Source of the DNA: Vagococcus teuberi | GTDB lineage: Bacteria > Bacillota > Bacilli > Lactobacillales > Vagococcaceae | Direction of reading: 5' to 3' | Length of the DNA: 64,000 nucleotides | Assembly: GCF_001870205.1 (NCBI RefSeq) | Contig: NZ_CP017267.1 | Location: 174,501 to 238,500, forward strand | Part shown: in pieces, positions 1 through 64,000 of the stretch | How positions within the stretch are numbered: position 1 is the first letter of the stretch | Layout of the letters: the number at the start of each line of letters is the position of its first letter | Made by a program: the position numbers and the translations under genes | The notes under the pieces: generated by a model | What the model saw: only the letters and a program-made list of their open reading frames with translations | What the model was told of the DNA's origin: nothing | The model's database searches: none

Positions 1-2
1 AA

Positions 3-3000
3 GTTGATAGTTTATTGTCACAATATAGAAAGAGTACTTTTGATGCTACTGGAGAAGACGTTCTTAGCCAAATTACGGAAGGTGTCGCTAAAATTAAAGC
101 AGTTTCAGTAGAGAGAGAAAAACCATTCGATAAAGACGCCCATAAACCGACAATCAACCAACCAACAGAAGGAGAGCAAGTAGTATCCGGCAAAGGGGTT
201 GGTGGCGATGAGATCACGATCAAGGATAAAGACAATAAAGTGATTGGAACAGGGACAGTAGCAGAAGATGGCACGTTTACTGTTAAAACCGATCGTCCGT
301 TAGAAAAAGGGGAAGAATTAACGGTGACCCCAACGACAGATGGAAAAGAAGGGACCCCAGGGACCACAACGGTGGCTGAAAAACCATTCGATAAAGACGC
401 CCATAAACCGACAATCAACCAACCAACAGAAGGAGAGCAAGTAGTATCCGGCAAAGGGGTTGGTGGCGATGAGATCACGATCAAGGATAAAGACAATAAA
501 GTGATTGGAACAGGGACAGTAGCAGAAGATGGCACGTTTACTGTTAAAACCGATCGTCCGTTAGAAAAAGGGGAAGAATTAACGGTGACCCCAACGACAG
601 ATGGAAAAGAAGGGACCCCAGGGACCACAACGGTGGCTGAAAAACCATTCGATAAAGACGCCCATAAACCGACAATCAACCAACCAACAGAAGGAGAGCA
701 AGTAGTATCCGGCAAAGGGGTTGGTGGCGATGAGATCACGATCAAGGATAAAGACAATAAAGTGATTGGAACAGGGACAGTAGCAGAAGATGGCACGTTT
801 ACTGTTAAAACCGATCGTCCGTTAGAAAAAGGGGAAGAATTAACTGTTATCCCAATGACCGATGGAAAAGAAGGGACCCCAGGGACCACAACGGTGGCTG
901 AAAAACCATTCGATAAAGACGCCCATAAACCGACAATCAACCAACCAACAGAAGGAGAGCAAGCAGTATCCGGCAAAGGGATTGGTGGCGATAAAATCAC
1001 GATCAAGGATAAAGATAGTAACGTGATTGGAACAGGGACAGTAGCAGAAGATGGCACGTTTACTGTTAAAACCGATCGTCCGTTAGAAAAAGGGGAAGAA
1101 TTAACTGTTATCCCAATGACCGATGGAAAAGAAGGGACCCCAGGGACCACAACGGTGGCTGAAAAACCATTCGATAAAGACGCCCATAAACCAACCGTCA
1201 ACCAACCAACAGAAGGAGAGCAAGTAGTATCCGGTAAAGGGGTTGGTGGCGATAAAATCACGATCAAGGATAAAGATAATAACGTGATTGGAACAGGGAC
1301 AGTAGCAGAAGATGGCACGTTTACTGTTAAAACCGATCGTCCGTTAGAAAAAGGGGAAGAATTAACTGTTATCCCAATGACCGATGGAAAAGAAGGGACC
1401 CCAGGGACCACAACGGTGGCTGAAAAACCATTCGATAAAGACGCCCATAAACCAACCGTCAACCAACCAACAGAAGGAGAGCAAGTAGTATCCGGTAAAG
1501 GGGTTGGTGGCGATAAAATCACGATCAAGGATAAAGATAATAACGTGATTGGAACAGGGACAGTAGCAGAAGATGGCACGTTTACTGTTAAAACCGATCG
1601 TCCGTTAGAAAAAGGGGAAGAATTAACTGTTATCCCAATGACCGATGGAAAAGAAGGGACCCCAGGGACCACAACGGTGGCTGAAAAACCATTCGATAAA
1701 GACGCCCATAAACCGACAATCAACCAACCAACAGAAGGAGATCAAGCAGTATCCGGCAAAGGGATTGGTGGCGATAAAATCACGATCAAGGATAAAGACA
1801 ATAAAGTGATTGGAACAGGGACAGTAGCAGAAGATGGCACGTTTACTGTTAAAACCGATCGTCCGTTAGAAAAAGGGGAAGAATTAACGGTGACCCCAAC
1901 GACAGATGGAAAAGAAGGGACCCCAGGGACCACAACGGTGGCTGAAAAACCATTCGATAAAGACGCCCATAAACCGACAATCAACCAACCAACAGAAGGA
2001 GATCAAGCAGTATCCGGCAAAGGGATTGGTGGCGATAAAATCACGATCAAGGATAAAGATAATAACGTGATTGGAACAGGGACAGTAGCAGAAGATGGCA
2101 CGTTTACTGTTAAAACCGATCGTCCGTTAGAAAAAGGGGAAGAATTAACGGTGACCCCAACGACAGATGGAAAAGAAGGGACCCCAGGGACCACAACGGT
2201 GGCTGAAAAACCATTCGATAAAGACGCCCATAAACCGACAATCAACCAACCAACAGAAGGAGAGCAAGTAGTATCCGGCAAAGGGGTTGGTGGCGATGAG
2301 ATCACGATCAAGGATAAAGACAATAAAGTGATTGGAACAGGGACAGTAGCAGAAGATGGCACGTTTACTGTTAAAACCGATCGTCCGTTAGAAAAAGGGG
2401 AAGAATTAACGGTGACCCCAACGACAGATGGAAAAGAAGGGACCCCAGGGACCACAACGGTGGCTGAAAAACCATTCGATAAAGACGCCCATAAACCGAC
2501 AATCAACCAACCAACAGAAGGAGAGCAAGTAGTATCCGGCAAAGGGGTTGGTGGCGATGAGATCACGATCAAGGATAAAGACAATAAAGTGATTGGAACA
2601 GGGACAGTAGCAGAAGATGGCACGTTTACTGTTAAAACCGATCGTCCGTTAGAAAAAGGGGAAGAATTAACTGTTATCCCAATGACCGATGGAAAAGAAG
2701 GGACCCCAGGGACCACAACGGTGGCTGAAAAACCATTCGATAAAGACGCCCATAAACCAACCGTCAACCAACCAACAGAAGGAGAGCAAGTAGTATCCGG
2801 CAAAGGGGTTGGTGGCGATGAGATCACGATCAAGGATAAAGACAATAAAGTGATTGGAACAGGGACAGTAGCAGAAGATGGCACGTTTACTGTTAAAACC
2901 GATCGTCCGTTAGAAAAAGGGGAAGAATTAACTGTTATCCCAATGACCGATGGAAAAGAAGGGACCCCAGGGACCACAACGGTGGCTGAAAAACCATTCG

Positions 3001-3773
3001 ATAAAGACGCCCATAAACCAACCGTCAACCAACCAACAGAAGGAGAGCAAGTAGTATCCGGCAAAGGGGTTGGTGGCGATAAAATCACGATCAAGGATAA
3101 AGATAATAACGTGATTGGAACAGGGACAGTAGCAGAAGATGGCACGTTTACTGTTAAAACCGATCGTCCGTTAGAAAAAGGGGAAGAATTAACCGTTATC
3201 CCAATGACCGATGGAAAAGAAGGGACCCCAGGGACCACAACGGTGGCTGAAAAACCATTCGATAAAGACGCCCATAAACCAACCGTCAACCAACCAACAG
3301 AAGGAGAGCAAGTAGTATCCGGCAAAGGGGTTGGTGGCGATAAAATCACGATCAAGGATAAAGATAATAACGTGATTGGAACAGGGACAGTAGCAGAAGA
3401 TGGCACGTTTACTGTTAAAACCGATCGTCCGTTAGAAAAAGGGGAAGAATTAACCGTTATCCCAATGACCGATGGAAAAGAAGGGACCCCAGGGACCACA
3501 ACGGTGGCTGAAAAACCATTCGATAAAGACGCCCATAAACCGACAATCAACCAACCAACAGAAGGAGAGCAAGTAGTATCCGGCAAAGGGGTTGGTGGCG
3601 ATGAAATCACAATCAAGGATAAAGACAATAAAGTGATTGGAAAAGGGACAGTAGGTAAACAAAAATTACCATCTACAGGTGAATATGATAATAAATCATT
3701 ATTAAGTACAGGACTATTATTATTAACGTTAGCAGGAGGATTGTTAGGGTGGAAATTGAAACGGAATAAATAA
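3..3773 (+). CDS. Repeat-rich LPXTG surface protein (5' end outside window)
   Basis: This is the C-terminal part of a cell-wall-anchored surface protein, probably an adhesin. The reading frame is open to the first bases of the window, so the true start and signal peptide lie upstream. After about 35 unique residues there are 13 complete 87-residue repeats and a fourteenth that is cut short. Each repeat has the look of a bacterial Ig-like (Big_6-type) domain, with the segments PTINQPTEGEQVVSGKG, NKVIGTGTVAEDGTFTV and KEGTPGTTTVA. The protein ends with an LPSTGE sortase motif (bases 3666-3683), a hydrophobic stretch and the basic tail KLKRNK, the standard sortase A sorting signal. The repeats are nearly identical in DNA, so copy number may vary between strains or be collapsed in assembly. 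The ligand cannot be read from the sequence. Confidence 0.9.
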   Translation, partial: VDSLLSQYRKSTFDATGEDVLSQITEGVAKIKAVSVEREKPFDKDAHKPTINQPTEGEQVVSGKGVGGDEITIKDKDNKVIGTGTVAEDGTFTVKTDRPLEKGEELTVTPTTDGKEGTPGTTTVAEKPFDKDAHKPTINQPTEGEQVVSGKGVGGDEITIKDKDNKVIGTGTVAEDGTFTVKTDRPLEKGEELTVTPTTDGKEGTPGTTTVAEKPFDKDAHKPTINQPTEGEQVVSGKGVGGDEITIKDKDNKVIGTGTVAEDGTFTVKTDRPLEKGEELTVIPMTDGKEGTPGTTTVAEKPFDKDAHKPTINQPTEGEQAVSGKGIGGDKITIKDKDSNVIGTGTVAEDGTFTVKTDRPLEKGEELTVIPMTDGKEGTPGTTTVAEKPFDKDAHKPTVNQPTEGEQVVSGKGVGGDKITIKDKDNNVIGTGTVAEDGTFTVKTDRPLEKGEELTVIPMTDGKEGTPGTTTVAEKPFDKDAHKPTVNQPTEGEQVVSGKGVGGDKITIKDKDNNVIGTGTVAEDGTFTVKTDRPLEKGEELTVIPMTDGKEGTPGTTTVAEKPFDKDAHKPTINQPTEGDQAVSGKGIGGDKITIKDKDNKVIGTGTVAEDGTFTVKTDRPLEKGEELTVTPTTDGKEGTPGTTTVAEKPFDKDAHKPTINQPTEGDQAVSGKGIGGDKITIKDKDNNVIGTGTVAEDGTFTVKTDRPLEKGEELTVTPTTDGKEGTPGTTTVAEKPFDKDAHKPTINQPTEGEQVVSGKGVGGDEITIKDKDNKVIGTGTVAEDGTFTVKTDRPLEKGEELTVTPTTDGKEGTPGTTTVAEKPFDKDAHKPTINQPTEGEQVVSGKGVGGDEITIKDKDNKVIGTGTVAEDGTFTVKTDRPLEKGEELTVIPMTDGKEGTPGTTTVAEKPFDKDAHKPTVNQPTEGEQVVSGKGVGGDEITIKDKDNKVIGTGTVAEDGTFTVKTDRPLEKGEELTVIPMTDGKEGTPGTTTVAEKPFDKDAHKPTVNQPTEGEQVVSGKGVGGDKITIKDKDNNVIGTGTVAEDGTFTVKTDRPLEKGEELTVIPMTDGKEGTPGTTTVAEKPFDKDAHKPTVNQPTEGEQVVSGKGVGGDKITIKDKDNNVIGTGTVAEDGTFTVKTDRPLEKGEELTVIPMTDGKEGTPGTTTVAEKPFDKDAHKPTINQPTEGEQVVSGKGVGGDEITIKDKDNKVIGKGTVGKQKLPSTGEYDNKSLLSTGLLLLTLAGGLLGWKLKRNK
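117..3653 (+). repeat. 261-bp tandem repeats (13 full, 1 partial)
   Basis: The unit is 261 bp (87 codons) and starts at base 117 on the codons for EKPFDKD. Thirteen full copies run to about 3509 and a truncated fourteenth continues to about 3653. Variation is limited to a few linked positions: TINQ or TVNQ, EQVV or DQAV, DEI with NKV or DKI with NNV, and TPTT or IPMT. These combine in mosaics, as expected for unequal crossing-over or gene conversion. Confidence 0.95.
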
Positions 3774-4100
3774 ACTAAACAGCGCTGTATACTAATTCGT
3801 GCTGATGGATAATAATTTTGATAAAAAGTCTCAAACATGAAATGAGATTAATTAGCGTGTGGGAAGAAAATTCTTATTTTTACATTATTAAATGATTTAA
3901 ATCCGTAGTATACTCGTTTCGTCTAAGTTTTTTTAAAGTTTTTAAAATAAAGAAATAGGGATTTAAGAATGAAAATATTATCTCTTTGTCAATTACTGTT
4001 GTTAAGGACTGATACGTTAGAATTTAAGATCTAGAAAGCATTTGGTTTTCTAGATCTTTTTTGGTGATTTAAAGACAGATTATTTTAAGCAAATTGAACA
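3774..4100. other. Non-coding stretch between surface protein and IS30 remnant
   Basis: I see no gene here. The only structured element is the intrinsic terminator at 4026-4062. The rest is AT-rich sequence without a convincing promoter. Confidence 0.6.
4026..4062 (+). terminator. Intrinsic terminator downstream of the surface protein
   Basis: A perfect 12-bp stem (AAGATCTAGAAA at 4026-4037 pairing with 4047-4058) with a 9-nt loop is followed by a T run. It lies about 250 bp past the surface-protein stop codon and is the first strong terminator after it. Confidence 0.75.
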
Positions 4101-4590
4101 CCGATTGTAAATTAAGCTAGATAAATAAAAAAATCATTTGTGATACACTCAAATTGTCTTTCCAACCAAAGAAATCAAGGAGAATAAACACAAATGACCT
4201 ATCTATGCACATCTTACTACAGACGAGCGAAAAATATCGAAAATAGTTTAAATAATTGGTTTAAAAAGTTTCCATGCTATCTATTTAAATCAATCACATT
4301 CGATTGTGGTAAAGAATTTTCTGATTGGAAATCAATCAGCAATCTAAATGATATTGATAGTTATTTTGCCAATCCAGGAACACCCTCACAACGAGGCTTA
4401 AATGAACACTCTAATGAGTTATTACGTAAAGATTTATTGCCTAAACAAATGGATTTAAACGAAGTTGAGGAATGTTTTATCCAATCTATTGCATCTACAA
4501 GAAATAATATTCCTAGAAAATCATTAAATTATAAAATACCATTGGAAGTATTTTTGAGTTATGTAGACAAACGATATTTTATCTAGCTTC
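4101..4590 (+). mobile_element. IS30-family element, internally deleted remnant
   Basis: The 5' end (about 4104-4185) matches at roughly 85% the reverse complement of bases 13985-14081, the second IS30 end in this window. Both run into a transposase start: a clean GTG-ACC-TAT-ACA-CAT reading THLTTDKL in the distal copy, and a version with a 4-nt insertion here. After about 12 codons the frame jumps to the C-terminal third of an IS30 transposase. It keeps the DCGKEF segment (family DRGKEF), the FANPGTPSQRGLNEHSNELLRKD block and the final catalytic Glu region. The HTH and first catalytic Asp are missing, so the element cannot transpose itself. Confidence 0.8.
4194..4586 (+). pseudogene. IS30-family transposase, C-terminal fragment
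   Basis: This 130-codon frame is the surviving C-terminal part of an IS30 DDE transposase fused to a frameshifted scrap of its own start. Residues about 38-48 (SITFDCGKEF) and 57-80 (DSYFANPGTPSQRGLNEHSN) are the conserved catalytic-core motifs. A full IS30 transposase is about 310-350 residues, so roughly 60% is missing. The open frame is probably not an expressed functional protein. It marks the left edge of the accessory region. Confidence 0.85.
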
Positions 4591-4852
4591 ATTTGGTCAA
4601 TGAAAATTTTAAAAAATACCAATAAAATATCGTTAAAAAAATAATTAATGATTCTGACTAAAAACCTGCTTGTATTTCTATTTATTTTAAATTATAAAGC
4701 TTTTTATATAAAAAAATAGCTTGTATTCACCTTAAACTACGTTGTTTTAAATAAATCATACTAAAGTACTATATATTATTTTTTTTATTTAGTGTAAGGT
4801 CTATATATATCTTTGGTTTTATTATTTAAATCTAACTTTAAGGGGAATGTAT

Positions 4853-5605
4853 ATGGCATTAGTAGTAAGTGTAAAAAATTTAAAAAAAGTATATGGAAAA
4901 AACAATGAAAAACAAACAATTGCTTTAAACGATGTAACGTTTGATGTAGAAGAAGGGGAATTCATTGGGATTATGGGAGCATCTGGTTCAGGAAAATCAA
5001 CCTTATTAAACATTTTGTCCACTCTTGATAAACCAACTAACGGTGACGTAAAAATAGCTGGTGAAGACGTTATGAAACTAAGAGGAGATAAATTAGCTGA
5101 TTTTAGAGGACAAAAGATTGGGTTTATTTTTCAAGATTTCAATTTATTAGAAACCATGACTGCTTCAGAAAATATTGCGATTCCTCTATCATTACAAAAT
5201 TTAAAGCCTAAAATCATTAAAAATAAAATAAATACTGTAGCACATCATTTGGGAATTAGTGACATTTTAGACAAATACCCTACTGCTTTGTCTGGCGGGC
5301 AAAAACAGCGTGTCGCTGCAGCGAGAGCACTAGTCACTGATCCTAACATTTTATTAGCAGATGAGCCAACAGGTGCTTTGGATTCTAAAAGTGCAAAAGA
5401 TTTGCTCGATATGATGAATGAGCTAAATTATGAGGATAATGTATCAGTTTTAATGGTAACGCATGATCCATTCTCGGCTAGCTACTGTAAACGTATTTTA
5501 TTTATAAAAGATGGTGTAATACACCAAGAATTAAATCGTGAAGAAAAATCACGCGATGAATTTTACCGAGAAATTTTAGTCTCTTTAGGTAATTTAGAGC
5601 AATAG
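4853..5605 (+). CDS. ABC transporter ATP-binding protein, BceA-type
   Basis: This is the ATPase of a peptide-resistance (bacitracin/lantibiotic-type) ABC transporter, acting at the inner face of the membrane with the permease that follows 17 bp downstream. From the ATG at 4853 the protein is 250 residues. Walker A GASGSGKST is at 42-50, the signature LSGGQ at 146-150 and Walker B ILLADEP at 166-172, with a THDP switch histidine later. An in-frame ATG six bases upstream sits only one base after the AGGGGA ribosome binding site, so 4853 is the better start. The family (BceA/VraD/YtsC) normally works with a dedicated BceRS two-component system, and none is encoded nearby. The substrate is inferred only from family. 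Confidence 0.85.
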   Translation: MALVVSVKNLKKVYGKNNEKQTIALNDVTFDVEEGEFIGIMGASGSGKSTLLNILSTLDKPTNGDVKIAGEDVMKLRGDKLADFRGQKIGFIFQDFNLLETMTASENIAIPLSLQNLKPKIIKNKINTVAHHLGISDILDKYPTALSGGQKQRVAAARALVTDPNILLADEPTGALDSKSAKDLLDMMNELNYEDNVSVLMVTHDPFSASYCKRILFIKDGVIHQELNREEKSRDEFYREILVSLGNLEQ

Positions 5606-5622
5606 AAAGGAAAGAAAAAACG

Positions 5623-7431
5623 ATGATTTGGAAATTATCTATGACAGGTATAAAGAGTCGATTACGAGATTATATGATTCTCTTCTCGGGTTTAATTATT
5701 GCCTCAGCTATTTTTTACATGTTTCAAAGTCTTGCAACAAATAAAGCTTTTTTAGAAGGAAATACCAGTATCAGTATGGCAACGCTGATTTTTCAACTAG
5801 GAACTATTTTATTAACTATTATTACAATTGTATACATACTCTACGCCAATTCTTTTTTGATGACATTACGACAAAGAACGTATGCCATGCTCATGATGTT
5901 AGGTGCAAAAACTAAAAAAATTGCTCAAATAATCTTTTTAGAGACATTTATTATAGGGTTATCTGCTACATTAATCGGTATTTTATTAGGCGTGTGTCTT
6001 ACTTATGTTGTTAATTATTTTTTAATGAGTCAATTAGAAATAGTGGTTACAGGATTTTCACCATTTAACTTACTAGCTATTGTTTGGACACTTTCAATCT
6101 TTAGTATTTTATTTATCATAACATCACTTATTAATTCGAGTTCTGTTATGAGTAAACAAATTTTACAATTATTAAACGAACAATCAACTACGAAAAAATT
6201 AGTGAGACGTCCAATTCTCTCTATACTTGAAGCAATATTCGGATCTTTAAGTTTAGGTCTTGGATATTATATGTTGGATAATATTCAAACATATAAATTA
6301 TTTTCAATTGAGGTAGCACTTGTCACTATAGTAATAGGAAGTTATTGCTTGTTTCATGCGATTGCTATTGTTGTTTTGAGTTTAATGAAAAATATTGATT
6401 CCATATCAATGAAAAAACTAACAAACTTTACACTATCACAATTAACTTTTAGAATCAGGGAATACACTCAAATTTTAACAATGGTGTCTATCTTATTTGC
6501 ATTAGCGATGGGGGCTATTACCGTTGGTCTGGCATTTAGATCTCAGCCAATTAAAATAGCTAACAATAGTGAAACATATGACTTGGTATTAAATAATTCA
6601 GATAAAATAAATCAAAAACAAATAAATGATTTAGATATAAATTTTGATGCAAAATATAGTCAAAAAGAAGATTCGAATACTTTATATTATAATTCAGATG
6701 AATTTAATAAGCAGCCATTACAAGATAAAAATATAGATAGTCAAAAAATTAATGAATATACTGGAAATCAATTAAAGGAAAATCAAGATGGGATTACCAT
6801 TTTAAAAAAATATATGACACCCGACCAAAGGAATAAAGAGATAAAATTTATCTCTAATGCGGAGTTTAACATACTAAATCTACCTAAGACAAACCTAGAA
6901 CTAATCAAAGTAGTTAACTTTAAAGACAGTTTGCCACAAATCAAAAAATTAGTTTTAGAAAATAATCGTAATAACCCAAGTATGAATTCGAATAATGAAA
7001 TGGATAATGTATCACAAAAATATGAAACATATCAAACAATAAATTCTATCTCTGCTGGATTTCAATTTATGGGATTCTTTTTAGGATTAGCATTTTTAAC
7101 GATGTTAGCAAGTTGTTTAATGTTTAAAATTTTATCATCTGCTAATACTGATAAAGCACGTTTCCAAATGTTACGTAAAATAGGAACTAGACAATCACTT
7201 CTAAAAAAAGCAGTTATACAAGAAATAGGTGTTTTATTCTTTTTACCTGGAATTTTAGGTATTATCCATGTACTGTTTGGTTTACAAATGTTCAAAGAGT
7301 TTATAAGTAATCCATACGAAGGAATTTGGATACCTTTTTCTATATTTATATTTTTATATACTATTTATTATGTATTAACCGTAGTTTTATATAGCAGTAT
7401 CGTTATACCTAAAGAATTAGATGATTATTAA
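5623..7431 (+). CDS. ABC transporter permease, BceB-type (FtsX fold)
   Basis: This 602-residue permease partners the preceding ATPase. It shows the BceB plan: one N-terminal membrane segment (about 18-38), a cluster of three including an FtsX-like segment with LRQRTYAMLMMLGAKTKK, further paired helices, then a large hydrophilic domain (roughly residues 305-465, Asn/Asp/Lys rich) predicted outside the cell. A second FtsX domain follows, with the matching FQMLRKIGTRQS motif. BceB proteins are usually about 640-660 residues, so this is slightly short but looks complete. In this family the extracellular domain senses the peptide antibiotic or its lipid II-type target. The specific ligand cannot be told. 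Confidence 0.85.
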   Translation: MIWKLSMTGIKSRLRDYMILFSGLIIASAIFYMFQSLATNKAFLEGNTSISMATLIFQLGTILLTIITIVYILYANSFLMTLRQRTYAMLMMLGAKTKKIAQIIFLETFIIGLSATLIGILLGVCLTYVVNYFLMSQLEIVVTGFSPFNLLAIVWTLSIFSILFIITSLINSSSVMSKQILQLLNEQSTTKKLVRRPILSILEAIFGSLSLGLGYYMLDNIQTYKLFSIEVALVTIVIGSYCLFHAIAIVVLSLMKNIDSISMKKLTNFTLSQLTFRIREYTQILTMVSILFALAMGAITVGLAFRSQPIKIANNSETYDLVLNNSDKINQKQINDLDINFDAKYSQKEDSNTLYYNSDEFNKQPLQDKNIDSQKINEYTGNQLKENQDGITILKKYMTPDQRNKEIKFISNAEFNILNLPKTNLELIKVVNFKDSLPQIKKLVLENNRNNPSMNSNNEMDNVSQKYETYQTINSISAGFQFMGFFLGLAFLTMLASCLMFKILSSANTDKARFQMLRKIGTRQSLLKKAVIQEIGVLFFLPGILGIIHVLFGLQMFKEFISNPYEGIWIPFSIFIFLYTIYYVLTVVLYSSIVIPKELDDY

Positions 7432-7517
7432 AAAAATATAGATCAATCAAATATATTTTTTTATTAGAAAATACTACACGGTATTATGTAATATCGGTAA
7501 GAAATGGGGAGAATTCA

Positions 7518-7724
7518 ATGAATGCTAACTATGTAAATAATCCTTTAGTTATTTTAGGAGTCTTTATATTTTTAATAGGTGTTTTTCTGTTTGTTTTTGG
7601 TAGGAAGTGGTTCCTTTTTCGTTTGTTATTGGGTGACATTTCCATGATCTCTCAGATGTTTTATGGAACTATCCTATCTATCATAGGATTAATACTCTTA
7701 TATATGTCTGGAAGGTTTAATTAA
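7518..7724 (+). CDS. Small membrane protein, two transmembrane segments
   Basis: I do not recognise this 68-residue protein with confidence. It has two hydrophobic helices (about residues 9-28 and 46-64) joined by a short segment FGRKWFLFRLLLGDIS. A GGGGAG ribosome binding site stands about 8 bases before the ATG. It lies between the BceAB-type transporter and the YxeA-like gene on the same strand, so it may belong to the same resistance or envelope-stress group. The GDI motif faintly recalls DUF2905, but the similarity is too weak to name. Confidence 0.6.
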   Translation: MNANYVNNPLVILGVFIFLIGVFLFVFGRKWFLFRLLLGDISMISQMFYGTILSIIGLILLYMSGRFN

Positions 7725-7767
7725 TTTAAAAAAATATTTTATATGAATTATAAAGGAGCGATATTTT

Positions 7768-8157
7768 ATGATAAAAAAAGTTATTTTAAGTGTATTACTA
7801 GTAGTAATGGTATTTGTAGGATATAAAGGTTATAAATATTATGCTGAAACATATAAAAGTGAAGTTGCTTACGCCAAAGTTTCAGATAAAATTCCAGAAA
7901 TAAAAGACGCAACATATCAAGATGGAAGTGTAGTTGCTGGAAGCAAAACTTACAGCTATGATTTTGATTTTGTTAAAGAAGATGGAAGTGTACAAAAAAT
8001 GGAATACGATTTAACTGGAGAGAGTGATCAATTAAAACCACTAACACCTGGTTCATATGTAAAAGCTGAAATAAGTAAAAAACGTGTTACTAAAGGACCT
8101 AACGAGATATCAGAAACTAAAATTCCCAAAAATGTATTAAATAAATTACACAAATAA
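7768..8157 (+). CDS. YxeA family protein (DUF1093)
   Basis: This 129-residue protein has an N-terminal membrane anchor or signal segment (about residues 4-22) and a small beta-rich extracytoplasmic domain. The features SKTYSYDFDFVKEDGSVQKMEYDL and LKPLTPGSYVKAEISKKRV are characteristic of the YxeA family. YxeA genes commonly sit beside BceAB-type transporters in Firmicutes, as here, and are induced by cell-envelope stress. The biochemical role is not established. A good AAAGGAG ribosome binding site precedes the ATG. Confidence 0.8.
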   Translation: MIKKVILSVLLVVMVFVGYKGYKYYAETYKSEVAYAKVSDKIPEIKDATYQDGSVVAGSKTYSYDFDFVKEDGSVQKMEYDLTGESDQLKPLTPGSYVKAEISKKRVTKGPNEISETKIPKNVLNKLHK

Positions 8158-8195
8158 CAAGAGTGTTAGTTAATTTTGTTTATTTGGTAGATGAA

Positions 8196-8226
8196 AAACC
8201 TATTATTTAATCTAAATAATAGGTTT
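8196..8226. repeat. Perfect 14-bp hairpin upstream of the traX-like gene
   Basis: AAACCTATTATTTA (8196-8209) is followed by a 3-nt loop and its exact complement (8213-8226). No strong T run follows, only AAATTTG. It lies after the yxeA-like stop and before the traX-like ribosome binding site. It could be a weak terminator or an mRNA-stabilising stem. An upstream ATG at 8191 falls in this hairpin and is therefore an unlikely start. Confidence 0.6.
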
Positions 8227-8289
8227 AAATTTGTATTTACTACTAAATTTGTTATATATTACACTTATGATTTTTTAGGAGGAATTAAT

Positions 8290-9081
8290 TTGAATAATAT
8301 TTTAAAGACTAAGAGGTTATCCATTTTTGATATTAAAATTATAGGTATTATACTGATGTTTATTGATCATATACATCAAATGTTTGTACCATTTGGTATT
8401 CCAAACTGGGTAGATTGGTTTGGAAGACCAGTAGCAACTCTGTTCTTTTTTGTTAGTGTTGTTGGTTTTTCTCATACCAAAAGTAAAAAAAGATACATGC
8501 TAAGACTTTATATTTCAATGATTTTAATGTCTTTCCTTACATTCTTTTTGGAAAAAATTGTACACTATGATCAAGTGGTTTTAATAAATAATATTTTTAG
8601 AGATTTATTTATCGGAACTTTAATGATGGCGGGGATAGATTTAATCACTTCTGGAAAGAAACATAAGAATGTATTAAACATATTGTGTGGCTTTTTATTG
8701 ATTTTATTACCATTTATTTCTTCTATTCTAGTAAGTATTGCTTTATCTAACCCAACCATTTTACAAAATCCTAGTATCATGACATTCATTATGGCATTTA
8801 TGCCTGCAATATTTTTAGCTGAGAATGGTATTATGGTGTTATTGATACCGTTGTTATATATTTTTAGAAATAATCGAAACATACAAATTTTGATAATTAT
8901 AATAGCAGCGTTATTCTATTTATTTATGGGATCTATACAATGGATTATGATATTTGCTATTATACCTATTATGATGTACAACGGACAAAAAGGTAAAGGG
9001 ATGAAGTACTTCTTCTATATCTTCTATCCTGCACACATTGTTTTACTTTATCTAATATCTGCTTTTTTATATAATCATTAA
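8290..9081 (+). CDS. TraX family membrane protein
   Basis: The protein is about 263 residues from the TTG at 8290, chosen because a strong AGGAGG stands seven bases before it. An in-frame ATG at 8191 has no ribosome binding site and lies in a hairpin. TraX family hallmarks are visible: FDIKIIGIILMFIDHIHQM at the N terminus, the RPVATLFFFV segment, about eight membrane helices, and the C-terminal YFFYIFYPAHIVLLYLI. TraX of F plasmid acetylates pilin, but chromosomal homologues in Firmicutes are uncharacterised acyltransferase-like membrane proteins. It follows the BceAB/YxeA genes with no clear functional tie to them. Confidence 0.75.
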   Translation: MNNILKTKRLSIFDIKIIGIILMFIDHIHQMFVPFGIPNWVDWFGRPVATLFFFVSVVGFSHTKSKKRYMLRLYISMILMSFLTFFLEKIVHYDQVVLINNIFRDLFIGTLMMAGIDLITSGKKHKNVLNILCGFLLILLPFISSILVSIALSNPTILQNPSIMTFIMAFMPAIFLAENGIMVLLIPLLYIFRNNRNIQILIIIIAALFYLFMGSIQWIMIFAIIPIMMYNGQKGKGMKYFFYIFYPAHIVLLYLISAFLYNH

Positions 9082-9339
9082 CATTTCAGTTCACGAAACT
9101 TAAACAAAATAAGGAAATTAAAAGACTGTTAGATGTATTAATATACTAGCAGTCTTTTTTGATTAAATTTAACCTTTTTATCATTGTTCAAAAAATAAAT
9201 AGTATTTGAACCTCTCATGATAGAAGTCACGAGAGGTTCAAGGAGATTCATTATCTGTAGAAAATCTAACTAATAACATTTTGTAACATAATTAGACTAC
9301 TTTCTAATTTTAGTCTATTAACACAATTTAGTGTACAGC
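9082..9339. other. Non-coding stretch with terminator and inverted repeat
   Basis: This holds the terminator at 9121-9160 and an 11-bp inverted repeat, TTGAACCTCTC (9206-9216) with 9231-9241, that has no T run. Bases about 9120-9175 resemble 13864-13922 beside the second IS30 remnant, so part of it is probably mobile-element debris. No gene is visible. Confidence 0.5.
9121..9160 (+). terminator. Intrinsic terminator after the traX-like gene
   Basis: A 12-bp stem (AAAGACTGTTAG, 9121-9132, with 9146-9157, one G-U pair) is followed by a T run ending at 9160. Confidence 0.75.
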
Positions 9340-9869
9340 CTATTTATGTAGTGCCGAAACAACCTCAAATCCTTTAATCGTTGCTGCAACAGTATAAAAT
9401 GACTCACTATTTAATCAAGAATCCTCTTTGCCTTTAGTTCTTTAATTACCTTGAGTGAAGAAGCATAGTTATCCGTCACAATGGAACTTGGCTGACCATA
9501 AACTCGAATGATTCGCTTCATAAAGGCTTTAGTAGAGACTATATCGCGATGATTTCGCAACCACATATCTAGAGTGTTTCTATTTGAATCAATCGCACGA
9601 TAATGGTAATAATGCTTCCCTTTCATCTTGACATCCGTCTCATCAATTTTCCAGGGATCACTAAACTTTTTACTTCTATTTCTTTTTTTCCAAATATAAT
9701 ACAATAATTTACCATGTAATAAATCGTTGTTTGTCTAATTTTAATGCTGTATTTTATCTATTATAATGGAGCAATCACGATAACTTAAAGAAAAATAGTA
9801 GTATCAGTCAACGACTTCAATAATAATTCGATAGTCGTTTTGTTTTCCCTTAAAATGTTTCTTCATCAT
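9340..9869 (-). pseudogene. IS6-family transposase, decayed
   Basis: On the minus strand this is a broken IS6-family (IS1216/IS257-like) transposase. It begins at ATG 9869 behind a GGAGGAA ribosome binding site and reads MMKKHFKGKQNDYRIIIEVVD, then an in-frame TGA, then YYYFSLSYRD. Further stops follow near 9740. The central part keeps WKIDETDVKMKGKHYYHYRAID with the first catalytic Asp, and VTDNYASS. About 45 residues before the C terminus are missing, and the tail reads TIKGFEVVSALHK then stop. It is inactive. A second, shorter relative lies at 11719-12111. Confidence 0.8.
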
Positions 9870-10039
9870 CGTTCCTCCAGTAATACTAGTTAAAGTTATT
9901 ATATCGAAAAATAATCCTGAATTAAACTGTATAACACATTGATCACCTTCATCGTAATTATCATTTAAATTACTTTCTTTTTTTTTTTAAATATAGTACA
10001 ATTAATTAAACGATTACATTTAGAAAGAAGGTGAGTAGT

Positions 10040-10600
10040 TTGAAAACTAGTATAAAAATATTCTTGACTGTTCTAATCTTGACTTTAATTATTCCTTTAT
10101 TTTCTGCTATTACTATCTCACAATATGCTGTTAGTTTACCTTTATCTTTGATTAAAATTCAAAACTATCCATATTTTAATACCTATCTATCAAGTGTTAT
10201 TTTTTGGTTAAGTATTTTTTGGATTTGTGTATCTTTGGTCTCCATAGTCATTCTTCTTTTTATCCCTGTTAAAAAGAACCAAATAAAAATTAAAGAAAGT
10301 TCTGGATATTTATCAGTTCAAAACAAAGCAATTGATAATTTTGTCTTAAATATTTTAAAAAATGAGCCTTTTTTAGATGAACCGAAAGTAACATCTATTC
10401 TTAAAAAAAATAAAATTATCGTTAATATAGAAGCCAATATTAACGAATCCACTAATGACTTAGTTAAGAGAAAAGAAAGTATTTCAAAGAATATTGAACA
10501 TAGGTTGCTTACCCTGTTTGGCATAGAGGAAAATATGACAGTCCGAGTAAATTTTCAGAACTATAAATCTAGCGATTCTAATAAAAGTCGAGTTATTTAA
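10040..10600 (+). CDS. amaP: Alkaline shock response membrane anchor protein AmaP
   Basis: AmaP is a membrane protein that anchors the Gls24/Asp23 envelope-stress protein under the membrane. This copy is 186 residues from TTG 10040, which sits five bases after an AAGGTGA ribosome binding site. An in-frame GTG nine bases earlier overlaps that site. Two membrane helices (about residues 5-27 and 50-75) precede a cytoplasmic domain that ends with a segment (MTVRVNFQNYKS) typical of the family. It heads a four-gene group with DUF2273, Gls24 and CsbD proteins, the usual enterococcal or staphylococcal order. Confidence 0.8.
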   Translation: MKTSIKIFLTVLILTLIIPLFSAITISQYAVSLPLSLIKIQNYPYFNTYLSSVIFWLSIFWICVSLVSIVILLFIPVKKNQIKIKESSGYLSVQNKAIDNFVLNILKNEPFLDEPKVTSILKKNKIIVNIEANINESTNDLVKRKESISKNIEHRLLTLFGIEENMTVRVNFQNYKSSDSNKSRVI

Positions 10601-10615
10601 AAAGGGGGGATAACT

Positions 10616-10786
10616 TTGTTAAAAGAACTTTTGAACCATTATAAACTTACTGTTTTATTTGGTATTATAGGGCTATTAATTAGTTTATCAATTATAATAG
10701 TCGGTTTTTTTAAAACATTATTTGTCCTAATATTTACATTACTTGGATGTTATATCGGGTTTTATTTACAATCTAAAATTTTTTAG
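10616..10786 (+). CDS. DUF2273 small membrane protein of the amaP-gls24 operon
   Basis: This short gene encodes 56 residues starting at TTG 10616 behind an AAGGGGGGA ribosome binding site. It reads MLKELLNHYKLTVLFG, then a hydrophobic stretch, IIVGFFKTLF, another hydrophobic stretch, and GCYIGFYLQSK. The pattern of two helices with a central GFFKT and a terminal YIG matches DUF2273, the small protein normally encoded between amaP and asp23/gls24. It starts 15 bases after amaP. Its role beyond envelope-stress association is unknown. Confidence 0.8.
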   Translation: MLKELLNHYKLTVLFGIIGLLISLSIIIVGFFKTLFVLIFTLLGCYIGFYLQSKIF

Positions 10787-10826
10787 ATTGATTAATATAA
10801 TTAATAAAATATAGGGAGGAATTACA

Positions 10827-11408
10827 ATGAGTAATAAAAATGAAGACAAAAAAGGTAAAACAACAGATACTAAAGGACAGGCTCAAAATAAAACAATAAA
10901 AGGAAATTTGACGTTTGATGATAAAGTGATACAAAAAATAATAGGTATTGCTTTGGAAGAAATTGATGGATTATTAACTGTTGATGGCGGTTTTTTATCT
11001 AATTTAGCAGGAAAAATTGTCAATACAGATGATGTTACATCGGGTATTGATGTAGAAGTTGGTAAAGAACAAGTCGCTGTCGATTTAGATATTGTTTGTG
11101 AATACGGTCGAAATATGAATAACGTTTATGATAGCATAAAAGAAATCACTTCTAGAGAAATCAAAAAGATGACAGGTCTAAATGTTGTAGAGGTAAATGT
11201 AAATGTTGTGGATGTAAAATCCAAAGAACAATATGAAGAAGATAATACAACAGTACAAGATAAGTTATCAGAAGCTGCAGAAAATACGAGTAATTTTATT
11301 TCTAAAAAGACAGATAACGTAAAAGAAACTGCTTCAGATGTTGGAGATAAATTAAGCGATCAAGTATCAAATGTTCAGGATAATGTTATGGGTTCAAGAG
11401 TAAAGTAG
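10827..11408 (+). CDS. Gls24/Asp23 family envelope stress response protein
   Basis: This 193-residue cytoplasmic protein belongs to the Asp23/Gls24 family of abundant stress proteins that are tethered by AmaP at the membrane. After a Lys/Gln-rich leader, the Asp23 domain spans about residues 25-135 with GNLTFDDKVIQKIIGIALEEIDGLL, the VDLDIVCEYGRNM strand and VVEVNVNVVDV. The C-terminal 50 residues form a charged helical tail (KDKLSEAAENTSN to DNVMGSRVK) that resembles CsbD-like sequence. A GGGAGGAA ribosome binding site precedes the ATG. In enterococci the family is linked to bile salt and starvation tolerance. Confidence 0.9.
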   Translation: MSNKNEDKKGKTTDTKGQAQNKTIKGNLTFDDKVIQKIIGIALEEIDGLLTVDGGFLSNLAGKIVNTDDVTSGIDVEVGKEQVAVDLDIVCEYGRNMNNVYDSIKEITSREIKKMTGLNVVEVNVNVVDVKSKEQYEEDNTTVQDKLSEAAENTSNFISKKTDNVKETASDVGDKLSDQVSNVQDNVMGSRVK

Positions 11409-11484
11409 ATGGCTAACCTCAGTAGGTAGTGAGAATTAGAAAATAGTATAACAGTGTTGTAATTAAGAATAGGAGGTTATTATA

Positions 11485-11682
11485 ATGACGAATAATGGAA
11501 AAATAGATAAAGTAGTTGGCAAAGTAAAAGAAACTACTGGTGATGTTACAAGCAATGAAGAATTAAAAGGTGAAGGCGTTTTAAAACAAGTTGAAGGTAA
11601 AATTAAAGAAGTTAGTTCTGATATAAAAGACAAAACAGAAGAAGTTATTGGTGACGTTAAAGAAAAGTTTGATAACAAATAA
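11485..11682 (+). CDS. CsbD family stress protein
   Basis: This is a 65-residue, highly charged, probably helical protein. It has the CsbD pattern: GKIDKVVGKVKETTGDVTSNEELKGEG in the N-terminal half and VEGKIKEVSSDIKDKTEEVIGDVKEKF in the second. CsbD proteins accumulate under general stress, but their mechanism is unknown. The gene follows gls24 by 76 bases, behind an AGGAGG site, and closes the envelope-stress group before an IS6 remnant. Confidence 0.88.
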   Translation: MTNNGKIDKVVGKVKETTGDVTSNEELKGEGVLKQVEGKIKEVSSDIKDKTEEVIGDVKEKFDNK

Positions 11683-11718
11683 ATTAAAGCTAAGCAGAAG
11701 TATCAACAAATTGATATT

Positions 11719-12111
11719 GTTTGTGTTGCAAAGTTAAAAAATTAGACAGACGTATCCCAATTTTATTTAATGGGCTATTCTGTGTTAAGCAGATTTCAAT
11801 TTCATCCCACGGGAAAAAGTCGAAGAGGTTAATTTCTCTTCGACTTTTTTTATATAGTGCCGAAGCAACCTCAAATCCTTTAATCGTTGTGTGGCTAACT
11901 CTAATGCTGTTTTTTCATTACTATAATAGAACAATCACAATAATTTAAAGGAAAATGGCAGTAAACGTCAATATACGTCAATGGATTCAATAGTATTTCG
12001 ATAGTTGTATTGTTTTCTCTTAAAATATTACTTCATCATCGTTCCTTCAATAATTTTATTTAGAGTTATTATATCGAAACATCGCACTTCATTAACCTTT
12101 GCAACATAACC
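11719..12111 (-). mobile_element. IS6-family deletion derivative (393 bp, both ends kept)
   Basis: Both terminal inverted repeats can be seen. The left one at 11719-11737 reads GTTTGTGTTGCAAAGTTAA, and the right one at 12092-12111 is the complement of GGTTATGTTGCAAAGGTTAA, close to the IS6/IS1216 ends. Inside, on the minus strand, the transposase N terminus (start near 12053, with frame-breaking stops) runs to SHTTI. It then joins directly to TIKGFEVASALYKKSRR of the C terminus. A C-terminal PWDEIE block follows with a frameshift before the normal stop. No 8-bp target duplication is visible (flanks TTGATATT and ATATTTCT). It is a non-autonomous, MITE-like relic. Confidence 0.8.
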
Positions 12112-12699
12112 ATATTTCTCGCTAGCCTTTGAAGTATTGACATGGGCGTTTTTAAAAATATTAGTACAATGTAGGTATATATAATTCTAAACTTAAACTA
12201 ACGGATGTAGGTAGGTAAAAGGAAATAATATCCTGTTGATTAGAATGAAATACGAGGAACAATGAAAGGATAAACATCAACTTATTGCGCCTTTTGGCAG
12301 TAAAATGTCTAGTTCTACAATCTCAAATTGGATATATTAAGAAAAAAACGTGTGTTACTTTCATTCTTAGCTGCGTGTCCATTGTACTAACTAAATTGTT
12401 GGGAGTAATTTTTGCTAACTCATTTGTAGAACGCATCAAAAAGAAGTGACCAATGATTTTAATAGATGTTGTACAAGGAATGTGTGTATTGTTATTACTG
12501 CTTTTATTCATAGGTCATCCTTTAAAAAATATTAATATCAAAGTAACTATTAAAGATTAAACTTGCATCAAATGTGAAGAGAATACTAAAGAATTGAGAG
12601 GATAATAAATCAGTTGAAAGACTATGTTTTAAAATAAGAGCCCACGCATCGTGAGCAGTTTTTAGCAATAAGTTAATTTTATGAAGGAGTGAAATTTTT
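12112..12699. other. 588-bp stretch with no recognisable gene
   Basis: I see no gene I can support. A short forward frame ending at an AAG-AAG-TGA near 12450 encodes a hydrophobic stretch (VSIVLTKLLGVIFANSFVERIKKK). Another begins at ATG 12451 with a membrane-like segment (CVLLLLLLFIGHPL). Neither has a good ribosome binding site or a family match. They may be debris of a small membrane-protein gene. Confidence 0.4.
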
Positions 12700-13140
12700 A
12701 TGGATTTTTACAGTGTTGATATTCTTGAAAATCAAGTAAGTATAAATAACATTATTCTATACATAGGTATGTTTTTACTATTTGGCCTTATTATTCTTAT
12801 TATTGTATTCTTAAAAAAAAGATTTGAAACAAAGTGTAGAGATCTAGCAGTTATAGCTTTTTTGTCACTATTATTAATTTCTTGTATGCAATACATGGAT
12901 TATTCTCAATCCTTAAATCAAAAACATCAAGTTTCTGAAGTTCTAAATTTTATTAATGTTTTATCAGAAAAGGAAAAAATTGATAAAAATAATATATATA
13001 TAAATTCATATCAATTAAATGATAGCACGATTATAAAATTGAATGAATCCTATTATTCGGTTGAACTAAATGCTGATAAGTCTGCATTTAGTTTGAAAAA
13101 AGTTACGTTGTTAAACGGAGAAATTATCAAAAAAAATTAG
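12700..13140 (+). CDS. DUF3290 family membrane protein
   Basis: This 146-residue protein matches the DUF3290 family. It has a first membrane helix at about 19-40, the family block KRFETKCRDLAVIAFLSLLLISCMQYMDYSQ containing the second helix at about 48-65, then a soluble domain that includes KIDKNNIYINSYQLNDSTIIKL. DUF3290 genes almost always stand just before a DUF421 (YetF-like) gene, as here. The pair probably forms a membrane complex of unknown role in the envelope. A GAAGGAG ribosome binding site precedes the ATG. Confidence 0.8.
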   Translation: MDFYSVDILENQVSINNIILYIGMFLLFGLIILIIVFLKKRFETKCRDLAVIAFLSLLLISCMQYMDYSQSLNQKHQVSEVLNFINVLSEKEKIDKNNIYINSYQLNDSTIIKLNESYYSVELNADKSAFSLKKVTLLNGEIIKKN

Positions 13141-13154
13141 GGAGTTAAAAATAA

Positions 13155-13787
13155 ATGAATGTGAATGGAATTGTTATTAAGTTTATTTTAGGCATTATTT
13201 GTCTCGTATTTCAGATTAATCTTATGGGAAAAAGTAACTTAGCTCCATCATCTCCAATGGATCAGATTCAAAATTATGTATTGGGGGGAATTATAGGAGG
13301 CGTTATTTATAATGAATCTGTTACAGTGTGACAATTTCTCGTTGTTTTGTTAGTTTTGACAATACTGGTTATGATAGTTAAATATTTAAAAGAAAATTTT
13401 CATTTTATGAAAGTAATTGTTGATGGAAATACCTCAGTACTAATTAAAGATAGGATGATTAATGTAGGTCAATGTATGAAGCAGGGAATACAGGGGCGTG
13501 AATTGATGTTAAAGTTGAGAGAAAATGGGATTAGTGATGTGTCTCAAGTTAAACGAGCTATTATAGAACAAAATGGACAATTAACAATTACAGAATACGG
13601 TGATGAATCAACTAGATATCCTGTGATTATTGATGGACAACCTGATATGGGTATACTTGAAATGATTCATAAAGATCTAGATTGGCTAAACTCAGAAGTA
13701 AATAAAGCTGGATTGAAAAATATTAATCAAATATTTGTTGGTGAATATGTTTCTGGCGAATTAAAATTTTTCCCTTATCCAATATAG
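13155..13787 (+). pseudogene. DUF421 (YetF-like) membrane protein with in-frame TGA
   Basis: The frame from ATG 13155 gives a complete 210-codon DUF421 protein except for a single TGA at 13329-13331. Before the stop are MNVNGIVIKFILGIICLVFQ, the GKSNLAPSSPMDQIQNYVLGGIIGG motif and ESVTV. After it are QFLVVLLVLTILV and the soluble domain with VIVDGNTSVLIKDRMINVGQCM and LTITEYG. A TTA-to-TGA or similar single change explains the stop, since family members have a hydrophobic residue there. A TTG at 13347 could restart only the C-terminal 146 residues. Sequencing error and true inactivation are both possible. Confidence 0.8.
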
Positions 13788-13794
13788 ATAGTAT

Positions 13795-13811
13795 GGTTGT
13801 GTTGCAAATCT
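13795..13811. repeat. Lone IS6-type terminal repeat
   Basis: GGTTGTGTTGCAAATCT, eight bases after the DUF421 stop, closely resembles the IS6 ends at 11719 and 12092. No transposase body is attached in the expected place, so it is a stranded element end. Confidence 0.5.
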
Positions 13812-13883
13812 AAGAATAAGATAAAATCTCGTTAATCTATCAACCTACTTCATTAAAATATGGAAGTCAAAAGCTGTTAGCTA

Positions 13884-14085
13884 TATTAATAGCCTAGTAG
13901 TTTGTTTTGATTAAATTTCAACTTTTGATGGTAATAATAATCTATTAAAACTAGCTTGTCTGTAGTCAGATGTGTATAGGTCACTGTGATCACTCTCCTT
14001 GTTTACTTTGGTTGGAAATCCAATTTGAGTGTATCACAAATGATTTTTTTAGTTGTCTAGCTTAATGTTACAATCAGCGTTTATA
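13884..14085 (-). mobile_element. IS30-family 5' end remnant
   Basis: On the minus strand this carries the non-coding 5' end of the same IS30 element as at 4101-4193, then a transposase start at GTG 13984 behind AAGGAGAG. It reads VTYTHLTTDKLVLIDYYYHQK, the typical IS30 N terminus, then loses similarity and stops after about 33 codons. With the copy at 4101 it brackets the accessory region in opposite orientation. Confidence 0.75.
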
Positions 14086-14186
14086 AAAAATACAATAAAA
14101 AACCGTTTTAAAAACAAATCAATGCTATAAAATAAAAAACCCTTTCCAGTTTTAGCTAAGCTTAAAAAATTTTTTTGTTTTATACG

Positions 14187-14291
14187 ATTATGTTGTAAAG
14201 TTAAAACAATAGATAGACACATTCCGATTCTATGTAATGGTTTATGCTGTTTAAAGCATATGTTCAATTTCATCCCATGGAGAAATAGGCT
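14187..14291 (-). mobile_element. IS6-family 3' end remnant
   Basis: The minus strand reads a transposase C terminus, SPWDEIEHML, with its natural stop, then the inverted-repeat end (TTATGTTGTAAAGTTAA on the plus strand near 14189). It matches the tail of the IS6 derivative at 11719. The part of the element upstream of this tail is gone. Confidence 0.65.
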
Positions 14292-14343
14292 GACTCAAAA
14301 GTAACTTTTTAAATAAAAATCACTTAACTATCAAAATAAAAAG

Positions 14344-14389
14344 TCCCATGAAATCAACGTTATAATTAACGGATTTCATGGGATTTTTT
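14344..14389. terminator. Strong hairpin with T run
   Basis: TCCCATGAAATC (14344-14355) pairs perfectly with 14372-14383. An inner CGTTA/TAACG extension and TTTTTT follow. An A run also stands on the left, so it can work in both directions. It sits at the 3' end of the transposase debris. Confidence 0.7.
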
Positions 14390-14768
14390 CTATTCTAATA
14401 CTTTTGGTGCAGCTCCTTCTGAGTTCATTCATACTTTTCAACTACCTATAGCCAGTTAATTTTCTTATGTTTATTGCAATTAATGCAAAACCTAACTCAT
14501 TAACTACCTTGTCTTTTCATCTAACAGAGAAATGAGTGAACAACAAATTAGTGTTCAGATTTCTAATGGCTAGTTCTACAACAATTTTCTTTGTTTATAA
14601 ATTTTGCCTGTTTTCTTTTATGTACCATTGTTTATCTGTTAAAGCAGAAGAATTAGCCATTTTGTATATCTTTTTTCTATTTATATTAGTACAAAGAGTT
14701 CATGAATATATATTCTTGATGAAAAGGGTTGCATTTTTTTGAGGAAGTCGCTATAATCAGTTTATAGA

Positions 14769-14783
14769 TTTCTTAATAAGAAA
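14769..14783. promoter_or_regulatory. Palindrome upstream of kduI (candidate operator)
   Basis: TTTCTTAATAAGAAA is a perfect palindrome with 7-bp arms around a single A, 35 bases before the kduI start. A second, weaker version follows at about 14787-14801. The protein that binds it cannot be named. No LacI-type RegR gene is in the window. Confidence 0.4.
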
Positions 14784-14817
14784 TGTTATTTCCGAATAAG
14801 AAAAGGGGTAATTTAGC

Positions 14818-15654
14818 ATGAAGATGGAAACAAGGTACGGAAGCAGTCCAGAGATGATTCGTCATTTTTCAACAGAACAACTAAGAGATGAGTTTTTAGT
14901 TGAAAAGTTATTTGTCCCAGGAGAAGTATTACTAACTTACACACATAATGATCGTATGATTTTTGGGGGTGTAACACCAACTAATGAAACATTAGAAATT
15001 AGACTATCAACTGAATTAGGTGTTGATTATTTTCTAGAGCGTCGTGAATTAGGCGTGATTAATATTGGTGGCCCTGGTTCAATCATTATCAATGGTACAG
15101 AAGAACCTATGAAGAAACAAGATGGTTACTATATAGGTAAAGAAACAAAACAAGTACAGTTCAAATCAGATGATGCAAGTAATCCAGCGAAATTCTATTG
15201 TGTATCAGTACCAGCACATAAAATTTACCCAAATGTGAAAATCAGCATTGATAATATCACACCGATGGAAACTGGTGAATCAACAACATTAAACAAACGT
15301 AAAATCTATCAATATATTCATCCAAACGTTTGTGAAAGCTGTCAATTGCAAATGGGATACACTATCTTAGCAGAAGGTTCATCATGGAACACTATGCCAT
15401 GTCACACACATGAGCGTCGTATGGAAACTTATCTATACTTTGATATGGATCCAGATACAAAAGTTTTCCATTTTATGGGTAAACCAGATGAAACAAAACA
15501 TTTAGTAATGGGTAACGAACAAGCAACTATTTCACCAAGTTGGTCAATCCATACAGGTGTGGGAACGGCAGATTATACATTTATCTGGGCAATGTGTGGC
15601 GAAAACATCACATATGGTGACATGGATATGGTCGCTATGGATGACTTAAAATAA
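14818..15654 (+). CDS. kduI: 5-dehydro-4-deoxy-D-glucuronate isomerase
   Basis: KduI converts 5-keto-4-deoxyuronate, the ring-opened form of the unsaturated uronic acid released from glycosaminoglycans or pectin, into 3-deoxy-D-glycero-2,5-hexodiulosonate in the cytoplasm. The protein has 278 residues, the normal length. The zinc site is complete and in register with the E. coli enzyme: His196 and His198 in PCHTHERRMETY, Glu203 and His245. An AAGGGG ribosome binding site precedes ATG 14818, and an in-frame ATG two codons later is a possible alternative. kduD follows 14 bases on, so the two steps to KDG are co-transcribed. This is the first gene of the glycosaminoglycan locus. Confidence 0.95.
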   Translation: MKMETRYGSSPEMIRHFSTEQLRDEFLVEKLFVPGEVLLTYTHNDRMIFGGVTPTNETLEIRLSTELGVDYFLERRELGVINIGGPGSIIINGTEEPMKKQDGYYIGKETKQVQFKSDDASNPAKFYCVSVPAHKIYPNVKISIDNITPMETGESTTLNKRKIYQYIHPNVCESCQLQMGYTILAEGSSWNTMPCHTHERRMETYLYFDMDPDTKVFHFMGKPDETKHLVMGNEQATISPSWSIHTGVGTADYTFIWAMCGENITYGDMDMVAMDDLK

Positions 15655-15668
15655 TAGGGGTGTAAACT

Positions 15669-16460
15669 ATGACAAAATTTTCAATGGATTCATTTAGATT
15701 AGATGGCAAAGTGGCTTTAGTAACTGGCGGGATTTACGGTATTGGTTTTGGTATCGCTCAAGCCTTACATGAAGCAGGCGCAACGATTGTTTATAACAGT
15801 ATTAGTGAAGAATCAGTGGCTCAAGGTGCTGAAAACTATAAAGCAGCAGGAATTGATGCAAAAGGTTATGTGTTTGATGTAACAGATGAATCAGCAGTGA
15901 ATGCAGCAGTTAAACAAATAGAAGAAGAGGTTGGAACAATTGATATCCTAGTAAATAATGCTGGAATCATCAAACGTATGCCAATGTTAGATATGTCAGT
16001 AGAGGACTTTAGACAAGTTATTGATATTGACTTAAATGGTCCATTTATTATGTCGAAAGCTGTGTTACCGGGCATGATTGAAAAAGGTCATGGAAAAATT
16101 ATTAACATTTGCTCAATGATGAGTGAATTAGGACGTGAAACAGTTAGTGCTTATGCAGCTGCTAAAGGCGGACTAAAAATGTTAACGAAAAATATTTGTG
16201 CCGAGTTTGGTGAACATAATATTCAATGTAATGGAATTGGCCCTGGTTATATTGCAACACCTCAAACAGCTCCATTACGTGAAGAAGGTCATCCATTTAA
16301 TGACTTTATTATTGCCAAAACACCAGCTGCACGTTGGGGAACGGTTGAAGATTTACAAGGATCAGCAGTTTTCTTAGCATCTAAAGCATCTGATTTTGTT
16401 AATGGACACATTTTATATGTAGACGGTGGAATTTTAGCGTATATAGGAAAACAACCTTAA
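15669..16460 (+). CDS. kduD: 2-dehydro-3-deoxy-D-gluconate 5-dehydrogenase (SDR)
   Basis: KduD (DhuD in streptococcal and lactobacillar glycosaminoglycan loci) reduces 3-deoxy-D-glycero-2,5-hexodiulosonate to 2-keto-3-deoxygluconate with NAD(P)H. It is a 263-residue classical short-chain dehydrogenase with the cofactor glycine motif TGGIYGIG at 19-26, NNAG at 96-99, and the catalytic Ser149, Tyr162 and Lys166 (YAAAK). The gene is directly behind kduI and is followed by a strong terminator, so kduID may be a unit of its own. Confidence 0.93.
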   Translation: MTKFSMDSFRLDGKVALVTGGIYGIGFGIAQALHEAGATIVYNSISEESVAQGAENYKAAGIDAKGYVFDVTDESAVNAAVKQIEEEVGTIDILVNNAGIIKRMPMLDMSVEDFRQVIDIDLNGPFIMSKAVLPGMIEKGHGKIINICSMMSELGRETVSAYAAAKGGLKMLTKNICAEFGEHNIQCNGIGPGYIATPQTAPLREEGHPFNDFIIAKTPAARWGTVEDLQGSAVFLASKASDFVNGHILYVDGGILAYIGKQP

Positions 16461-16467
16461 TCACGCG

Positions 16468-16496
16468 AGTAGCACGATTCTCGTGCTACTTTTTTA
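16468..16496 (+). terminator. Intrinsic terminator after kduD
   Basis: AGTAGCACGA (16468-16477) pairs perfectly with 16481-16490 across a 3-nt loop, followed by TTTTTATTTT. It separates kduID from the transporter-kdgAK genes. Confidence 0.85.
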
Positions 16497-16529
16497 TTTT
16501 AAATAGAAAGATGGTAGAGAGTAGAAAAA

Positions 16530-17717
16530 ATGTCGTTTTATAAACAATTAAATGCAGTAGATAAATATATTTTATGGTGTTGTTTCTTTATATTTTTTGT
16601 TAATGGATTGTACTCAATGGTATTTGGTTCGATTTTACCGTTATTGAGTGACGCTTATTCATTAAACGAAACAGTCAGTGGGATGTTGTTATCAAGTCAT
16701 CAGGCTGGGAATTTGATTGCAAGTTTTGTGGCCGGAATATTACCGCTGTATTATGGCCGAAAAAAATCGATTTTGTTTTTAAGTAGTTTTGTAATTATTG
16801 GTTTTTTATTAATAATTGGTGTAGGAACACCGTGGATACTTTTATGTGCTTTTTTCTTTACCGGAATTAGTCGAGGAAGTATTTCAAATTTTAACAATAA
16901 GACGGTCAATGATATTACAGATAGTAACCCTTCAGCATTAAATTTTTTACATAGTTTATTTGCAATCGGGGCGTTATTGTCGCCATTTTTAGTGATTCTA
17001 TTCGGTCAGTTATTTGGTTTAAATGGATGGCGTTGGTTATTAGTAGGAATTATAGGATTGATTGTAGTCTCTCAAATGATGTTTTTTAATATGCCAATTG
17101 AAGGAGATATCTTAGCGAAAGATCAAACAACTAAAGAAAAAGATTATTCGTTTTTTAAAGATTCACTGTTTTGGAATACGATTATCATTATCTTTTTCTA
17201 TCTGTGTGCAGAATCTGCTATCACAGGCTGGTTGGTGACATATTTTATTCAGTCTGATTTATTAACTATCCAACAATCTCAAATGATTTCGTCGTTATTA
17301 TGGGTAGGGATTTTAATTGGTCGATTAGGTTGTGTTTTCTTAGGTAGTCGCCTGTCACGGGGAACATTGATTACTCTTATTAGTATTGGTAGTGCCATTT
17401 TTTATGGGCTATTACTTGCAAGTAACAGTGTCACCATGATTTTAGTATCAGTGTTAGGTTTAGGTATTTCAATGGGAGGGATTTACCCAACAGCTATGAC
17501 AATAGCAGGCTCATCCATTAAAAAACATCCAATGTCACTAGGTTGGATATTAGTGATTGGTGGATTAGGTGGTATCACCATGCCAATCGTTACAGGGTAT
17601 CTTGCCCAAATATATACTATATTCTGGGGCATGGCAGCTATTATATTGGCCATTTTTATGATGTTATTAGGTGTCTTTTGGTACCAATTTGTTAATCAAA
17701 GAAAAGAGGAAATTTGA
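16530..17717 (+). CDS. MFS transporter, likely uronate or sugar-acid carrier
   Basis: This 395-residue protein has the twelve-helix major facilitator plan. The first loop carries GRKKSILF after helix 2, a variant of the MFS GxxxDRxGRR signature, and GRLGCVFLGSRLSRGT follows helix 8 as the second-half counterpart. The stop overlaps the kdgA start (TGATG), so the two are translationally coupled. By context it may import glucuronate-type monosaccharides or unsaturated uronate, complementing the PTS that takes disaccharides. That substrate is inferred only from neighbours. The start is the ATG at 16530 with a weak GAGAG site. Confidence 0.8.
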   Translation: MSFYKQLNAVDKYILWCCFFIFFVNGLYSMVFGSILPLLSDAYSLNETVSGMLLSSHQAGNLIASFVAGILPLYYGRKKSILFLSSFVIIGFLLIIGVGTPWILLCAFFFTGISRGSISNFNNKTVNDITDSNPSALNFLHSLFAIGALLSPFLVILFGQLFGLNGWRWLLVGIIGLIVVSQMMFFNMPIEGDILAKDQTTKEKDYSFFKDSLFWNTIIIIFFYLCAESAITGWLVTYFIQSDLLTIQQSQMISSLLWVGILIGRLGCVFLGSRLSRGTLITLISIGSAIFYGLLLASNSVTMILVSVLGLGISMGGIYPTAMTIAGSSIKKHPMSLGWILVIGGLGGITMPIVTGYLAQIYTIFWGMAAIILAIFMMLLGVFWYQFVNQRKEEI

Positions 17718-18364
17718 TGAAAAAAGTACAAGTATTATCAAAATTACAACAATGTGGGTTAGTAGCCGTGATTCGTGGAAACTCAAAAGAAGATGGTGTT
17801 AATATTTCAAAAGCAACAGTTGCAGGTGATATTAAAGCCATTGAAGTGGCGTATACGACACCAAATGCGAGTGGTGTGATTGAAGACTTAGTACAAGAAT
17901 ACAAAGAAGATGATTCGGTTGTAATTGGTGCTGGTACCGTTTTGGATGTAACGACAGCTAGATTAGCTATTTTATCAGGTGCCGATTTTATCGTGAGTCC
18001 ATCATTTGCTGCCGATGTAGCTCAAATATGTAATTTGTATCAGATACCTTATTTACCGGGATGTATGTCTATTACTGAAATTAATACAGCATTAGCTTAT
18101 GGAGTTGATATTATTAAAGTGTTTCCTGGAGATATTGTGGGACCACGCTTTATTAAAGACGTGAAAGGACCACTTCCTCATGTGAATTTAATGCCAACTG
18201 GTGGTGTGAGTTTAGATAACATGCAAGAATGGTTTGATAATGGTGTGCTTGCAGTTGGAATTGGCAGCAATTTAACTAAAGGATTAACTGGAGATAATTA
18301 TGACGTGGTGACTGAGAATGCTCAGACTTACGTGAAAAAACTATATGAAATAAGAGGGAACTAG
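17717..18364 (+). CDS. kdgA: 2-keto-3-deoxy-6-phosphogluconate aldolase
   Basis: KdgA splits KDPG into pyruvate and glyceraldehyde-3-phosphate, the last step of uronate breakdown. The protein is a 215-residue class I aldolase of the KDPG/KHG family. Its Schiff-base lysine is Lys134 in IIKVFPG and its catalytic acid/base is Glu43 in IEVAYTTP, in register with E. coli Eda. GAGTV and PTGGV phosphate-binding segments are present. The start is ATG 17717, which shares a base with the preceding stop and has AGAGGA upstream. An in-frame TTG just before it is less likely. Confidence 0.93.
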   Translation: MKKVQVLSKLQQCGLVAVIRGNSKEDGVNISKATVAGDIKAIEVAYTTPNASGVIEDLVQEYKEDDSVVIGAGTVLDVTTARLAILSGADFIVSPSFAADVAQICNLYQIPYLPGCMSITEINTALAYGVDIIKVFPGDIVGPRFIKDVKGPLPHVNLMPTGGVSLDNMQEWFDNGVLAVGIGSNLTKGLTGDNYDVVTENAQTYVKKLYEIRGN

Positions 18365-18365
18365 C

Positions 18366-19379
18366 ATGGGAAAAGTTGTCACATTAGGTGAAATATTAAT
18401 TCGTTATTCAACTGAAAAAGGTCAACACTTAGAAGATAGTTCACGACTTTTTTTCCATTATGGTGGCAGTGAAGCCAATGTGAGTATTGGTCTAAGTGGG
18501 TTATCTCATGATGTGTCACTTTTGTCGGTGGTTCCCAAAAACCCATTAGGTCAAGGAGCATTACAGCATTTTCGTAAATATGGTGTGGCTACCTCAGATG
18601 TTTATTATTCTGGAGACAGACTAGGTGCTTATTTTGTTGAAGTAGGAGCAGGTCCTAGAGCAACAAGTGTGGTATATGACAGAAAGCACTCAAGTTTAGC
18701 AGAACTAACAGAAACGATGTGGGCAGATAATACGATATTTGACGGAGTAGACTTGTTCCATGTGTCTGGTATCACACCTGCTTTAAGTGATGATTTAGTG
18801 ACTATAACATGTGATTTGATGAAACGAGCAAAAGAACGAGGGGTAACAGTTTCTTTTGACAGTAATTATCGTGCAAAATTATGGTCCTTAGAAAAAGCAT
18901 CAGATGTTTATAAAAAAATCTTACCATTTGTTGATATTTTTTCTGCAGGTAAATTAGATGCCATTAATCTACTCGGTGTCACACCGCTTGAGGACGCAGC
19001 TTCAACTGTCGATGAATTGACTTATTATAGTCAAAAAATGCAAGAGATGTATCCAAATATTTCAGTGATTTATTCGACAACACGTGACGTGGTATCAACT
19101 GATGAAAACTATATTCAAGGTAATTTGTGGCACGATGGTCAGCTGTATCAATCAAGAAATTTCCATATACCATATATTGTTGACCGAATTGGCGGGGGAG
19201 ATGCATTTTCTTCTGGTATGCTACATGGGTTACTCACACAAGATGACCCACAACACAGCATAGAATTTGCTACGGGTATGTCTGTATTAAAGCATACCTA
19301 TTCAGGAGATTCGCTATATATTTCAAAAGACGAAGTCGAGCAGTTTATCAATAGTGATTCAAGTAAAATAAATCGTTAA
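18366..19379 (+). CDS. kdgK: 2-keto-3-deoxygluconate kinase
   Basis: KdgK phosphorylates KDG to KDPG for the aldolase encoded immediately upstream (1-base gap). It is a 337-residue PfkB/ribokinase-fold kinase. The N-terminal sugar-binding segment has LGEILIRYST and FHYGGSEANVSIGLSGL, and the C-terminal signature DRIGGGDAFSSGML contains the catalytic Asp. The segment TRDVVSTDENYIQG sits where KDG kinases bind ATP. Confidence 0.92.
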   Translation: MGKVVTLGEILIRYSTEKGQHLEDSSRLFFHYGGSEANVSIGLSGLSHDVSLLSVVPKNPLGQGALQHFRKYGVATSDVYYSGDRLGAYFVEVGAGPRATSVVYDRKHSSLAELTETMWADNTIFDGVDLFHVSGITPALSDDLVTITCDLMKRAKERGVTVSFDSNYRAKLWSLEKASDVYKKILPFVDIFSAGKLDAINLLGVTPLEDAASTVDELTYYSQKMQEMYPNISVIYSTTRDVVSTDENYIQGNLWHDGQLYQSRNFHIPYIVDRIGGGDAFSSGMLHGLLTQDDPQHSIEFATGMSVLKHTYSGDSLYISKDEVEQFINSDSSKINR

Positions 19380-19398
19380 TCGAAAGGATGAGAACAAG

Positions 19399-20202
19399 TT
19401 AACTTTATCGTTAAAAAATAAAGAAACCATAAAACAAGAACGTTCTAGAGAAGGTGAGACGTACTTAGTTTTTAAGAATTATCCCTATCAATTAGGAGAT
19501 TATTTTGAGTTGACTTTAAGTGAACCAAATCAACTAGTTTGGGTACAGATGGATGCAGCGATTGAGCCTAGTTTGATTTATGTAGAGGGTACCAAGTGGC
19601 GCTATCAAGTGATTTTAGATGAAAAGTTAGGTTTAGCTTATTCGCCAAACGTGTTTAAAGGAACTAGACATTTTGTTAAAGCGTGGTTACCGACAATAGA
19701 TGAAATCAACGCCTACAGAAATTTAGCTAAAAATCCGCATGATCAAAAAGATGATTCGAAAGGTTATCCTCATGCCTATGCAAATGTGGAAACACGTAAT
19801 GACTCAACATTCTTTGCTAGAAATGCCATTGATGGAATTGTCGCAAATGAAAATCATGGGTCATATCCATATCAGTCATGGGGAATTAATCAACGAGCGG
19901 ATGCACAAATTACGATTGATTTCGCACGCGAAGTGTTAATTGATAAAGTAGCGCTTGTGTTACGTGGAGATTATCCACATGATAGTTACTGGACACGTGT
20001 GACTTTAGAGTTATCGACAGGAGATGAATATGTACTTGATACAACGAATGCTCTTGATCGTCAGTTTTTTGATATTCCATCAACTGTTGTGACGAGTGTG
20101 ACATTAAAAAATCTCATCAAACATGAGGATGACTCACCGTTTCCAGCGTTAACACAAATTGAAGTATTTGGAAAAGAATATAGCCAAGAGTTTGATTTAT
20201 AA
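19399..20202 (+). CDS. Discoidin-like carbohydrate-binding protein (start codon uncertain)
   Basis: I do not know the function. The frame is open from 19372, and the first conventional start is the TTG at 19510 (230 residues). An excellent AAGGATGA ribosome binding site at 19384-19391 stands seven bases before a TTA codon at 19399, which suggests that a TTG start has changed to TTA. The feature begins there (267 residues). The C-terminal half (about residues 160-260) has F5/8 type C (discoidin)-like features: ARNAIDG, YPYQSWGINQ, ITIDFAREVLIDKVALVLRGD and FPALTQIEVFG. No signal peptide is present, so it is cytoplasmic. Its place behind kdgK ties it to glycosaminoglycan use. Confidence 0.65.
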   Translation, partial: LTLSLKNKETIKQERSREGETYLVFKNYPYQLGDYFELTLSEPNQLVWVQMDAAIEPSLIYVEGTKWRYQVILDEKLGLAYSPNVFKGTRHFVKAWLPTIDEINAYRNLAKNPHDQKDDSKGYPHAYANVETRNDSTFFARNAIDGIVANENHGSYPYQSWGINQRADAQITIDFAREVLIDKVALVLRGDYPHDSYWTRVTLELSTGDEYVLDTTNALDRQFFDIPSTVVTSVTLKNLIKHEDDSPFPALTQIEVFGKEYSQEFDL

Positions 20203-20249
20203 TTTACAAACAGATTGAGATGAACTATAATTTTTTTACCAAAGCTTAT

Positions 20250-20280
20250 ATCCGCAAGATATTTATCTTGTGGATTTTTT
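20250..20280 (+). terminator. Intrinsic terminator before levR
   Basis: ATCCGCAAGAT (20250-20260) pairs with 20265-20275 with one G-U pair and a 4-nt loop, then TTTTTT. It ends the kdgA-kdgK transcript. Confidence 0.8.
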
Positions 20281-20311
20281 AACTAGAAAGTCAGAGTATA
20301 GGATGATACGG

Positions 20312-20455
20312 ATGAATAAAGTGAATTATTTACTGCTTTTAGAACAAGGATTTGAATTAGTCGATACATTAAATGAAGAATCATGTGACTTTGCAACAAC
20401 TCATCATATATCTGGGGTGACAGGGAAGAAACAAATATTGTTAATCACCATCTAA
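20312..20455 (+). pseudogene. Detached N-terminal (HTH) fragment of levR
   Basis: From ATG 20312 the frame reads MNKVNYLLLLEQGFELVDTL, then FATTHHISGVTGKK. This is the beginning of the DNA-binding domain of a LevR-type activator, which normally continues into a KRNxVxxxLNxL recognition helix. Here it shifts into QILLITI and stops at 20453. A one-base loss just after GKK would cause this. The proper continuation (NIVNHHLNNLFKEGELIKI) is in the same numeric frame but only in the second copy of a 50-bp repeat, inside the next CDS. Confidence 0.75.
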
Positions 20456-20533
20456 ACAACTTGTTTAAAGAAGGTAATGAATCAAGAAACAAATATTGTT
20501 AATCACCATCTAAACAACTTGTTTAAAGAAGGT
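20426..20533 (+). repeat. 50-bp direct repeat in the 5' end of levR
   Basis: Bases 20426-20475 recur without change at 20484-20533, a 58-bp period with an 8-bp spacer. 58 is not a multiple of three, so the two copies are read in different frames. The second copy restores the frame of the LevR body and the spacer supplies a new ATG at 20477. Confidence 0.95.
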
Positions 20534-23125
20534 GAATTAATCAAAATTAATTCTAAACCAGTCTATTATTTGCCAAAACAATTGGTCTCAGATTTTTTAA
20601 ATCAAGAATTATCTAAATCTGTTTATGACTCTTTTGAGGAATTATTGGCAGATAAAACCGATGTCTTTGATCAGTTGATTGGCAGTCAAAGTAGTTTGAA
20701 TCATGTGATTAAGCAAGGAAAAATTGCTTTAAGTTATCCACCAAAAGGAATGCCGTTTCTTTTAACTGGGCCAACAGGTTCTGGGAAAACATATTTAGTT
20801 AAGCGCTTTTACGATTATGCAAAACAAATGGATTTATTAGATGAAACAGCACCTTTAATTACGTTTAACTGTGCAGAATATGCAGATAATCCAGAATTAT
20901 TATCTTCTAAATTATTTGGACACAAAAAGGGAAGTTTCACAGGGGCCGATGAGGATAGTAAGGGACTATTAGTATTAGCTGATAAAGGTGTGTTATTCAT
21001 AGATGAAGTCCATCGTTTAACACCAGAAAATCAAGAGAAACTATTTTATTTTATCGATGAGGGAAAATACAAGCCAGTAGGAGAAAATGAAATATGGTCA
21101 CATGCAGATGTGAGATTAATGTTTGCGACAACCGAAACATTGGATGATTACTTGCTGGATACATTCACAAGACGTATTCCGATAGTAGCAAAAGTGCCGT
21201 CACTAGAAAGTCGTGGTATTAGAGAAAAACGTGAATTCTTGTATCATTTTTTTCGACAAGAAGCTTTGTTACTGAAAAAAGATATTTTAATTGAAGATGC
21301 ACTGTTTCATTTTTTATTAGCTTATAAATTTGTTGGAAACGTAGGAGAATTACAAAATTTAATCCGTTACATTTGTGGTAATGCCTTTGTTCGTCAAGGG
21401 TTAGGGGAAGAATTAACGGTTTCGATTAGTGATTTACCTGATAATATGAAAAAAGAAGCGTTTCGAGCAATTGATTTAACGCCAAAAGATAAAATAAAAA
21501 TCACCCCAACTGGGACGGTCATTGACCCAAGTTATCGGTCTATTGCGACGTTTTTTGATGTATTATACGGAGAGCTTGATAGCATTGGCAAACAATATTT
21601 GAGAGAAGAACTCAATTCGCATTACTGGATTAATGTGTCGTTTGAAAAAATAGAGGAACAGTTTAAATCAATTAATAACCGGGCGTTGATAGACAAGCCA
21701 TTAAAAATCAAGTTAGTATCCATGATTGATGAGGTTTGTCGTGTGATGTATGAAACGCACCAAATCGAAGTATTGCCAGAAACACGTGACATTTTATTAT
21801 TATTTATCGAGCTGTTGTTAGCTAGAGAATCAGACAGTGAGTATGCAGTCGATAGAGTAAAACAGTACAATCAATTGTTTAAAGAAAAGCTAGAGTATGT
21901 TACGAATACCGTTGATTTATTTGTTTATTTGTTTAAAGAGATGTCAAATATCGGTCATATTGAATTAAATGAGTGGGACTATTTGATTTTAAATATGATT
22001 TTTACTTATTATCGCCGATTGAAACACAAAGAACAAATCAATGGTGTCATTATTTGCCACGGAAAAAGCACGGCATCTAGTCTAGCGGAAACAACGAATG
22101 CTATGATTGGTCAAAAGGTGTATCAAGGAATTGATATGTCATTAGATGTGAGTTTTAATGAGATTATCGTGAAGCTGCAACGTTACCTTTCCTTGCATGA
22201 AACAGCAAATGGAACAATTATATTAATTGATATTGGTCATACGCACGACTTAAAAGAAGCACTCGAGCACCGAGTAGATGGGTCGATTGTGATTATCAAC
22301 AATGTCTCAACTCAACTAGCATTAGATGTTGGTTTTAGAATTGTGAATAATGAACATATTGAAATGATTGGGAAAGAATCTTCTCGTCAGCATTTTTCAA
22401 CCTACTCTATGTTCCAACCAGATAAGAAAAAAGTCCCAGCATTAATTATTTCGTGCCAATCAGGTATGGGGACAGCCAAGAAATTACAAGAAGTAATTTC
22501 TGAAAATTTACCTAAAAATACGCCAATTCAACTTGTTTTATCCGATTATGCACATCTGAAAAAAATGAAAACCAATACTACGATGTTTAATCGTTATGAT
22601 ATTATCGGTATTTTAGGCACTGCTGATCCGCAAGTTGACGGTGTGAAATATATTGGGATTGATGATGTGGTATCTGAGGATGGGTACAAGCATTTGGCAA
22701 ACATATTTGAGCTGTATTTGGCCCCATTAGACATTCAACATTTGAATAATGGTGTCATGAAAACTTTGTCATTAGAAAATTTGGTTACGATGTTAAGTAT
22801 TTTAAATCCAGAAAAAACCATTGAGTTAATTTCAGCGATGATTGATTATTGGGAACAAGCTTTTGATATAAAAATTCCGAATAATCTAAAGACAGCATTA
22901 TATATTCATATCAGTTGTATGATTGAGCGTGTGATTACTAGAGAGTATGTTCAAAACACTTTAATGGATGAAGAAGAGTTTAGTGAAAATCACTCGTATT
23001 TTATAAATGTTATTAAACAAGGACTGGAAAAGTTTGAGTCAGTCTATCATGTCTCAGTTGATTTAGGGGAAATATCCTACTTGCATCAATTGTTTCAAGC
23101 AAATCTAATTGGATTTACTTTTTAA
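20477..23125 (+). CDS. levR: Sigma-54-dependent PTS operon activator, LevR family
   Basis: This 882-residue activator should open the sigma-54 promoter at 23203 for the hydrolase and PTS operon. The AAA+ domain has Walker A GPTGSGKT at 98-105, the sigma-54 contact loop GSFTGA at 152-157 (a variant of GAFTGA) and Walker B VLFIDE at 172-177. Regulatory parts follow: a PRD, an EIIA(Man)-like domain beginning INGVIICHGKSTASS, an EIIB-like domain with the CQSGMGTA cysteine loop, and a final PRD. Intact LevR proteins are about 920-940 residues. The missing 35-55 residues are the DNA-binding HTH, left upstream as a separate fragment. The restart ATG at 20477 has AAGAAGG only two bases away. Confidence 0.88.
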   Translation: MNQETNIVNHHLNNLFKEGELIKINSKPVYYLPKQLVSDFLNQELSKSVYDSFEELLADKTDVFDQLIGSQSSLNHVIKQGKIALSYPPKGMPFLLTGPTGSGKTYLVKRFYDYAKQMDLLDETAPLITFNCAEYADNPELLSSKLFGHKKGSFTGADEDSKGLLVLADKGVLFIDEVHRLTPENQEKLFYFIDEGKYKPVGENEIWSHADVRLMFATTETLDDYLLDTFTRRIPIVAKVPSLESRGIREKREFLYHFFRQEALLLKKDILIEDALFHFLLAYKFVGNVGELQNLIRYICGNAFVRQGLGEELTVSISDLPDNMKKEAFRAIDLTPKDKIKITPTGTVIDPSYRSIATFFDVLYGELDSIGKQYLREELNSHYWINVSFEKIEEQFKSINNRALIDKPLKIKLVSMIDEVCRVMYETHQIEVLPETRDILLLFIELLLARESDSEYAVDRVKQYNQLFKEKLEYVTNTVDLFVYLFKEMSNIGHIELNEWDYLILNMIFTYYRRLKHKEQINGVIICHGKSTASSLAETTNAMIGQKVYQGIDMSLDVSFNEIIVKLQRYLSLHETANGTIILIDIGHTHDLKEALEHRVDGSIVIINNVSTQLALDVGFRIVNNEHIEMIGKESSRQHFSTYSMFQPDKKKVPALIISCQSGMGTAKKLQEVISENLPKNTPIQLVLSDYAHLKKMKTNTTMFNRYDIIGILGTADPQVDGVKYIGIDDVVSEDGYKHLANIFELYLAPLDIQHLNNGVMKTLSLENLVTMLSILNPEKTIELISAMIDYWEQAFDIKIPNNLKTALYIHISCMIERVITREYVQNTLMDEEEFSENHSYFINVIKQGLEKFESVYHVSVDLGEISYLHQLFQANLIGFTF

Positions 23126-23146
23126 TAAAGTAAATCCAATTTTTTT
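23111..23146 (+). terminator. Terminator overlapping the levR stop
   Basis: GGATTTACTTT (23111-23121) pairs perfectly with 23127-23137 around a loop that contains the levR stop codon, and a T run follows to 23146. Confidence 0.85.
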
Positions 23147-23167
23147 GGTTACACATCCAATGTCTCG

Positions 23168-23201
23168 TTTTTAAAACGTTATCAATAAAGCGTTTTAAAA
23201 A
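23168..23201. promoter_or_regulatory. Inverted repeat, candidate LevR or CcpA site
   Basis: TTTTTAAAACG (23168-23178) and its complement (23191-23201) form a perfect 11-bp inverted repeat with a 12-bp spacer, ending two bases before the sigma-54 promoter. Bases 23170-23184 match a CcpA cre consensus at 14 of 15 positions. It could be the LevR upstream site or a catabolite-repression site. LevR sites are usually further upstream. Confidence 0.5.
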
Positions 23202-23202
23202 G

Positions 23203-23220
23203 TTGGCACGCTACTTGCTA
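23203..23220 (+). promoter_or_regulatory. Sigma-54 (-24/-12) promoter
   Basis: TTGGCACGCTACTTGCTA fits the RpoN consensus TGGCACGN4TTGC exactly, with the GG of -24 and the GC of -12 correctly spaced. It drives the unsaturated glucuronyl hydrolase and mannose-family PTS genes, and its activator is encoded just upstream. Confidence 0.9.
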
Positions 23221-23256
23221 TATATAAAGTGAGACTAATAAAGGAGAGAAGTGGCG

Positions 23257-24435
23257 ATGATAAAAGAAGATTTATTAAATGCACAACGTTATTATGGATC
23301 AGGATTATTATCTAAAAAAGACATCACAGGTGCATTAGATCATGCAGTGGCTTTAGTAGATGAGAACATTAAAAAATTTGGTGAAACCTATCCAAGTCCT
23401 GCTACTAAAAATGGTTTTTATGAGAAAATGAAAAATATCGAGTGGACAAATGGTTTTTGGACGGGGATGTTATGGCTAGCTTATGAATACACTGGTGACG
23501 AAAAATATCACCAATTAGCTGACAAACATGTCACAGATTTTTTACATCGTATTGAAGAAAAAATAGAAGTTGACCATCATGATTTAGGGTTTCTTTACAT
23601 CCCGTCTTGTGTGAGCGCATACAAATTAACAGGAAATGAAGAAGCTAAAAAAGCTAGCATTTTAGCAGCAGACCAACTGATTTCTAGATACCAAGAAAAA
23701 GGTGAATTCATTCAAGCTTGGGGCGAGTTAGGTGCAGAAGATAATTACCGTTTAATCGTTGATTGCATGTTAAACATCCCACTTCTTTACTGGGCGTCAG
23801 AAGAAACGGGAGATATGACGTATTCAGATATTGCGGACAAGCACTATCAAACAACATTAAAAACAGCGATTCGAGAAAATGCTTCAAGTTTCCATACATT
23901 CTACTTCGACCCTAAAACAGGTGAACCATTAAAAGGCGTGACTCGTCAAGGGTATTCAGACGATTCAAGTTGGGCACGAGGACAAGCATGGATTGTGTAT
24001 GGTATGGCACTTCAATATTATCAAACACACAATGATTACATTGTAGAGGACTTCAAAGCTGTTACAAACTATTTATTAAATCGTTTACCAGAGGATTTAG
24101 TTCCATATTGGGATTTAATCTTTACTGATGGTAGTGGTCAATCAAGAGATTCTTCATCTGGAGCGATTGCGGTATGTGGCATGAATGAAATGTTGAAATA
24201 CTTGCCAGAATCAGATGAATTAGCAATGACGTATCGTTACGCTTCTCATGCAATGTTGGGTAGTTTGATTAAAAATTATACTTACACAGACTTAGAAAAA
24301 GAAAATGGCTTATTAACTCATGGTGTTTACTCATGGCATTCAGGAAAAGGTGTGGATGAAGCGAACATCTGGGGAGACTATTTCTACATGGAAGCCTTAC
24401 TTCGTTTTTATAAAGATTGGACATTATACTGGTAG
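23257..24435 (+). CDS. ugl: Unsaturated glucuronyl hydrolase (GH88)
   Basis: This enzyme removes the 4,5-unsaturated glucuronate from the non-reducing end of disaccharides made by hyaluronate, chondroitin or heparin lyases, using hydration of the vinyl ether. The protein is about 392 residues with an alpha/alpha barrel fold. The two conserved catalytic aspartates are visible in HHDLGFLY and in LIVDCMLNIP, with the substrate-binding W in NGFWTGMLW and the GH88 signature SSWARGQAW. No signal peptide is present, so it works on PTS-imported, phosphorylated or sulfated disaccharides in the cytoplasm. ATG 23257 is preferred, and GTG 23251 is a possible earlier start. It is the first gene behind the sigma-54 promoter. 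Confidence 0.92.
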   Translation: MIKEDLLNAQRYYGSGLLSKKDITGALDHAVALVDENIKKFGETYPSPATKNGFYEKMKNIEWTNGFWTGMLWLAYEYTGDEKYHQLADKHVTDFLHRIEEKIEVDHHDLGFLYIPSCVSAYKLTGNEEAKKASILAADQLISRYQEKGEFIQAWGELGAEDNYRLIVDCMLNIPLLYWASEETGDMTYSDIADKHYQTTLKTAIRENASSFHTFYFDPKTGEPLKGVTRQGYSDDSSWARGQAWIVYGMALQYYQTHNDYIVEDFKAVTNYLLNRLPEDLVPYWDLIFTDGSGQSRDSSSGAIAVCGMNEMLKYLPESDELAMTYRYASHAMLGSLIKNYTYTDLEKENGLLTHGVYSWHSGKGVDEANIWGDYFYMEALLRFYKDWTLYW

Positions 24436-24447
24436 GAGGAAAAAACA

Positions 24448-24948
24448 ATGACAGAACCAAACATTAAAATGGTGCGAATCGACGAACGCTTGATTCACGG
24501 ACAAGGACAATTATGGATTAATTCATTAGGGGCAAATTTAGTCATCGTGGCTAATGACGAGGTATCTACAAGTAGCATCCAACAAACATTGATGAAATCA
24601 TTGATTTCTAAATCAATCGGAATGCGTTTTTTCAGTATTGAAGAAACATGCGACAAGATTCATAAAGCATCACCTAAACAATCGATTTTCCTAGTAGCTA
24701 AAAATCCTAAAGATGTTTTACGTTTAGTTGAAGGAGGCATACCAATCAAAGAATTAAATGTTGGGAACATTCACTTTGCAGAAGGTAAAAAACAATTAAC
24801 TAATTACATTTCACTTGGTGAAGAGGATTTAGCCGCCTTGAAAACATTACACAATGAACACGGGGTACATTTCAATACACAAACAACACCAATGGGCGGC
24901 GACGCTGGTGGTGGGTTAGATTTAAACAAATACGTCGAAGAAAATTAA
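24448..24948 (+). CDS. PTS mannose-family EIIB (glycosaminoglycan PTS)
   Basis: This 166-residue cytoplasmic protein carries phosphate from EIIA to the incoming sugar. The phosphorylated residue is His17 in RIDERLIHGQGQ, the standard mannose-family EIIB motif. Domain content and order (hydrolase, IIB, IIC, IID, IIA, YajC, heparinase) match the pneumococcal hyaluronate-disaccharide and the L. rhamnosus glycosaminoglycan PTS loci. The substrate is therefore inferred to be unsaturated glycosaminoglycan disaccharides. An AGGAGG site precedes the ATG, 12 bases after the hydrolase stop. Confidence 0.93.
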   Translation: MTEPNIKMVRIDERLIHGQGQLWINSLGANLVIVANDEVSTSSIQQTLMKSLISKSIGMRFFSIEETCDKIHKASPKQSIFLVAKNPKDVLRLVEGGIPIKELNVGNIHFAEGKKQLTNYISLGEEDLAALKTLHNEHGVHFNTQTTPMGGDAGGGLDLNKYVEEN

Positions 24949-24966
24949 TCGTTGGAGGTAAAATAA

Positions 24967-25746
24967 ATGGATGCAACATTCGTACAGGCATTATTAGTAG
25001 GGTTATTTGTTTCATTTTGTTTAATCGGTCAGTTAATTGGTATTTATACTAACCGTGCAATCTTTTTATCATTTGGTGTCGGACTTATTTTAGGTGATGT
25101 TCAAACGGGGTTATTAATGGGAGCGACAGCTGAATTAGCCTTTATGGGATTTGGTGTTGGGGCTGGAGGAACTGTTCCACCTAACCCAATCGGACCAGGT
25201 GTTGTTGGGACTATTATGGCAATTGCTTTAAAAGATACAGGAATGGACGTGCCAACAGCATTGTCTTTATCATTCCCATTTGCTGTGATGATTCAATTTG
25301 TGATTACATTTATCTATTCATTAAATGCCGGATCACTTTCTTGGGCAACAAAATCTATCCAAGAAGGAAACTACAAATCATTTAAATTAACATCAAACTT
25401 AACATTTATCGGTTTTGGGGTATTTGGTTTTATCATTGGTTTAGTTGCGACAATGAGTATTGAAGTATTACGTGCTTTTGTTAATATTATTCCTCAAGCA
25501 CTTATTTCAGGATTATCTGTTGCAGGTGGCTTGTTACCAGCTATTGGTTTTGCGATGATTTTAAACGTTATGGTGAAAAAAGAATTCATTCCAGCTATTT
25601 TATTAGGCTATGTGTGTATTTCTTATTTAGCAATGCCAGTTATTGGGTTAGCGTTTGCTGGTGCAATCCTTGCTTTAAACAACTTCTATAACAAAGGTAA
25701 TGAACAAGTAGACGAACAAGAGGAGGTAATCGAAGATGGCATCTAA
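24967..25746 (+). CDS. PTS mannose-family EIIC (glycosaminoglycan PTS)
   Basis: This is the 259-residue membrane channel component. It shows the IIC family segments FLSFGVGLILGDVQTGLLMGATAELAFMGFGVGAGGTVPPNP near the N terminus and GLLPAIGFAMILNVM later, with about seven or eight helices. The final 11 bases overlap the EIID start, so IIC and IID are coupled. It forms the translocation pore with IID. Confidence 0.93.
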   Translation: MDATFVQALLVGLFVSFCLIGQLIGIYTNRAIFLSFGVGLILGDVQTGLLMGATAELAFMGFGVGAGGTVPPNPIGPGVVGTIMAIALKDTGMDVPTALSLSFPFAVMIQFVITFIYSLNAGSLSWATKSIQEGNYKSFKLTSNLTFIGFGVFGFIIGLVATMSIEVLRAFVNIIPQALISGLSVAGGLLPAIGFAMILNVMVKKEFIPAILLGYVCISYLAMPVIGLAFAGAILALNNFYNKGNEQVDEQEEVIEDGI

Positions 25747-26551
25747 CCAACAACCAGTATTAACAAAAAAAGATTATTTTAAAGCAAGTTTACGTTCATA
25801 TGTGTTACAAAATGGATTTAACTATGGAAATTATCAAGGAACAGGATATGCTAATATTCTTTTCCCTTCTCTTAGAAAAATTTACAAAGATGATGAAGAA
25901 AAATTAAAAGACGTTACTATTTCTAACTTAGAGTTTTATAACACAAACCCTCAGTTAGTTCCATTTATTACAAGCATGCAATTAGCAATGTATGATAATG
26001 GTCAAAATGAAGAAGACACACGTGCCATTAAATTTGCGTTGATGGGACCTTTATCGGGGATTGGGGATTCATTATCTCAATTTGGTTTAGCACCATTATT
26101 CTCAACAATTGCAGCAGGTATGGCTTTAGATGGTTTAATAGCTGGTCCTATCTTCTTTATCGTGTGTATGTTTGGTATCACATTTGGTTTACGTATGTTG
26201 ATGGGTTACTTAGGTTACAAACTAGGAACAAATGTCATTGATACATTGAGTGAAAAAATGGCAAGTATCGCAAAAATTGCGACAACAATTGGTGTTACGG
26301 TTATTTCAGGATTATCTGTATCATTTGTTAAAGCTAATTTGGCACTTGAATATGTGACAAAAGTTGAAGGAAAAGATCAAGTTGTGGCACTTCAAACAGT
26401 GTTTGATAAAATCGCACCAAATCTTTTACCAGTTTTAGTTACAGCAGGGGTATATGTATTAATCAGAAAATACAAATGGTCAACATACCGTTTGATTGCA
26501 TTGCTTATTGTGTTAGGTATCGCTTTATCAATGCTAGGAATCTTAAAATAG
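25736..26551 (+). CDS. PTS mannose-family EIID (glycosaminoglycan PTS)
   Basis: This is the 271-residue second membrane component. It has the N-terminal cytoplasmic part LTKKDYFKASLRSYVLQNGFNYGNYQGTGYANILFPSLRKIY, the invariant ALMGPLSGIGDSL core and C-terminal membrane helices, all typical of IID. Its AGGAGGT site lies inside the end of the IIC gene. It has the full family length. Confidence 0.93.
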   Translation: MASNQQPVLTKKDYFKASLRSYVLQNGFNYGNYQGTGYANILFPSLRKIYKDDEEKLKDVTISNLEFYNTNPQLVPFITSMQLAMYDNGQNEEDTRAIKFALMGPLSGIGDSLSQFGLAPLFSTIAAGMALDGLIAGPIFFIVCMFGITFGLRMLMGYLGYKLGTNVIDTLSEKMASIAKIATTIGVTVISGLSVSFVKANLALEYVTKVEGKDQVVALQTVFDKIAPNLLPVLVTAGVYVLIRKYKWSTYRLIALLIVLGIALSMLGILK

Positions 26552-26566
26552 TAGGGTGGAATAAAA

Positions 26567-27019
26567 ATGTTTAAAGTATGCATAGTCGGTCATGGGAATT
26601 TCTCGTCAGGTGTTTGTTCAGCCTTAAAATTATTATCAGGAAGTAATGAACAGTTACACTATTTTGATTTAGATCACAATTTAACTCATGGAGAGTACGA
26701 ACAACAATTAACAGCCTTTTTAATAGAAAATGACAATGTCTTGATTTTTGCTGATATGACAGGGGGCGCACCTCATCAAATCGCAACACGTTTGTTATTA
26801 GAACTAGGTAAAAAAAATCAATTCATCTTATCTAGTGTGTCCTTAAATCTCATTTTAGATTTATACATGAAAAACAGCATGAGTATTTTAACGACAGATA
26901 ATGTTTCTGTTGAGTTATCAAATAGTATGGCTGAAAGCAAAGAAATGTTGATGGTAATGCCTGATATTTCTGAAGAAAAAGTGGAAGATGTATCGGTTAC
27001 TGCAGAAGAAGGTATCTAA
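26567..27019 (+). CDS. PTS mannose-family EIIA (glycosaminoglycan PTS)
   Basis: This 150-residue cytoplasmic phosphocarrier has the phosphorylatable His9 in VCIVGHGNFSSG and the family motif FADMTGGAPHQIA near residue 65. It takes phosphate from HPr and passes it to the EIIB encoded upstream. It follows IID by 15 bases and precedes the YajC gene by three bases. Confidence 0.92.
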   Translation: MFKVCIVGHGNFSSGVCSALKLLSGSNEQLHYFDLDHNLTHGEYEQQLTAFLIENDNVLIFADMTGGAPHQIATRLLLELGKKNQFILSSVSLNLILDLYMKNSMSILTTDNVSVELSNSMAESKEMLMVMPDISEEKVEDVSVTAEEGI

Positions 27020-27022
27020 AAC

Positions 27023-27298
27023 ATGAAAACAGTCGGGATTATCTTACTCATACTGCTTGTCATACTTTATGTCGTTGTTTTACCCCTTGCAAAGAAAAAA
27101 TATCAACAAAAGCAATTAGTCGATATGCAATCTTTTTTAAATGAATTATCAGTTGGTGACCAAGTCATGATGAATAGTGGGATTATTGGAAAAATTAGTC
27201 GAATTGACGAACATATTGTTCATCTAAAAATAGCTAAAGATACCATTATTCGAGTAGATAAACACTCACTAATTGGTCGATACAACGAAGAAAAATAA
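27023..27298 (+). CDS. yajC: YajC-like protein of the glycosaminoglycan operon
   Basis: This 91-residue protein has one N-terminal membrane helix (about residues 5-24) and a small cytoplasmic domain with LSVGDQVMMNSGIIGKISRIDEHIVHLKIAKDTIIRV, the YajC fold. YajC normally assists SecDF. A copy inside PTS operons for glycosaminoglycans is also known in pneumococcus and other streptococci. Its task there is unknown, and it may stabilise the PTS membrane complex. It starts three bases after EIIA. Confidence 0.88.
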   Translation: MKTVGIILLILLVILYVVVLPLAKKKYQQKQLVDMQSFLNELSVGDQVMMNSGIIGKISRIDEHIVHLKIAKDTIIRVDKHSLIGRYNEEK

Positions 27299-27304
27299 TC
27301 AAGC

Positions 27305-27352
27305 AAAGAAGTCACGATAACTCTATTATATAGATAAACGTGGCTTCTTTTT
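27305..27352 (+). terminator. Hairpin with T run between yajC and heparinase gene
   Basis: AAAGAAGTCACG (27305-27316) pairs with 27339-27350 with one G-U pair, followed by TT. It could reduce read-through from the PTS operon into the lyase gene. Confidence 0.65.
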
Positions 27353-27370
27353 GTTAGAGGAGACGAGAGA

Positions 27371-29296
27371 ATGAAGAGGACATTTTTTGATAAACAAGAG
27401 CCAAATATCATGTTGATGCATGCGAATAGTCAGTTATTATTAGAAAACAAATTTCAATTTATTCACCCATATGATATGGAACCATGCCGTGACATTATTG
27501 CGTTTGTTGATGGCATTGACTGGACACATGTCCCATTTGAAGATGAAGAGTGGAATTATATGCTTAATCGTCAAGAATATTTACTAGATTTGTGTCTGAG
27601 TTTTGATATTTCTGGTGATATTTGTTATCTACAAAAAGGAAAAGACTTAGTATTAGACTGGATTACTAAAAATCAAACGACCGAAAATTGGCGAACCATT
27701 GATACAGGAATTCGTTTGATGTATTGGGAGATTATGATTCGCTATTTGGACCAAGAATTGTTACTCAGGGTGTCTGATAATGAAAAAATAAAACAGAGTA
27801 TCTATCAACAATTAAACTATTTGGATGATGCCTATATCGAGAAGTATGATTTGAGTAATTGGGGAATATTGATTGTTGCTGGATTTTTTATCATCTCTCA
27901 TCGTGCGAGTGACATGTGTGAGTCAAGTGTGTACCAACGCATGCTTAGTCGTTTAACACATCAATTACACCTACAAGTCCAACCATCTGGTAATCACTGG
28001 GAACAGTCGCCATTATATTTTATGGAAGTGCTACGAAGTATTGTGTGTATCCACCAAAGTGACGTACTAAAAGATCATCCCGTACAAACATTATTAGAAG
28101 AAAAGATTTTGTCTATGTATCATTTTATGCCACATTTTGTGACACCAGAAGGAACGACTATTTTACAAGGGGACACAGATGAGATGAGAATAGCTGATGT
28201 GATGCAAACTTTATCGCTACTCTACCAACAATCTTTGCCGCCGCTTTTTGCCAATCATGTAACGGTTGATTATTTACTTCTTTACTTTAGTCACCGCGAG
28301 ATAGATTATTCAACATGGGAAAAAAATATAACTCAGTGTGTAGATGAGAAATTTCCTAAGATAATGACGGATCATTTCACAGGAAATTATTATTACCATG
28401 ATGATTGGCATTCTACGTCATCTTACGCCCATTTATACAATGGCCCATTAGGGAGCGGGCATGGGCATCTTAGTTTATGCCACATTGATGTCACACTTGG
28501 TGGTGATAATATCTTGGTAGATAGCGGACGTCTAACTTACGTCGAGTCACCGCTTAGATATTTATTAAAAGAAGCACCGCAACACAATACCGTTGTGATA
28601 AATAGTCATTCATTTGGTGAGGTCGTGGATTCATGGGGGTTTGAAGCTGTTCCAACAAGTTTATCTAACCGTGTCTATGAAGATGATTGTTTTTGGGCCG
28701 TAAGAAGTGCGTACATCGACACTCAAGTTAATGGAGATTTTAAAGTCGTGCGGACAGTATTATACATAAAAGAATTAGATAGTTTTATCATTTTAGATCA
28801 GGTTGTTGATATAGGAGAGAATGCATTTTCTAATATGACGCGCTATTTTAATTTAAATCCAAAGATAAAAGCACGACAAGAACAGGATCATGTTAGCTTG
28901 GATATAAAAAATAAGCGATATTATGCCTATTTCAGTGAAGAATCAATGCATGTAGAAGAAAGTTTTTTTGCCCCAACATACAATGATTTAGTTGTTAATG
29001 AAAAAATTGTAGTAACAAGTAGTCAACCAACTCAATATACTGTTCTGACTAAATACAGTAATGCTGTAGTCAAAGAAACCACAGTACAAAAAACTGATAA
29101 TAAGTTATGCTCAGAGGAAAAATGTTACGGAATGGCAATCACAATAGATGGACAAGAGTGGTTGATTTATTCGATGATTGAAGACACTTATTCAGGTCAC
29201 AAATTATATAAAATAGATGGACATCCAGTCTATGGACAATTCGGTGTTGTGAAAATAGATAGAAACAATGAAGAGAATTATATGAGATTGTTTTAA
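27371..29296 (+). CDS. Heparinase II/III family polysaccharide lyase
   Basis: This 641-residue protein has the heparinase II/III plan. An alpha-helical N-terminal half carries LLDLCLSFDISGDICYLQKGKDL and SNWGILIVAGFFIIS. The beta-sandwich domain starts at about residue 340 with YYHDDWHSTSSYAHLYNGP, the GSGHGHLSLCHIDVTLGGDNILVDSGRLTY block and EAPQHNTVVIN. The conserved His and Tyr residues of that block are the likely catalytic group. No signal peptide is present, so it acts inside the cell on imported oligosaccharides, like the pneumococcal homologue in the same gene order. Whether it prefers hyaluronate, chondroitin or heparin fragments cannot be told. Confidence 0.88.
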   Translation: MKRTFFDKQEPNIMLMHANSQLLLENKFQFIHPYDMEPCRDIIAFVDGIDWTHVPFEDEEWNYMLNRQEYLLDLCLSFDISGDICYLQKGKDLVLDWITKNQTTENWRTIDTGIRLMYWEIMIRYLDQELLLRVSDNEKIKQSIYQQLNYLDDAYIEKYDLSNWGILIVAGFFIISHRASDMCESSVYQRMLSRLTHQLHLQVQPSGNHWEQSPLYFMEVLRSIVCIHQSDVLKDHPVQTLLEEKILSMYHFMPHFVTPEGTTILQGDTDEMRIADVMQTLSLLYQQSLPPLFANHVTVDYLLLYFSHREIDYSTWEKNITQCVDEKFPKIMTDHFTGNYYYHDDWHSTSSYAHLYNGPLGSGHGHLSLCHIDVTLGGDNILVDSGRLTYVESPLRYLLKEAPQHNTVVINSHSFGEVVDSWGFEAVPTSLSNRVYEDDCFWAVRSAYIDTQVNGDFKVVRTVLYIKELDSFIILDQVVDIGENAFSNMTRYFNLNPKIKARQEQDHVSLDIKNKRYYAYFSEESMHVEESFFAPTYNDLVVNEKIVVTSSQPTQYTVLTKYSNAVVKETTVQKTDNKLCSEEKCYGMAITIDGQEWLIYSMIEDTYSGHKLYKIDGHPVYGQFGVVKIDRNNEENYMRLF

Positions 29297-29305
29297 AAAT
29301 CAAGT

Positions 29306-29346
29306 CACCACTTTACTATGCTTTAAGCCATAAAGTGGTGGTTTTT
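29306..29346. terminator. Terminator between convergent genes
   Basis: CACCACTTTA (29306-29315) pairs with 29331-29340, and GTTTTT follows. AAAAATCAAG on the left gives a weaker T run for the opposite strand. It sits between the lyase gene and the convergent FUSC gene. Confidence 0.75.
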
Positions 29347-30382
29347 AGTATTGTTTTTTTGAAATAGATAGCCCGTAATCAAATAAATACATGAGTATTA
29401 ACACAATGAAGACACCGATAAGAGTAGTAAGTAAACAGTAAGGTACGATTAATAGGTTGACAGAGGTAGAGTTCAAGGTACTTAATAATAAGATTTGTGG
29501 ATTAGTAAAAAAATTGGCGATGGCATAATTTCTTGGTATGAAAGATACAACACCAATATTTAGTAACACAACTGATAAATAGATAATGATTTTTGGTAAA
29601 TGTAAGTTAATTAAAATAACACCTAGTACTAAACCGACAACACTACCAATCAATCTTTGGTGGGAACGGATTTTGATATCGTCCATGTTTTCTCCACCTA
29701 AAATAGCGACAGAAGTAATTAAAATCCAATAGCCGTTTTGCTCATTAAACAGAGTTGAAAGGTAAGCTGAACAGAAAATGATAGAAGAAAAATGCAATGC
29801 TTTTAATATAATATCAGGGTCTTTATAGATCATAATATAATACTTGTCTTGTACACTCAGTTTATTATTAGTTTTTACTTGTTGGTTTAATGGTAATTTT
29901 AATAATAACGAAATAATGATACCAGAAATAATAGCTCCTAAAATACCGTATAATAAATAATGACTTGTTTGTAATACATTATGAGTATTCTTTAAGTTAG
30001 TTCCTGTAGCAAATAACATTAAAATAAAAAAGTAATCAGGTTTTGGAACATTAAATAATTTCGTTGTAATAAAACCGATAAAAGAGATGTTGCTTATTAA
30101 GAAGGGAATCATTTCCGTTTTATAACTAGATAGTATGCCTAGTGTAAATGCTAAGTACAAGCTAACACCGTGTCCTAATATATAAATAAAATTTTGTTTA
30201 ACCGATGTATATTGAAAATGCAAATAAGAGAAGGTCCCCATAATACCAATTGTCACAATCAAAGTATTATCTAATGCGATAGCAAATAAAAGTGTGATAA
30301 ACATGGCCAATCCAGCTCCTAAAGGACAGAGAAAGGAATCGTTTGTTTTTCTTGTGTTAAATAGATGTTTAAAGTACGTCAT
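29345..30382 (-). CDS. FUSC family membrane protein
   Basis: This 345-residue minus-strand protein has two sets of about five or six membrane helices around a central cytoplasmic segment (LKLPLNQQVKTNNKLSVQDKYY). It matches the FUSC (fusaric acid resistance-like) superfamily, with the second-half motif GGENMDDIKIRSHQRLIGSVVGLVLGVILI, which contains the conserved R-x-x-G-T/S-x-x-G region. The family is linked to efflux of aromatic acids or small toxins, and the substrate here is unknown. ATG 30382 is chosen for its AAAGGAG site. A TTG six codons upstream overlaps that site. It interrupts the sugar-catabolic genes on the other strand. Confidence 0.8.
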   Translation of the reverse strand: MTYFKHLFNTRKTNDSFLCPLGAGLAMFITLLFAIALDNTLIVTIGIMGTFSYLHFQYTSVKQNFIYILGHGVSLYLAFTLGILSSYKTEMIPFLISNISFIGFITTKLFNVPKPDYFFILMLFATGTNLKNTHNVLQTSHYLLYGILGAIISGIIISLLLKLPLNQQVKTNNKLSVQDKYYIMIYKDPDIILKALHFSSIIFCSAYLSTLFNEQNGYWILITSVAILGGENMDDIKIRSHQRLIGSVVGLVLGVILINLHLPKIIIYLSVVLLNIGVVSFIPRNYAIANFFTNPQILLLSTLNSTSVNLLIVPYCLLTTLIGVFIVLILMYLFDYGLSISKKQY

Positions 30383-30475
30383 TAAAACACTCCTTTTCAA
30401 GGTTATATTATAGCAGAATAACCAGTTTTATCCTCCATTTAGAGTAAATAAGTCTGTTTTAAATCCATGTCCCCC

Positions 30476-30504
30476 TTGACATTTAATAACAAATAATTGA
30501 TAAT
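30476..30504 (+). promoter_or_regulatory. Sigma-70-type promoter of the agaR-agaS-lacDC operon
   Basis: TTGACA at 30476-30481 and GATAAT at 30499-30504 are spaced by 17 bases. The operator at 30510 lies just downstream, as expected for repression by the GntR protein encoded next. Confidence 0.8.
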
Positions 30505-30509
30505 ATAAG

Positions 30510-30521
30510 TGGTTACTACCA
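30510..30521. promoter_or_regulatory. Candidate GntR/UTRA operator
   Basis: TGGTTACTACCA has TGGT and ACCA arms with a 4-base centre, the architecture of NagR/DasR-type sites (TGGT-CTAG-ACCA). Further TGGTAT half-sites follow at about 30524 and 30536. It overlaps the start of transcription, so binding should block the promoter. Confidence 0.65.
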
Positions 30522-30553
30522 GTTGGTATTGAAAGTGGTATTAGGAGGGGAAC

Positions 30554-31276
30554 ATGGAAAATAAGAAGCAACCATTATATGGTCAACTAGTTGATGAATT
30601 AAAAGAATCTATTGAAAAAGAACATCAAGCACATGATTTATTACCATCAGAAAGAGAGTTAGCAGAGATTCACGGTGTTAGTCGAACAACCGTTAGATTA
30701 GCTTTACAAGAATTGGAAAATTTAGGGTTTATCTATAAAAAACATGGTAAAGGAACGTTTGTTTCTGGTGTATCAGATAGCATTTTAAACCTAACAGGAG
30801 CCTACAGTTTTACAGAACAAATGAAGTCTTTAGGAAAAGAACCCTCAACCAAAATTTTAGAATTTTTAGTTGTTGAAAGTAATAACTATTTAAGTGAACA
30901 ACTGGGAGTACATAAGGGAAGTCAGTTAGTTAAAATTAAACGATTAAGATTAGCCGATGGGGAGCCAATGATGTTAGAAAGAACGTATCTACCATACAAA
31001 CGTTTTGAAGGGTTAACAAGTGAGATGTTGGAAGAAAAGCCAATGTATGATGTGTTTTATGACACATATAATCAACGAATAAAATACGCAGAAGAAGAAT
31101 TTTATGCCAGCATTGTGAGTGATAAAGATGCCGAATACATTGAAGTCCCAATAGGTTCAGCTGCCTTAAACTTAGTCAGAAAAACAGTGAATCAAGAAAA
31201 TGAAATCATTGAATACACATTAAGTGTGGCAAGAGCCGATCAATTTAGATACAAAGTATTACACCATAAAAATTAA
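30554..31276 (+). CDS. agaR: GntR/UTRA transcriptional repressor of amino-sugar genes
   Basis: This 240-residue HutC-subfamily regulator has an N-terminal winged helix (about residues 8-75) with LPSERELAEIHGVSRTTVRLALQELENLGFIYKKHGKGTFV. A UTRA ligand domain (about 90-235) carries LTGAYSFTEQMKSLGKEPSTKI and the PMMLERTYLPYKRF segment. It is encoded immediately before agaS-lacD-lacC and probably represses them until an aminosugar phosphate binds. The TGGT-N4-ACCA operator in its own promoter suggests autoregulation. The effector is not visible from sequence. Confidence 0.85.
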   Translation: MENKKQPLYGQLVDELKESIEKEHQAHDLLPSERELAEIHGVSRTTVRLALQELENLGFIYKKHGKGTFVSGVSDSILNLTGAYSFTEQMKSLGKEPSTKILEFLVVESNNYLSEQLGVHKGSQLVKIKRLRLADGEPMMLERTYLPYKRFEGLTSEMLEEKPMYDVFYDTYNQRIKYAEEEFYASIVSDKDAEYIEVPIGSAALNLVRKTVNQENEIIEYTLSVARADQFRYKVLHHKN

Positions 31277-31295
31277 ATAATAAGGAGTGCTTTAC

Positions 31296-32456
31296 ATGTT
31301 AGATTGGACCAACCAACAGTTAGAAGAGATAGGTGCAGTGATTACTACAAATGAAATTAAGCAACAACCAGAATTATGGAATGAAACACTTGAAATTTTT
31401 AATTCTCATAAAGAAAGTTTAATGGCTTTTTTAGAAGGGTTTAAAAAAGAAACAACTGAAAAAATTCGTGTGATTTTTACAGGAGCAGGAACGTCTGCAT
31501 ACGTGGGAGATGTTGTTAAACCACATTTAACACGTTATGGGAATACATCTGATTTTATTTTTGAAGCTATCCCAACAACTGATATCGTGTCAGCGCCTTT
31601 AAATTATTTTAAAGAAGATTCTCCAACGTTACTTGTGTCTTTTGCAAGAAGTGGGAATAGTCCTGAAAGTGCCGCGACGATAGATTTAGCCAATCAAGTT
31701 GTAAAAAATGTGAAGCATTTGATTATTAGTTGTGCTCCTGAGGGAAAACTTGCAGTTAATGCTAAAGATGATAAAAATTCTTTTGTTATGTTAATGCCAA
31801 CTCGTTCGAATGATCAAGGGTTTGCTATGACAGGAAGTTTTTCTTGTATGACCTTGGCTGCTTTATTAATCTTTGATTTGGTTCACACTGATCACGAACT
31901 GATTGTATCAACGATGGTAAATATGGGAAAACAAGTAGTCACAATGGAAGATACGCTGTCTAATGTTGTAGCGCAAGATTTCAATCGAGTGGTTTATTTA
32001 GGATCTGAGAGTCTATCAGGCTTAACAAGAGAAGCTCAGTTGAAATTACTAGAATTAACAGCAGGAAAAATCGCGACAGTTTTTGATTCTTCATTAGGGT
32101 TTAGACACGGACCTAAATCATTTGTGGATGATAAAACATTAGTATTTGGGTTCGTTAGCAATGACACATACACTAGTCAGTATGATGTGGATATTTTGGA
32201 AGAAATTAATGGAAACGCTATAGCAGTCGAAACAATTGCTTTATCACAAAATAAAACACAATATAGCGGAAAAAATATATCGCTCACAAATGATTATCAA
32301 TTGGCAGACGGATTTTTAGCGTTGCCTTTAGTGATGATTGCACAAATCATTGCCTTATTAACATCAGTGAAAGTTAAGAATAAACCAGACACACCATCAC
32401 CCACAGGAACAGTTAATCGCGTTGTTCAAGGTGTTACGATTCATCCATTTAACTAA
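31296..32456 (+). CDS. agaS: SIS-domain deaminase/isomerase, AgaS type
   Basis: AgaS converts D-galactosamine-6-phosphate to tagatose-6-phosphate with release of ammonia. The protein is 386 residues with two SIS domains. The first has IFTGAGTSAYVGDVVKPHL and LLVSFARSGNSPES, and the second has VYLGSESLSGLTREAQLKLLELTAGKI followed by SSLGFRHGPKSFV. The start is ATG 31296, eight bases after AAGGAG. A GTG nine bases earlier overlaps that site. Coupling with lacD and lacC directs the product into the tagatose pathway. A galactosamine-6-phosphate deacetylase is not in the window. Confidence 0.9.
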   Translation: MLDWTNQQLEEIGAVITTNEIKQQPELWNETLEIFNSHKESLMAFLEGFKKETTEKIRVIFTGAGTSAYVGDVVKPHLTRYGNTSDFIFEAIPTTDIVSAPLNYFKEDSPTLLVSFARSGNSPESAATIDLANQVVKNVKHLIISCAPEGKLAVNAKDDKNSFVMLMPTRSNDQGFAMTGSFSCMTLAALLIFDLVHTDHELIVSTMVNMGKQVVTMEDTLSNVVAQDFNRVVYLGSESLSGLTREAQLKLLELTAGKIATVFDSSLGFRHGPKSFVDDKTLVFGFVSNDTYTSQYDVDILEEINGNAIAVETIALSQNKTQYSGKNISLTNDYQLADGFLALPLVMIAQIIALLTSVKVKNKPDTPSPTGTVNRVVQGVTIHPFN

Positions 32457-32477
32457 TACGAAAGAGGGATTATTATC

Positions 32478-33470
32478 ATGAAAAAAATCAGTGAAAACAA
32501 ATTAGCGCGTATGACTCATTTATCGACAAAAGACGGCATCATCGCGGCTCTTGCTATTGACCAACGTGGGGCATTGAAACGTATGTTGTCAGAACAAGGA
32601 TTTAATGGAGATGTTGAAAAGGCGATTGTCGAATTTAAAGAACTTATTTCTGAATATCTAACCCCTTATTCTTCTTCGATTTTATTAGATCCAGAATACG
32701 GTTTGCCTGCTTCAAAAGTAAAAGTAGATGATGCAGGATTGTTATTAGCTTATGAAAAAACAGGATATGATGCGACTGAACCAGGGCGTTTCCCTGATTT
32801 ATTGCCTGAATGGTCAGCACTTAGATTGAAAGAAGCAGGTGCAGATGCGGTGAAATTCTTGCTTTATTATGATGTGGATGAGTCTGATGAGATTAATGAG
32901 CGTAAACAAGCATTTGTTGAACGTATCGGGTCAGAATGCGTGGCTGAAGATATGCCGTTTTATCTTGAAGTATTAACTTATGACGCTCTGATAGATGATG
33001 CAAAAGGAAAAGATTACGCCAGAGTTAAACCGCATAAAGTCAATGAGATGATGAAAGAATTCTCAAAAGATCGTTATCAAGTGGATGTATTAAAAGTAGA
33101 AGTACCAGTGAACATGAATTATGTGGAAGGATTCGCTAAAGAGGCAACTGATGTAGTATACACAAAAAAAGAAGCGCTAAACTATTTCAAAGAACAAAGT
33201 GACAGCACACACTTGCCGTTTATCTTTTTAAGTGCAGGCGTGAGTGCGAAATTATTCCAAGACACGTTGTATTTTGCAAAAGAGGCAGAGTCAACATTTA
33301 ATGGGGTTCTGTGTGGCCGTGCAACATGGAAAGATAGTGTCGAAGTATTTGTCAAAGAAGGAAAAAAAGCTGCTATTGAGTGGTTAAACACACAAGGTAA
33401 ACAAAATATGGATGAGCTAAATGAGGCTCTAAATGCGACAGCTTCATCTTGGCATAATAAATTAGCGTAG
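32478..33470 (+). CDS. lacD: Tagatose 1,6-bisphosphate aldolase
   Basis: LacD cleaves tagatose-1,6-bisphosphate to dihydroxyacetone phosphate and glyceraldehyde-3-phosphate. The 330-residue protein is a class I aldolase. Its LacD motifs are [18 protein letters not shown] near residue 20, [14 protein letters not shown], the Schiff-base lysine region [11 protein letters not shown] and [10 protein letters not shown]. It lies between agaS and the tagatose-6-phosphate kinase gene with short gaps, completing the amino-sugar branch of the locus. Confidence 0.93.
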
Positions 33471-33481
33471 TAGGTGAAAAA

Positions 33482-34417
33482 ATGATTGTATCAGTAACAA
33501 TGAATCCGTCCGTTGATATTTCTTATCCATTAAGTACATTGGTACTTGACGATATCAATCGTTGCGATAAGGTAAGAAAAACAGCGGGTGGTAAAGGATT
33601 AAATGTGACACGAGTGATTCATCAAATGGAAGCAGAAGTTATTAGTACTGGACTGTTAGGTGGCGTGTTGGGTGAGTTTATTCGAGAGAACCTATCGAGT
33701 GAAGGGATTAAGCATGACTTTTCCAATATACAAGGTGACACACGAAATTGTATTGCGATATTGCATGATAACTATCAACAAACAGAGATTCTAGAAGCAG
33801 GCCCAACTATTTCAACTGAGGAACTGACATCATTTGAAGAAACATTTTTGACATTGGCAACTTCTAGTGATGTTGCCACATTATCCGGCAGTTTACCAAA
33901 AGGGGTATCAAAGGATTATTACAGTCGCTTATTGTCATTGTTATCTAACACAGATATAAAGGTTATCCTCGATACATCAGGAGAAAGTTTAAAAAGTGCT
34001 TTAGAATCACCTGTTAAACCTTATGCGATTAAACCTAATAGTGATGAGTTACAAGCCTTATTAGGGGAAGAAGTATCAACTGATTATACTAATTTGTCAG
34101 ACATTCTAAGCCATTCATTATTTGATGGTGTGCCATTAATCATGGTGTCATTAGGTAAAGATGGTGCATTTGCAAAGTTTGATGAGTCGTTTTACCGAGT
34201 AGAGATTCCTAGTATCCCAGTAAAAAACCCTGTGGGAAGTGGGGATTCAACTGTGGCAGGGTTAGCAATTGGTTTATCAAAGCGGAAATCAATTGAGGAC
34301 GTGCTGAAATATGCGATGACATTAGGTATGTTGAACGCGATGGAAGACACAACGGGATGTGTTGATAAAACTAAATTTGATGATTTATTTAACCAAGTCA
34401 ATGTCTATAAATTATAA
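33482..34417 (+). CDS. lacC: Tagatose-6-phosphate kinase (PfkB family)
   Basis: LacC phosphorylates tagatose-6-phosphate at C1 for the aldolase encoded 11 bases upstream. It is a 311-residue hexose-phosphate kinase with VTMNPSVDISYPL at the N terminus, KTAGGKGLNVTRV as the sugar-binding segment and NPVGSGDSTVAG with the catalytic Asp near residue 255. 1-phosphofructokinases look similar, but the neighbours agaS and lacD favour tagatose-6-phosphate. Confidence 0.88.
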   Translation: MIVSVTMNPSVDISYPLSTLVLDDINRCDKVRKTAGGKGLNVTRVIHQMEAEVISTGLLGGVLGEFIRENLSSEGIKHDFSNIQGDTRNCIAILHDNYQQTEILEAGPTISTEELTSFEETFLTLATSSDVATLSGSLPKGVSKDYYSRLLSLLSNTDIKVILDTSGESLKSALESPVKPYAIKPNSDELQALLGEEVSTDYTNLSDILSHSLFDGVPLIMVSLGKDGAFAKFDESFYRVEIPSIPVKNPVGSGDSTVAGLAIGLSKRKSIEDVLKYAMTLGMLNAMEDTTGCVDKTKFDDLFNQVNVYKL

Positions 34418-34454
34418 TGTTATATCAAAAGATGTGAATGTATAAAAATAATTA

Positions 34455-34496
34455 CAAATAAGCAACAAAATCGGACGGTTTTTTGTTGCTTATTTG
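34455..34496 (+). terminator. Long perfect hairpin after lacC
   Basis: A 16-bp perfect stem (34455-34470 with 34481-34496) around the loop TCGGACGGTT ends the agaR-lacC operon. The T run behind it is short (TTTGTC). Confidence 0.75.
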
Positions 34497-34664
34497 TTTG
34501 TCTTTAGAAGATTTGACTAAGGGGTTGGACTTGATTGTGAAAGAAATTAAAGCCCTTTAAAATTTTTAAGAGATGTCGTTTATTACGTCATTTTGATGAT
34601 ATAATGTTGTAAATAGGTAGAGTAGATATGTAAAACTTACTTTATCGTAAATAGGAGGGTATTT

Positions 34665-36176
34665 ATGACAGACTTGAATCAATTACAAAATGGATCTGAC
34701 ATACGTGGGATTGCCATTACAGCAGAAGGATATACAGCAAATCTTGAACAACAACAGGTGGAGAGAATCGCTAAAGGGATTATCACTTGGTTGAAACAGG
34801 AAAAAGGTGTCACACATACACCGATTACCATCGCGATTGGTCAAGATAGTCGTTTATCAGGTGAGTCAATCAAACAATGGTTAATTGATGCGTTTATGAC
34901 TGAAGATATTCACGTGATTGATGTTGGTCTATCTACAACACCAGCAATGTTTATGGCAACACAATTTCCAGAATTTAATGCCGATTGTGGCATCATGATT
35001 ACAGCTAGCCATTTACCGTTTTACTATAATGGTATTAAATTATTTACTAAAGATGGTGGAGCAGAGCATGAAGATATTGAGTTTATTTTAGAACATGCCC
35101 CAGAAACGTTTGAAAAAACAAACGTTGTAGGCCATGTAGAAGAAAAAGAAGTGTTATCAGCTTACTCTAAAGATTTAGTTGATAAAATTATTGCCCAAAC
35201 GCAAAGTGATAAACCGCTTGAAGGGTTTAAAATCGTGCTAGATGCTGGAAATGGAGCAGGTGGATTTTTTGCCGAGAAGGTATTAGAAACACTAGGGGCA
35301 GATACAACTGGAAGCCAATTTTTAGATCCTGATGGTCATTTTCCAAATCATATTCCTAATCCTGACAATAAAGAAGCAATGGCAAGTATTAAAGAAGCCG
35401 TATTAGCAAACCATGCTGATTTAGGGGTGATTTTTGATACTGATGTGGACCGTGCTGCTGTAGTGGACAAATCAGGTGAAGTCATTAACCGAAATAATCT
35501 GATAGCGGTATTAGCAACGATTGTATTAAATGACTATCCTGGAGCAACGATTGTGACGAATTCTCCTACATCAAGTCACTTAAAAACATTTATTGAAGGT
35601 TTAAATGGAAAACAAGTGCGCTACCTTTGTGGGTATCGTAATGTGATAAATAAAGGGATTGAGCTAAACTCACAAGGGATTGATGTGCCATTATCAATCG
35701 AAACAAGTGGGCATGCTGCGTTTAAGGAGAACTACTTTTTAGATGATGGGGCATATGTGGTAGCTAAAATATTAATGTTACTACCCAAATTAAAACAACA
35801 AAATTTAGAATTAAGTGATTTAATTGCTGACTTAAAACAACCAGCTGAAACAACTGAAGTACGTTTCAAAATAAGTGGAGCAGATTATAAATTATTAGGT
35901 GAATCAATCATTGATGCGATGCATGATTTAGTGGCAGAAACACCAGGATTTATCATTGATATGGACAATGAAGAAGGCATTCGTACGACAGTTTTTGATC
36001 ACTTTGGTCAAGGATGGTTTTTACTAAGAATGAGTTTGCATGAGCCATTACTCGTTCTTCAAGTAGAAAATGATGTCGATGGTAAAAATAAAGCAGTCTT
36101 AGAAACATTACTATCATTTTTCTCTCGTTACGATTTTTTAAATACAGACCAATTAAACAAAGAACTTGAGGGGTAA
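34665..36176 (+). CDS. Phosphomannomutase/phosphoglucomutase
   Basis: This is a 503-residue alpha-D-phosphohexomutase that interconverts hexose 1- and 6-phosphates. The phosphoserine loop is CGIMITASHLPFYYNGIK (usual TASHNP). The metal site is IFDTDVDRAAV (DxDxDR), the sugar loop is SIETSGHAAFKENYF, and the last domain carries GIRTTVFDHFGQGWFLLRMSLHEP. It has its own AGGAGG site and a terminator on each side, so it is probably a single gene. Whether glucose or mannose phosphate is preferred cannot be told. Confidence 0.88.
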   Translation: MTDLNQLQNGSDIRGIAITAEGYTANLEQQQVERIAKGIITWLKQEKGVTHTPITIAIGQDSRLSGESIKQWLIDAFMTEDIHVIDVGLSTTPAMFMATQFPEFNADCGIMITASHLPFYYNGIKLFTKDGGAEHEDIEFILEHAPETFEKTNVVGHVEEKEVLSAYSKDLVDKIIAQTQSDKPLEGFKIVLDAGNGAGGFFAEKVLETLGADTTGSQFLDPDGHFPNHIPNPDNKEAMASIKEAVLANHADLGVIFDTDVDRAAVVDKSGEVINRNNLIAVLATIVLNDYPGATIVTNSPTSSHLKTFIEGLNGKQVRYLCGYRNVINKGIELNSQGIDVPLSIETSGHAAFKENYFLDDGAYVVAKILMLLPKLKQQNLELSDLIADLKQPAETTEVRFKISGADYKLLGESIIDAMHDLVAETPGFIIDMDNEEGIRTTVFDHFGQGWFLLRMSLHEPLLVLQVENDVDGKNKAVLETLLSFFSRYDFLNTDQLNKELEG

Positions 36177-36197
36177 GTCACTATCTAGTAGGATAGA

Positions 36198-36237
36198 TGA
36201 CGTATAAAGGTAAGTTCTTACTATAATTTATACGTCA
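36198..36237. promoter_or_regulatory. Inverted repeat overlapping a -10 element before argR
   Basis: TGACGTATAAA (36198-36208) and its exact complement (36227-36237) flank a TATAAT -10 element at 36222-36227. AT-rich ATAATTTATAC inside resembles an ARG half-box. Binding of ArgR here would block its own promoter, but no -35 close to consensus is visible. Confidence 0.45.
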
Positions 36238-36262
36238 AAGCCTGATAGTAAGGAGAGTTAAC

Positions 36263-36745
36263 GTGAATAAAGAGACACGACAATCTATTTTAAAAAAAGT
36301 AATATCAGAGAATAACATTGAAAATCAATCTGAGTTGATTAAATGTCTAGAAAAAGAAAATGTCCGTACAACTCAGTCAACTATATCAAGAGATATGCGT
36401 GAGTTAAATATTATAAAAAGTCATAATTCTAGCGGTCGGTCGTATTATCGTATTTTGGATGATTATACGTCTACAGAAAAGAAATTGACAGATGAAGAAC
36501 GTTTGAAAAATGTCATCAGAGAAACAGGTGTATCATTGGTTCAAATAGAATTTATCAATGTGTTGACAGTGTTACCTGGTAATGGTCAACTGTTAGGTGT
36601 ATTGATTGATAGCTTTAGACAGTCGTTTTCTGAGATAGTTGCATGTGTTGCGGGAGATGACACAATTTTAATATTATCAAAATCAAAAGAAGATGCTGAA
36701 ATCGTGAATGATTACTTCAAACAGTTTGTACCAGAGAAAAAATAA
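36263..36745 (+). CDS. argR: Arginine repressor ArgR
   Basis: ArgR binds arginine and controls arginine biosynthesis or catabolism genes. The 160-residue protein is complete. Its N-terminal winged helix has SELIKCLEKENVRTTQSTISRDMRELNIIK with the SR motif of the recognition helix. The C-terminal hexamerisation and arginine-binding domain has the GNGQLLGVLIDS segment and VACVAGDDTILILSKS with the conserved Asp pair. The following gene is a broken argF, so one natural target is lost. Confidence 0.9.
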   Translation: MNKETRQSILKKVISENNIENQSELIKCLEKENVRTTQSTISRDMRELNIIKSHNSSGRSYYRILDDYTSTEKKLTDEERLKNVIRETGVSLVQIEFINVLTVLPGNGQLLGVLIDSFRQSFSEIVACVAGDDTILILSKSKEDAEIVNDYFKQFVPEKK

Positions 36746-36752
36746 TAAACAT

Positions 36753-36794
36753 AATCCACTTTGTAACAGAGTTTAAGTTGTTTCAAAGTGGATT
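36753..36794 (+). terminator. Hairpin after argR
   Basis: AATCCACTTTG (36753-36763) pairs perfectly with 36784-36794. The run behind it is CTTATATAG, so termination may be weak. Confidence 0.6.
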
Positions 36795-36847
36795 CTTATA
36801 TAGTTGACGTATGTTAAAACTCAGATTAATGAAAAGGGGAGATAGCA

Positions 36848-37721
36848 ATGAGTTTATCTTTATTTCAAGGTCGTAGTTTCTTAGCAGAAAAGGATTTTAC
36901 CAAAGAAGAATTAGAATATCTGATTGATTTTAGTATTCACTTAAAACAATTAAAGAAACAAAATATTCCACACCGTTATTTGGAAGGAAAAAATATTGCC
37001 TTGTTATTTGAAAAAACATCTACTAGAACCAGAGCAGCATTTACAACAGCTGCGATTGATTTAGGAGCACACCCAGAGTAATGATATTCAACTTGGTAAA
37101 AAAGAATCAGTGGAAGACACAGCAATTGTATTGGGGAATATGTTTGACGGGTTTGAATTTTGTGGTTTTAGCCAAGAAATTGTGGAAGATTTAGCGAAAT
37201 ATTCTGGTGTCCCGGTTTGGAATGGCTTGACTGATGAGTGGCATCCAACACAGATGATTGCCGATTTTATGACAATAAAAGAAAATTTTGGGTTTAACAC
37301 GTGACCGTGCTGGATATGAAGTACGTGACGTGCATTACTGATTACCGATGATGTAGCCAAAGCTGTGCGTGGTGCAAATGTTTTATATACAGATGTCTGG
37401 GTTTCTATGGGTGAGGAAGATAAATTCAAAGAACGTGTAGAATTATTGATGCCATATCAAATCAACAGAGATATGATTGAAAAAACAGGTAATGCTAATG
37501 GTGACTTAATTGTGCTTCATTGTCTACCAGCTTTTCATGATACAAAAACTAAGTACTGCCAGATGATTTTTGATACATTTGGTATCACAGAGATGGAGAT
37601 AACAGATGATATTTTTAGAAGTGAATATAGCCGCCAATTTGAAGAAGCAGAAAACCGCATGCACTCTATTAAAGCTATTATGGCAGCTACTCTAGGTAAT
37701 TTATTTATACCAAAAGTTTGA
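36848..37721 (+). pseudogene. argF: Ornithine carbamoyltransferase, broken by two lesions
   Basis: An intact enzyme would be about 335 residues. The first piece (to 37081) reads [17 protein letters not shown] and keeps the carbamoyl-phosphate loop STRTRAAF, then stops after LGAHPE. Compared with the family about 11 bases (YLGK) are missing there. A second piece in another frame runs from near 37086 through [17 protein letters not shown] to KENFG. About 65-70 codons are then gone, including the ornithine-binding core, and replaced at 37291-37338 by a foreign patch. The last piece ([30 protein letters not shown], to LFIPKV) is intact. The gene cannot make a working enzyme. Confidence 0.92.
37291..37338 (+). 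other. 48-bp rpoB-like patch inside argF
   Basis: In frame 37291 the DNA reads [16 protein letters not shown], the invariant RpoB segment that precedes SHYGRMCPIETPEG. The patch starts right after argF KENFG and ends where argF resumes with CTG-ATT-ACC. It is 16 codons long, with no RpoB sequence on either side. It looks like filler DNA copied from rpoB at a deletion junction, or an assembly chimera. Confidence 0.8.
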
Positions 37722-37776
37722 TAACGACAGAACAAAAAATGGAATTGATTTTTTAGTTAGATTTTTAAGGTAATTC

Positions 37777-37786
37777 TTGCTATAAT
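37777..37786 (+). promoter_or_regulatory. Extended -10 promoter of argS
   Basis: TTGCTATAAT contains a TGnTATAAT extended -10. No good -35 is present, as is usual for this class. The start site would be near 37793, giving a leader of about 155 nt before argS. Confidence 0.55.
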
Positions 37787-37880
37787 AAACCCGATATGGA
37801 TAATGTTCATGGAGTAATAGTGATTACTATAAAGAAATGATAAGTTTCAAAAATAAGGCTTCATTTATGACTATTTATGT

Positions 37881-37925
37881 CGTCTCCTATTAAGACACAA
37901 AACTTAATAGGATGACGTTTTTTTA
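37881..37925 (+). terminator. Terminator hairpin in the argS leader (candidate attenuator)
   Basis: TCCTATTAAG (37885-37894) pairs with 37903-37912, extended by CGTC (37881-37884) with GACG (37914-37917), and followed by TTTTTTT. It stands between the extended -10 promoter and the argS ribosome binding site, so it would stop transcription unless relieved. A T-box sequence (TGGnACCGCG) is not present. Confidence 0.7.
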
Positions 37926-37948
37926 TTAATACGAGGAGGATTCACTTT

Positions 37949-39643
37949 ATGAATTTTAAAGAGATGATTGCTAAAGACTTAGCAGCAGTATTGGGTGAAC
38001 AATTAAGCTATGAGGATATTTTAAATCTGATTGAAAAACCAAAAGCAAGTGATCATGGAGACTATTCTTTCCCAGTGTTTTCTTTGTCTAAAATCCAAAG
38101 AAAAGCACCGAATATGATCGCAGAAGAATTATCAAAAGATATTGATACAACAAATTATGAACAAATCATCCCAATGGGTGGTTACATTAACTTCTTCCTT
38201 AAAAAATCTGAAGTTAGTAATGCGGTATTAAACGATGTGGTATCTAAGAAAAATCATTATGGTGACTCAACACTTGGTCAAGGAAAAAATGTTGTGATTG
38301 ATATGTCTTCACCAAATATTGCCAAACCAATGTCAATGGGACATTTACGCTCAACGGTTATTGGAAATTCATTAGCTGAATTAGCTGACAAAGTGGGTTA
38401 TACACCGGTTAAAATCAATCACGTTGGTGACTGGGGAACACAATTTGGTAAATTAATTGTGGCTTATAAAAAATGGGGAGACGAAGCAAAAGTCAAAGAA
38501 AACCCAATTAGTGAGTTACTTGCTTTATATGTTCATTTCCATGAAGAAGCTGAAAAATACCCTGAACTTGATGATCAAGCACGTGAATGGTTTAAAAAGC
38601 TAGAAGATGGTGATACTGAAGCTATCGAATTATGGACATGGTTCCGTGAAGAATCACTAAAAGAATTCCAAAAAGTATATGATATGTTAGGGATTGAGTT
38701 TGATTCATATAATGGTGAAGCCTTCTACAATGATAAAATGCAACCAGTTATTGATAGTTTACTTGAGAAAGAATTATTAGTTTCTGATGATGGTGCAGAT
38801 ATTGTAAATCTTGAAAAATATGATTTAAATCCAGCGTTGATTAGAAAATCAGATGGCGCAACACTTTATATTACACGTGATTTAGCGGCAGCTATGTATC
38901 GTAAAGAAAATTATGATTTCGACGAATCAATTTATGTTGTAGGAAACGAGCAATCTATTCATTTTAAACAATTAAAAGCCGTGCTAAAAGAGATGGGTTA
39001 CGAGTGGTCAGATGACATTAAACATATTCCATTTGGCTTGATTACATCAAATGGTAAAAAGTTATCGACACGTAAAGGAAATGTTATTCTGTTAGAAGAA
39101 GTGTTGAATGAAGCCATTAATGCAACACAAAACATTATCAATGAAAAGAATCCAACATTAGAAAACAAAGAAGAAGTAGCACATCAAGTGGGTGTTGGGG
39201 CAGTTGTGTTCCATGACCTTAAAAATGATCGTCTAAATAATTTTGACTTCAACTTAGACCATATTATCCAGTTTGAAGGAGAAACAGGACCATACGTCCA
39301 GTATACTCGTTCAAGATGTGAAAGTATTTTAAGAAAAGCTGACTGGATCGCTCCAACTAGTGAGGCAAATTACTCACTATCAGATGATGAATCATGGGAA
39401 GTTGTGAAAGCTTTATATAATTTCCCATCTAAAGTACAAGAAGCTTATCGTAAATATGAGCCTTCAGTAGTGGCTAAATACGTGATTGATTTAGCTCAAA
39501 AATTTAATAAGTATTATTCAAAAACTAAAATATTAGAAGATAACAGTCAAAAAGATGCACGACTTGCTTTAGTCTATTCAGTATCCGTGGTACTTAAGGA
39601 AGGATTGCGCTTACTTGGTATTCAATCACCAGATAACATGTAA
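37949..39643 (+). CDS. argS: Arginyl-tRNA synthetase
   Basis: ArgS charges tRNA-Arg. The 564-residue class I enzyme has the N-terminal Add-1 domain, the catalytic segment SSPNIAKPMSMGHLRSTVIGNS (HIGH-equivalent MGHLRS at about residue 131) and the KMSKS-like loop GKKLSTRKGN near 370. The anticodon-binding helical domain includes YVQYTRSRCESILRKA and ends with LRLLGIQSPDNM. Start ATG follows GAGGAGG. A leader with a terminator hairpin suggests regulated expression. Confidence 0.95.
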   Translation: MNFKEMIAKDLAAVLGEQLSYEDILNLIEKPKASDHGDYSFPVFSLSKIQRKAPNMIAEELSKDIDTTNYEQIIPMGGYINFFLKKSEVSNAVLNDVVSKKNHYGDSTLGQGKNVVIDMSSPNIAKPMSMGHLRSTVIGNSLAELADKVGYTPVKINHVGDWGTQFGKLIVAYKKWGDEAKVKENPISELLALYVHFHEEAEKYPELDDQAREWFKKLEDGDTEAIELWTWFREESLKEFQKVYDMLGIEFDSYNGEAFYNDKMQPVIDSLLEKELLVSDDGADIVNLEKYDLNPALIRKSDGATLYITRDLAAAMYRKENYDFDESIYVVGNEQSIHFKQLKAVLKEMGYEWSDDIKHIPFGLITSNGKKLSTRKGNVILLEEVLNEAINATQNIINEKNPTLENKEEVAHQVGVGAVVFHDLKNDRLNNFDFNLDHIIQFEGETGPYVQYTRSRCESILRKADWIAPTSEANYSLSDDESWEVVKALYNFPSKVQEAYRKYEPSVVAKYVIDLAQKFNKYYSKTKILEDNSQKDARLALVYSVSVVLKEGLRLLGIQSPDNM

Positions 39644-39646
39644 CAG

Positions 39647-39674
39647 AAAGAAGAGGGAAACCTCTTCTTTTTTT
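39647..39674 (+). terminator. Intrinsic terminator after argS
   Basis: AAAGAAGAGG (39647-39656) pairs with 39661-39670 across a GAAA tetraloop, and TTTT follows. Confidence 0.85.
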
Positions 39675-39680
39675 ATATAA

Positions 39681-39726
39681 TTTTTGACGGTTTTTGATTG
39701 ATTTTGACTGTTTGTGATTGTATAAT
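39681..39726 (+). promoter_or_regulatory. fruRKA control region: four 10-bp direct repeats and TATAAT
   Basis: Bases 39681-39720 consist of four consecutive 10-mers: TTTTTGACGG, TTTTTGATTG, ATTTTGACTG and TTTGTGATTG. They abut a TATAAT -10 at 39721-39726. Repeats spaced by one helical turn fit a DeoR-family operator, so FruR may bind here cooperatively over the promoter. Confidence 0.6.
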
Positions 39727-39746
39727 ACAGGTATGGAGTGAGAGTT

Positions 39747-40499
39747 ATGTTGACTGAGGAAAGACAAGCAAAAATTTTAGATGAGTTAAAAGCAAAAAAA
39801 GTAATTAAAGTTCGTGAGTTGATTGAAGAACTGGGTGTTTCTGAATCGACTATTCGTAGAGATTTGCAAGAATTAGAAGCAGAAGGTTGGCTAGTACGAA
39901 TTCATGGCGGAGCTAAGTTAACGTTTCGTTTAGAACCGGAATTAACGATGAAAGAAAAATCTTCCAGAAACGTTCAAAAGAAACAAGAAATTGCGCAATA
40001 TGCTGCATCATTAATAAAAGAAGGTGATGTTGTTTATATTGATGCTGGAACAACAACTTTGGAATTATTATCACTTATAAAAGAAAAAAATGTGTCAATC
40101 GTGACAAACTCCGTTCATCATGCGTGTGTTTCGACTGATTTAGGTTTTGATACGATTATAATCGGTGGAAATATTAGAAAGAACACAACAGCATCAGTGA
40201 GTCAGTTTGGTGGCGAGCAGTTGAAGCGGTATTTTTTTGATAAGGCTTTCATAGGTGCGAATGGCGTTCACCCAGTTTATGGCTTAACGACAGCTGATCC
40301 AGAAGAAGCCATGATGAAGCGTACGGCGGTTCATCAAGCACAACAAGTTTATTTTTTAGTTGATGATACAAAGTTTGATAAACTAAATTTTTCTCAAATC
40401 GAGTCAATTGATACAGGGATTATCATAACGAATCAGTTAACAAAGAAACAACGCTCACAGTATCAAGGGGTTGCAACTATAAAGGAGGTAACAAAATGA
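39747..40499 (+). CDS. fruR: Fructose operon repressor, DeoR family
   Basis: This 250-residue DeoR regulator has an N-terminal HTH (residues about 5-57) with VRELIEELGVSESTIRRDLQELEAEGWLVRIHGGA. The sugar-phosphate domain carries YIDAGTTTLELL, VTNSVHHA, IIGGNIRKNT and the final KFDKLNFSQIE. ATG 39747 is preferred because GGAG lies eight bases before it. A GTG nine bases upstream overlaps this site. The stop overlaps the fruK start by four bases. The likely effector is fructose-1-phosphate, by family. Confidence 0.9.
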   Translation: MLTEERQAKILDELKAKKVIKVRELIEELGVSESTIRRDLQELEAEGWLVRIHGGAKLTFRLEPELTMKEKSSRNVQKKQEIAQYAASLIKEGDVVYIDAGTTTLELLSLIKEKNVSIVTNSVHHACVSTDLGFDTIIIGGNIRKNTTASVSQFGGEQLKRYFFDKAFIGANGVHPVYGLTTADPEEAMMKRTAVHQAQQVYFLVDDTKFDKLNFSQIESIDTGIIITNQLTKKQRSQYQGVATIKEVTK

Positions 40500-41416
40500 T
40501 TTACGCATTAACACTAAATCCAGCAATTGATTATGTCATCAATGTACCTGGATTTGAAGAAGGTAAATTGAACAAAACAACGAAAGAATACAAGTTTCCT
40601 GGGGGTAAAGGAATCAACGTATCTAGAGTGTTGGCTCAATTAGGTGTTCCATCAAGAAATCTTGGCTTTATTGGTGGATTTACAGGCACTTTTATTGAAG
40701 AACAACTGATTAATCATGGTCTTCAAAATGATTTTATCCATGTTTCTGGTGACACACGTATTAACATTAAGTTAAAAGGTGAAGAAGAAACAGAAATCAA
40801 TGGTTTAGGTCCATCTATTACGCAAAATGATTTAGACGATTTAACTGTTCAAATTAGTAGTTTAACACCAGAGGATTGGTTGATTTTATCAGGTAGTTTA
40901 CCAATGGGTGTGCCAAAAGACATCTATGTGACATTATCCAAAATGGCTCACGAACAACATGTTCCATTTGTAGTGGATATTAGTGATGCAAGTTTATTTG
41001 ATGTTTTAAAATACAAACCATCATTAATTAAACCAAACGAACATGAGTTAGCAGATCTTTATAATGTTGAGTTTAAAACAATTGAAGACATGCTACCTTA
41101 TGGGGAAAAACTTGTTCAACAAGGTGCTAGAAATGTCATTATTTCAATGGGTGCCAATGGAGCAATTTTATTTAATGAAACAGGTATTTACCGAGCAAAA
41201 GGATTAACAGGTACATTAGTTAACTCAGTTGGTTCAGGAGATTCTGTTGTAGCAGGGTTTGTTAGTCAATTAAGTCAAGGTAGTGATGCTGTGACAGCTT
41301 TTAAAACAGGAATTGCCTGTGGTAGTGCAACAGCATTTAGTGCAGATTTAGCAACAGAAGACGAAATTAAACACCAATTAGCACGTGTTGAAATTGACGT
41401 CATAAAAGAATACTAG
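40496..41416 (+). CDS. fruK: 1-phosphofructokinase
   Basis: FruK phosphorylates fructose-1-phosphate to fructose-1,6-bisphosphate. The 306-residue PfkB-family kinase has MIYALTLNPAIDYVI, FPGGKGINVSRVLAQLG, LSGSLPMGVP and NSVGSGDSVVAGF with the catalytic Asp near 250. It overlaps fruR by ATGA and precedes the fructose PTS gene by 11 bases, which fixes the substrate. Confidence 0.93.
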   Translation: MIYALTLNPAIDYVINVPGFEEGKLNKTTKEYKFPGGKGINVSRVLAQLGVPSRNLGFIGGFTGTFIEEQLINHGLQNDFIHVSGDTRINIKLKGEEETEINGLGPSITQNDLDDLTVQISSLTPEDWLILSGSLPMGVPKDIYVTLSKMAHEQHVPFVVDISDASLFDVLKYKPSLIKPNEHELADLYNVEFKTIEDMLPYGEKLVQQGARNVIISMGANGAILFNETGIYRAKGLTGTLVNSVGSGDSVVAGFVSQLSQGSDAVTAFKTGIACGSATAFSADLATEDEIKHQLARVEIDVIKEY

Positions 41417-41427
41417 GGGGAAGTAAA

Positions 41428-43374
41428 ATGAAAATTAATGACTTATTAGTTAAAGAGTGTATGATTTTAGACCTAAAAGCCACTGATAAAAAAGGTGCTA
41501 TTACAGAAATGGTCAACAAATTATACGACACAGGTCGCATTGACGACAAAGAAGTATTTGAAGAAGGCATCCTAGCCAGAGAAGCACAAACAACAACAGG
41601 TTTAGGTGATGGTATTGCCATGCCTCATGCGAAAAACAAAGCAGTAGTTAAACCAACTGTTTTATTTGCAAGAAGCAAAGAAGGATTAGATTATGAAGCA
41701 TTAGATGGTCAACCAACTTATCTATTCTTTATGATTGCAGCTCCAGAAGGCGCTAATGACACACATTTACAAGCCTTAGCTAGTTTATCTCGTTTGTTAT
41801 TAAACCCAGGGATGATTGCTGACTTAAAGGCAGCTAATACAGCAGATGAAGTCTTATCAATCATTGATAAAGCAGAGAAAAAATTAGATGAAGAAGAAAA
41901 AGAAGTGGTAGAAGAAGTAGAAGACGCACCATTTGTTGTGGCAGTTACAGCTTGTCCAACAGGTATTGCTCATACTTACATGGCTGAGGATGCACTGAAG
42001 AACAAAGCCAAAGAAATGGGCATTAACATTAAAGTTGAAACAAACGGTTCTGAAGGGGTTAAACATAAATTAACCGATGAGGAAATTGCTCGAGCAGCAG
42101 GAGTTATTGTCGCAGCTGACAAAAATGTTGAAATGGCACGTTTTGATGGTAAAAAATTAGTTAACCGTCCAGTAAGTGATGGCATTAAGAAAACAGAGGA
42201 ATTACTTCGTTTAGCAACTGACGGTAGTGCATCTGTTTACCATAGTTCAGCCAATGCAAGTGAATCGGAAGGAGAAGAATCAAGCTCTGGTTCAGTTGGT
42301 GCTAAAATTTATAAAGACTTAATGAATGGTGTTAGTCACATGTTACCGTTTGTTATCGGTGGAGGTATTGCGATTGCCTTAGCATTCTTAATTGACCAAA
42401 TGCTAGGTGTGCCACAAGACCAATTAAGTCAATTAGGATCATATCATCCGATTGCTGCTTACTTTAAAACAATTGGGGACACTGCTTTTGGTTTTATGTT
42501 ACCCGTGTTAGCTGGTTTTATTGCATCAAGTATTGCTGATAGACCTGGTTTAATTGTTGGGTTTGCTGCTGGAGCAATGTCTGCAAGTGGTGTTGCCTTT
42601 GGACAATTGACAGATACTATTCCATCAGGGTTCTTAGGAGCGTTGGTTGGCGGTTTCTTGGCTGGTTATGTGATTGTATTCTTGAAATTTATCTTCAAAG
42701 GATTACCTAAAGCATTAGATGGTATTAAATCTATCCTGTTCTATCCAGTGTTTGGTTTACTAATTACAGGATTCTTGATGTTGTTTGTAAATATTCCAAT
42801 GTCAGCTATTAATAATGCACTGAACAATTTTTTAGCAAACCTTTCAGGTGGTAATGCTGCCTTATTAGGTGCGTTACTTGCAAGTATGATGGTTATTGAT
42901 ATGGGTGGTCCAATCAATAAAGCAGCTTACCTATTTGGTACAGGCACACTTGCTGCGACTGTTGAAAGTGGTGGTAGCGTGGTAATGGCATCAGTGATGG
43001 CTGGTGGTATGGTTCCACCGTTAGCAATCTTTATTGCGATTATGTTATTTAAAAATCAATTTACTAAAAAAGAACAAGAATCAGCATTACCAAACTTAAT
43101 CATGGGATTCTCATTTATAACTGAAGGAGCTATTCCATTTGCTGCATCTGACCCATTACGTATGATTCCAAGTTTTGTGATTGGAGCTGCTGTTACAGGT
43201 GGTTTAGTTGGGTCATTAGGAATTAAATTAATGGCGCCACATGGTGGTATCTTCGTTATTGCATTAGTAAGTAATCCATTAATGTATCTATTATTCATTA
43301 TTTTAGGAGCGTTCATTAGTGCCCTTGTTTTAGGAACATTACTTAAGAGAAAACATGCAAAAGCAAATGCTTAA
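41428..43374 (+). CDS. fruA: PTS fructose-specific EIIABC
   Basis: This 648-residue membrane permease imports fructose as fructose-1-phosphate. Domains run IIA, IIB, IIC. The IIA phospho-His is in TGLGDGIAMPHAKNKAV (about residue 67). The IIB cysteine is in VTACPTGIAHTYMAEDAL (about residue 173). The IIC part begins near residue 290 with GVSHMLPFVIGGGIAIALAF and includes FSFITEGAIPFAASDP. A short acidic linker rich in Glu joins IIA and IIB. Confidence 0.95.
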   Translation: MKINDLLVKECMILDLKATDKKGAITEMVNKLYDTGRIDDKEVFEEGILAREAQTTTGLGDGIAMPHAKNKAVVKPTVLFARSKEGLDYEALDGQPTYLFFMIAAPEGANDTHLQALASLSRLLLNPGMIADLKAANTADEVLSIIDKAEKKLDEEEKEVVEEVEDAPFVVAVTACPTGIAHTYMAEDALKNKAKEMGINIKVETNGSEGVKHKLTDEEIARAAGVIVAADKNVEMARFDGKKLVNRPVSDGIKKTEELLRLATDGSASVYHSSANASESEGEESSSGSVGAKIYKDLMNGVSHMLPFVIGGGIAIALAFLIDQMLGVPQDQLSQLGSYHPIAAYFKTIGDTAFGFMLPVLAGFIASSIADRPGLIVGFAAGAMSASGVAFGQLTDTIPSGFLGALVGGFLAGYVIVFLKFIFKGLPKALDGIKSILFYPVFGLLITGFLMLFVNIPMSAINNALNNFLANLSGGNAALLGALLASMMVIDMGGPINKAAYLFGTGTLAATVESGGSVVMASVMAGGMVPPLAIFIAIMLFKNQFTKKEQESALPNLIMGFSFITEGAIPFAASDPLRMIPSFVIGAAVTGGLVGSLGIKLMAPHGGIFVIALVSNPLMYLLFIILGAFISALVLGTLLKRKHAKANA

Positions 43375-43380
43375 TGTTAT

Positions 43381-43412
43381 AGTCAGTCATCACATTTGAT
43401 GGCTGGCTTTTT
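43381..43412 (+). terminator. Intrinsic terminator after fruA
   Basis: AGTCAGTCATCA (43381-43392) pairs with 43397-43408 with G-U pairs, followed by TTTTT. Confidence 0.8.
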
Positions 43413-43499
43413 TATGTGGGATAAACAAAAAATTATGGTTTCAAAACATAGAATGATATAATATTTCATAGAAATGACAAAGGGAAAAGGTCAATAACA

Positions 43500-45782
43500 A
43501 TGAAAAGTTTACAAACATATTTAACAGATGAAAGAATCCAATCCGTTCTTTCTGGTTTTAAAATAGGATTAGAAAAAGAAAGTCAGCGTGTCGATGCTAA
43601 TGGTGAATTGGCAACAACTGATCATCCGTCTTCTTTAGGAAGTCGTAGTTTTCATCCATACATCCAAACTGATTTTAGTGAAACACAAACTGAATTAATC
43701 ACTCAAGTGTTTGATACAGATCAAGGTGCTATCGAGCAATTAGAAGCCTTACATGACGTTGTGATGCGTTCGATGGAAGATGGCGAGAGATTGTGGCCAA
43801 TTAGTATGCCACCTGATTTACCAGAAGATGATCGTGATATTAAAATTGCAAAATTAGAACATCAAGGAGATATTAACTACCGTCGTTACTTAGCGAAAGT
43901 CTATGGTAAGAGAAAACAAATGGTGAGTGGTATTCATTATAATTTTGAGTTCTCACATGATTTATTAATGAGTTTGTTCCAATTGCAAACAGATTACACT
44001 GACTTTGTGGCGTTTAGAACGGATGTTTACTTAAAAGTATCTCGTCAATATTTACGCTATCGTTGGCTAATTACTTATTTATTTGGTGCAAGTCCGTTTG
44101 CTGATAAAAGATATTTTACAGATAAAGAAACAGAACAACCTGTTCGTAGTATTAGAAATAGCGAGTATGGTTATACAAATCGGCCAGAGATTGCTGTGTC
44201 CTATCAAACAATTGATCAATATGTATCTGATTTAGAAGAATTAGTAGATAAGGGTGAGTTAATCGAAACGAAAGAATTTTATTCGTCTGTTCGTTTACGT
44301 GGCAGTGATAAAGTAGAGGAACTTTTAACTCGTGGTGTAAGTTATATTGAAATTCGAAATATTGACTTAGATCCATTTGAACGTATTGGTATTTCAAAAG
44401 AAACATTGAGGTTCTTGCACTTGTTCTTACTAACACTGTTGTTCTTAGATGAAGAATCAACAGATGCGACTCATATGTTAGATTTAGGAACGGAGTATAA
44501 CAATAAAGTGTCATTAGAGCATCCTTTAGATAAGACCTTTTTACATGAAGAAGGGTCTTGGTTGCTAGAAAAAATAACCGAATTAAACAAGCAATTAACG
44601 ACACCATTTGACTGTACGGAGTTACTTAATGAAATGAAACATGTTATGGATCATCCAACTAAAACATTAGCAGGACAAATGTTAGAATTAATGGCAGAAA
44701 AAAGTTGGACAAACGAAGACTTAGGTCGTTATTTTGCTGATTTATATTATGATGAAGCATATGCTAAACCATATCAGTTAGCTGGTTACCGAGACATGGA
44801 ATTATCAACACAAATTTTTATGTTTGATGCGATACAAAAAGGTGTCAAAGTTGATGTGTTAGATAGAACAGATCAGTTTTTAAAATTATCATTAAACGGG
44901 CAAGTCGAGTATGTTAAAAATGCGAATATGACGAGTCGTGATTCTTATGTTGTCCCTCTTATGATGGAGAATAAAACAGTCACTAAAAAAGTATTGGATA
45001 AAGCAGGATTCCATGTTCCTTTAGGAAAAGAATTCTCAACAGTAGATGAGGCGCTTATTTCTTATCCGATTTTTAAAGATAGTGCGATTGTTGTAAAACC
45101 TAAAACAACGAATTATGGTTTAGGTATTTCTATTTTCAAAGATGGTGCGACAAAGGAAGATTATGATGAAGCGGTTCGAATTGCATTTAGTGAAGACAAT
45201 AGCATTTTAGTTGAAGAATTTTTACCTGGTACTGAATATCGATTCTTTGTATTAGATGGAAAAACGCGTGCGGTTATGTTGCGAACACCAGCGAATGTCC
45301 TTGGTGACGGGGAACATACTGTTGAAGAATTAGTAGCTGAAAAAAATAAAGACAGTTTACGTGGGACACACCATAGAGCGCCTTTAGAAGAAATTCAGTT
45401 AGGTGATATTGAACAGTTGATGTTGAAAGAGCAAAAATTAACTAAAGCAAGCATTCCTGAAAAAGATCAACGTGTTTATCTTCGTGAAAACTCCAACGTT
45501 AGTACAGGTGGCGATTCACTAGATGTGACAGAAGAGATGAATGAACATTATAAACAGATAGCTGAGTCCGCTGTAGAAGCGTTAGGAGCTAAAATATGTG
45601 GTATTGATTTAATTATTCCTGATAGTTCAATCAATGGTAATAAAGAAGATACTCAAACATATGGGATTATTGAAGCGAACTTCAATCCAGCAATGCATAT
45701 GCATATTTATCCTTATGCCGGTGCAGGACAACGACTCACGATGGATGTGTTGTTGTTATTATATCCAGAATTAAAAAAATAA
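43500..45782 (+). CDS. gshF: Bifunctional glutathione synthetase (GshA-GshB fusion)
   Basis: GshF makes glutathione from glutamate, cysteine and glycine in two ATP-dependent steps. The 760-residue protein has the gamma-glutamylcysteine ligase half (residues about 1-480), with FKIGLEKESQRVD, HPYIQTDFSETQTELIT, GIHYNFEFSHDLL and LRGSDKVEELL. The ATP-grasp synthetase half (about 490-755) has VVKPKTTNYGLGISIF, LVEEFLPGTEYRFFVLDG, VSTGGDSLDVT and IIEANFNPAMHMHIYP. The fusion is typical of streptococci, enterococci and Listeria. It is a single gene with a terminator behind it. Confidence 0.94.
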   Translation: MKSLQTYLTDERIQSVLSGFKIGLEKESQRVDANGELATTDHPSSLGSRSFHPYIQTDFSETQTELITQVFDTDQGAIEQLEALHDVVMRSMEDGERLWPISMPPDLPEDDRDIKIAKLEHQGDINYRRYLAKVYGKRKQMVSGIHYNFEFSHDLLMSLFQLQTDYTDFVAFRTDVYLKVSRQYLRYRWLITYLFGASPFADKRYFTDKETEQPVRSIRNSEYGYTNRPEIAVSYQTIDQYVSDLEELVDKGELIETKEFYSSVRLRGSDKVEELLTRGVSYIEIRNIDLDPFERIGISKETLRFLHLFLLTLLFLDEESTDATHMLDLGTEYNNKVSLEHPLDKTFLHEEGSWLLEKITELNKQLTTPFDCTELLNEMKHVMDHPTKTLAGQMLELMAEKSWTNEDLGRYFADLYYDEAYAKPYQLAGYRDMELSTQIFMFDAIQKGVKVDVLDRTDQFLKLSLNGQVEYVKNANMTSRDSYVVPLMMENKTVTKKVLDKAGFHVPLGKEFSTVDEALISYPIFKDSAIVVKPKTTNYGLGISIFKDGATKEDYDEAVRIAFSEDNSILVEEFLPGTEYRFFVLDGKTRAVMLRTPANVLGDGEHTVEELVAEKNKDSLRGTHHRAPLEEIQLGDIEQLMLKEQKLTKASIPEKDQRVYLRENSNVSTGGDSLDVTEEMNEHYKQIAESAVEALGAKICGIDLIIPDSSINGNKEDTQTYGIIEANFNPAMHMHIYPYAGAGQRLTMDVLLLLYPELKK

Positions 45783-45793
45783 CTACTATCTAT

Positions 45794-45827
45794 TAAAAAA
45801 ATCTAGATTCAAACCTAGATTTTTTTA
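45794..45827 (+). terminator. Intrinsic terminator after gshF
   Basis: A run of A then ATCTAG (45794-45806) pairs with CTAGAT then T7 (45815-45827) around ATTCAAAC. The symmetrical A and T runs would allow function in both directions. Confidence 0.8.
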
Positions 45828-45837
45828 TCTTTTATAG

Positions 45838-45866
45838 TTGACACCGCTTTCTAATGGTGTTATAGT
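45838..45866 (+). promoter_or_regulatory. Promoter of the beta-glucoside operon
   Basis: TTGACA (45838-45843) and TATAGT (45861-45866) are separated by exactly 17 bases, a near-consensus vegetative promoter. Confidence 0.85.
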
Positions 45867-45883
45867 TTATTTATAGAACAGAC

Positions 45884-45956
45884 GGAGTGTAACTGATACG
45901 ATCAGGCACCACCAAATCCATTGTAGAAGGACTACTTTGATTTGGTGTTTTTTTTG
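45884..45956 (+). promoter_or_regulatory. RAT antiterminator site and terminator ahead of licT
   Basis: Bases 45884-45913 match the LicT/BglG RAT consensus, with GGA, TGT, ACTG, CAGGCA and ACC in order. They overlap the left arm of a terminator, CACCAAATC (45910-45918) with 45939-45947, followed by nine T. LicT binding to the RAT would prevent the terminator from forming. Confidence 0.85.
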
Positions 45957-45978
45957 TTCCTTAAATGAGGTGATTTAA

Positions 45979-46827
45979 ATTCTATCGATAGTTAAGTCTT
46001 TGAATAACAACTTAGTATTAGCAGTAAATGAGCATGATGAAGAGTTTGTGTTATTTGGTAAAGGTATTGGATTTAAAAAGAAAAAGAATGACTTAGTAGA
46101 TAAATCACTGATAACTAAGACATTTTTAAGCAAAGATAATCAAAATATGGTTGCTATTATTGAAAGTATTCAACCAGATGTTCTTGATGTTACTGAAAAA
46201 ATTGTGACATATGGGGAAGGACAGTTAAATAAAAAGTTAAATGGTAGCTTAATGATAGCATTAGCCGATCATATCCAATGTGCGATTGATCGACAAAAAC
46301 AAGGGATTGATTTACCTGAAAATACGATGCAATGGGAAATTCCCTTCTTGTATTCAAAAGAGCATGAATTAGGAAAATATTCATTAGAACAAATCAAAAC
46401 AGAGTTAGAGATATCATTACCATCATCGGAAGCTGCGTTTATGGCACTTCATTTTGTCAATGCACAAGATGGTGTGGAATCAATGGATGAAACTATTTTT
46501 ATTACGAAGATTTTAAAAAGTATCGTCAAAAGTATTCAGACGTTGTTTAATGTATCATTGAAAAAAGATAGTTTGAATTATTCGCGTTTTGTCACGCACA
46601 TACGCTATTTTATGAACAGACATTTGCATAATAAGGTACAAGAAAGTAATGAGAATGAGAAATTATTTGATATTATCAAAGAGCAATACCCTAAAAGTTA
46701 TGCATGTAGTTTGGTAATTAAAGAAATGTTGAATTCTGACTATAATATAGACGTGAGCAATGATGAATTGATTTATTTAATTATACATATAGAACGAGTG
46801 GTTTCTGACACTCAAGCATTGGAATAG
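45979..46827 (+). CDS. licT: BglG/LicT-family transcription antiterminator (apparent ATT start)
   Basis: This protein binds RAT sequences in its own operon leader and lets transcription continue when beta-glucosides are present. The RNA-binding domain needs the sequence x-I-V-K-x-L-N-N-N at the very start. Only initiation at ATT 45979 (ILSIVKSLNNNLVLAV, 282 residues), seven bases after GAGGTGAT, preserves it. The first conventional start, TTG 46000, would remove the first beta strand and has no ribosome binding site. GKGIGFKKKKND follows. Two PRD domains (about residues 70-170 and 175-278) carry the regulatory histidines, including ALADHIQCAID and LIIHIERVV. Confidence 0.85.
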   Translation: MLSIVKSLNNNLVLAVNEHDEEFVLFGKGIGFKKKKNDLVDKSLITKTFLSKDNQNMVAIIESIQPDVLDVTEKIVTYGEGQLNKKLNGSLMIALADHIQCAIDRQKQGIDLPENTMQWEIPFLYSKEHELGKYSLEQIKTELEISLPSSEAAFMALHFVNAQDGVESMDETIFITKILKSIVKSIQTLFNVSLKKDSLNYSRFVTHIRYFMNRHLHNKVQESNENEKLFDIIKEQYPKSYACSLVIKEMLNSDYNIDVSNDELIYLIIHIERVVSDTQALE

Positions 46828-46911
46828 GCGTGCAACAATTATTGGCATAAACCTAAACAAGCAATTCGTAAGCACTAGTATGTGTTGCGGCTGTTTGTTT
46901 AGGTTTTTTAT
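46827..46911 (+). promoter_or_regulatory. Second RAT site and terminator, between licT and bglP
   Basis: Bases 46827-46853 resemble a RAT, with GG, GTG, AACA, TTGGCA and AAACC in order. They lead into a terminator, AAACCTAAACAA (46849-46860) with 46895-46906, and TTTTTA. A double attenuator around the antiterminator gene is the classic bgl arrangement. Confidence 0.7.
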
Positions 46912-46957
46912 TTTCAAACAATTTAATTCTAAATAGATATCCTAGGAGGAAAAAGCG

Positions 46958-48844
46958 ATGGATAATCGTCAATTAGCAGAAAGTATTGTAAGAGAAATGG
47001 GTGGCAAGGAAAATATCACTCAAAATTGGCATTGTATTACAAGGTTAAGATTTAATGTAGCAGATAGTAAAAAAATTAATATCGAAGCAATTAAGCAATT
47101 AGATGGCGTGATGGGAGCGCAATTTCAAAGTGGTCAGTTCCAAGTCATTATTGGTAGTGAAGTAGCTAATGTTTTTAATGAAGTTGATCAAATCACTCAT
47201 GGAAGTATCGTCGATGATGACAGTACTAAGTCATCATCAGGAAACATTCTAGATAAACTATTTGACGTTATCTCAGGTATCTTTACACCAATTTTAGCAG
47301 CCATTACAGGTAGTGGTCTGCTAAAAGGAATCATGGCTATTCTAGTTTGGGCTAATATGCTAAATGCTGAAAGTCAGACATATATGATATTAGATGCAAT
47401 ATCTAATGCGACTTTCCACTTCTTACCATTTTTAGTAGCATTTTCAGCCGCTAATAAATTTAAAACAAATCCATCACTAGCTGGAGCGTTGGCCGGTATC
47501 TTGATGTATCCTCAAATCATGGCTCTTGCTGATGCTGGAGAAGTAAGCAGTGTGACGTTTTTAGGATTTTTAAATATCCCTATGAATAATTATGCTTCAT
47601 CTGTTTTACCGATTATTTTAGGTGTTTGGTTAATGAGCTATGTTGAAAAATACTCGAAAAAAATCGTACCGAAATCATTGACCATTATTTTTGTTCCGTT
47701 ACTGACATTATTAATTACAGCACCGTTAGTATTAGCATTTATCGCACCACTTGGTACCTTTATTGGAACTTACTTAGAGATGTTCTTTACGAAACTTTTT
47801 GGTGTAGCAGGTCCCGTTGCCGGAGCCTTAATGGGAGGGTTGATGCCATTAATCGTTGTAACAGGAATGCACTATGCGTTTTTCCCAGGAACGTTTGCCA
47901 GTCTTGGGAAATTAGGATATGACATTATGTTATTACCATTAAATTTAGTGGCAAACTTAGCGCAAGCAGGTGCGACACTTGGCGTATTGATTAAAACAAA
48001 AGATAAAAAAATGAAACAAATTGCGTTTTCCGCTTTTATTCCAGCATTATTTGGTATTACTGAACCAGCTATCTATGGGGTAACAATGAAACTTAAAAAG
48101 CCGTTCTATGCCAGTATGGCCGGTGGAGCTGTTGGTGGGGCAATATATGGATTGTTTGTCGTCAAAACATTCAGTTTCGCGGTTCCAGGATTATTAGCTT
48201 TACCAACCTATATTGAAAATGGCACAAATAACTTCTTATGGGCAGTTGTGGGAGTATTATCAAGTTTCTTTGTAGGACTTATCGTTACGATGTTAGTACC
48301 GTTTGATTTAGGCGATAAAAAAGACGTTACTGCAGATGCTTTGACAACACCAGTTGCTCAACCAACTGTTACGAAAGATAAATCTCATAAAGTTTTATCA
48401 CCATTAACAGGTGAAGTGAAAGAATTAACAACTTGTCCAGATGATACGTTTGCTTCAGGTGTCGTTGGAAAAGGAATTGGTGTTACTCCTTCAGGAGATT
48501 TTGTGTATGCGCCATTTGATGGCACAGTCACTATGACAACTCCTTCAAAACATGCAATTGGTTTAGTATCAAATGATGGCGTGGAATTATTAATTCATGT
48601 TGGATTAGATACTGTTGAGTTAGAGGGAAAAGGATTTGAGTATTTTGTTAAGGAAGGTGATGTGGTAACACATGGCGATAAATTATTATCATTTGATCGA
48701 AGGGTAATTGAGGAAGCTGAATATAGTTTGTTTACCCCAATTATTGTAACGAACACACCGAACTTTTTAGACATTGTTCCAGCACTAGGCGAAGGAGATA
48801 CCGTCACTGCCGGGCAAGAAGATGTATTAATTGTTGTTAGCTAA
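46958..48844 (+). CDS. bglP: PTS beta-glucoside-specific EIIBCA
   Basis: This 628-residue transporter imports and phosphorylates aryl- or alkyl-beta-glucosides. The IIB domain at the N terminus has the phospho-cysteine in NWHCITRLRFNV (residue 26). IIC occupies about 105-460, with GMHYAFFPGTFASLG and FGITEPAIYGVT. IIA is at the C terminus (about 480-628), with the phospho-His in GVELLIHVGLDTVELEGKGF. The domain order BCA is that of BglP/BglF. It sits behind the second RAT site and before the phospho-glucosidase gene. Confidence 0.94.
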   Translation: MDNRQLAESIVREMGGKENITQNWHCITRLRFNVADSKKINIEAIKQLDGVMGAQFQSGQFQVIIGSEVANVFNEVDQITHGSIVDDDSTKSSSGNILDKLFDVISGIFTPILAAITGSGLLKGIMAILVWANMLNAESQTYMILDAISNATFHFLPFLVAFSAANKFKTNPSLAGALAGILMYPQIMALADAGEVSSVTFLGFLNIPMNNYASSVLPIILGVWLMSYVEKYSKKIVPKSLTIIFVPLLTLLITAPLVLAFIAPLGTFIGTYLEMFFTKLFGVAGPVAGALMGGLMPLIVVTGMHYAFFPGTFASLGKLGYDIMLLPLNLVANLAQAGATLGVLIKTKDKKMKQIAFSAFIPALFGITEPAIYGVTMKLKKPFYASMAGGAVGGAIYGLFVVKTFSFAVPGLLALPTYIENGTNNFLWAVVGVLSSFFVGLIVTMLVPFDLGDKKDVTADALTTPVAQPTVTKDKSHKVLSPLTGEVKELTTCPDDTFASGVVGKGIGVTPSGDFVYAPFDGTVTMTTPSKHAIGLVSNDGVELLIHVGLDTVELEGKGFEYFVKEGDVVTHGDKLLSFDRRVIEEAEYSLFTPIIVTNTPNFLDIVPALGEGDTVTAGQEDVLIVVS

Positions 48845-48848
48845 ATAA

Positions 48849-50363
<1,515 letters not shown>

Positions 50364-50383
50364 AATGGTATAATAAATGAAAC

Positions 50384-50418
50384 AAGTCTAGATAATTTAT
50401 CTAGACTTGATTTTTTTA
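50384..50418 (+). terminator. Intrinsic terminator after bglA
   Basis: CAAGTCTAGA (50384-50393) pairs perfectly with 50401-50410, and ATTTTTTT follows. Confidence 0.85.
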
Positions 50419-50445
50419 CAAGAGATTAAATAAGGGGAGATAAAT

Positions 50446-51288
50446 ATGAAAAAAATAGCTTTTTTTGATATTGATGGCACATTGTGTGATAGTAGTGGAC
50501 AAGTCTTACCGTCAAGTAAAGAGAGTATACAAGCATTTAGAGATAAAGGGAATTTAACATATATTTGTACAGGTCGTTCTAAACCAGAAATTTTGGATAG
50601 TATTTTAGAAGTCGGATTTGATGGCATTATTGGTGCTGGTGGTGGCTACATTGTGATTAATGATGAAGTGGTCAAACATCAAACAATGGATGAAAGGATT
50701 GTCAGAGAAGTTCTGTCATACTTTAAAGAGCATGACATTGGTTATTACTTAGAAACAAATGACGGTTTGTATGGCAGTGATAATTGTGTTCGTAAAATTC
50801 GAGAAGAAATAAAAACGATTGCTGAGAAGACAAATCAGGATTATGATGGATTAGCAGAAAAAGTCAGTTGGTTTGAAGCAGTATTAGAAGAACATAAAAA
50901 TGATGAAGTAGACTATACTAATGTCAATAAAATCTCCTTTATCAATAACACCGTATCATTTTCTGACGTTGCGGATAAATTCGGTGATGAGTGTTACATG
51001 TATCATTCAACGGTTGAATTATTTGGACCTGAAAGCGGAGAAATTGCGGTGAAAGGTGTCGATAAAAAGCTAGCTATCGAGTATGTGTTAAATAAACTTG
51101 GCATGACTAAAGAACAAACCATCGCATTTGGTGATGGAGATAATGATATAGTCATGTTTGAGGCGGTTGATTACAGTATTGCAATGGACAATGCCACAGA
51201 TAATTTGAAAAAAATAGCTTCTGAAATAACAGATAGTGCTGATGATGATGGCATTGCGAAGAGCTTAAAGAGAAATGGTTGGGTTTAA
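50446..51288 (+). CDS. HAD-IIB (Cof-type) phosphatase
   Basis: This 280-residue HAD hydrolase probably dephosphorylates sugar phosphates or related small molecules. Motif I is FFDIDGTLCDSSG (nucleophile Asp8), motif II YICTGRSKPE, the Lys of motif III is in GEIAVKGVDKKLAIEYVL and motif IV FGDGDNDIVMFEAV. The large C2 cap between motifs II and III marks subfamily IIB (Cof/YidA). It follows the bgl operon but has its own ribosome binding site and a terminator on both sides. Confidence 0.88.
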   Translation: MKKIAFFDIDGTLCDSSGQVLPSSKESIQAFRDKGNLTYICTGRSKPEILDSILEVGFDGIIGAGGGYIVINDEVVKHQTMDERIVREVLSYFKEHDIGYYLETNDGLYGSDNCVRKIREEIKTIAEKTNQDYDGLAEKVSWFEAVLEEHKNDEVDYTNVNKISFINNTVSFSDVADKFGDECYMYHSTVELFGPESGEIAVKGVDKKLAIEYVLNKLGMTKEQTIAFGDGDNDIVMFEAVDYSIAMDNATDNLKKIASEITDSADDDGIAKSLKRNGWV

Positions 51289-51301
51289 TTAAATAACTTT
51301 T

Positions 51302-51337
51302 AAAGAAAAAAAACGAAAAACAGTTTTTTTCTTTTTT
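51302..51337 (+). terminator. Intrinsic terminator after the HAD gene
   Basis: An A-rich arm ending in C (51302-51314) pairs with GTTTTTTTCTTT (51323-51334), followed by more T. Confidence 0.65.
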
Positions 51338-51387
51338 ATTTGCTACACTATGAGTAATAACTATTGAAAGCAAGGAGACGATATTTC

Positions 51388-52764
51388 ATGACAGGCACAA
51401 TTCCATCAGCATATAAAAAGCAACGTGAGTTCTTTTATTCCCAACAAACAAAGACGTTAACCTTTCGTTTAGAACAACTTGAAAAGCTGAGATTAGGAAT
51501 TATATCATACGAACAAGAAATTATCGATGCGTTAAGAATAGACTTAGGAAAACACCCATTAGAAACATATGCGACAGAAATTGGTTTTGTTCTACATAGT
51601 ATTCGCATGACACAAAAATCACTGCGTAAATGGATGAAAGATGAAAAGAAACGAACACCATTGTTTTTACAACCCTCTAAAAGTCGTGTTGTCAGTGAAC
51701 CATATGGTGTCGTATTGATTATTGGACCATTCAATTACCCATTTCAATTATTAATTGAACCACTAGTTGGGGCAATAGCTGCAGGTAATACAGCTATTTT
51801 AAAACCATCTGAACTGGTACCAACTTTTTCGAAAGTGATAGAAAAAATGATTCATCATTTGTTTCCTTCATCTTATGTGAATATTTTTTTAGGAGAGAAA
51901 GAAACCACGATGGAATTACTAGAGCAGTCGTTTGATTATATTTTCTTTACAGGGAGTATAACTGTTGGAAAAAGTGTGATGAAGGCAGCATCAGAACACT
52001 TAACACCAGTCACGCTGGAACTTGGAGGAAAAAGTCCCACAATTATTACATCTCAAGCAGATATATCTTTAGCAGCTAGACGCGTGATATATGGCAAGAT
52101 GATGAATGCCGGTCAAACATGTGTCGCTCCAGATTACGTTGTCATAGAAGAAGCAGTAAAAAAAGAATTTATAGAAGAATGTCAAAAAACGTTGCATCGT
52201 TTTTATGGGAAAGATATTAAAAAAAGTCCCAGTTTTTCACGTATTGTGAATGAGCGTCACACTAAGCGATTGGTTCATTTAATGAATGAATCAGCATCAG
52301 AATTAATTAGTGGTGGAGAATACGATGTTTCTTCTTGTTATGTTGCCCCAACATTATATGATGCCAGTTGGGAATCACCATTGATGAAAGATGAACTATT
52401 TGGTCCTTTGTTGCCAATTATATCTTATCAGTCATTAGATGATGTGATACATCATATTAATGAGCGACCAAAACCACTCGCTCTCTATATTTTTAGTCGT
52501 GATAAGAAAGAACAAGAAACGATATTAAACCAAACGTCTTCAGGTGGAGTTAGCATCAATAATACTATTTTTCATTTAGTCTCGAGCCACTTGCCTTTTG
52601 GAGGAGTCGGAACATCAGGTATTGGAAATTATCATGGAAAATATAGTTTTGATACTTTTTCTCATAAACGAGCAGTATTAGCCTCAACTAAACTAGATAC
52701 ACCGTTTATTTATCCACCATATACAGATAAACATCTTAAATGGATTAAACGCGTATTAAAATAA
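51388..52764 (+). CDS. Aldehyde dehydrogenase (YwdH/ALDH3-like)
   Basis: This 458-residue NAD(P)-dependent enzyme oxidises aldehydes to acids. The catalytic Cys is in MNAGQTCVAPDYV (about residue 242), and the general-base Glu in TLELGGKSPT (about 208). The cofactor loops IIGPFNYPFQLL and FFTGSITVGKSVM are present, as is ELFGPLLPII. The short length, the C-terminal hydrophobic part and the N-terminal REFFYSQQTKTLTFRLEQLEKL helix point to the ALDH3-like group. ATG 51388 follows AAGGAG by the right distance. An upstream TTG frame extension overlaps that site. Confidence 0.88.
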   Translation: MTGTIPSAYKKQREFFYSQQTKTLTFRLEQLEKLRLGIISYEQEIIDALRIDLGKHPLETYATEIGFVLHSIRMTQKSLRKWMKDEKKRTPLFLQPSKSRVVSEPYGVVLIIGPFNYPFQLLIEPLVGAIAAGNTAILKPSELVPTFSKVIEKMIHHLFPSSYVNIFLGEKETTMELLEQSFDYIFFTGSITVGKSVMKAASEHLTPVTLELGGKSPTIITSQADISLAARRVIYGKMMNAGQTCVAPDYVVIEEAVKKEFIEECQKTLHRFYGKDIKKSPSFSRIVNERHTKRLVHLMNESASELISGGEYDVSSCYVAPTLYDASWESPLMKDELFGPLLPIISYQSLDDVIHHINERPKPLALYIFSRDKKEQETILNQTSSGGVSINNTIFHLVSSHLPFGGVGTSGIGNYHGKYSFDTFSHKRAVLASTKLDTPFIYPPYTDKHLKWIKRVLK

Positions 52765-52765
52765 A

Positions 52766-52806
52766 ATAGTACCCTAAATTTTTTCGATTTAGGGTACTAT
52801 TTTTTT
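52766..52806. terminator. Bidirectional terminator between aldehyde dehydrogenase and yueI
   Basis: A 14-bp perfect stem (52766-52779 with 52787-52800) around TTTTTCG is followed by six T on the right and has A residues on the left. It serves the two convergent genes. Confidence 0.85.
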
Positions 52807-53261
52807 GAGAATAAGTTACTAAAAAATCCTCCACTTGAATGAGTTTGGTTGGTATTTTTAGCAGTAGAAGCACTAGGTGTTCTTTTTTTAAAAGGCATCT
52901 CAATATCCTCTTTATTAATAGCGTGATTAAGAGAATAAACAACTGCGATAGAATCATCAGCTAGTGTCGTATGTTCAGTATCGACTAATTTTAGCAACAC
53001 TTCGTTCTCTTGAGTTAGATGAATCAATTTTTTCTGAATCGTTGGTTTCACTAATGCATTAACAAGTAAAGTTCCACCTGGATATTGTTTGAATTGATTG
53101 ACTGCAAACTCCTCAAACGAATTCAAACTTAATTCGGATAAGAACAAAATAAATACAACGCGTTCTCTAAATGTTCCGAGATATTTTTTTTGTTCGTCAG
53201 GCTTTAGTTGAGGGGTGCCGTACATCCCTTTGTCTAGATAGTCTTGAATATCTTTCGCCAT
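52797..53261 (-). CDS. yueI: YueI family protein (DUF1694)
   Basis: This 154-residue cytoplasmic protein matches the YueI family: DIQDYLDKGMYGTPQLKPDEQKKYLGTFRERVV at the N terminus and a mid-part with the conserved YPGGTLLVNALV. The fold resembles an NTP-binding-like Rossmann domain, but no function is established. The C-terminal 35 residues are low complexity (Ser/Thr/Asn/Gly) and end FFSNLFSKK. The start is ATG 53261 with an AAAGGAG site. An in-frame upstream ATG is poorer. Confidence 0.82.
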   Translation of the reverse strand: MAKDIQDYLDKGMYGTPQLKPDEQKKYLGTFRERVVFILFLSELSLNSFEEFAVNQFKQYPGGTLLVNALVKPTIQKKLIHLTQENEVLLKLVDTEHTTLADDSIAVVYSLNHAINKEDIEMPFKKRTPSASTAKNTNQTHSSGGFFSNLFSKK

Positions 53262-53335
53262 GTTGACCACTCCTTTATAGCTCAATCATTTTAAGTATAA
53301 CATATAATTCATTAGAAAAAATTTGTGAAAAAACG

Positions 53336-53364
53336 TTGCAATAAGAGTAAAACTTGGATAAAAT
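53336..53364 (+). promoter_or_regulatory. Promoter of the siderophore transporter operon
   Basis: TTGCAA (53336-53341) and TAAAAT (53359-53364) are 17 bases apart. The Fur box lies just downstream. Confidence 0.7.
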
Positions 53365-53372
53365 TAACTGTA

Positions 53373-53391
53373 AATGAAAATCATTATCAAT
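53373..53391. promoter_or_regulatory. Fur box
   Basis: AATGAAAATCATTATCAAT closely fits the inverted-repeat Fur consensus GATAATGATAATCATTATC, with ATGAAAATCATT in the middle. Placed between the promoter and the first gene, it would repress the operon when iron is plentiful. Confidence 0.85.
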
Positions 53392-53404
53392 TAGGAGAGT
53401 TTTG

Positions 53405-54352
53405 ATGAAAAAGAGTATCCCGATAATAAGCTTAGTATTATTAACTATTTTATCTTTATTTATTGGCGTTCAAAGCATTCCTATTCAAGATATCTTTCAG
53501 CTTAATGAGACACAATCTCTTGTGCTGTGGACAACAAGAGTACCAAGAACGATTAGTTTAGTTATTGCAGGTGCAACAATTAGTGTGTCAGGACTCATCA
53601 TGCAACATCTGACACAAAATAAATTTGTTTCACCGACAACGGCTGGAACAATGGATAGTGCAAGGCTTGGTATGCTTGTGGCTATGCTGTTTTTTCCAAG
53701 TGGCACTATTCTAGTAAAATCGTTAGTTGCCTTTATCTTTGCTTTTTTAGGTACAGTATTATTTATTCAGTTGATACGTGTGTTACCAGGTAAAAATCAA
53801 TTGATGGTGCCTCTTGTAGGGGTGATGTTTGGGAATATTGTGGGGGCGATTGTCACATTTTTTGCTTATCAATATCAATTGATTCAAAACATGACTTCTT
53901 GGTTACAGGGAAGTTTTTCCACTATTTCAAAAGGAAATTACGAGCTGATTTATGTGACGGTACCTGTATTGATAATTTGTTACCTATATGCTTATCAATT
54001 TACAATAGTAGGAATGGGAGAGGAATTTTCTATTTCTGTTGGGATGAATTATAAAATTGTTCATTTAATCGGTCTATTACTAATTTCAGTTGCTAGTAGT
54101 GTGGTGTTAGTCACGATTGGTGGACTACCATTTCTTGGTGTGATTATTCCAAATGTTGTGTCGTTGATGTTAGGTGATCATATGAAAGATACGCTTTGGA
54201 TGACGGCTGTCGCAGGTAGTATTTTTTTAGTCATAGCCGATATTTTATCTCGTGTGATTTATCCGCCATATGAGTTACCAGTTAGTTTAATCGTAGGAGC
54301 TTTAGGAAGTTTTATCTTTGTCATTTTACTTGTTAAGGGGGCAAAGAAATGA
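53405..54352 (+). CDS. yclN: Siderophore ABC transporter permease (FecCD, YclN-like)
   Basis: This is a 315-residue membrane component of an iron-siderophore importer. The FecCD hallmarks are RVPRTISLVIAGATISVSGLIMQHLTQNKFVSPTTAGT in the first third and GGLPFLGVIIPNVVSLMLGDHMK in the last. About nine or ten helices are predicted. Lengths and order of all four proteins match B. subtilis YclNOPQ, the petrobactin system, and enterococcal FatDC-type systems. The substrate is inferred from that. ATG 53405 is favoured over TTG 53402, with TTAGGAGAG before it. Confidence 0.88.
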   Translation: MKKSIPIISLVLLTILSLFIGVQSIPIQDIFQLNETQSLVLWTTRVPRTISLVIAGATISVSGLIMQHLTQNKFVSPTTAGTMDSARLGMLVAMLFFPSGTILVKSLVAFIFAFLGTVLFIQLIRVLPGKNQLMVPLVGVMFGNIVGAIVTFFAYQYQLIQNMTSWLQGSFSTISKGNYELIYVTVPVLIICYLYAYQFTIVGMGEEFSISVGMNYKIVHLIGLLLISVASSVVLVTIGGLPFLGVIIPNVVSLMLGDHMKDTLWMTAVAGSIFLVIADILSRVIYPPYELPVSLIVGALGSFIFVILLVKGAKK

Positions 54353-55305
54353 AAAATAAACAGATTTATTTTAGATTAGTAACGTTAATATTGCTCGTAT
54401 TAATCAGCATTGGATTATTCATGACATATCAAACTTATGGCAATTGGCAATTTGCTTTGACGCTTAGAGGGAAAAAACTATTAGCGTTTGTAATTGTGGG
54501 TTTGTTAACAAGTTTTTCAACGATTAGTTTTCAAACTATTACCCAAAGTCATTTTTTAACGCCAAGCATTTTAGGGTTTGATTCACTTTATGTTTTAGTT
54601 CAGACCACGTTATTCTTTTATTTTGGTCAAACACCCACTCATCCTATGATGATGTTTGGACTAAATGTTGGATTAATGGTGCTATTTAGCGTTGTACTAT
54701 TTGGTTTTTTACTTAGAAAAGAAACACAAGATTTGTTTTTATTATTGATGATAGGGATGGTTCTCGGAACATTTTTTAGAAGTGTCAGTACATTTTTACA
54801 AGTTCTGATGGATCCAAACGAATACGATAAGTTACAAGGGAAACTATTTGCGAGTTTTTCAAATGTGGATGTATCCCTTCTTTATATGGTAATACCAATT
54901 GTGCTAGGGATTATTTTATTATTTTGGATTGTGTCACCGACTTTAGATGTGTTTCATTTAGGAACATGTCAGGCGATTAACTTAGGAATTAATGTACAAC
55001 GATTTCGTTGGTTCATTTTATTTTTAATCAGTTTAAGCGTGGGACTATCGACGGCGTTAATTGGTCCGATTACATTTTTAGGATTTATTGTAGCCAACAT
55101 AACGTATCAAATATTACCTGTGTATAAGCATCGTTATTTATTTGTTTCTAGTGCTTTATTAAGTATTTTGATGCTAGTATTAGGTCAATTTTTAGTGGAA
55201 CATATATTCCACATGAATACGACATTAAGTGTCGTGATTGAATTTAGTGGTGGTGTGTACTTTATTTGGAAATTACTCTCTGAAAGGGGGAAAATACTTC
55301 AATGA
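54349..55305 (+). CDS. yclO: Siderophore ABC transporter permease (FecCD, YclO-like)
   Basis: This is the second, 318-residue permease. It has RGKKLLAFVIVGLLTSFSTISFQTITQSHFLTPSILGFDSLYVLVQ, the FecCD substrate-path region, and IGPITFLGFIVANITYQ in the C-terminal part. It overlaps the first permease by four bases (ATGA) and the ATPase start by four bases, showing tight coupling. The two permeases form the heterodimeric channel. Confidence 0.88.
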   Translation: MKNKQIYFRLVTLILLVLISIGLFMTYQTYGNWQFALTLRGKKLLAFVIVGLLTSFSTISFQTITQSHFLTPSILGFDSLYVLVQTTLFFYFGQTPTHPMMMFGLNVGLMVLFSVVLFGFLLRKETQDLFLLLMIGMVLGTFFRSVSTFLQVLMDPNEYDKLQGKLFASFSNVDVSLLYMVIPIVLGIILLFWIVSPTLDVFHLGTCQAINLGINVQRFRWFILFLISLSVGLSTALIGPITFLGFIVANITYQILPVYKHRYLFVSSALLSILMLVLGQFLVEHIFHMNTTLSVVIEFSGGVYFIWKLLSERGKILQ

Positions 55306-56060
55306 ACATCGAAAAAGTAGTTAAACAGTATGGAAGCAAAAAAGTTGTCGATACGGTGGATTATGATGTGGTTCCGCACACACTTACTGCATTTATTGGG
55401 CCAAATGGTGCCGGTAAAAGCACGCTTCTTGGTATGATGAGTCGCTTGTTAGATAAAGACCAAGGGGGAATTTATTTAGAAGGGCAGGAGGTGAAAGCTT
55501 GGAAGCAACATGAACTTGCTAAAAAATTATCAATTTTAAAGCAAGCCAATGGGGTTCAATTACGTCTAACTGTAAGGGAATTAGTTGCATTCGGTCGGTT
55601 TCCACATAGTAAGGGACGGTTAACAAAACTTGATGAAGAAAAAATCAATGAATCTCTTTCTTATCTAGGTTTAGATGATTTGGCGGAAGAAACCATTGAT
55701 ACGTTGTCAGGTGGGCAATTGCAACGTGCGTATATTGCGATGGTACTCGCTCAGGATACTGAGTACATCTTTTTAGACGAGCCTCTAAATAATTTAGATA
55801 TGAATCATGCGGTTCTGTTGATGAAGACCATTCGTCGTTTGGTGGATGAGGCAAAAAAAACAGTGGTGATTGTCTTGCACGATATAAATTTTGCTGCAAG
55901 CTACGCTGATAATATCGTCGCGATGAAGTCAGGTGAGATATTTAAAGCAGGACCTACCGATGACATCATTACCAAAGAGGTATTGGATGAATTGTATGAT
56001 ATGAACATGCGCGTATGTGAGTTAGAAGGGAAACGATTTTGTTTATATTTTAATGAATAA
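55302..56060 (+). CDS. yclP: Siderophore ABC transporter ATPase (YclP-like)
   Basis: This 252-residue ATPase powers iron-siderophore import. Walker A GPNGAGKS is at about 32-39, the signature LSGGQLQRAYIAMVLAQ near 136, Walker B YIFLDEPLNNLD near 157 and the switch His in VLHDINFA. The segment LLGMMSRLLDKDQGG after Walker A is typical of FepC/YclP. Overlap with the permease gene fixes the ATG start. Confidence 0.92.
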   Translation: MNIEKVVKQYGSKKVVDTVDYDVVPHTLTAFIGPNGAGKSTLLGMMSRLLDKDQGGIYLEGQEVKAWKQHELAKKLSILKQANGVQLRLTVRELVAFGRFPHSKGRLTKLDEEKINESLSYLGLDDLAEETIDTLSGGQLQRAYIAMVLAQDTEYIFLDEPLNNLDMNHAVLLMKTIRRLVDEAKKTVVIVLHDINFAASYADNIVAMKSGEIFKAGPTDDIITKEVLDELYDMNMRVCELEGKRFCLYFNE

Positions 56061-56078
56061 TAAAAAGGAGAAGGATAG

Positions 56079-57038
56079 ATGAAACGAGTAAAAAAATGGA
56101 GTCTAGCAAGTTTAGTTGTTGCAGGAGTTATGATGTTGGGGGCATGTGGCTCATCAAGTGCGACAAAAGACACAGAAAAATCATCAAGTGAGCCACAAGA
56201 AGCAGTGAAGGTAACTGATAGTAACGGAGAGACTGTAGAGTTAAAATCACATCCTAAAAAAGTCGTGGTATTTGATATGGGAGCTCTTGATACGATTAAA
56301 GAATTAGGTGAAGCAGATAAAGTTGTTGGTGCACCAACAAAAACTTTACCAAGTTATTTATCTAGCTTTAAAAATTTAGAATCAGCTGGTGGAATTAAAG
56401 AGCCAGATATGGAAAAAATTAATGCGATGCAACCTGATTTAATCATCATATCAGGTCGTCAAGAAGACATGAAAAAAGAGTTAGAAAACATTGCACCAAC
56501 GCTTTACTTATCAGTAGATAACAAAAAGGCATGGGAATCGACAGTAGAAAATATTGAAACATTGGGAACAGTTTTTGGTAAAGAAGATGTGGCAAAAGAA
56601 AAAGTTGATGAACTGACAACAAAACGTGAAGCATTAGAAAAAACTACCAAAGAAAGTGGTAAAAAAGGATTGATGAGCTTGGTGAATGAAGGATCATTAT
56701 CAGTATTTGGTCCAGAATCACGTTTTGGTATCATCTATGAAGGATTTGGTGTAATACCTGCAGATGAAGCAATTGAACCATCACCACATGGGCAAGAAGT
56801 ATCTTATGAGTATGTATTAGAGAAAAATCCAGATATTTTATTTGTTGTTGACCGTACCAAAGCAATTGGCGGAGATGACAGTAAAAATAATGTAGCAGAT
56901 AATGCTTTAGTAAAAGAGACGACAGCTGGTAAAGAAGGAAAAGTAATTAGTTTAACACCTGATGTATGGTACTTAGCAGGTGGAGGGATTAAAGCTACGC
57001 AAATGATGATGGAAGATGTCGAATCAGCTTATAAATAG
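56079..57038 (+). CDS. yclQ: Siderophore-binding lipoprotein (YclQ-like)
   Basis: This 319-residue substrate-binding lipoprotein is anchored outside the membrane. The signal peptide MKRVKKWSLASLVVAGVMMLGAC ends in the lipobox LGAC, and a Ser-rich linker follows. The periplasmic-binding fold of class III shows KVVVFDMGALDTIKELGEADKVVGAP, EPDMEKINAMQPDLIIISGRQ, and a C-terminal lobe with YEYVLEKNPDILFVVDR. Close agreement in length with YclQ and FatB suggests a catecholate-type or petrobactin-like ligand, but this is not shown by sequence alone. Confidence 0.9.
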   Translation: MKRVKKWSLASLVVAGVMMLGACGSSSATKDTEKSSSEPQEAVKVTDSNGETVELKSHPKKVVVFDMGALDTIKELGEADKVVGAPTKTLPSYLSSFKNLESAGGIKEPDMEKINAMQPDLIIISGRQEDMKKELENIAPTLYLSVDNKKAWESTVENIETLGTVFGKEDVAKEKVDELTTKREALEKTTKESGKKGLMSLVNEGSLSVFGPESRFGIIYEGFGVIPADEAIEPSPHGQEVSYEYVLEKNPDILFVVDRTKAIGGDDSKNNVADNALVKETTAGKEGKVISLTPDVWYLAGGGIKATQMMMEDVESAYK

Positions 57039-57049
57039 TCAGTATGTAT

Positions 57050-57076
57050 AGGGGGCATAAAGCCCTCTTTTTTTAT
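57050..57076 (+). terminator. Intrinsic terminator after the siderophore operon
   Basis: AGGGGGC (57050-57056) pairs with GCCCTCT (57062-57068) with one G-U pair, and a T run follows. Confidence 0.8.
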
Positions 57077-57101
57077 TCATAAAAATAACATTTATAATCT
57101 A

Positions 57102-57130
57102 TTGAAATTTTATTTCGATAACTGTATAAT
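57102..57130 (+). promoter_or_regulatory. Promoter of the amino-sugar salvage operon
   Basis: TTGAAA (57102-57107) and TATAAT (57125-57130) have a 17-base spacer. The -35 is part of TGAAATTTTATTTCG, an inverted repeat with one mismatch that resembles RpiR-family operators. Confidence 0.75.
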
Positions 57131-57185
57131 AAAAATGTAATTTGATTTCAAAGTAACGAAGTTGAGTTAACTAAAATATAGTCGA

Positions 57186-57204
57186 ATTGTTTTACGAAAA
57201 CAAT
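57186..57204. promoter_or_regulatory. Perfect palindrome in the leader of the salvage operon
   Basis: ATTGTTTT and AAAACAAT flank ACG, a 19-bp perfect inverted repeat. It lies about 50 bases downstream of the -10 and 27 bases before the first start codon. It is a candidate operator, possibly for the RpiR-type regulator at 63507, or a short mRNA stem. Confidence 0.5.
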
Positions 57205-57230
57205 AGACAACATTATAGGAGGCAATAAGT

Positions 57231-57536
57231 ATGAAAGTAGTAATGGTATGTTCAGGTGGAATGTCAAGTGCAATAGTGGTTAAAGCAATTCTTAAAGAAG
57301 CAGAGAAACAAGGATTTGACTTAGATATGATTGCAGTGGGTTCAGGTGAAGTAGAAGAAACATTAAATCAAGGAGATTATGAGTTACTATTAGTTGCACC
57401 TCAAGTAAAACATCAATTTAGTCGTTATGAAGAGTTGGCAAAAGAAAAAAATATTCCAATTGAATTAGTTGCTCCTACAGGTTACACACCAATTGGTGCA
57501 CCAAAAACATTAGAACAAATAAAAAAACATAAATAG
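57231..57536 (+). CDS. PTS lactose/cellobiose-family EIIB
   Basis: This 101-residue cytoplasmic phosphocarrier has its reactive cysteine at residue 7 in MVCSGGMSSAIVV, the IIB(Lac/Cel) P-loop. Family members commonly read CAAGMSTS, so the loop is a diverged variant. APQVKHQF is the second family mark. It is the first gene of an operon that continues with EIIC, a small membrane protein, MupG, an esterase and EIIA. The sugar is inferred to be a peptidoglycan amino sugar, not cellobiose. Confidence 0.88.
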   Translation: MKVVMVCSGGMSSAIVVKAILKEAEKQGFDLDMIAVGSGEVEETLNQGDYELLLVAPQVKHQFSRYEELAKEKNIPIELVAPTGYTPIGAPKTLEQIKKHK

Positions 57537-57557
57537 GTTGAGTATAAGGAGAAGACA

Positions 57558-58856
57558 ATGGAGAAATTTTTAAATTGGGTAGAAACAAAATTTATGCCTC
57601 CAATGGCAAAATTAGCTGAACAAAGGCATTTGAAAGCTATTAGAGATGGAGTTATTTCAACATTATCGTTAATTCTTATTGGTAGTTTCTTTTTAGTTAT
57701 TGCAAATCCGCCGGTGCCATCATGGGCAGCAGCGATTGCGCCATATTCAGCACAAATTGTTGTGCCTTTCCGTATTACAATGGGACTTATGAGTATTTAT
57801 GCAGCGTATGGTATGGGGTATAGTTTAGCGAAATCATACAAGTTGGATGGTATTAGTGGTGGTGTCCTTTCTTTAGCGACATTCTTAATGTTAACGGTAC
57901 CATTAAATGTCGATCAACTACTTCCTGAAGGTCAAGGAATCGGTTGGGTTATGCCAATGGGGTACCTTGGTGGAGCTGGAATGTTCTCAGCAATTCTTGC
58001 GATGATTTTTGCTGTGGAAGTGCTGAGATTATTTAAAGAAAAGAATTTAATGATTAAAATGCCAGAACAAGTACCCGAATCTGTATCACGAAGTTTTGAA
58101 GCATTGATACCAGGTGCTGTTATTATCACAACAACATGGATTTTACGCGTTCTTTTAGGATTGGATATTAATGAGCTATTATTAGGTATTTTCTCTCCTA
58201 TTACAGAAGTTTTAGGAAATAATTTATTAGGTGTTTTATTACCGATGTTCTTAATTCACGTATTATGGGCAGCGGGTGTACATGGTATGAGTGTGATTGG
58301 GTCAATTGTTAGACCAATGTGGTTATTAATGTTAGATGCTAATGCACAAGCATTATCTGATGGCGTCTCAGCAACAAAACTACCATATATTGCACCAGAA
58401 CAATTTTATCAATGGACAGTGACGATTGGTGGGGCAGGAGCGACATTATCACTTTGTTTATTATTAATGTTTGCTACAAAATCAACGTATTTAAAAGAAG
58501 TTGGGAAATTCTCGTTTATCCCAGGGATTTTCAATATTAATGAGCCACTTATTTTTGGTGTTCCATTAATTATGAACCCAGTTTTAGCATTACCATTCAT
58601 TTGTATCCCACTCATTACAACAACAATTAGCTATTTTGCTGTGAAATTTGGATTAGTAAATGGTTTTGTATTGAATGTAACATGGACACTACCAGCACCA
58701 ATTGGGGCATTTTTATCAACAGGAAATGACTGGCGTGCGGTTGTATTGGTAGTAATTAATATTTTAATTGCACTAGCATTATATTATCCATTTGTTAAAG
58801 CATATGACAATACTTTAATTAAACAAGAACAAGAAGAGATGGCGACAGAAGGTTAA
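57558..58856 (+). CDS. PTS lactose/cellobiose-family EIIC
   Basis: This 432-residue permease has about ten helices. Family features are FMPPMAKLAEQRHLKAIRDGVISTLSLILIGSFFLVI at the N terminus, the HVLWAAGVHGMSVIGSI loop and FSFIPGIFNINEPLIFGVPLIMNP, the substrate-binding and hairpin region of CelB/ChbC proteins. Since EIIB and EIIA of the same family are encoded on either side, the three form one complete transporter. Its neighbours MupG, MurK-like kinase and AnmK suggest import of MurNAc-containing sugars as 6-phosphates. Confidence 0.88.
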   Translation: MEKFLNWVETKFMPPMAKLAEQRHLKAIRDGVISTLSLILIGSFFLVIANPPVPSWAAAIAPYSAQIVVPFRITMGLMSIYAAYGMGYSLAKSYKLDGISGGVLSLATFLMLTVPLNVDQLLPEGQGIGWVMPMGYLGGAGMFSAILAMIFAVEVLRLFKEKNLMIKMPEQVPESVSRSFEALIPGAVIITTTWILRVLLGLDINELLLGIFSPITEVLGNNLLGVLLPMFLIHVLWAAGVHGMSVIGSIVRPMWLLMLDANAQALSDGVSATKLPYIAPEQFYQWTVTIGGAGATLSLCLLLMFATKSTYLKEVGKFSFIPGIFNINEPLIFGVPLIMNPVLALPFICIPLITTTISYFAVKFGLVNGFVLNVTWTLPAPIGAFLSTGNDWRAVVLVVINILIALALYYPFVKAYDNTLIKQEQEEMATEG

Positions 58857-58870
58857 AAGGTTTGATAGTT

Positions 58871-58901
58871 AAAAGCTGATTAGTTCATCTAGTCAGCTTT
58901 T
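58871..58901 (+). terminator. Intra-operon hairpin after EIIC
   Basis: AAAAGCTGATTAG (58871-58883) pairs with 58889-58901 with one G-U pair. The following bases are GGTATT, so it may act as a weak attenuator or mRNA stabiliser. Confidence 0.5.
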
Positions 58902-58921
58902 GGTATTAAGGGAGAGAAAAG

Positions 58922-59218
58922 ATGATAAAAATGATTTATATTGTATTCGTTATAGCTTATGTATTAGCTTGTGTTGGAATCACTAGATGGTTAGATAAGA
59001 AAAATAAATTACCGAATCGATGGATTTCAGGATTTATTTCATTTTTTATTATCTTGATTCCTTTAATGATATTTTCTAATATTCCACCCTTTGTGTTGAA
59101 TATTTTATATGGGTTATGTGGTTTATTTGCCATTATGTTTTTTGAAACCTCTCGTTTGATGGTCGAAAGAGGTCAACATAGAGGAATGGTGAAACCACCC
59201 TCTACTAAAAAGAAATAG
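58922..59218 (+). CDS. Small membrane protein of unknown function
   Basis: I do not recognise this 98-residue protein. Three hydrophobic segments (about 3-21, 35-53 and 57-77) are separated by short basic loops (RWLDKKNKLPNRW). The basic C-terminal tail ends GMVKPPSTKKK. It has a GGGAGAG site and lies between the EIIC gene and mupG, 14 bases ahead of the latter. Its constant strand and spacing suggest it belongs to the amino-sugar salvage system, perhaps as an accessory of the PTS. Confidence 0.65.
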   Translation: MIKMIYIVFVIAYVLACVGITRWLDKKNKLPNRWISGFISFFIILIPLMIFSNIPPFVLNILYGLCGLFAIMFFETSRLMVERGQHRGMVKPPSTKKK

Positions 59219-59232
59219 ATAGGAGCATATTT

Positions 59233-60327
59233 ATGAGAACATTAGGTATTTCTGTTTATCCGAATCATCAATCGGTTGAAGACATTAAAGAGTATATGAA
59301 ATTAGCAGCAAAATATGGTTTTAAACGTGTATTCACTTGTTTGTTATCAGTGGATCCAGAAGAAAAGGAAAGAATCGTGAGTGATTTTTCTGAGACCATT
59401 TTTTTTGCTAAGTCACTAGGCATGAAAGTAGTGGCTGATGTTAGTCCTAAAGTATTTGGTGAGTTGGGGATTAGTTATGATAATTTAGAATTTTTTAAAG
59501 AGATTGGTGCTGATGGGATTCGTTTAGATATGGGATTTACAGGGAATGAAGAATCAATCATGACATTTAATCCTCAAAATCTAGATATTGAGTTAAACAT
59601 TAGTTCAGGAACACGTTATTTAGAAAATATTCTAAGTTATCAAGCCAATGATAATAAACTCTTAGGGTGTCATAATTTTTATCCGCATCGTTATACAGGA
59701 CTGAGCTATGATCATTTTATTGAAACAACAAAGGTTTATAAAGAAAATGGCATTAGAACAGCTGCATTTGTTAATTCGCCAACAGCAAAAACAGGTCCAT
59801 GGCCCGTGGAAGAGGGATTATGTACGTTAGAAATGCATCGGGAATGGCCAATTACGACACAAACAAAACATCTTTGGGCAACGGATTTGATTGATGATGT
59901 GATTATCGCCAATGCTTTTGCCTCAGAGGAAGAATTGAAAGCATTAAGCGAGATTAATCCTTATAAATTAACATTAGATTGTGTGATAAGAGAAGACACA
60001 CCTGCGTTAGAGAGAAAAATAATTTTAGAAGAGTTTCATTTTAATCGTGGAGATGTGTCTGATTATGTGATTCGTTCGACACAAAGTCGTGTGAAATATA
60101 AAGGACATGACTTTAAACCATTTAATACAGAAGATATGGCTAAGGGCGATATTATTATTGAAACATCTTTATATGCTCATTATGCAGGTGAACTGCAAAT
60201 TGCTCTATTACCAATGGAAAATTCAGGTAAATCAAATGTTGTAGGCTATATTACACCAAATGATAGAGTATTGTTATCATACATTCAACCTTGGCAAAAA
60301 TTTGGGTTTAACGAAGTCTCACAATGA
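59233..60327 (+). CDS. mupG: 6-phospho-N-acetylmuramidase (DUF871)
   Basis: MupG hydrolyses MurNAc-6-phosphate-GlcNAc disaccharides in the cytoplasm to MurNAc-6-phosphate and GlcNAc. The 364-residue protein has the DUF871 plan. An N-terminal TIM-barrel domain (to about 235) has LGISVYPNHQSVEDIKEYMKLAAKYGF, VVADVSPKVF, GIRLDMGF, NISSGTRYL, CHNFYPHRYTGLS and the GPWPVEEGLCTLEMHR block. A C-terminal cyclophilin-like beta domain follows (about 240-360), with GDVSDYVIRSTQSR. The Asp and Glu residues in DMGF and EEGLCTLE are in the likely active site. Its presence points to disaccharide import by the PTS encoded upstream. The stop overlaps the esterase start. Confidence 0.88.
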   Translation: MRTLGISVYPNHQSVEDIKEYMKLAAKYGFKRVFTCLLSVDPEEKERIVSDFSETIFFAKSLGMKVVADVSPKVFGELGISYDNLEFFKEIGADGIRLDMGFTGNEESIMTFNPQNLDIELNISSGTRYLENILSYQANDNKLLGCHNFYPHRYTGLSYDHFIETTKVYKENGIRTAAFVNSPTAKTGPWPVEEGLCTLEMHREWPITTQTKHLWATDLIDDVIIANAFASEEELKALSEINPYKLTLDCVIREDTPALERKIILEEFHFNRGDVSDYVIRSTQSRVKYKGHDFKPFNTEDMAKGDIIIETSLYAHYAGELQIALLPMENSGKSNVVGYITPNDRVLLSYIQPWQKFGFNEVSQ

Positions 60328-61055
60328 GTATAGTAGTAGGGGATAGTTACTCAACTGTACTAGCCAAAAATGTGACTTATTGTGGTTTTTTTCCTAATGA
60401 ATTAGGGACAGAGGTTTCAGTCATTTACTTGCTTCACGGACGAGGTGGCAATGCCAAAAGTTTTTTAAATCAGACAACAATCGAACGGTTTATTCAAGGA
60501 ACGTCTTTCATCGCTTTTTCTGTGGACGTGGGGAATTCCTATTATGCTAACTCTGATGCGTTTGGTGATGTCTTAACTTTTGTGAGTCAGGAATTTCCTA
60601 TTATGATGCAACGAATTCATCCCTTTAATATTAAAAATGAGTTTATCATTGGTATATCAATGGGTGGATACGGCGTACTCAAATTATTAGAGAAATATCC
60701 TGATAGATATAGAGGATCAGCGATGTTATCTCCACTATTAGTAATGGATACATTAGTCAACCACATTCCTCAAACTAAAAAAGAATTGGGAACTGTTTTT
60801 CAAAAAGAGGCATGGCCTAATCTAGTCCAATCAGATTTACATCATCTTGGATTAGAAACGCATCTCATTCACTGTTGTGGGAAAGATGATTTTATGATTG
60901 AGGATAGCTTGGATTTCTCTAATAAAATAGGCAGTTTTTTACCTAACTATTCTTTTTATGTGTCTGAAGGAGAACATAATTGGGATTATTGGGATGGACA
61001 GTTAAGTCAAATTATAAACGAATTTAATCAATTAATTGAAAGAAGGAACAACTAA
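60324..61055 (+). CDS. Alpha/beta-hydrolase esterase (esterase D-like)
   Basis: This 243-residue cytoplasmic esterase has an oxyanion segment VIYLLHGRGGNAKSFL and the nucleophile elbow GISMGGYGVL (Ser at about 113). The likely acid Asp is in CCGKDDFMIEDS and the catalytic His in EGEHNWDYWD near 217. There is no signal peptide. Start and stop overlap the flanking genes (ATGA with mupG, TAATG with EIIA), so it is an integral operon member. By context it may remove O-acetyl groups from MurNAc sugars derived from O-acetylated peptidoglycan. That role is my inference. Confidence 0.75.
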   Translation: MSIVVGDSYSTVLAKNVTYCGFFPNELGTEVSVIYLLHGRGGNAKSFLNQTTIERFIQGTSFIAFSVDVGNSYYANSDAFGDVLTFVSQEFPIMMQRIHPFNIKNEFIIGISMGGYGVLKLLEKYPDRYRGSAMLSPLLVMDTLVNHIPQTKKELGTVFQKEAWPNLVQSDLHHLGLETHLIHCCGKDDFMIEDSLDFSNKIGSFLPNYSFYVSEGEHNWDYWDGQLSQIINEFNQLIERRNN

Positions 61056-61369
61056 TGGAAGAACAAATTTTTAATATTATTGTACACGGTGGAAATGCTA
61101 GAGGTTTTGCTTATGAAGCACTTGAAGCATGTCGCAAGGGAGAATACGAAAAAGTAGACGAGCTATTGAAACAATCTAAAGACGAAATGGTGCTAGCGCA
61201 TAATACTCAAACGGAATTAGTTCAAAAGGATGTTCGAGGAGAAAGTGTAGAAATTAGCTTACTAATGATTCACGCACAAGACCAATTGATGACCACTATG
61301 TCAGAACAGACATTGATTGAACAAATGATTATCATGCAAAAAGAAATTAACGAGTTACGAGAGAAATAG
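61055..61369 (+). CDS. PTS lactose/cellobiose-family EIIA
   Basis: This 104-residue phosphocarrier has EEQIFNIIVHGGNARGFAYEALEACRKGEY at the N terminus. The IIA(Lac/Cel) active segment is SKDEMVLAHNTQTELVQKDVRGE and ISLLMIHAQDQLMTTM, with His near 79 as the phosphorylation site. Together with the EIIB and EIIC genes at the start of the operon it completes the transporter. A strong terminator follows. Confidence 0.85.
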   Translation: MEEQIFNIIVHGGNARGFAYEALEACRKGEYEKVDELLKQSKDEMVLAHNTQTELVQKDVRGESVEISLLMIHAQDQLMTTMSEQTLIEQMIIMQKEINELREK

Positions 61370-61376
61370 TAAGAGG

Positions 61377-61413
61377 CAAACGATTCGTCCAACACGACAA
61401 TCGTTTGTTTTTT
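61377..61413 (+). terminator. Intrinsic terminator after the PTS-mupG operon
   Basis: CAAACGATT (61377-61385) pairs perfectly with 61399-61407, and TTTTTT follows. It separates the PTS-mupG operon from the kinase genes. Confidence 0.8.
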
Positions 61414-61448
61414 CATAAATAAAATGTGAGTAGAAATTAGGTGAAATA

Positions 61449-62372
61449 ATGGAGTATATCATTGGCTTAGATTGCGGTGGAACAAAAACAGAAGCTTTTG
61501 CTTATAATGTAAAAACAGGTGAGGAAGTCGCAAGTGCGATTTCTGGTTTTGGTAATCTGGTAGTGGATTATGATTTAGGTATGAGCCACATCACGTCAAG
61601 TATAGTATCTATTTTTGAATTACTTGAAGAAAGTCATTGTAAGGGGATTGTTCTAGGTATTGCAGGAGTTGATGCAGGTGGGCTAAAAGAAAAAGTATCC
61701 AATGATTTGATGATAATACATCCAACTATTTATATTTTTAATGACGGACAATTAGCTCATTTTTCTATATTAAAAGGAAGAGATGGCATTTGTGTGACTG
61801 CTGGAACTGGCTCTGTGGTGTTAGGTTTACATCAACATAAATGGTACAGAGTTGGTGGATGGGGGCATTTATTTGGTGATGAAGGTAGTGCTTATTGGAT
61901 AGCTAAACAAGCAATAAAATTAGCGTTGAGTGACGAAGATAATAGTTTTCAGCCAAGTGATTTAACGTTTGCTATATTTAAATTTTTTGATGTAAAAGAT
62001 GTGTTTTCTTTAACTAAATACCTTTACACGTTGTCTAAAACAGATATTGCTTCACTGACAACCATTGTTGCACAGATGAACGAAGAAGGAAATCAAGAAG
62101 CCACTCTTTTATTGAAACAAGCAGGTATACAATTAGGAATAGCAGTAGAACAAATGCTCAGAAAGAGTAAGTTATCTAAAGAATCATTAGAAATTGGATT
62201 AAATGGAAGTGTCATAGAAAAAAATGCGCAAGTTTTTTCTAGTTTTCACAACTATTTAGAAGACAGTGAAATAAATGTGACTTATTGTCATAAACAGTCA
62301 TCCTGTGCTAAAGGAGCTTATTATTATTATAAAATGCGAGAGTTGGAGGGGTTACCGTGGGATATGCAATAG
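61449..62372 (+). CDS. murK: BadF/BadG-family amino-sugar kinase (MurK/NagK-like)
   Basis: This 307-residue ASKHA-fold kinase probably phosphorylates GlcNAc and/or MurNAc freed inside the cell. Phosphate-1 loop GLDCGGTKTEAFA is at 6-18. IFNDGQLAHF carries the catalytic Asp, VTAGTGSVVLG is the adenosine/phosphate-2 region and GGWGHLFGDEGSAYWI is the family mark shared with MurK and human NAGK. GlcNAc released by MupG is the most direct substrate. MurNAc kinase activity is also possible. The gene overlaps anmK by 16 bases. Confidence 0.8.
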   Translation: MEYIIGLDCGGTKTEAFAYNVKTGEEVASAISGFGNLVVDYDLGMSHITSSIVSIFELLEESHCKGIVLGIAGVDAGGLKEKVSNDLMIIHPTIYIFNDGQLAHFSILKGRDGICVTAGTGSVVLGLHQHKWYRVGGWGHLFGDEGSAYWIAKQAIKLALSDEDNSFQPSDLTFAIFKFFDVKDVFSLTKYLYTLSKTDIASLTTIVAQMNEEGNQEATLLLKQAGIQLGIAVEQMLRKSKLSKESLEIGLNGSVIEKNAQVFSSFHNYLEDSEINVTYCHKQSSCAKGAYYYYKMRELEGLPWDMQ

Positions 62373-63478
62373 GATTGATGTCAGGCACATCACTGGACGG
62401 TGTAGATGTAGCACTGGTTAAGTATGATGAAGGCATGTCTAGTTATGAGTTAGAGGATTTTTTTACCGTTCCTTTTTCTGATGAGTTAAAGAAAAAAGTC
62501 ACAGATGCTATTGATATAAATCAATCAAATGTTGCCTTAATTTGCAGCTTAAATATCGAGTTAGGTTATTTTTTTGGTGAAGCAGTTAAAAAAATGATAG
62601 AAAAACATCAAAGGTTAGGTAAAAAAATAGACTTTGTTGCGTCTCACGGGCAAACTTTATACCATCAACCTATTTCAGAAGATAATTTAATCGCATCCAC
62701 CTTGCAAGTAGGAGAGTCAAGTGTGATTGCTGAGGTGACTGGAGTTAAAGTGGTATCTGATTTTAGATACCGGGACATGGCTGTTGGCGGACAAGGGGCA
62801 CCGATTGTTCCTTACTCAGAATTTATTTTGTATAACGACAGAGAAAAACAGCGAATTTTACAAAATATTGGCGGTATTTCAAACGCCACAATTATTCCGA
62901 AAAATGCTACAATACAGGAGATAACAGCTTTTGATACAGGGCCAGGTAATATGATAATTGATGAATTAGTGCGCCATTTTTATCAGGAAGAGTATGATGA
63001 TAATGGCCAATATGCTAAGCAAGGTCGTGTGTCAGAAACAGTTTTAGAACACATGATGTCACATTCCTTTTTTAGTCGCCCTATGCCACGGACAACAGGA
63101 AGAGAAGATTTTGGACAGCACTATGTCACCGCATTGCTTGATACGTATGAATTACCAGCTAATGATTGGATTACAACAGCAACAAAATTTACTGCAAAAG
63201 CGATTGCGTTATCATTGGCCTCGTTTTTCGTAAACGATACTGACTTAATCATTGGTGGGGGTGGAAGCTATAATCCAACGTTACTTTCAATGATTCAAGA
63301 AGAAGTGCCGTCTTTTGTGTCAGTTAAAACACAAGAAGATTTAGGCCAATCATCAGAAGCAAAAGAAGCTGTTGCTATGGTTGTGTTGGGACATCGAACG
63401 CTTATAGGCAAAACAAGTAACGTGCCAAGTGCTACTGGTGCGACTAAAGAAGTTATTTTGGGGAAAATAACATGGTAG
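62357..63478 (+). CDS. anmK: Anhydro-N-acetylmuramic acid kinase
   Basis: AnmK cleaves and phosphorylates 1,6-anhydro-MurNAc to MurNAc-6-phosphate. The 373-residue protein has AIGLMSGTSLDGVDVALV at the N terminus, FVASHGQTLYHQP, SDFRYRDMAVGGQGAPIVP with the catalytic Asp region, ILQNIGGISN, AFDTGPGNMIID and DLIIGGGGSYN, all family marks. The start is GTG 62357 behind GGAGGGG and inside the end of the kinase gene. In Gram-positives anhydro-MurNAc comes from lytic transglycosylases, phage enzymes or other bacteria, so it may serve scavenging. Confidence 0.93.
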   Translation: MGYAIGLMSGTSLDGVDVALVKYDEGMSSYELEDFFTVPFSDELKKKVTDAIDINQSNVALICSLNIELGYFFGEAVKKMIEKHQRLGKKIDFVASHGQTLYHQPISEDNLIASTLQVGESSVIAEVTGVKVVSDFRYRDMAVGGQGAPIVPYSEFILYNDREKQRILQNIGGISNATIIPKNATIQEITAFDTGPGNMIIDELVRHFYQEEYDDNGQYAKQGRVSETVLEHMMSHSFFSRPMPRTTGREDFGQHYVTALLDTYELPANDWITTATKFTAKAIALSLASFFVNDTDLIIGGGGSYNPTLLSMIQEEVPSFVSVKTQEDLGQSSEAKEAVAMVVLGHRTLIGKTSNVPSATGATKEVILGKITW

Positions 63479-63506
63479 GCAAATAAGTTAAAAGGGAAGG
63501 GTAAAT

Positions 63507-64000
63507 ATGAAAAGTAAACATATTCATCAAAGGGTGGAGAGTCTTTATAATGATTTAACACATTCGGAACAAAAAATAGCCAATTTGGTATTAGAAAGAC
63601 CGGAAGATGTGATGAAAATGACTGCAAGTGAGTTAGCAAAAGAGTCACAAACTAGTCCAGCTTCAGTCATTCGTTTTTGTAAATCAATAAATATTCCGAG
63701 TTTTCCAGAATTAAAAATAGCATTATCAGCTGAAAGACAGTGGGATGTTCCCAAAGAGTATTCAGACATATTACCAAATGAGAAAATATCGGATGTGAAA
63801 GCAAAACTTTTAGGCAATGCTTATCAATCTATGCAAGAAACGATTCAATTAGTTAGTGAAGATGTGTTAGATGATGCGGTACAGATGATTTCTTCAGCGC
63901 CATTTGTCTATGTTTACGGGATAGGCTCATCTTACCTTGTCGCAGAAAATATTGCTCAAAAGTGGAATCGAATTGGGAAAGTTTGTATCTGTATTGCAGA
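63507..64000 (+). CDS. murR: MurR/RpiR family regulator (3' end outside window)
   Basis: From ATG 63507, with AAGGGAAGGG upstream, the frame is open to the window edge (164 codons). The N-terminal RpiR HTH (about residues 1-75) has SEQKIANLVLERPEDVMKMTASELAKESQTSPASVIRFCKSI. A SIS domain that binds a phosphosugar starts near 110, with VYVYGIGSSYLVAENIAQKWNRIGK. In MurNAc loci the regulator senses MurNAc-6-phosphate, which suits its position behind anmK. A MurQ etherase would be expected beyond the window. Confidence 0.85.
   Translation, partial: MKSKHIHQRVESLYNDLTHSEQKIANLVLERPEDVMKMTASELAKESQTSPASVIRFCKSINIPSFPELKIALSAERQWDVPKEYSDILPNEKISDVKAKLLGNAYQSMQETIQLVSEDVLDDAVQMISSAPFVYVYGIGSSYLVAENIAQKWNRIGKVCICIA

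Follow-up and report, generated by a model that had tools for sequence, protein, structure and literature searches.

An AnmK-linked operon of Vagococcus teuberi with a lactose/cellobiose-type PTS and a ChbE-side GH170 glycosidase, and its proposed role in the salvage of GlcNAc-ended muramyl disaccharides

Three described systems come closest to the locus analysed here. The mupG-murQ-murP-murR genes of S. aureus are described as serving the salvage of MurNAc-GlcNAc (Kluj 2018, PMC6262408). The chb operon of L. paracasei is described for N,N'-diacetylchitobiose, which has GlcNAc at both ends, and normal growth on this sugar requires ChbE, on evidence that is genetic (PMC12791066). In Gram-negative bacteria, anhydromuropeptides are recycled through NagZ, AmpG, AnmK and MurQ, and the account of that pathway has AnmK and MurQ turning anhydroMurNAc into GlcNAc-6P (PMC5061867). 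In C. difficile, a murQ and an anmK gene bear locus tags that are close together, J5O10_15565 and J5O10_15590 (PMC11633334).

Here we investigate a locus at the end of a 64,000-nucleotide stretch of V. teuberi contig NZ_CP017267.1 (the window), in which a lactose/cellobiose-type PTS, a GH170 glycosidase and AnmK lie together. Among the publications listed in a literature search, mostly of sources outside the subscription journals, we recognised none, and no experiments, on an operon that combines such a PTS with GH170 and AnmK. Does such an operon import MurNAc-GlcNAc, as in S. aureus? Or, does it take up disaccharides of the opposite polarity, with GlcNAc at the non-reducing end?

Gene content and transcription signals

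Nine frames follow one another on the forward strand, in the order IIB, IIC, small membrane protein, GH170, esterase, IIA, BadF kinase, AnmK and RpiR regulator. A sequence-only reading had listed this gene set and order, and each gene that it named is an open frame in its place. The two overlaps that it described are real, the ATGA between GH170 and esterase being of 4 nt and the TAATG between esterase and IIA of 1 nt; the BadF and AnmK frames overlap by 16 nt. The left border is the intrinsic terminator of the upstream operon (57050..57068; fold z -2.92, 2/200 shuffles equally good). It is followed by a promoter, TTGAAA-17-TATAAT (57102..57130; 11/12), the -35 of which is overlain by the palindrome TTGAAATTTTATTTCGA (57102-57118), and 3' of this by a second palindrome, ATTGTTTTACGAAAACAAT (57186..57204), which is also present in genome G011. 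A hairpin (58871..58901; fold z -5.05) separates IIC from the small gene. The 79-nt gap between IIA and the BadF kinase contains a hairpin and T run resembling an intrinsic terminator (about 61371..61415; z -5.07, 0/200 shuffles), identical in the nearest relative. It is a probable read-through point, and the locus may thus comprise two transcription units with read-through.

The IIB (57231..57536), IIC (57558..58856) and IIA (61055..61369) components are separate open frames with Pfam (PTS_IIB, PTS_EIIC and PTS_IIA) and NCBIfam matches of the lactose/cellobiose family, and IIC scores 387.7 bits against a cut-off of 236 for the subfamily model TIGR00410. MurP, a glucose-superfamily IIBC, is absent at the locus. 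The small membrane protein, TM98 (58922..59218; 98 aa), has three predicted helices (pLDDT 87.6) and no Pfam family above cut-off. It had been suggested as a PTS accessory, and a tie to the PTS is upheld in that the nearest recognised upstream gene is IIC or IIA for 37/37 unique TM98 proteins. A second small protein found in such operons, TM101, was considered as a member of the same family; there was no significant BLASTP match, no common profile hits and an hhalign probability of 20.5, and two families were kept. Operons of this type tie uncharacterised small membrane proteins to a PTS.

The putative MurNAc/GlcNAc kinase (61449..62372) belongs to Pfam BcrAD_BadFG. Among its structure matches a hexokinase (2e2n, E 8.1e-30) ranks ahead of a MurNAc/GlcNAc kinase (8zo3, E 2.9e-25), and in NCBIfam it scores 86.2 against the NagK equivalog, below the cut-off of 370. 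Since the name of the MurK type of kinase, solved as 8zo3, covers MurNAc as well as GlcNAc, this gene does not decide the polarity of the substrate. The anhydro-MurNAc kinase AnmK (62357..63478, GTG start) matches Pfam AnmK and exceeds the cut-off of equivalog NF007142 (481.6 vs 435); a natural BadF-AnmK fusion is present in L258.

The final frame (63507..64000) encodes a MurR-like regulator of the RpiR family; it continues beyond the window end and is 288 aa at full length (L002:7008-7874). No murQ is found at the locus. The V. teuberi copy, an etherase scoring 390.5 bits against a cut-off of 302, is 1.58 Mb away at G000:C1:1820976, and murQ lies inside the orthologous operons of relatives in Vagococcus, Enterococcus, Carnobacteriaceae and Clostridium. 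The murQ and operon promoters have the same -35/17/-10 layout and share the palindrome TTGAAATNNNATTTCRA with its spacing. Its form at the operon promoter, TTGAAATTTTATTTCGA, is the likely operator of the RpiR regulator, a pairing that we infer. With one mismatch at most, the pattern is present in 16/55 upstream regions, where shuffled controls give a mean of 0.12. These counts are not independent, as some regions come from close relatives or are both sides of a single divergent promoter, and the pattern itself was derived from sites within the same set. Genome-wide at this tolerance it is hardly more frequent than a control pattern read backwards (7+7 vs 5+6), and within the window, at up to two mismatches, it is at chance level, so the case for the operator rests on position and on the 16 upstream regions. 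A third exact match in V. teuberi (G000:C1:1449147) is inside an open frame and probably due to chance.

Distribution of the operon type

AnmK scores above its cut-off in 57/295 genomes of the order, and the operon type is widespread. Within 7 kb of AnmK, a GH170 that is not of the MupG side is present at 47 of the 57 loci, IIC at 53, TM98 or TM101 at 47, BadF at 28 and MurQ at 22; these are phmmer hits (E <= 1e-3) to queries derived from the window and to our own profiles, and the absences are upper bounds, as L238 is only 4.1 kb long and several loci stop at contig ends. In these counts each GH170 was assigned to a side from its bit score against the protein of the window (<200 being the MupG side). 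G155 and G161, with weak AnmK matches that stay below the cut-off, are excluded, and a GH170 at a contig end (G001:C423) lies outside the region set. All but two of the 53 IIC exceed 300 bits. Six of the ten loci without this GH170 (L268, L270, L272, L276, L292, L335) keep IIC with AnmK. In Carnobacteriaceae an Eis-like GNAT acetyltransferase occurs as an optional part.

Because murQ lies in orthologous operons and IIC near 53 of the 57 AnmK genes, peptidoglycan salvage with a lactose/cellobiose-type PTS, as the sequence-only reading had proposed, is supported, and we hold with high confidence that the operon serves peptidoglycan sugar salvage in general. The same reading had this PTS simply replacing MurP for MurNAc-GlcNAc, and that part is not supported, given the GH170 clade described below and the occurrence of both operon types side by side. 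In three genomes (G022, G074, G156) an operon of the known kind, with murQ, a glucose-type PTS and mupG, directly adjoins one of the AnmK type, which suggests that the two serve different substrates. In the window's family, AnmK is within 7 kb of the GH170 at 9/9 window-type loci, 1/18 MupG-side loci and 0/34 others, and at the single MupG-side locus the AnmK belongs to a neighbouring window-type operon.

Which sugar carries the phosphate?

The glycosidase (59233..60327) matches Pfam MupG_N (E 1.7e-98) and MupG_C (E 1.8e-36), and had been taken to be MupG. This was not borne out. It is 43.8% identical to the ChbE-like protein of L326, a genome in which the gene order agrees with that of the published chb operon, against 25.4-27.4% to four MupG-clade proteins linked to MurP or MurQ. 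In a quick tree of 58 rows, built without bootstrap and with several long branches, it clusters with ChbE-like proteins across a deep split from the MurP-linked clade, which was defined there by gene neighbours in a set without S. aureus MupG itself; a slower tree of 65 rows has the same split, with bootstrap not fully settled. The name MupG is doubtful for this protein, judged by its sequence relatives, and we would caution against labelling every GH170/DUF871 protein in this way. We propose it as a 6-phospho-beta-N-acetylglucosaminidase on GlcNAc6P-(anh)MurNAc, although we know of no GH170 that acts on GlcNAc6P-MurNAc.

GlcNAc-MurNAc is a muramidase product, and GlcNAc-1,6-anhydroMurNAc is the end left by lytic transglycosylases. 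Neither anhydroMurNAc, the substrate of AnmK, nor 6-O-acetyl-MurNAc has a free C6 hydroxyl, so that only GlcNAc could be phosphorylated by the PTS in such disaccharides, and for this reason a polarity opposite to that in S. aureus is proposed. On balance we favour PTS salvage of these two disaccharides, in both of which GlcNAc forms the non-reducing end. The disaccharide would enter through IIA, IIB and IIC, perhaps with the small membrane protein, and receive its phosphate at C6 of GlcNAc; the GH170 would then cleave it to GlcNAc-6P and MurNAc or anhydroMurNAc. AnmK would convert anhydroMurNAc to MurNAc-6P and the BadF kinase would phosphorylate free MurNAc, from which MurQ, encoded elsewhere and apparently under the same operator, would yield GlcNAc-6P and D-lactate. 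RpiR would repress both the operon and the murQ unit. The V. teuberi genome contains MltG, two GH25 matches and an OatA-like acyltransferase, which we count in favour; a search of it for SLT-type lytic transglycosylases found none. Against this reading are the five matches to GH73 glucosaminidase domains in the genome, which would yield MurNAc-GlcNAc, the presence of BadF near only 28 of the 57 AnmK genes, and the consideration that anhydroMurNAc could reach AnmK by another route.

The first alternative is the model of the sequence-only reading, in which MurNAc-GlcNAc is imported as in S. aureus, the GH170 is a 6-phospho-N-acetylmuramidase releasing MurNAc-6P and GlcNAc, BadF is a GlcNAc kinase and AnmK serves some other source of anhydroMurNAc. 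The MupG domains, the linkage to murQ and RpiR and the GH73 domains agree with it, as does the published remark that the GlcNAc which MupG releases would have to be phosphorylated by a kinase or imported again (Kluj 2018, PMC6262408). We nevertheless consider it unlikely, given the ChbE-like side of the GH170, the association of AnmK with window-type rather than MupG-side loci and the adjoining operons in three genomes; an esterase for the MurNAc would also make little sense, since the 6-O-acetyl group of such an end leaves the PTS no C6 to phosphorylate. Less probable again is a broad GlcNAc-disaccharide system that handles chitobiose, GlcNAc-MurNAc and GlcNAc-anhydroMurNAc alike, the muramic branch being one use among several. 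The ChbE side of the GH170 is in keeping with this, and the sole solved IIC relative found by sequence, 3qnq, named as cellobiose-specific, is presumably the B. cereus protein for diacetylchitobiose. Such a B. cereus protein is cited in PMC12791066. However, murQ, AnmK and the murQ operator point to muramic sugars, and DUF3284 (ChbD) is lacking, with no PF11687 match anywhere in the V. teuberi genome. An operon for chitobiose only was considered and rejected as the main reading, in view of murQ, of AnmK and of the operator that operon and murQ have in common.

The esterase (60324..61055; Pfam Esterase) is an EstA-like alpha/beta-hydrolase in fold and sequence, with invariant Ser112/Asp189/His218, a GxSxGG nucleophile and the triad Asp and His of the EstA type, and by eye no signal peptide. 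It is a putative sugar O-deacetylase, which in the few genomes that have it would strip the 6-O-acetyl group from MurNAc and so make the sugar available to the BadF kinase. This role would fit only if the phosphate sits on GlcNAc, because 6-O-acetyl on a MurNAc at the non-reducing end blocks C6 for the PTS. There is a real prospect, short of even, that the gene is instead a passenger encoding a hydrolase of broad EstA type, or that the enzyme targets a different acyl group, which would fit any substrate model. Structure and sequence alike place it with the EstA/S-formylglutathione hydrolases in general, and EstA-like relatives occur in other settings; in L127, L136 and L138, for example, their neighbours by eye are glycosidase-like genes and a regulator of the LacI type. 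At this slot it was seen in four genomes only (V. teuberi, G011, Enterococcus sp. 5H, which is G213, and Enterococcus sp. PF1-24), so that of the two genes whose conservation here had been made the touchstone, the small membrane protein is conserved and the esterase is not. On the other side, it is directly 3' of the GH170 in both Vagococcus and both Enterococcus, though identity between the two pairs is only 33-34%, and the four esterases are split from 19 other EstA-like proteins (SH-aLRT 97, with very long branches). Plasmids carry relatives in 23 records, all <60% identical, the best of the eight listed being 28.9%. In L136, L138 and L144 a mupG-murQ-IIBC operon of the known kind has an EstA-like gene at a distance of 1.8-2.8 kb; this was not counted, as a gene on the opposite strand intervenes.

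More tentatively, with slightly less than even confidence, we suggest a widespread PTS route of Firmicutes in which muramyl sugars blocked at C6 (1,6-anhydro or 6-O-acetyl) are taken up as GlcNAc disaccharides and phosphorylated on GlcNAc. It would comprise a GH170 clade of GlcNAc6P-(anh)MurNAc 6-phospho-N-acetylglucosaminidases, two families of small membrane proteins accompanying the PTS, and, as options, an O-acetyl esterase (Vagococcus, Enterococcus) and the Eis-like GNAT of Carnobacteriaceae, which could restore de-N-acetylated sugars. If true, this would explain the retention of AnmK in some Gram-positives and the recovery of muramidase and lytic-transglycosylase fragments, neither of which is explained by the MurP/MupG route.

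Comparison with known systems

As far as the S. aureus mupG-murQ-murP-murR system is set out in its report, it shares with this locus disaccharide import by a PTS, a cytoplasmic GH170 6-phosphoglycosidase, MurQ and an RpiR-family regulator. Here, however, the PTS has lactose/cellobiose-type IIA, IIB and IIC, the GH170 is distant (about 25-28% to the MurP-linked clade) and murQ is unlinked, while AnmK, the BadF kinase, the small membrane protein and the esterase are additional, and the polarity of the disaccharide is probably opposite. The L. paracasei chb operon, in its published outline, likewise has a cellobiose-type PTS and a GH170 (ChbE) that sorts to the same side within the family; unlike it, the present locus has no DUF3284 protein, its regulator is of the RpiR family, and AnmK, a kinase and the murQ linkage are added.

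The conversion of anhydroMurNAc to GlcNAc-6P by AnmK and MurQ is common to the Gram-negative NagZ/AmpG/AnmK/MurQ pathway as described, whereas entry here would be by the PTS, as a peptide-free phosphorylated disaccharide that is split by GH170 instead of NagZ. Finally, the NamZ-GH3-AnmK-RpiR-MurQ cluster of another genome (G024, L281) has AnmK, RpiR and MurQ in common with this system, but there NamZ and GH3 replace the PTS and GH170.

Architecture and transcription of the locus

The nine genes and the order given by an earlier sequence-only reading (IIB, IIC, the 98-residue membrane protein TM98, a GH170 protein, an esterase, IIA, a BadF-type kinase, AnmK and an RpiR regulator) were confirmed as real. 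The locus begins 3' of a terminator (57050–57068) with a strong σ70-like promoter, TTGAAA-17-TATAAT (57102–57130). Overlaps are of 4 nt (GH170/esterase), 1 nt (esterase/IIA) and 16 nt (BadF/AnmK). The gap between IIA and BadF contains a terminator-like hairpin and T run (z -5.07), identical in the nearest relative (G011); therefore BadF, AnmK and RpiR may form a second, partly coupled transcription unit. Between the promoter and IIB is a perfect 8+8 palindrome, ATTGTTTTACGAAAACAAT (57186–57204), also present in G011, which was not found at up to 4 mismatches upstream of the operons at seven other loci or the genome's own murQ. Just 5' of the locus (53402–57038) is an iron-siderophore-type ABC transporter operon, identified by eye (two permeases, an ATPase and a binding lipoprotein).

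The genome's murQ is solitary, 1.58 Mb from the operon. Its promoter is likewise TTGAAA-17-TATAAT; the -35 is overlain by the palindrome TTGAAATTATATTTCAA, and the operon promoter carries TTGAAATTTTATTTCGA at the matching position. Of 55 regions upstream of related operons, 16 contain this pattern with at most 1 mismatch, against a shuffle mean of 0.12 (largest 1; 60 shuffles), and 26 contain it with at most 2, against 1.45 (largest 5). Genome-wide, counts at up to 1 mismatch were close to the control. The palindrome is a putative RpiR (MurR-like) operator that would tie murQ to the operon. At 1539386 in the same genome (L034, G000:C1:1539386), a ManNAc-6P epimerase-like gene is, by eye, divergent from another RpiR regulator.

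The GH170 protein and its relatives

The GH170 trees have a very deep split into two sides. One, the MupG side, includes proteins adjoining murQ and a glucose-type PTS (IIBC by Pfam in loci L046 and L294; by eye in L136, L138, L144 and L267) and 2p0o of E. faecalis; MurQ is within 7 kb in 16/18 of its loci in the family. The other includes the window protein, 1x7f and the ChbE-like proteins of genome G221, where gene order fits that in the available text on the L. paracasei chb operon (PMC12791066). The window protein is 50.4% identical to 1x7f and 43.8% to a ChbE-like protein (L326), against 27.9% to 2p0o, 25.4–27.4% to four MurP-linked proteins, and 21.6% and 30.1% to two remoter MupG-side proteins. 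The name MupG, used previously, is thus probably wrong. Remote MupG relatives are presumed to have other functions in the available text of Kluj 2018 (PMC6262408).

In three loci, L046 (G022), L267 (G074) and L294 (G156), a known-kind mupG/murQ/glucose-type PTS operon directly adjoins one of the AnmK type, and both operons carry a murQ of their own; in L267 and L294 the edge of the locus truncates one of the two copies. In L057 (G025, about 3402–8492) a 1x7f-side GH170 accompanies, by eye, an amidohydrolase, a PLP-type enzyme, an aldolase-like and a sugar-kinase-like protein, perhaps a glucosaminate-type pathway; from this company, GH170 probably has further substrates.

Conservation of the operon

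The locus is very likely a peptidoglycan-salvage operon of a widespread type. GH170 is present in 27/29 genomes of the family, once in this one; the surroundings of the listed matches were fetched, mostly as 15 kb, except for one at a contig end. Window-type loci, defined by a GH170 scoring 600 bits or more against the window protein, number nine in the family, this one among them; each has AnmK, BadF and IIC within 7 kb, and six have murQ. AnmK is nearby in 9/9 of them, against 1/18 MupG-side and 0/34 other loci (Fisher 2e-6 and 2e-9, for related and so not independent genomes). The window's order with esterase, IIA and IIB is repeated only in G011; the other seven have a divergent IIC and, nearby, a small membrane protein of a second family, TM101, with murQ in 6/7.

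Named genomes scanned with an alignment of nine GH170 sequences yielded 328 relatives; in the best 80, neighbours were counted within 8.5 kb. At 600 bits or more (17 loci) these were IIC 17, RpiR 16, AnmK 15, BadF 11, MurQ 10, TM98 10 and TM101 5; at 525–600 bits (13 loci), IIC 12, TM98 10, BadF 10, AnmK 5 and MurQ 5; below 525 bits (50 loci), IIC 35, BadF 33, TM101 16, AnmK 11, MurQ 7 and TM98 1. The order is murQ-IIB-IIC-TM98-BadF-GH170-IIA-anmK-rpiR in Carnobacterium sp. (L157), and IIB-IIC-IIA-TM98-(sigma-54/PRD regulator)-BadF-anmK-GH170-murQ, then nagA-like and nagB-like genes, in Caloramator (L173).

AnmK was above the cut-off in 57/295 genomes of the order. Within 7 kb of it are IIC in 53 of the 57 loci (51 above 300 bits), a window-side GH170 in 47, a small membrane protein in 47, BadF in 28 and MurQ in 22; in G089, BadF and AnmK are a single fused protein of 680 aa. 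Ten loci have no window-side GH170 within 7 kb. IIC occurs together with AnmK in five (L268, L270, L272, L276, L292); L335 has IIC, TM98, BadF, AnmK, MurQ and a GH1, the sole glycosidase recognised; L274 has a MupG-side GH170 5 kb distant; and L286 and L287 had no recognised partner gene within 7 kb. The tenth, L281 (G024, 3286–9533), is another recycling design within the same family, a single cluster of NamZ, GNAT (by eye), GH3, AnmK, RpiR and MurQ. GH1 6-phospho-beta-glucosidase-like genes lie inside or beside AnmK-type operons in L047, L289, L294 and L335.

The linkage of IIC, AnmK and MurQ across relatives bears out the pathway and the lactose/cellobiose-type PTS proposed from sequence. 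The proposed accessories fared unequally: the esterase is near GH170 in only 2 of the 17 loci of at least 600 bits among the best 80 of 328, and TM98 holds its place, with IIC or IIA the nearest recognised upstream gene in 37/37 unique members (44 matches). TM98 is predicted to form three helices (pLDDT 87.6), with Pro47, Phe74 and Arg78 invariant in 20/20 aligned sequences. TM101 (46 matches, 41 unique) has a similar position in other AnmK operons, its upstream neighbour being IIC in 25, IIA in 7, AnmK in 1 and none or another in 8. Sequence and profile comparison found no homology between the two families, and both may be PTS accessory proteins.

Substrate polarity and known systems

The disaccharide had been read as MurNAc-GlcNAc. 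This is probably wrong, since AnmK, tied to window-type loci, has a substrate without a free C6 hydroxyl. Because 1,6-anhydroMurNAc, that substrate, has no such hydroxyl, and 6-O-acetyl-MurNAc likewise has none, GlcNAc would be the only phosphorylatable sugar in either disaccharide imported by a PTS, and the proposed polarity is GlcNAc-(anh)MurNAc. It would account jointly for AnmK, a MurNAc kinase and an O-acetyl esterase, the last two being proposed activities. MltG, two GH25 matches and an OatA-like acyltransferase (C-terminal SGNH part by eye only) in the genome are likely producers of such substrates; an SLT domain was looked for there and not found. However, its five GH73 matches could equally produce MurNAc-GlcNAc, which argues against this polarity.

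No description of this operon type was found in the literature searched. It is a variant of PTS-coupled disaccharide salvage. In S. aureus, according to the available text of Kluj 2018 (PMC6262408), the turnover product is MurNAc-GlcNAc, not GlcNAc-MurNAc, and the operon, described there with mupG, murQ, murP and murR only, yields MurNAc-6P directly.
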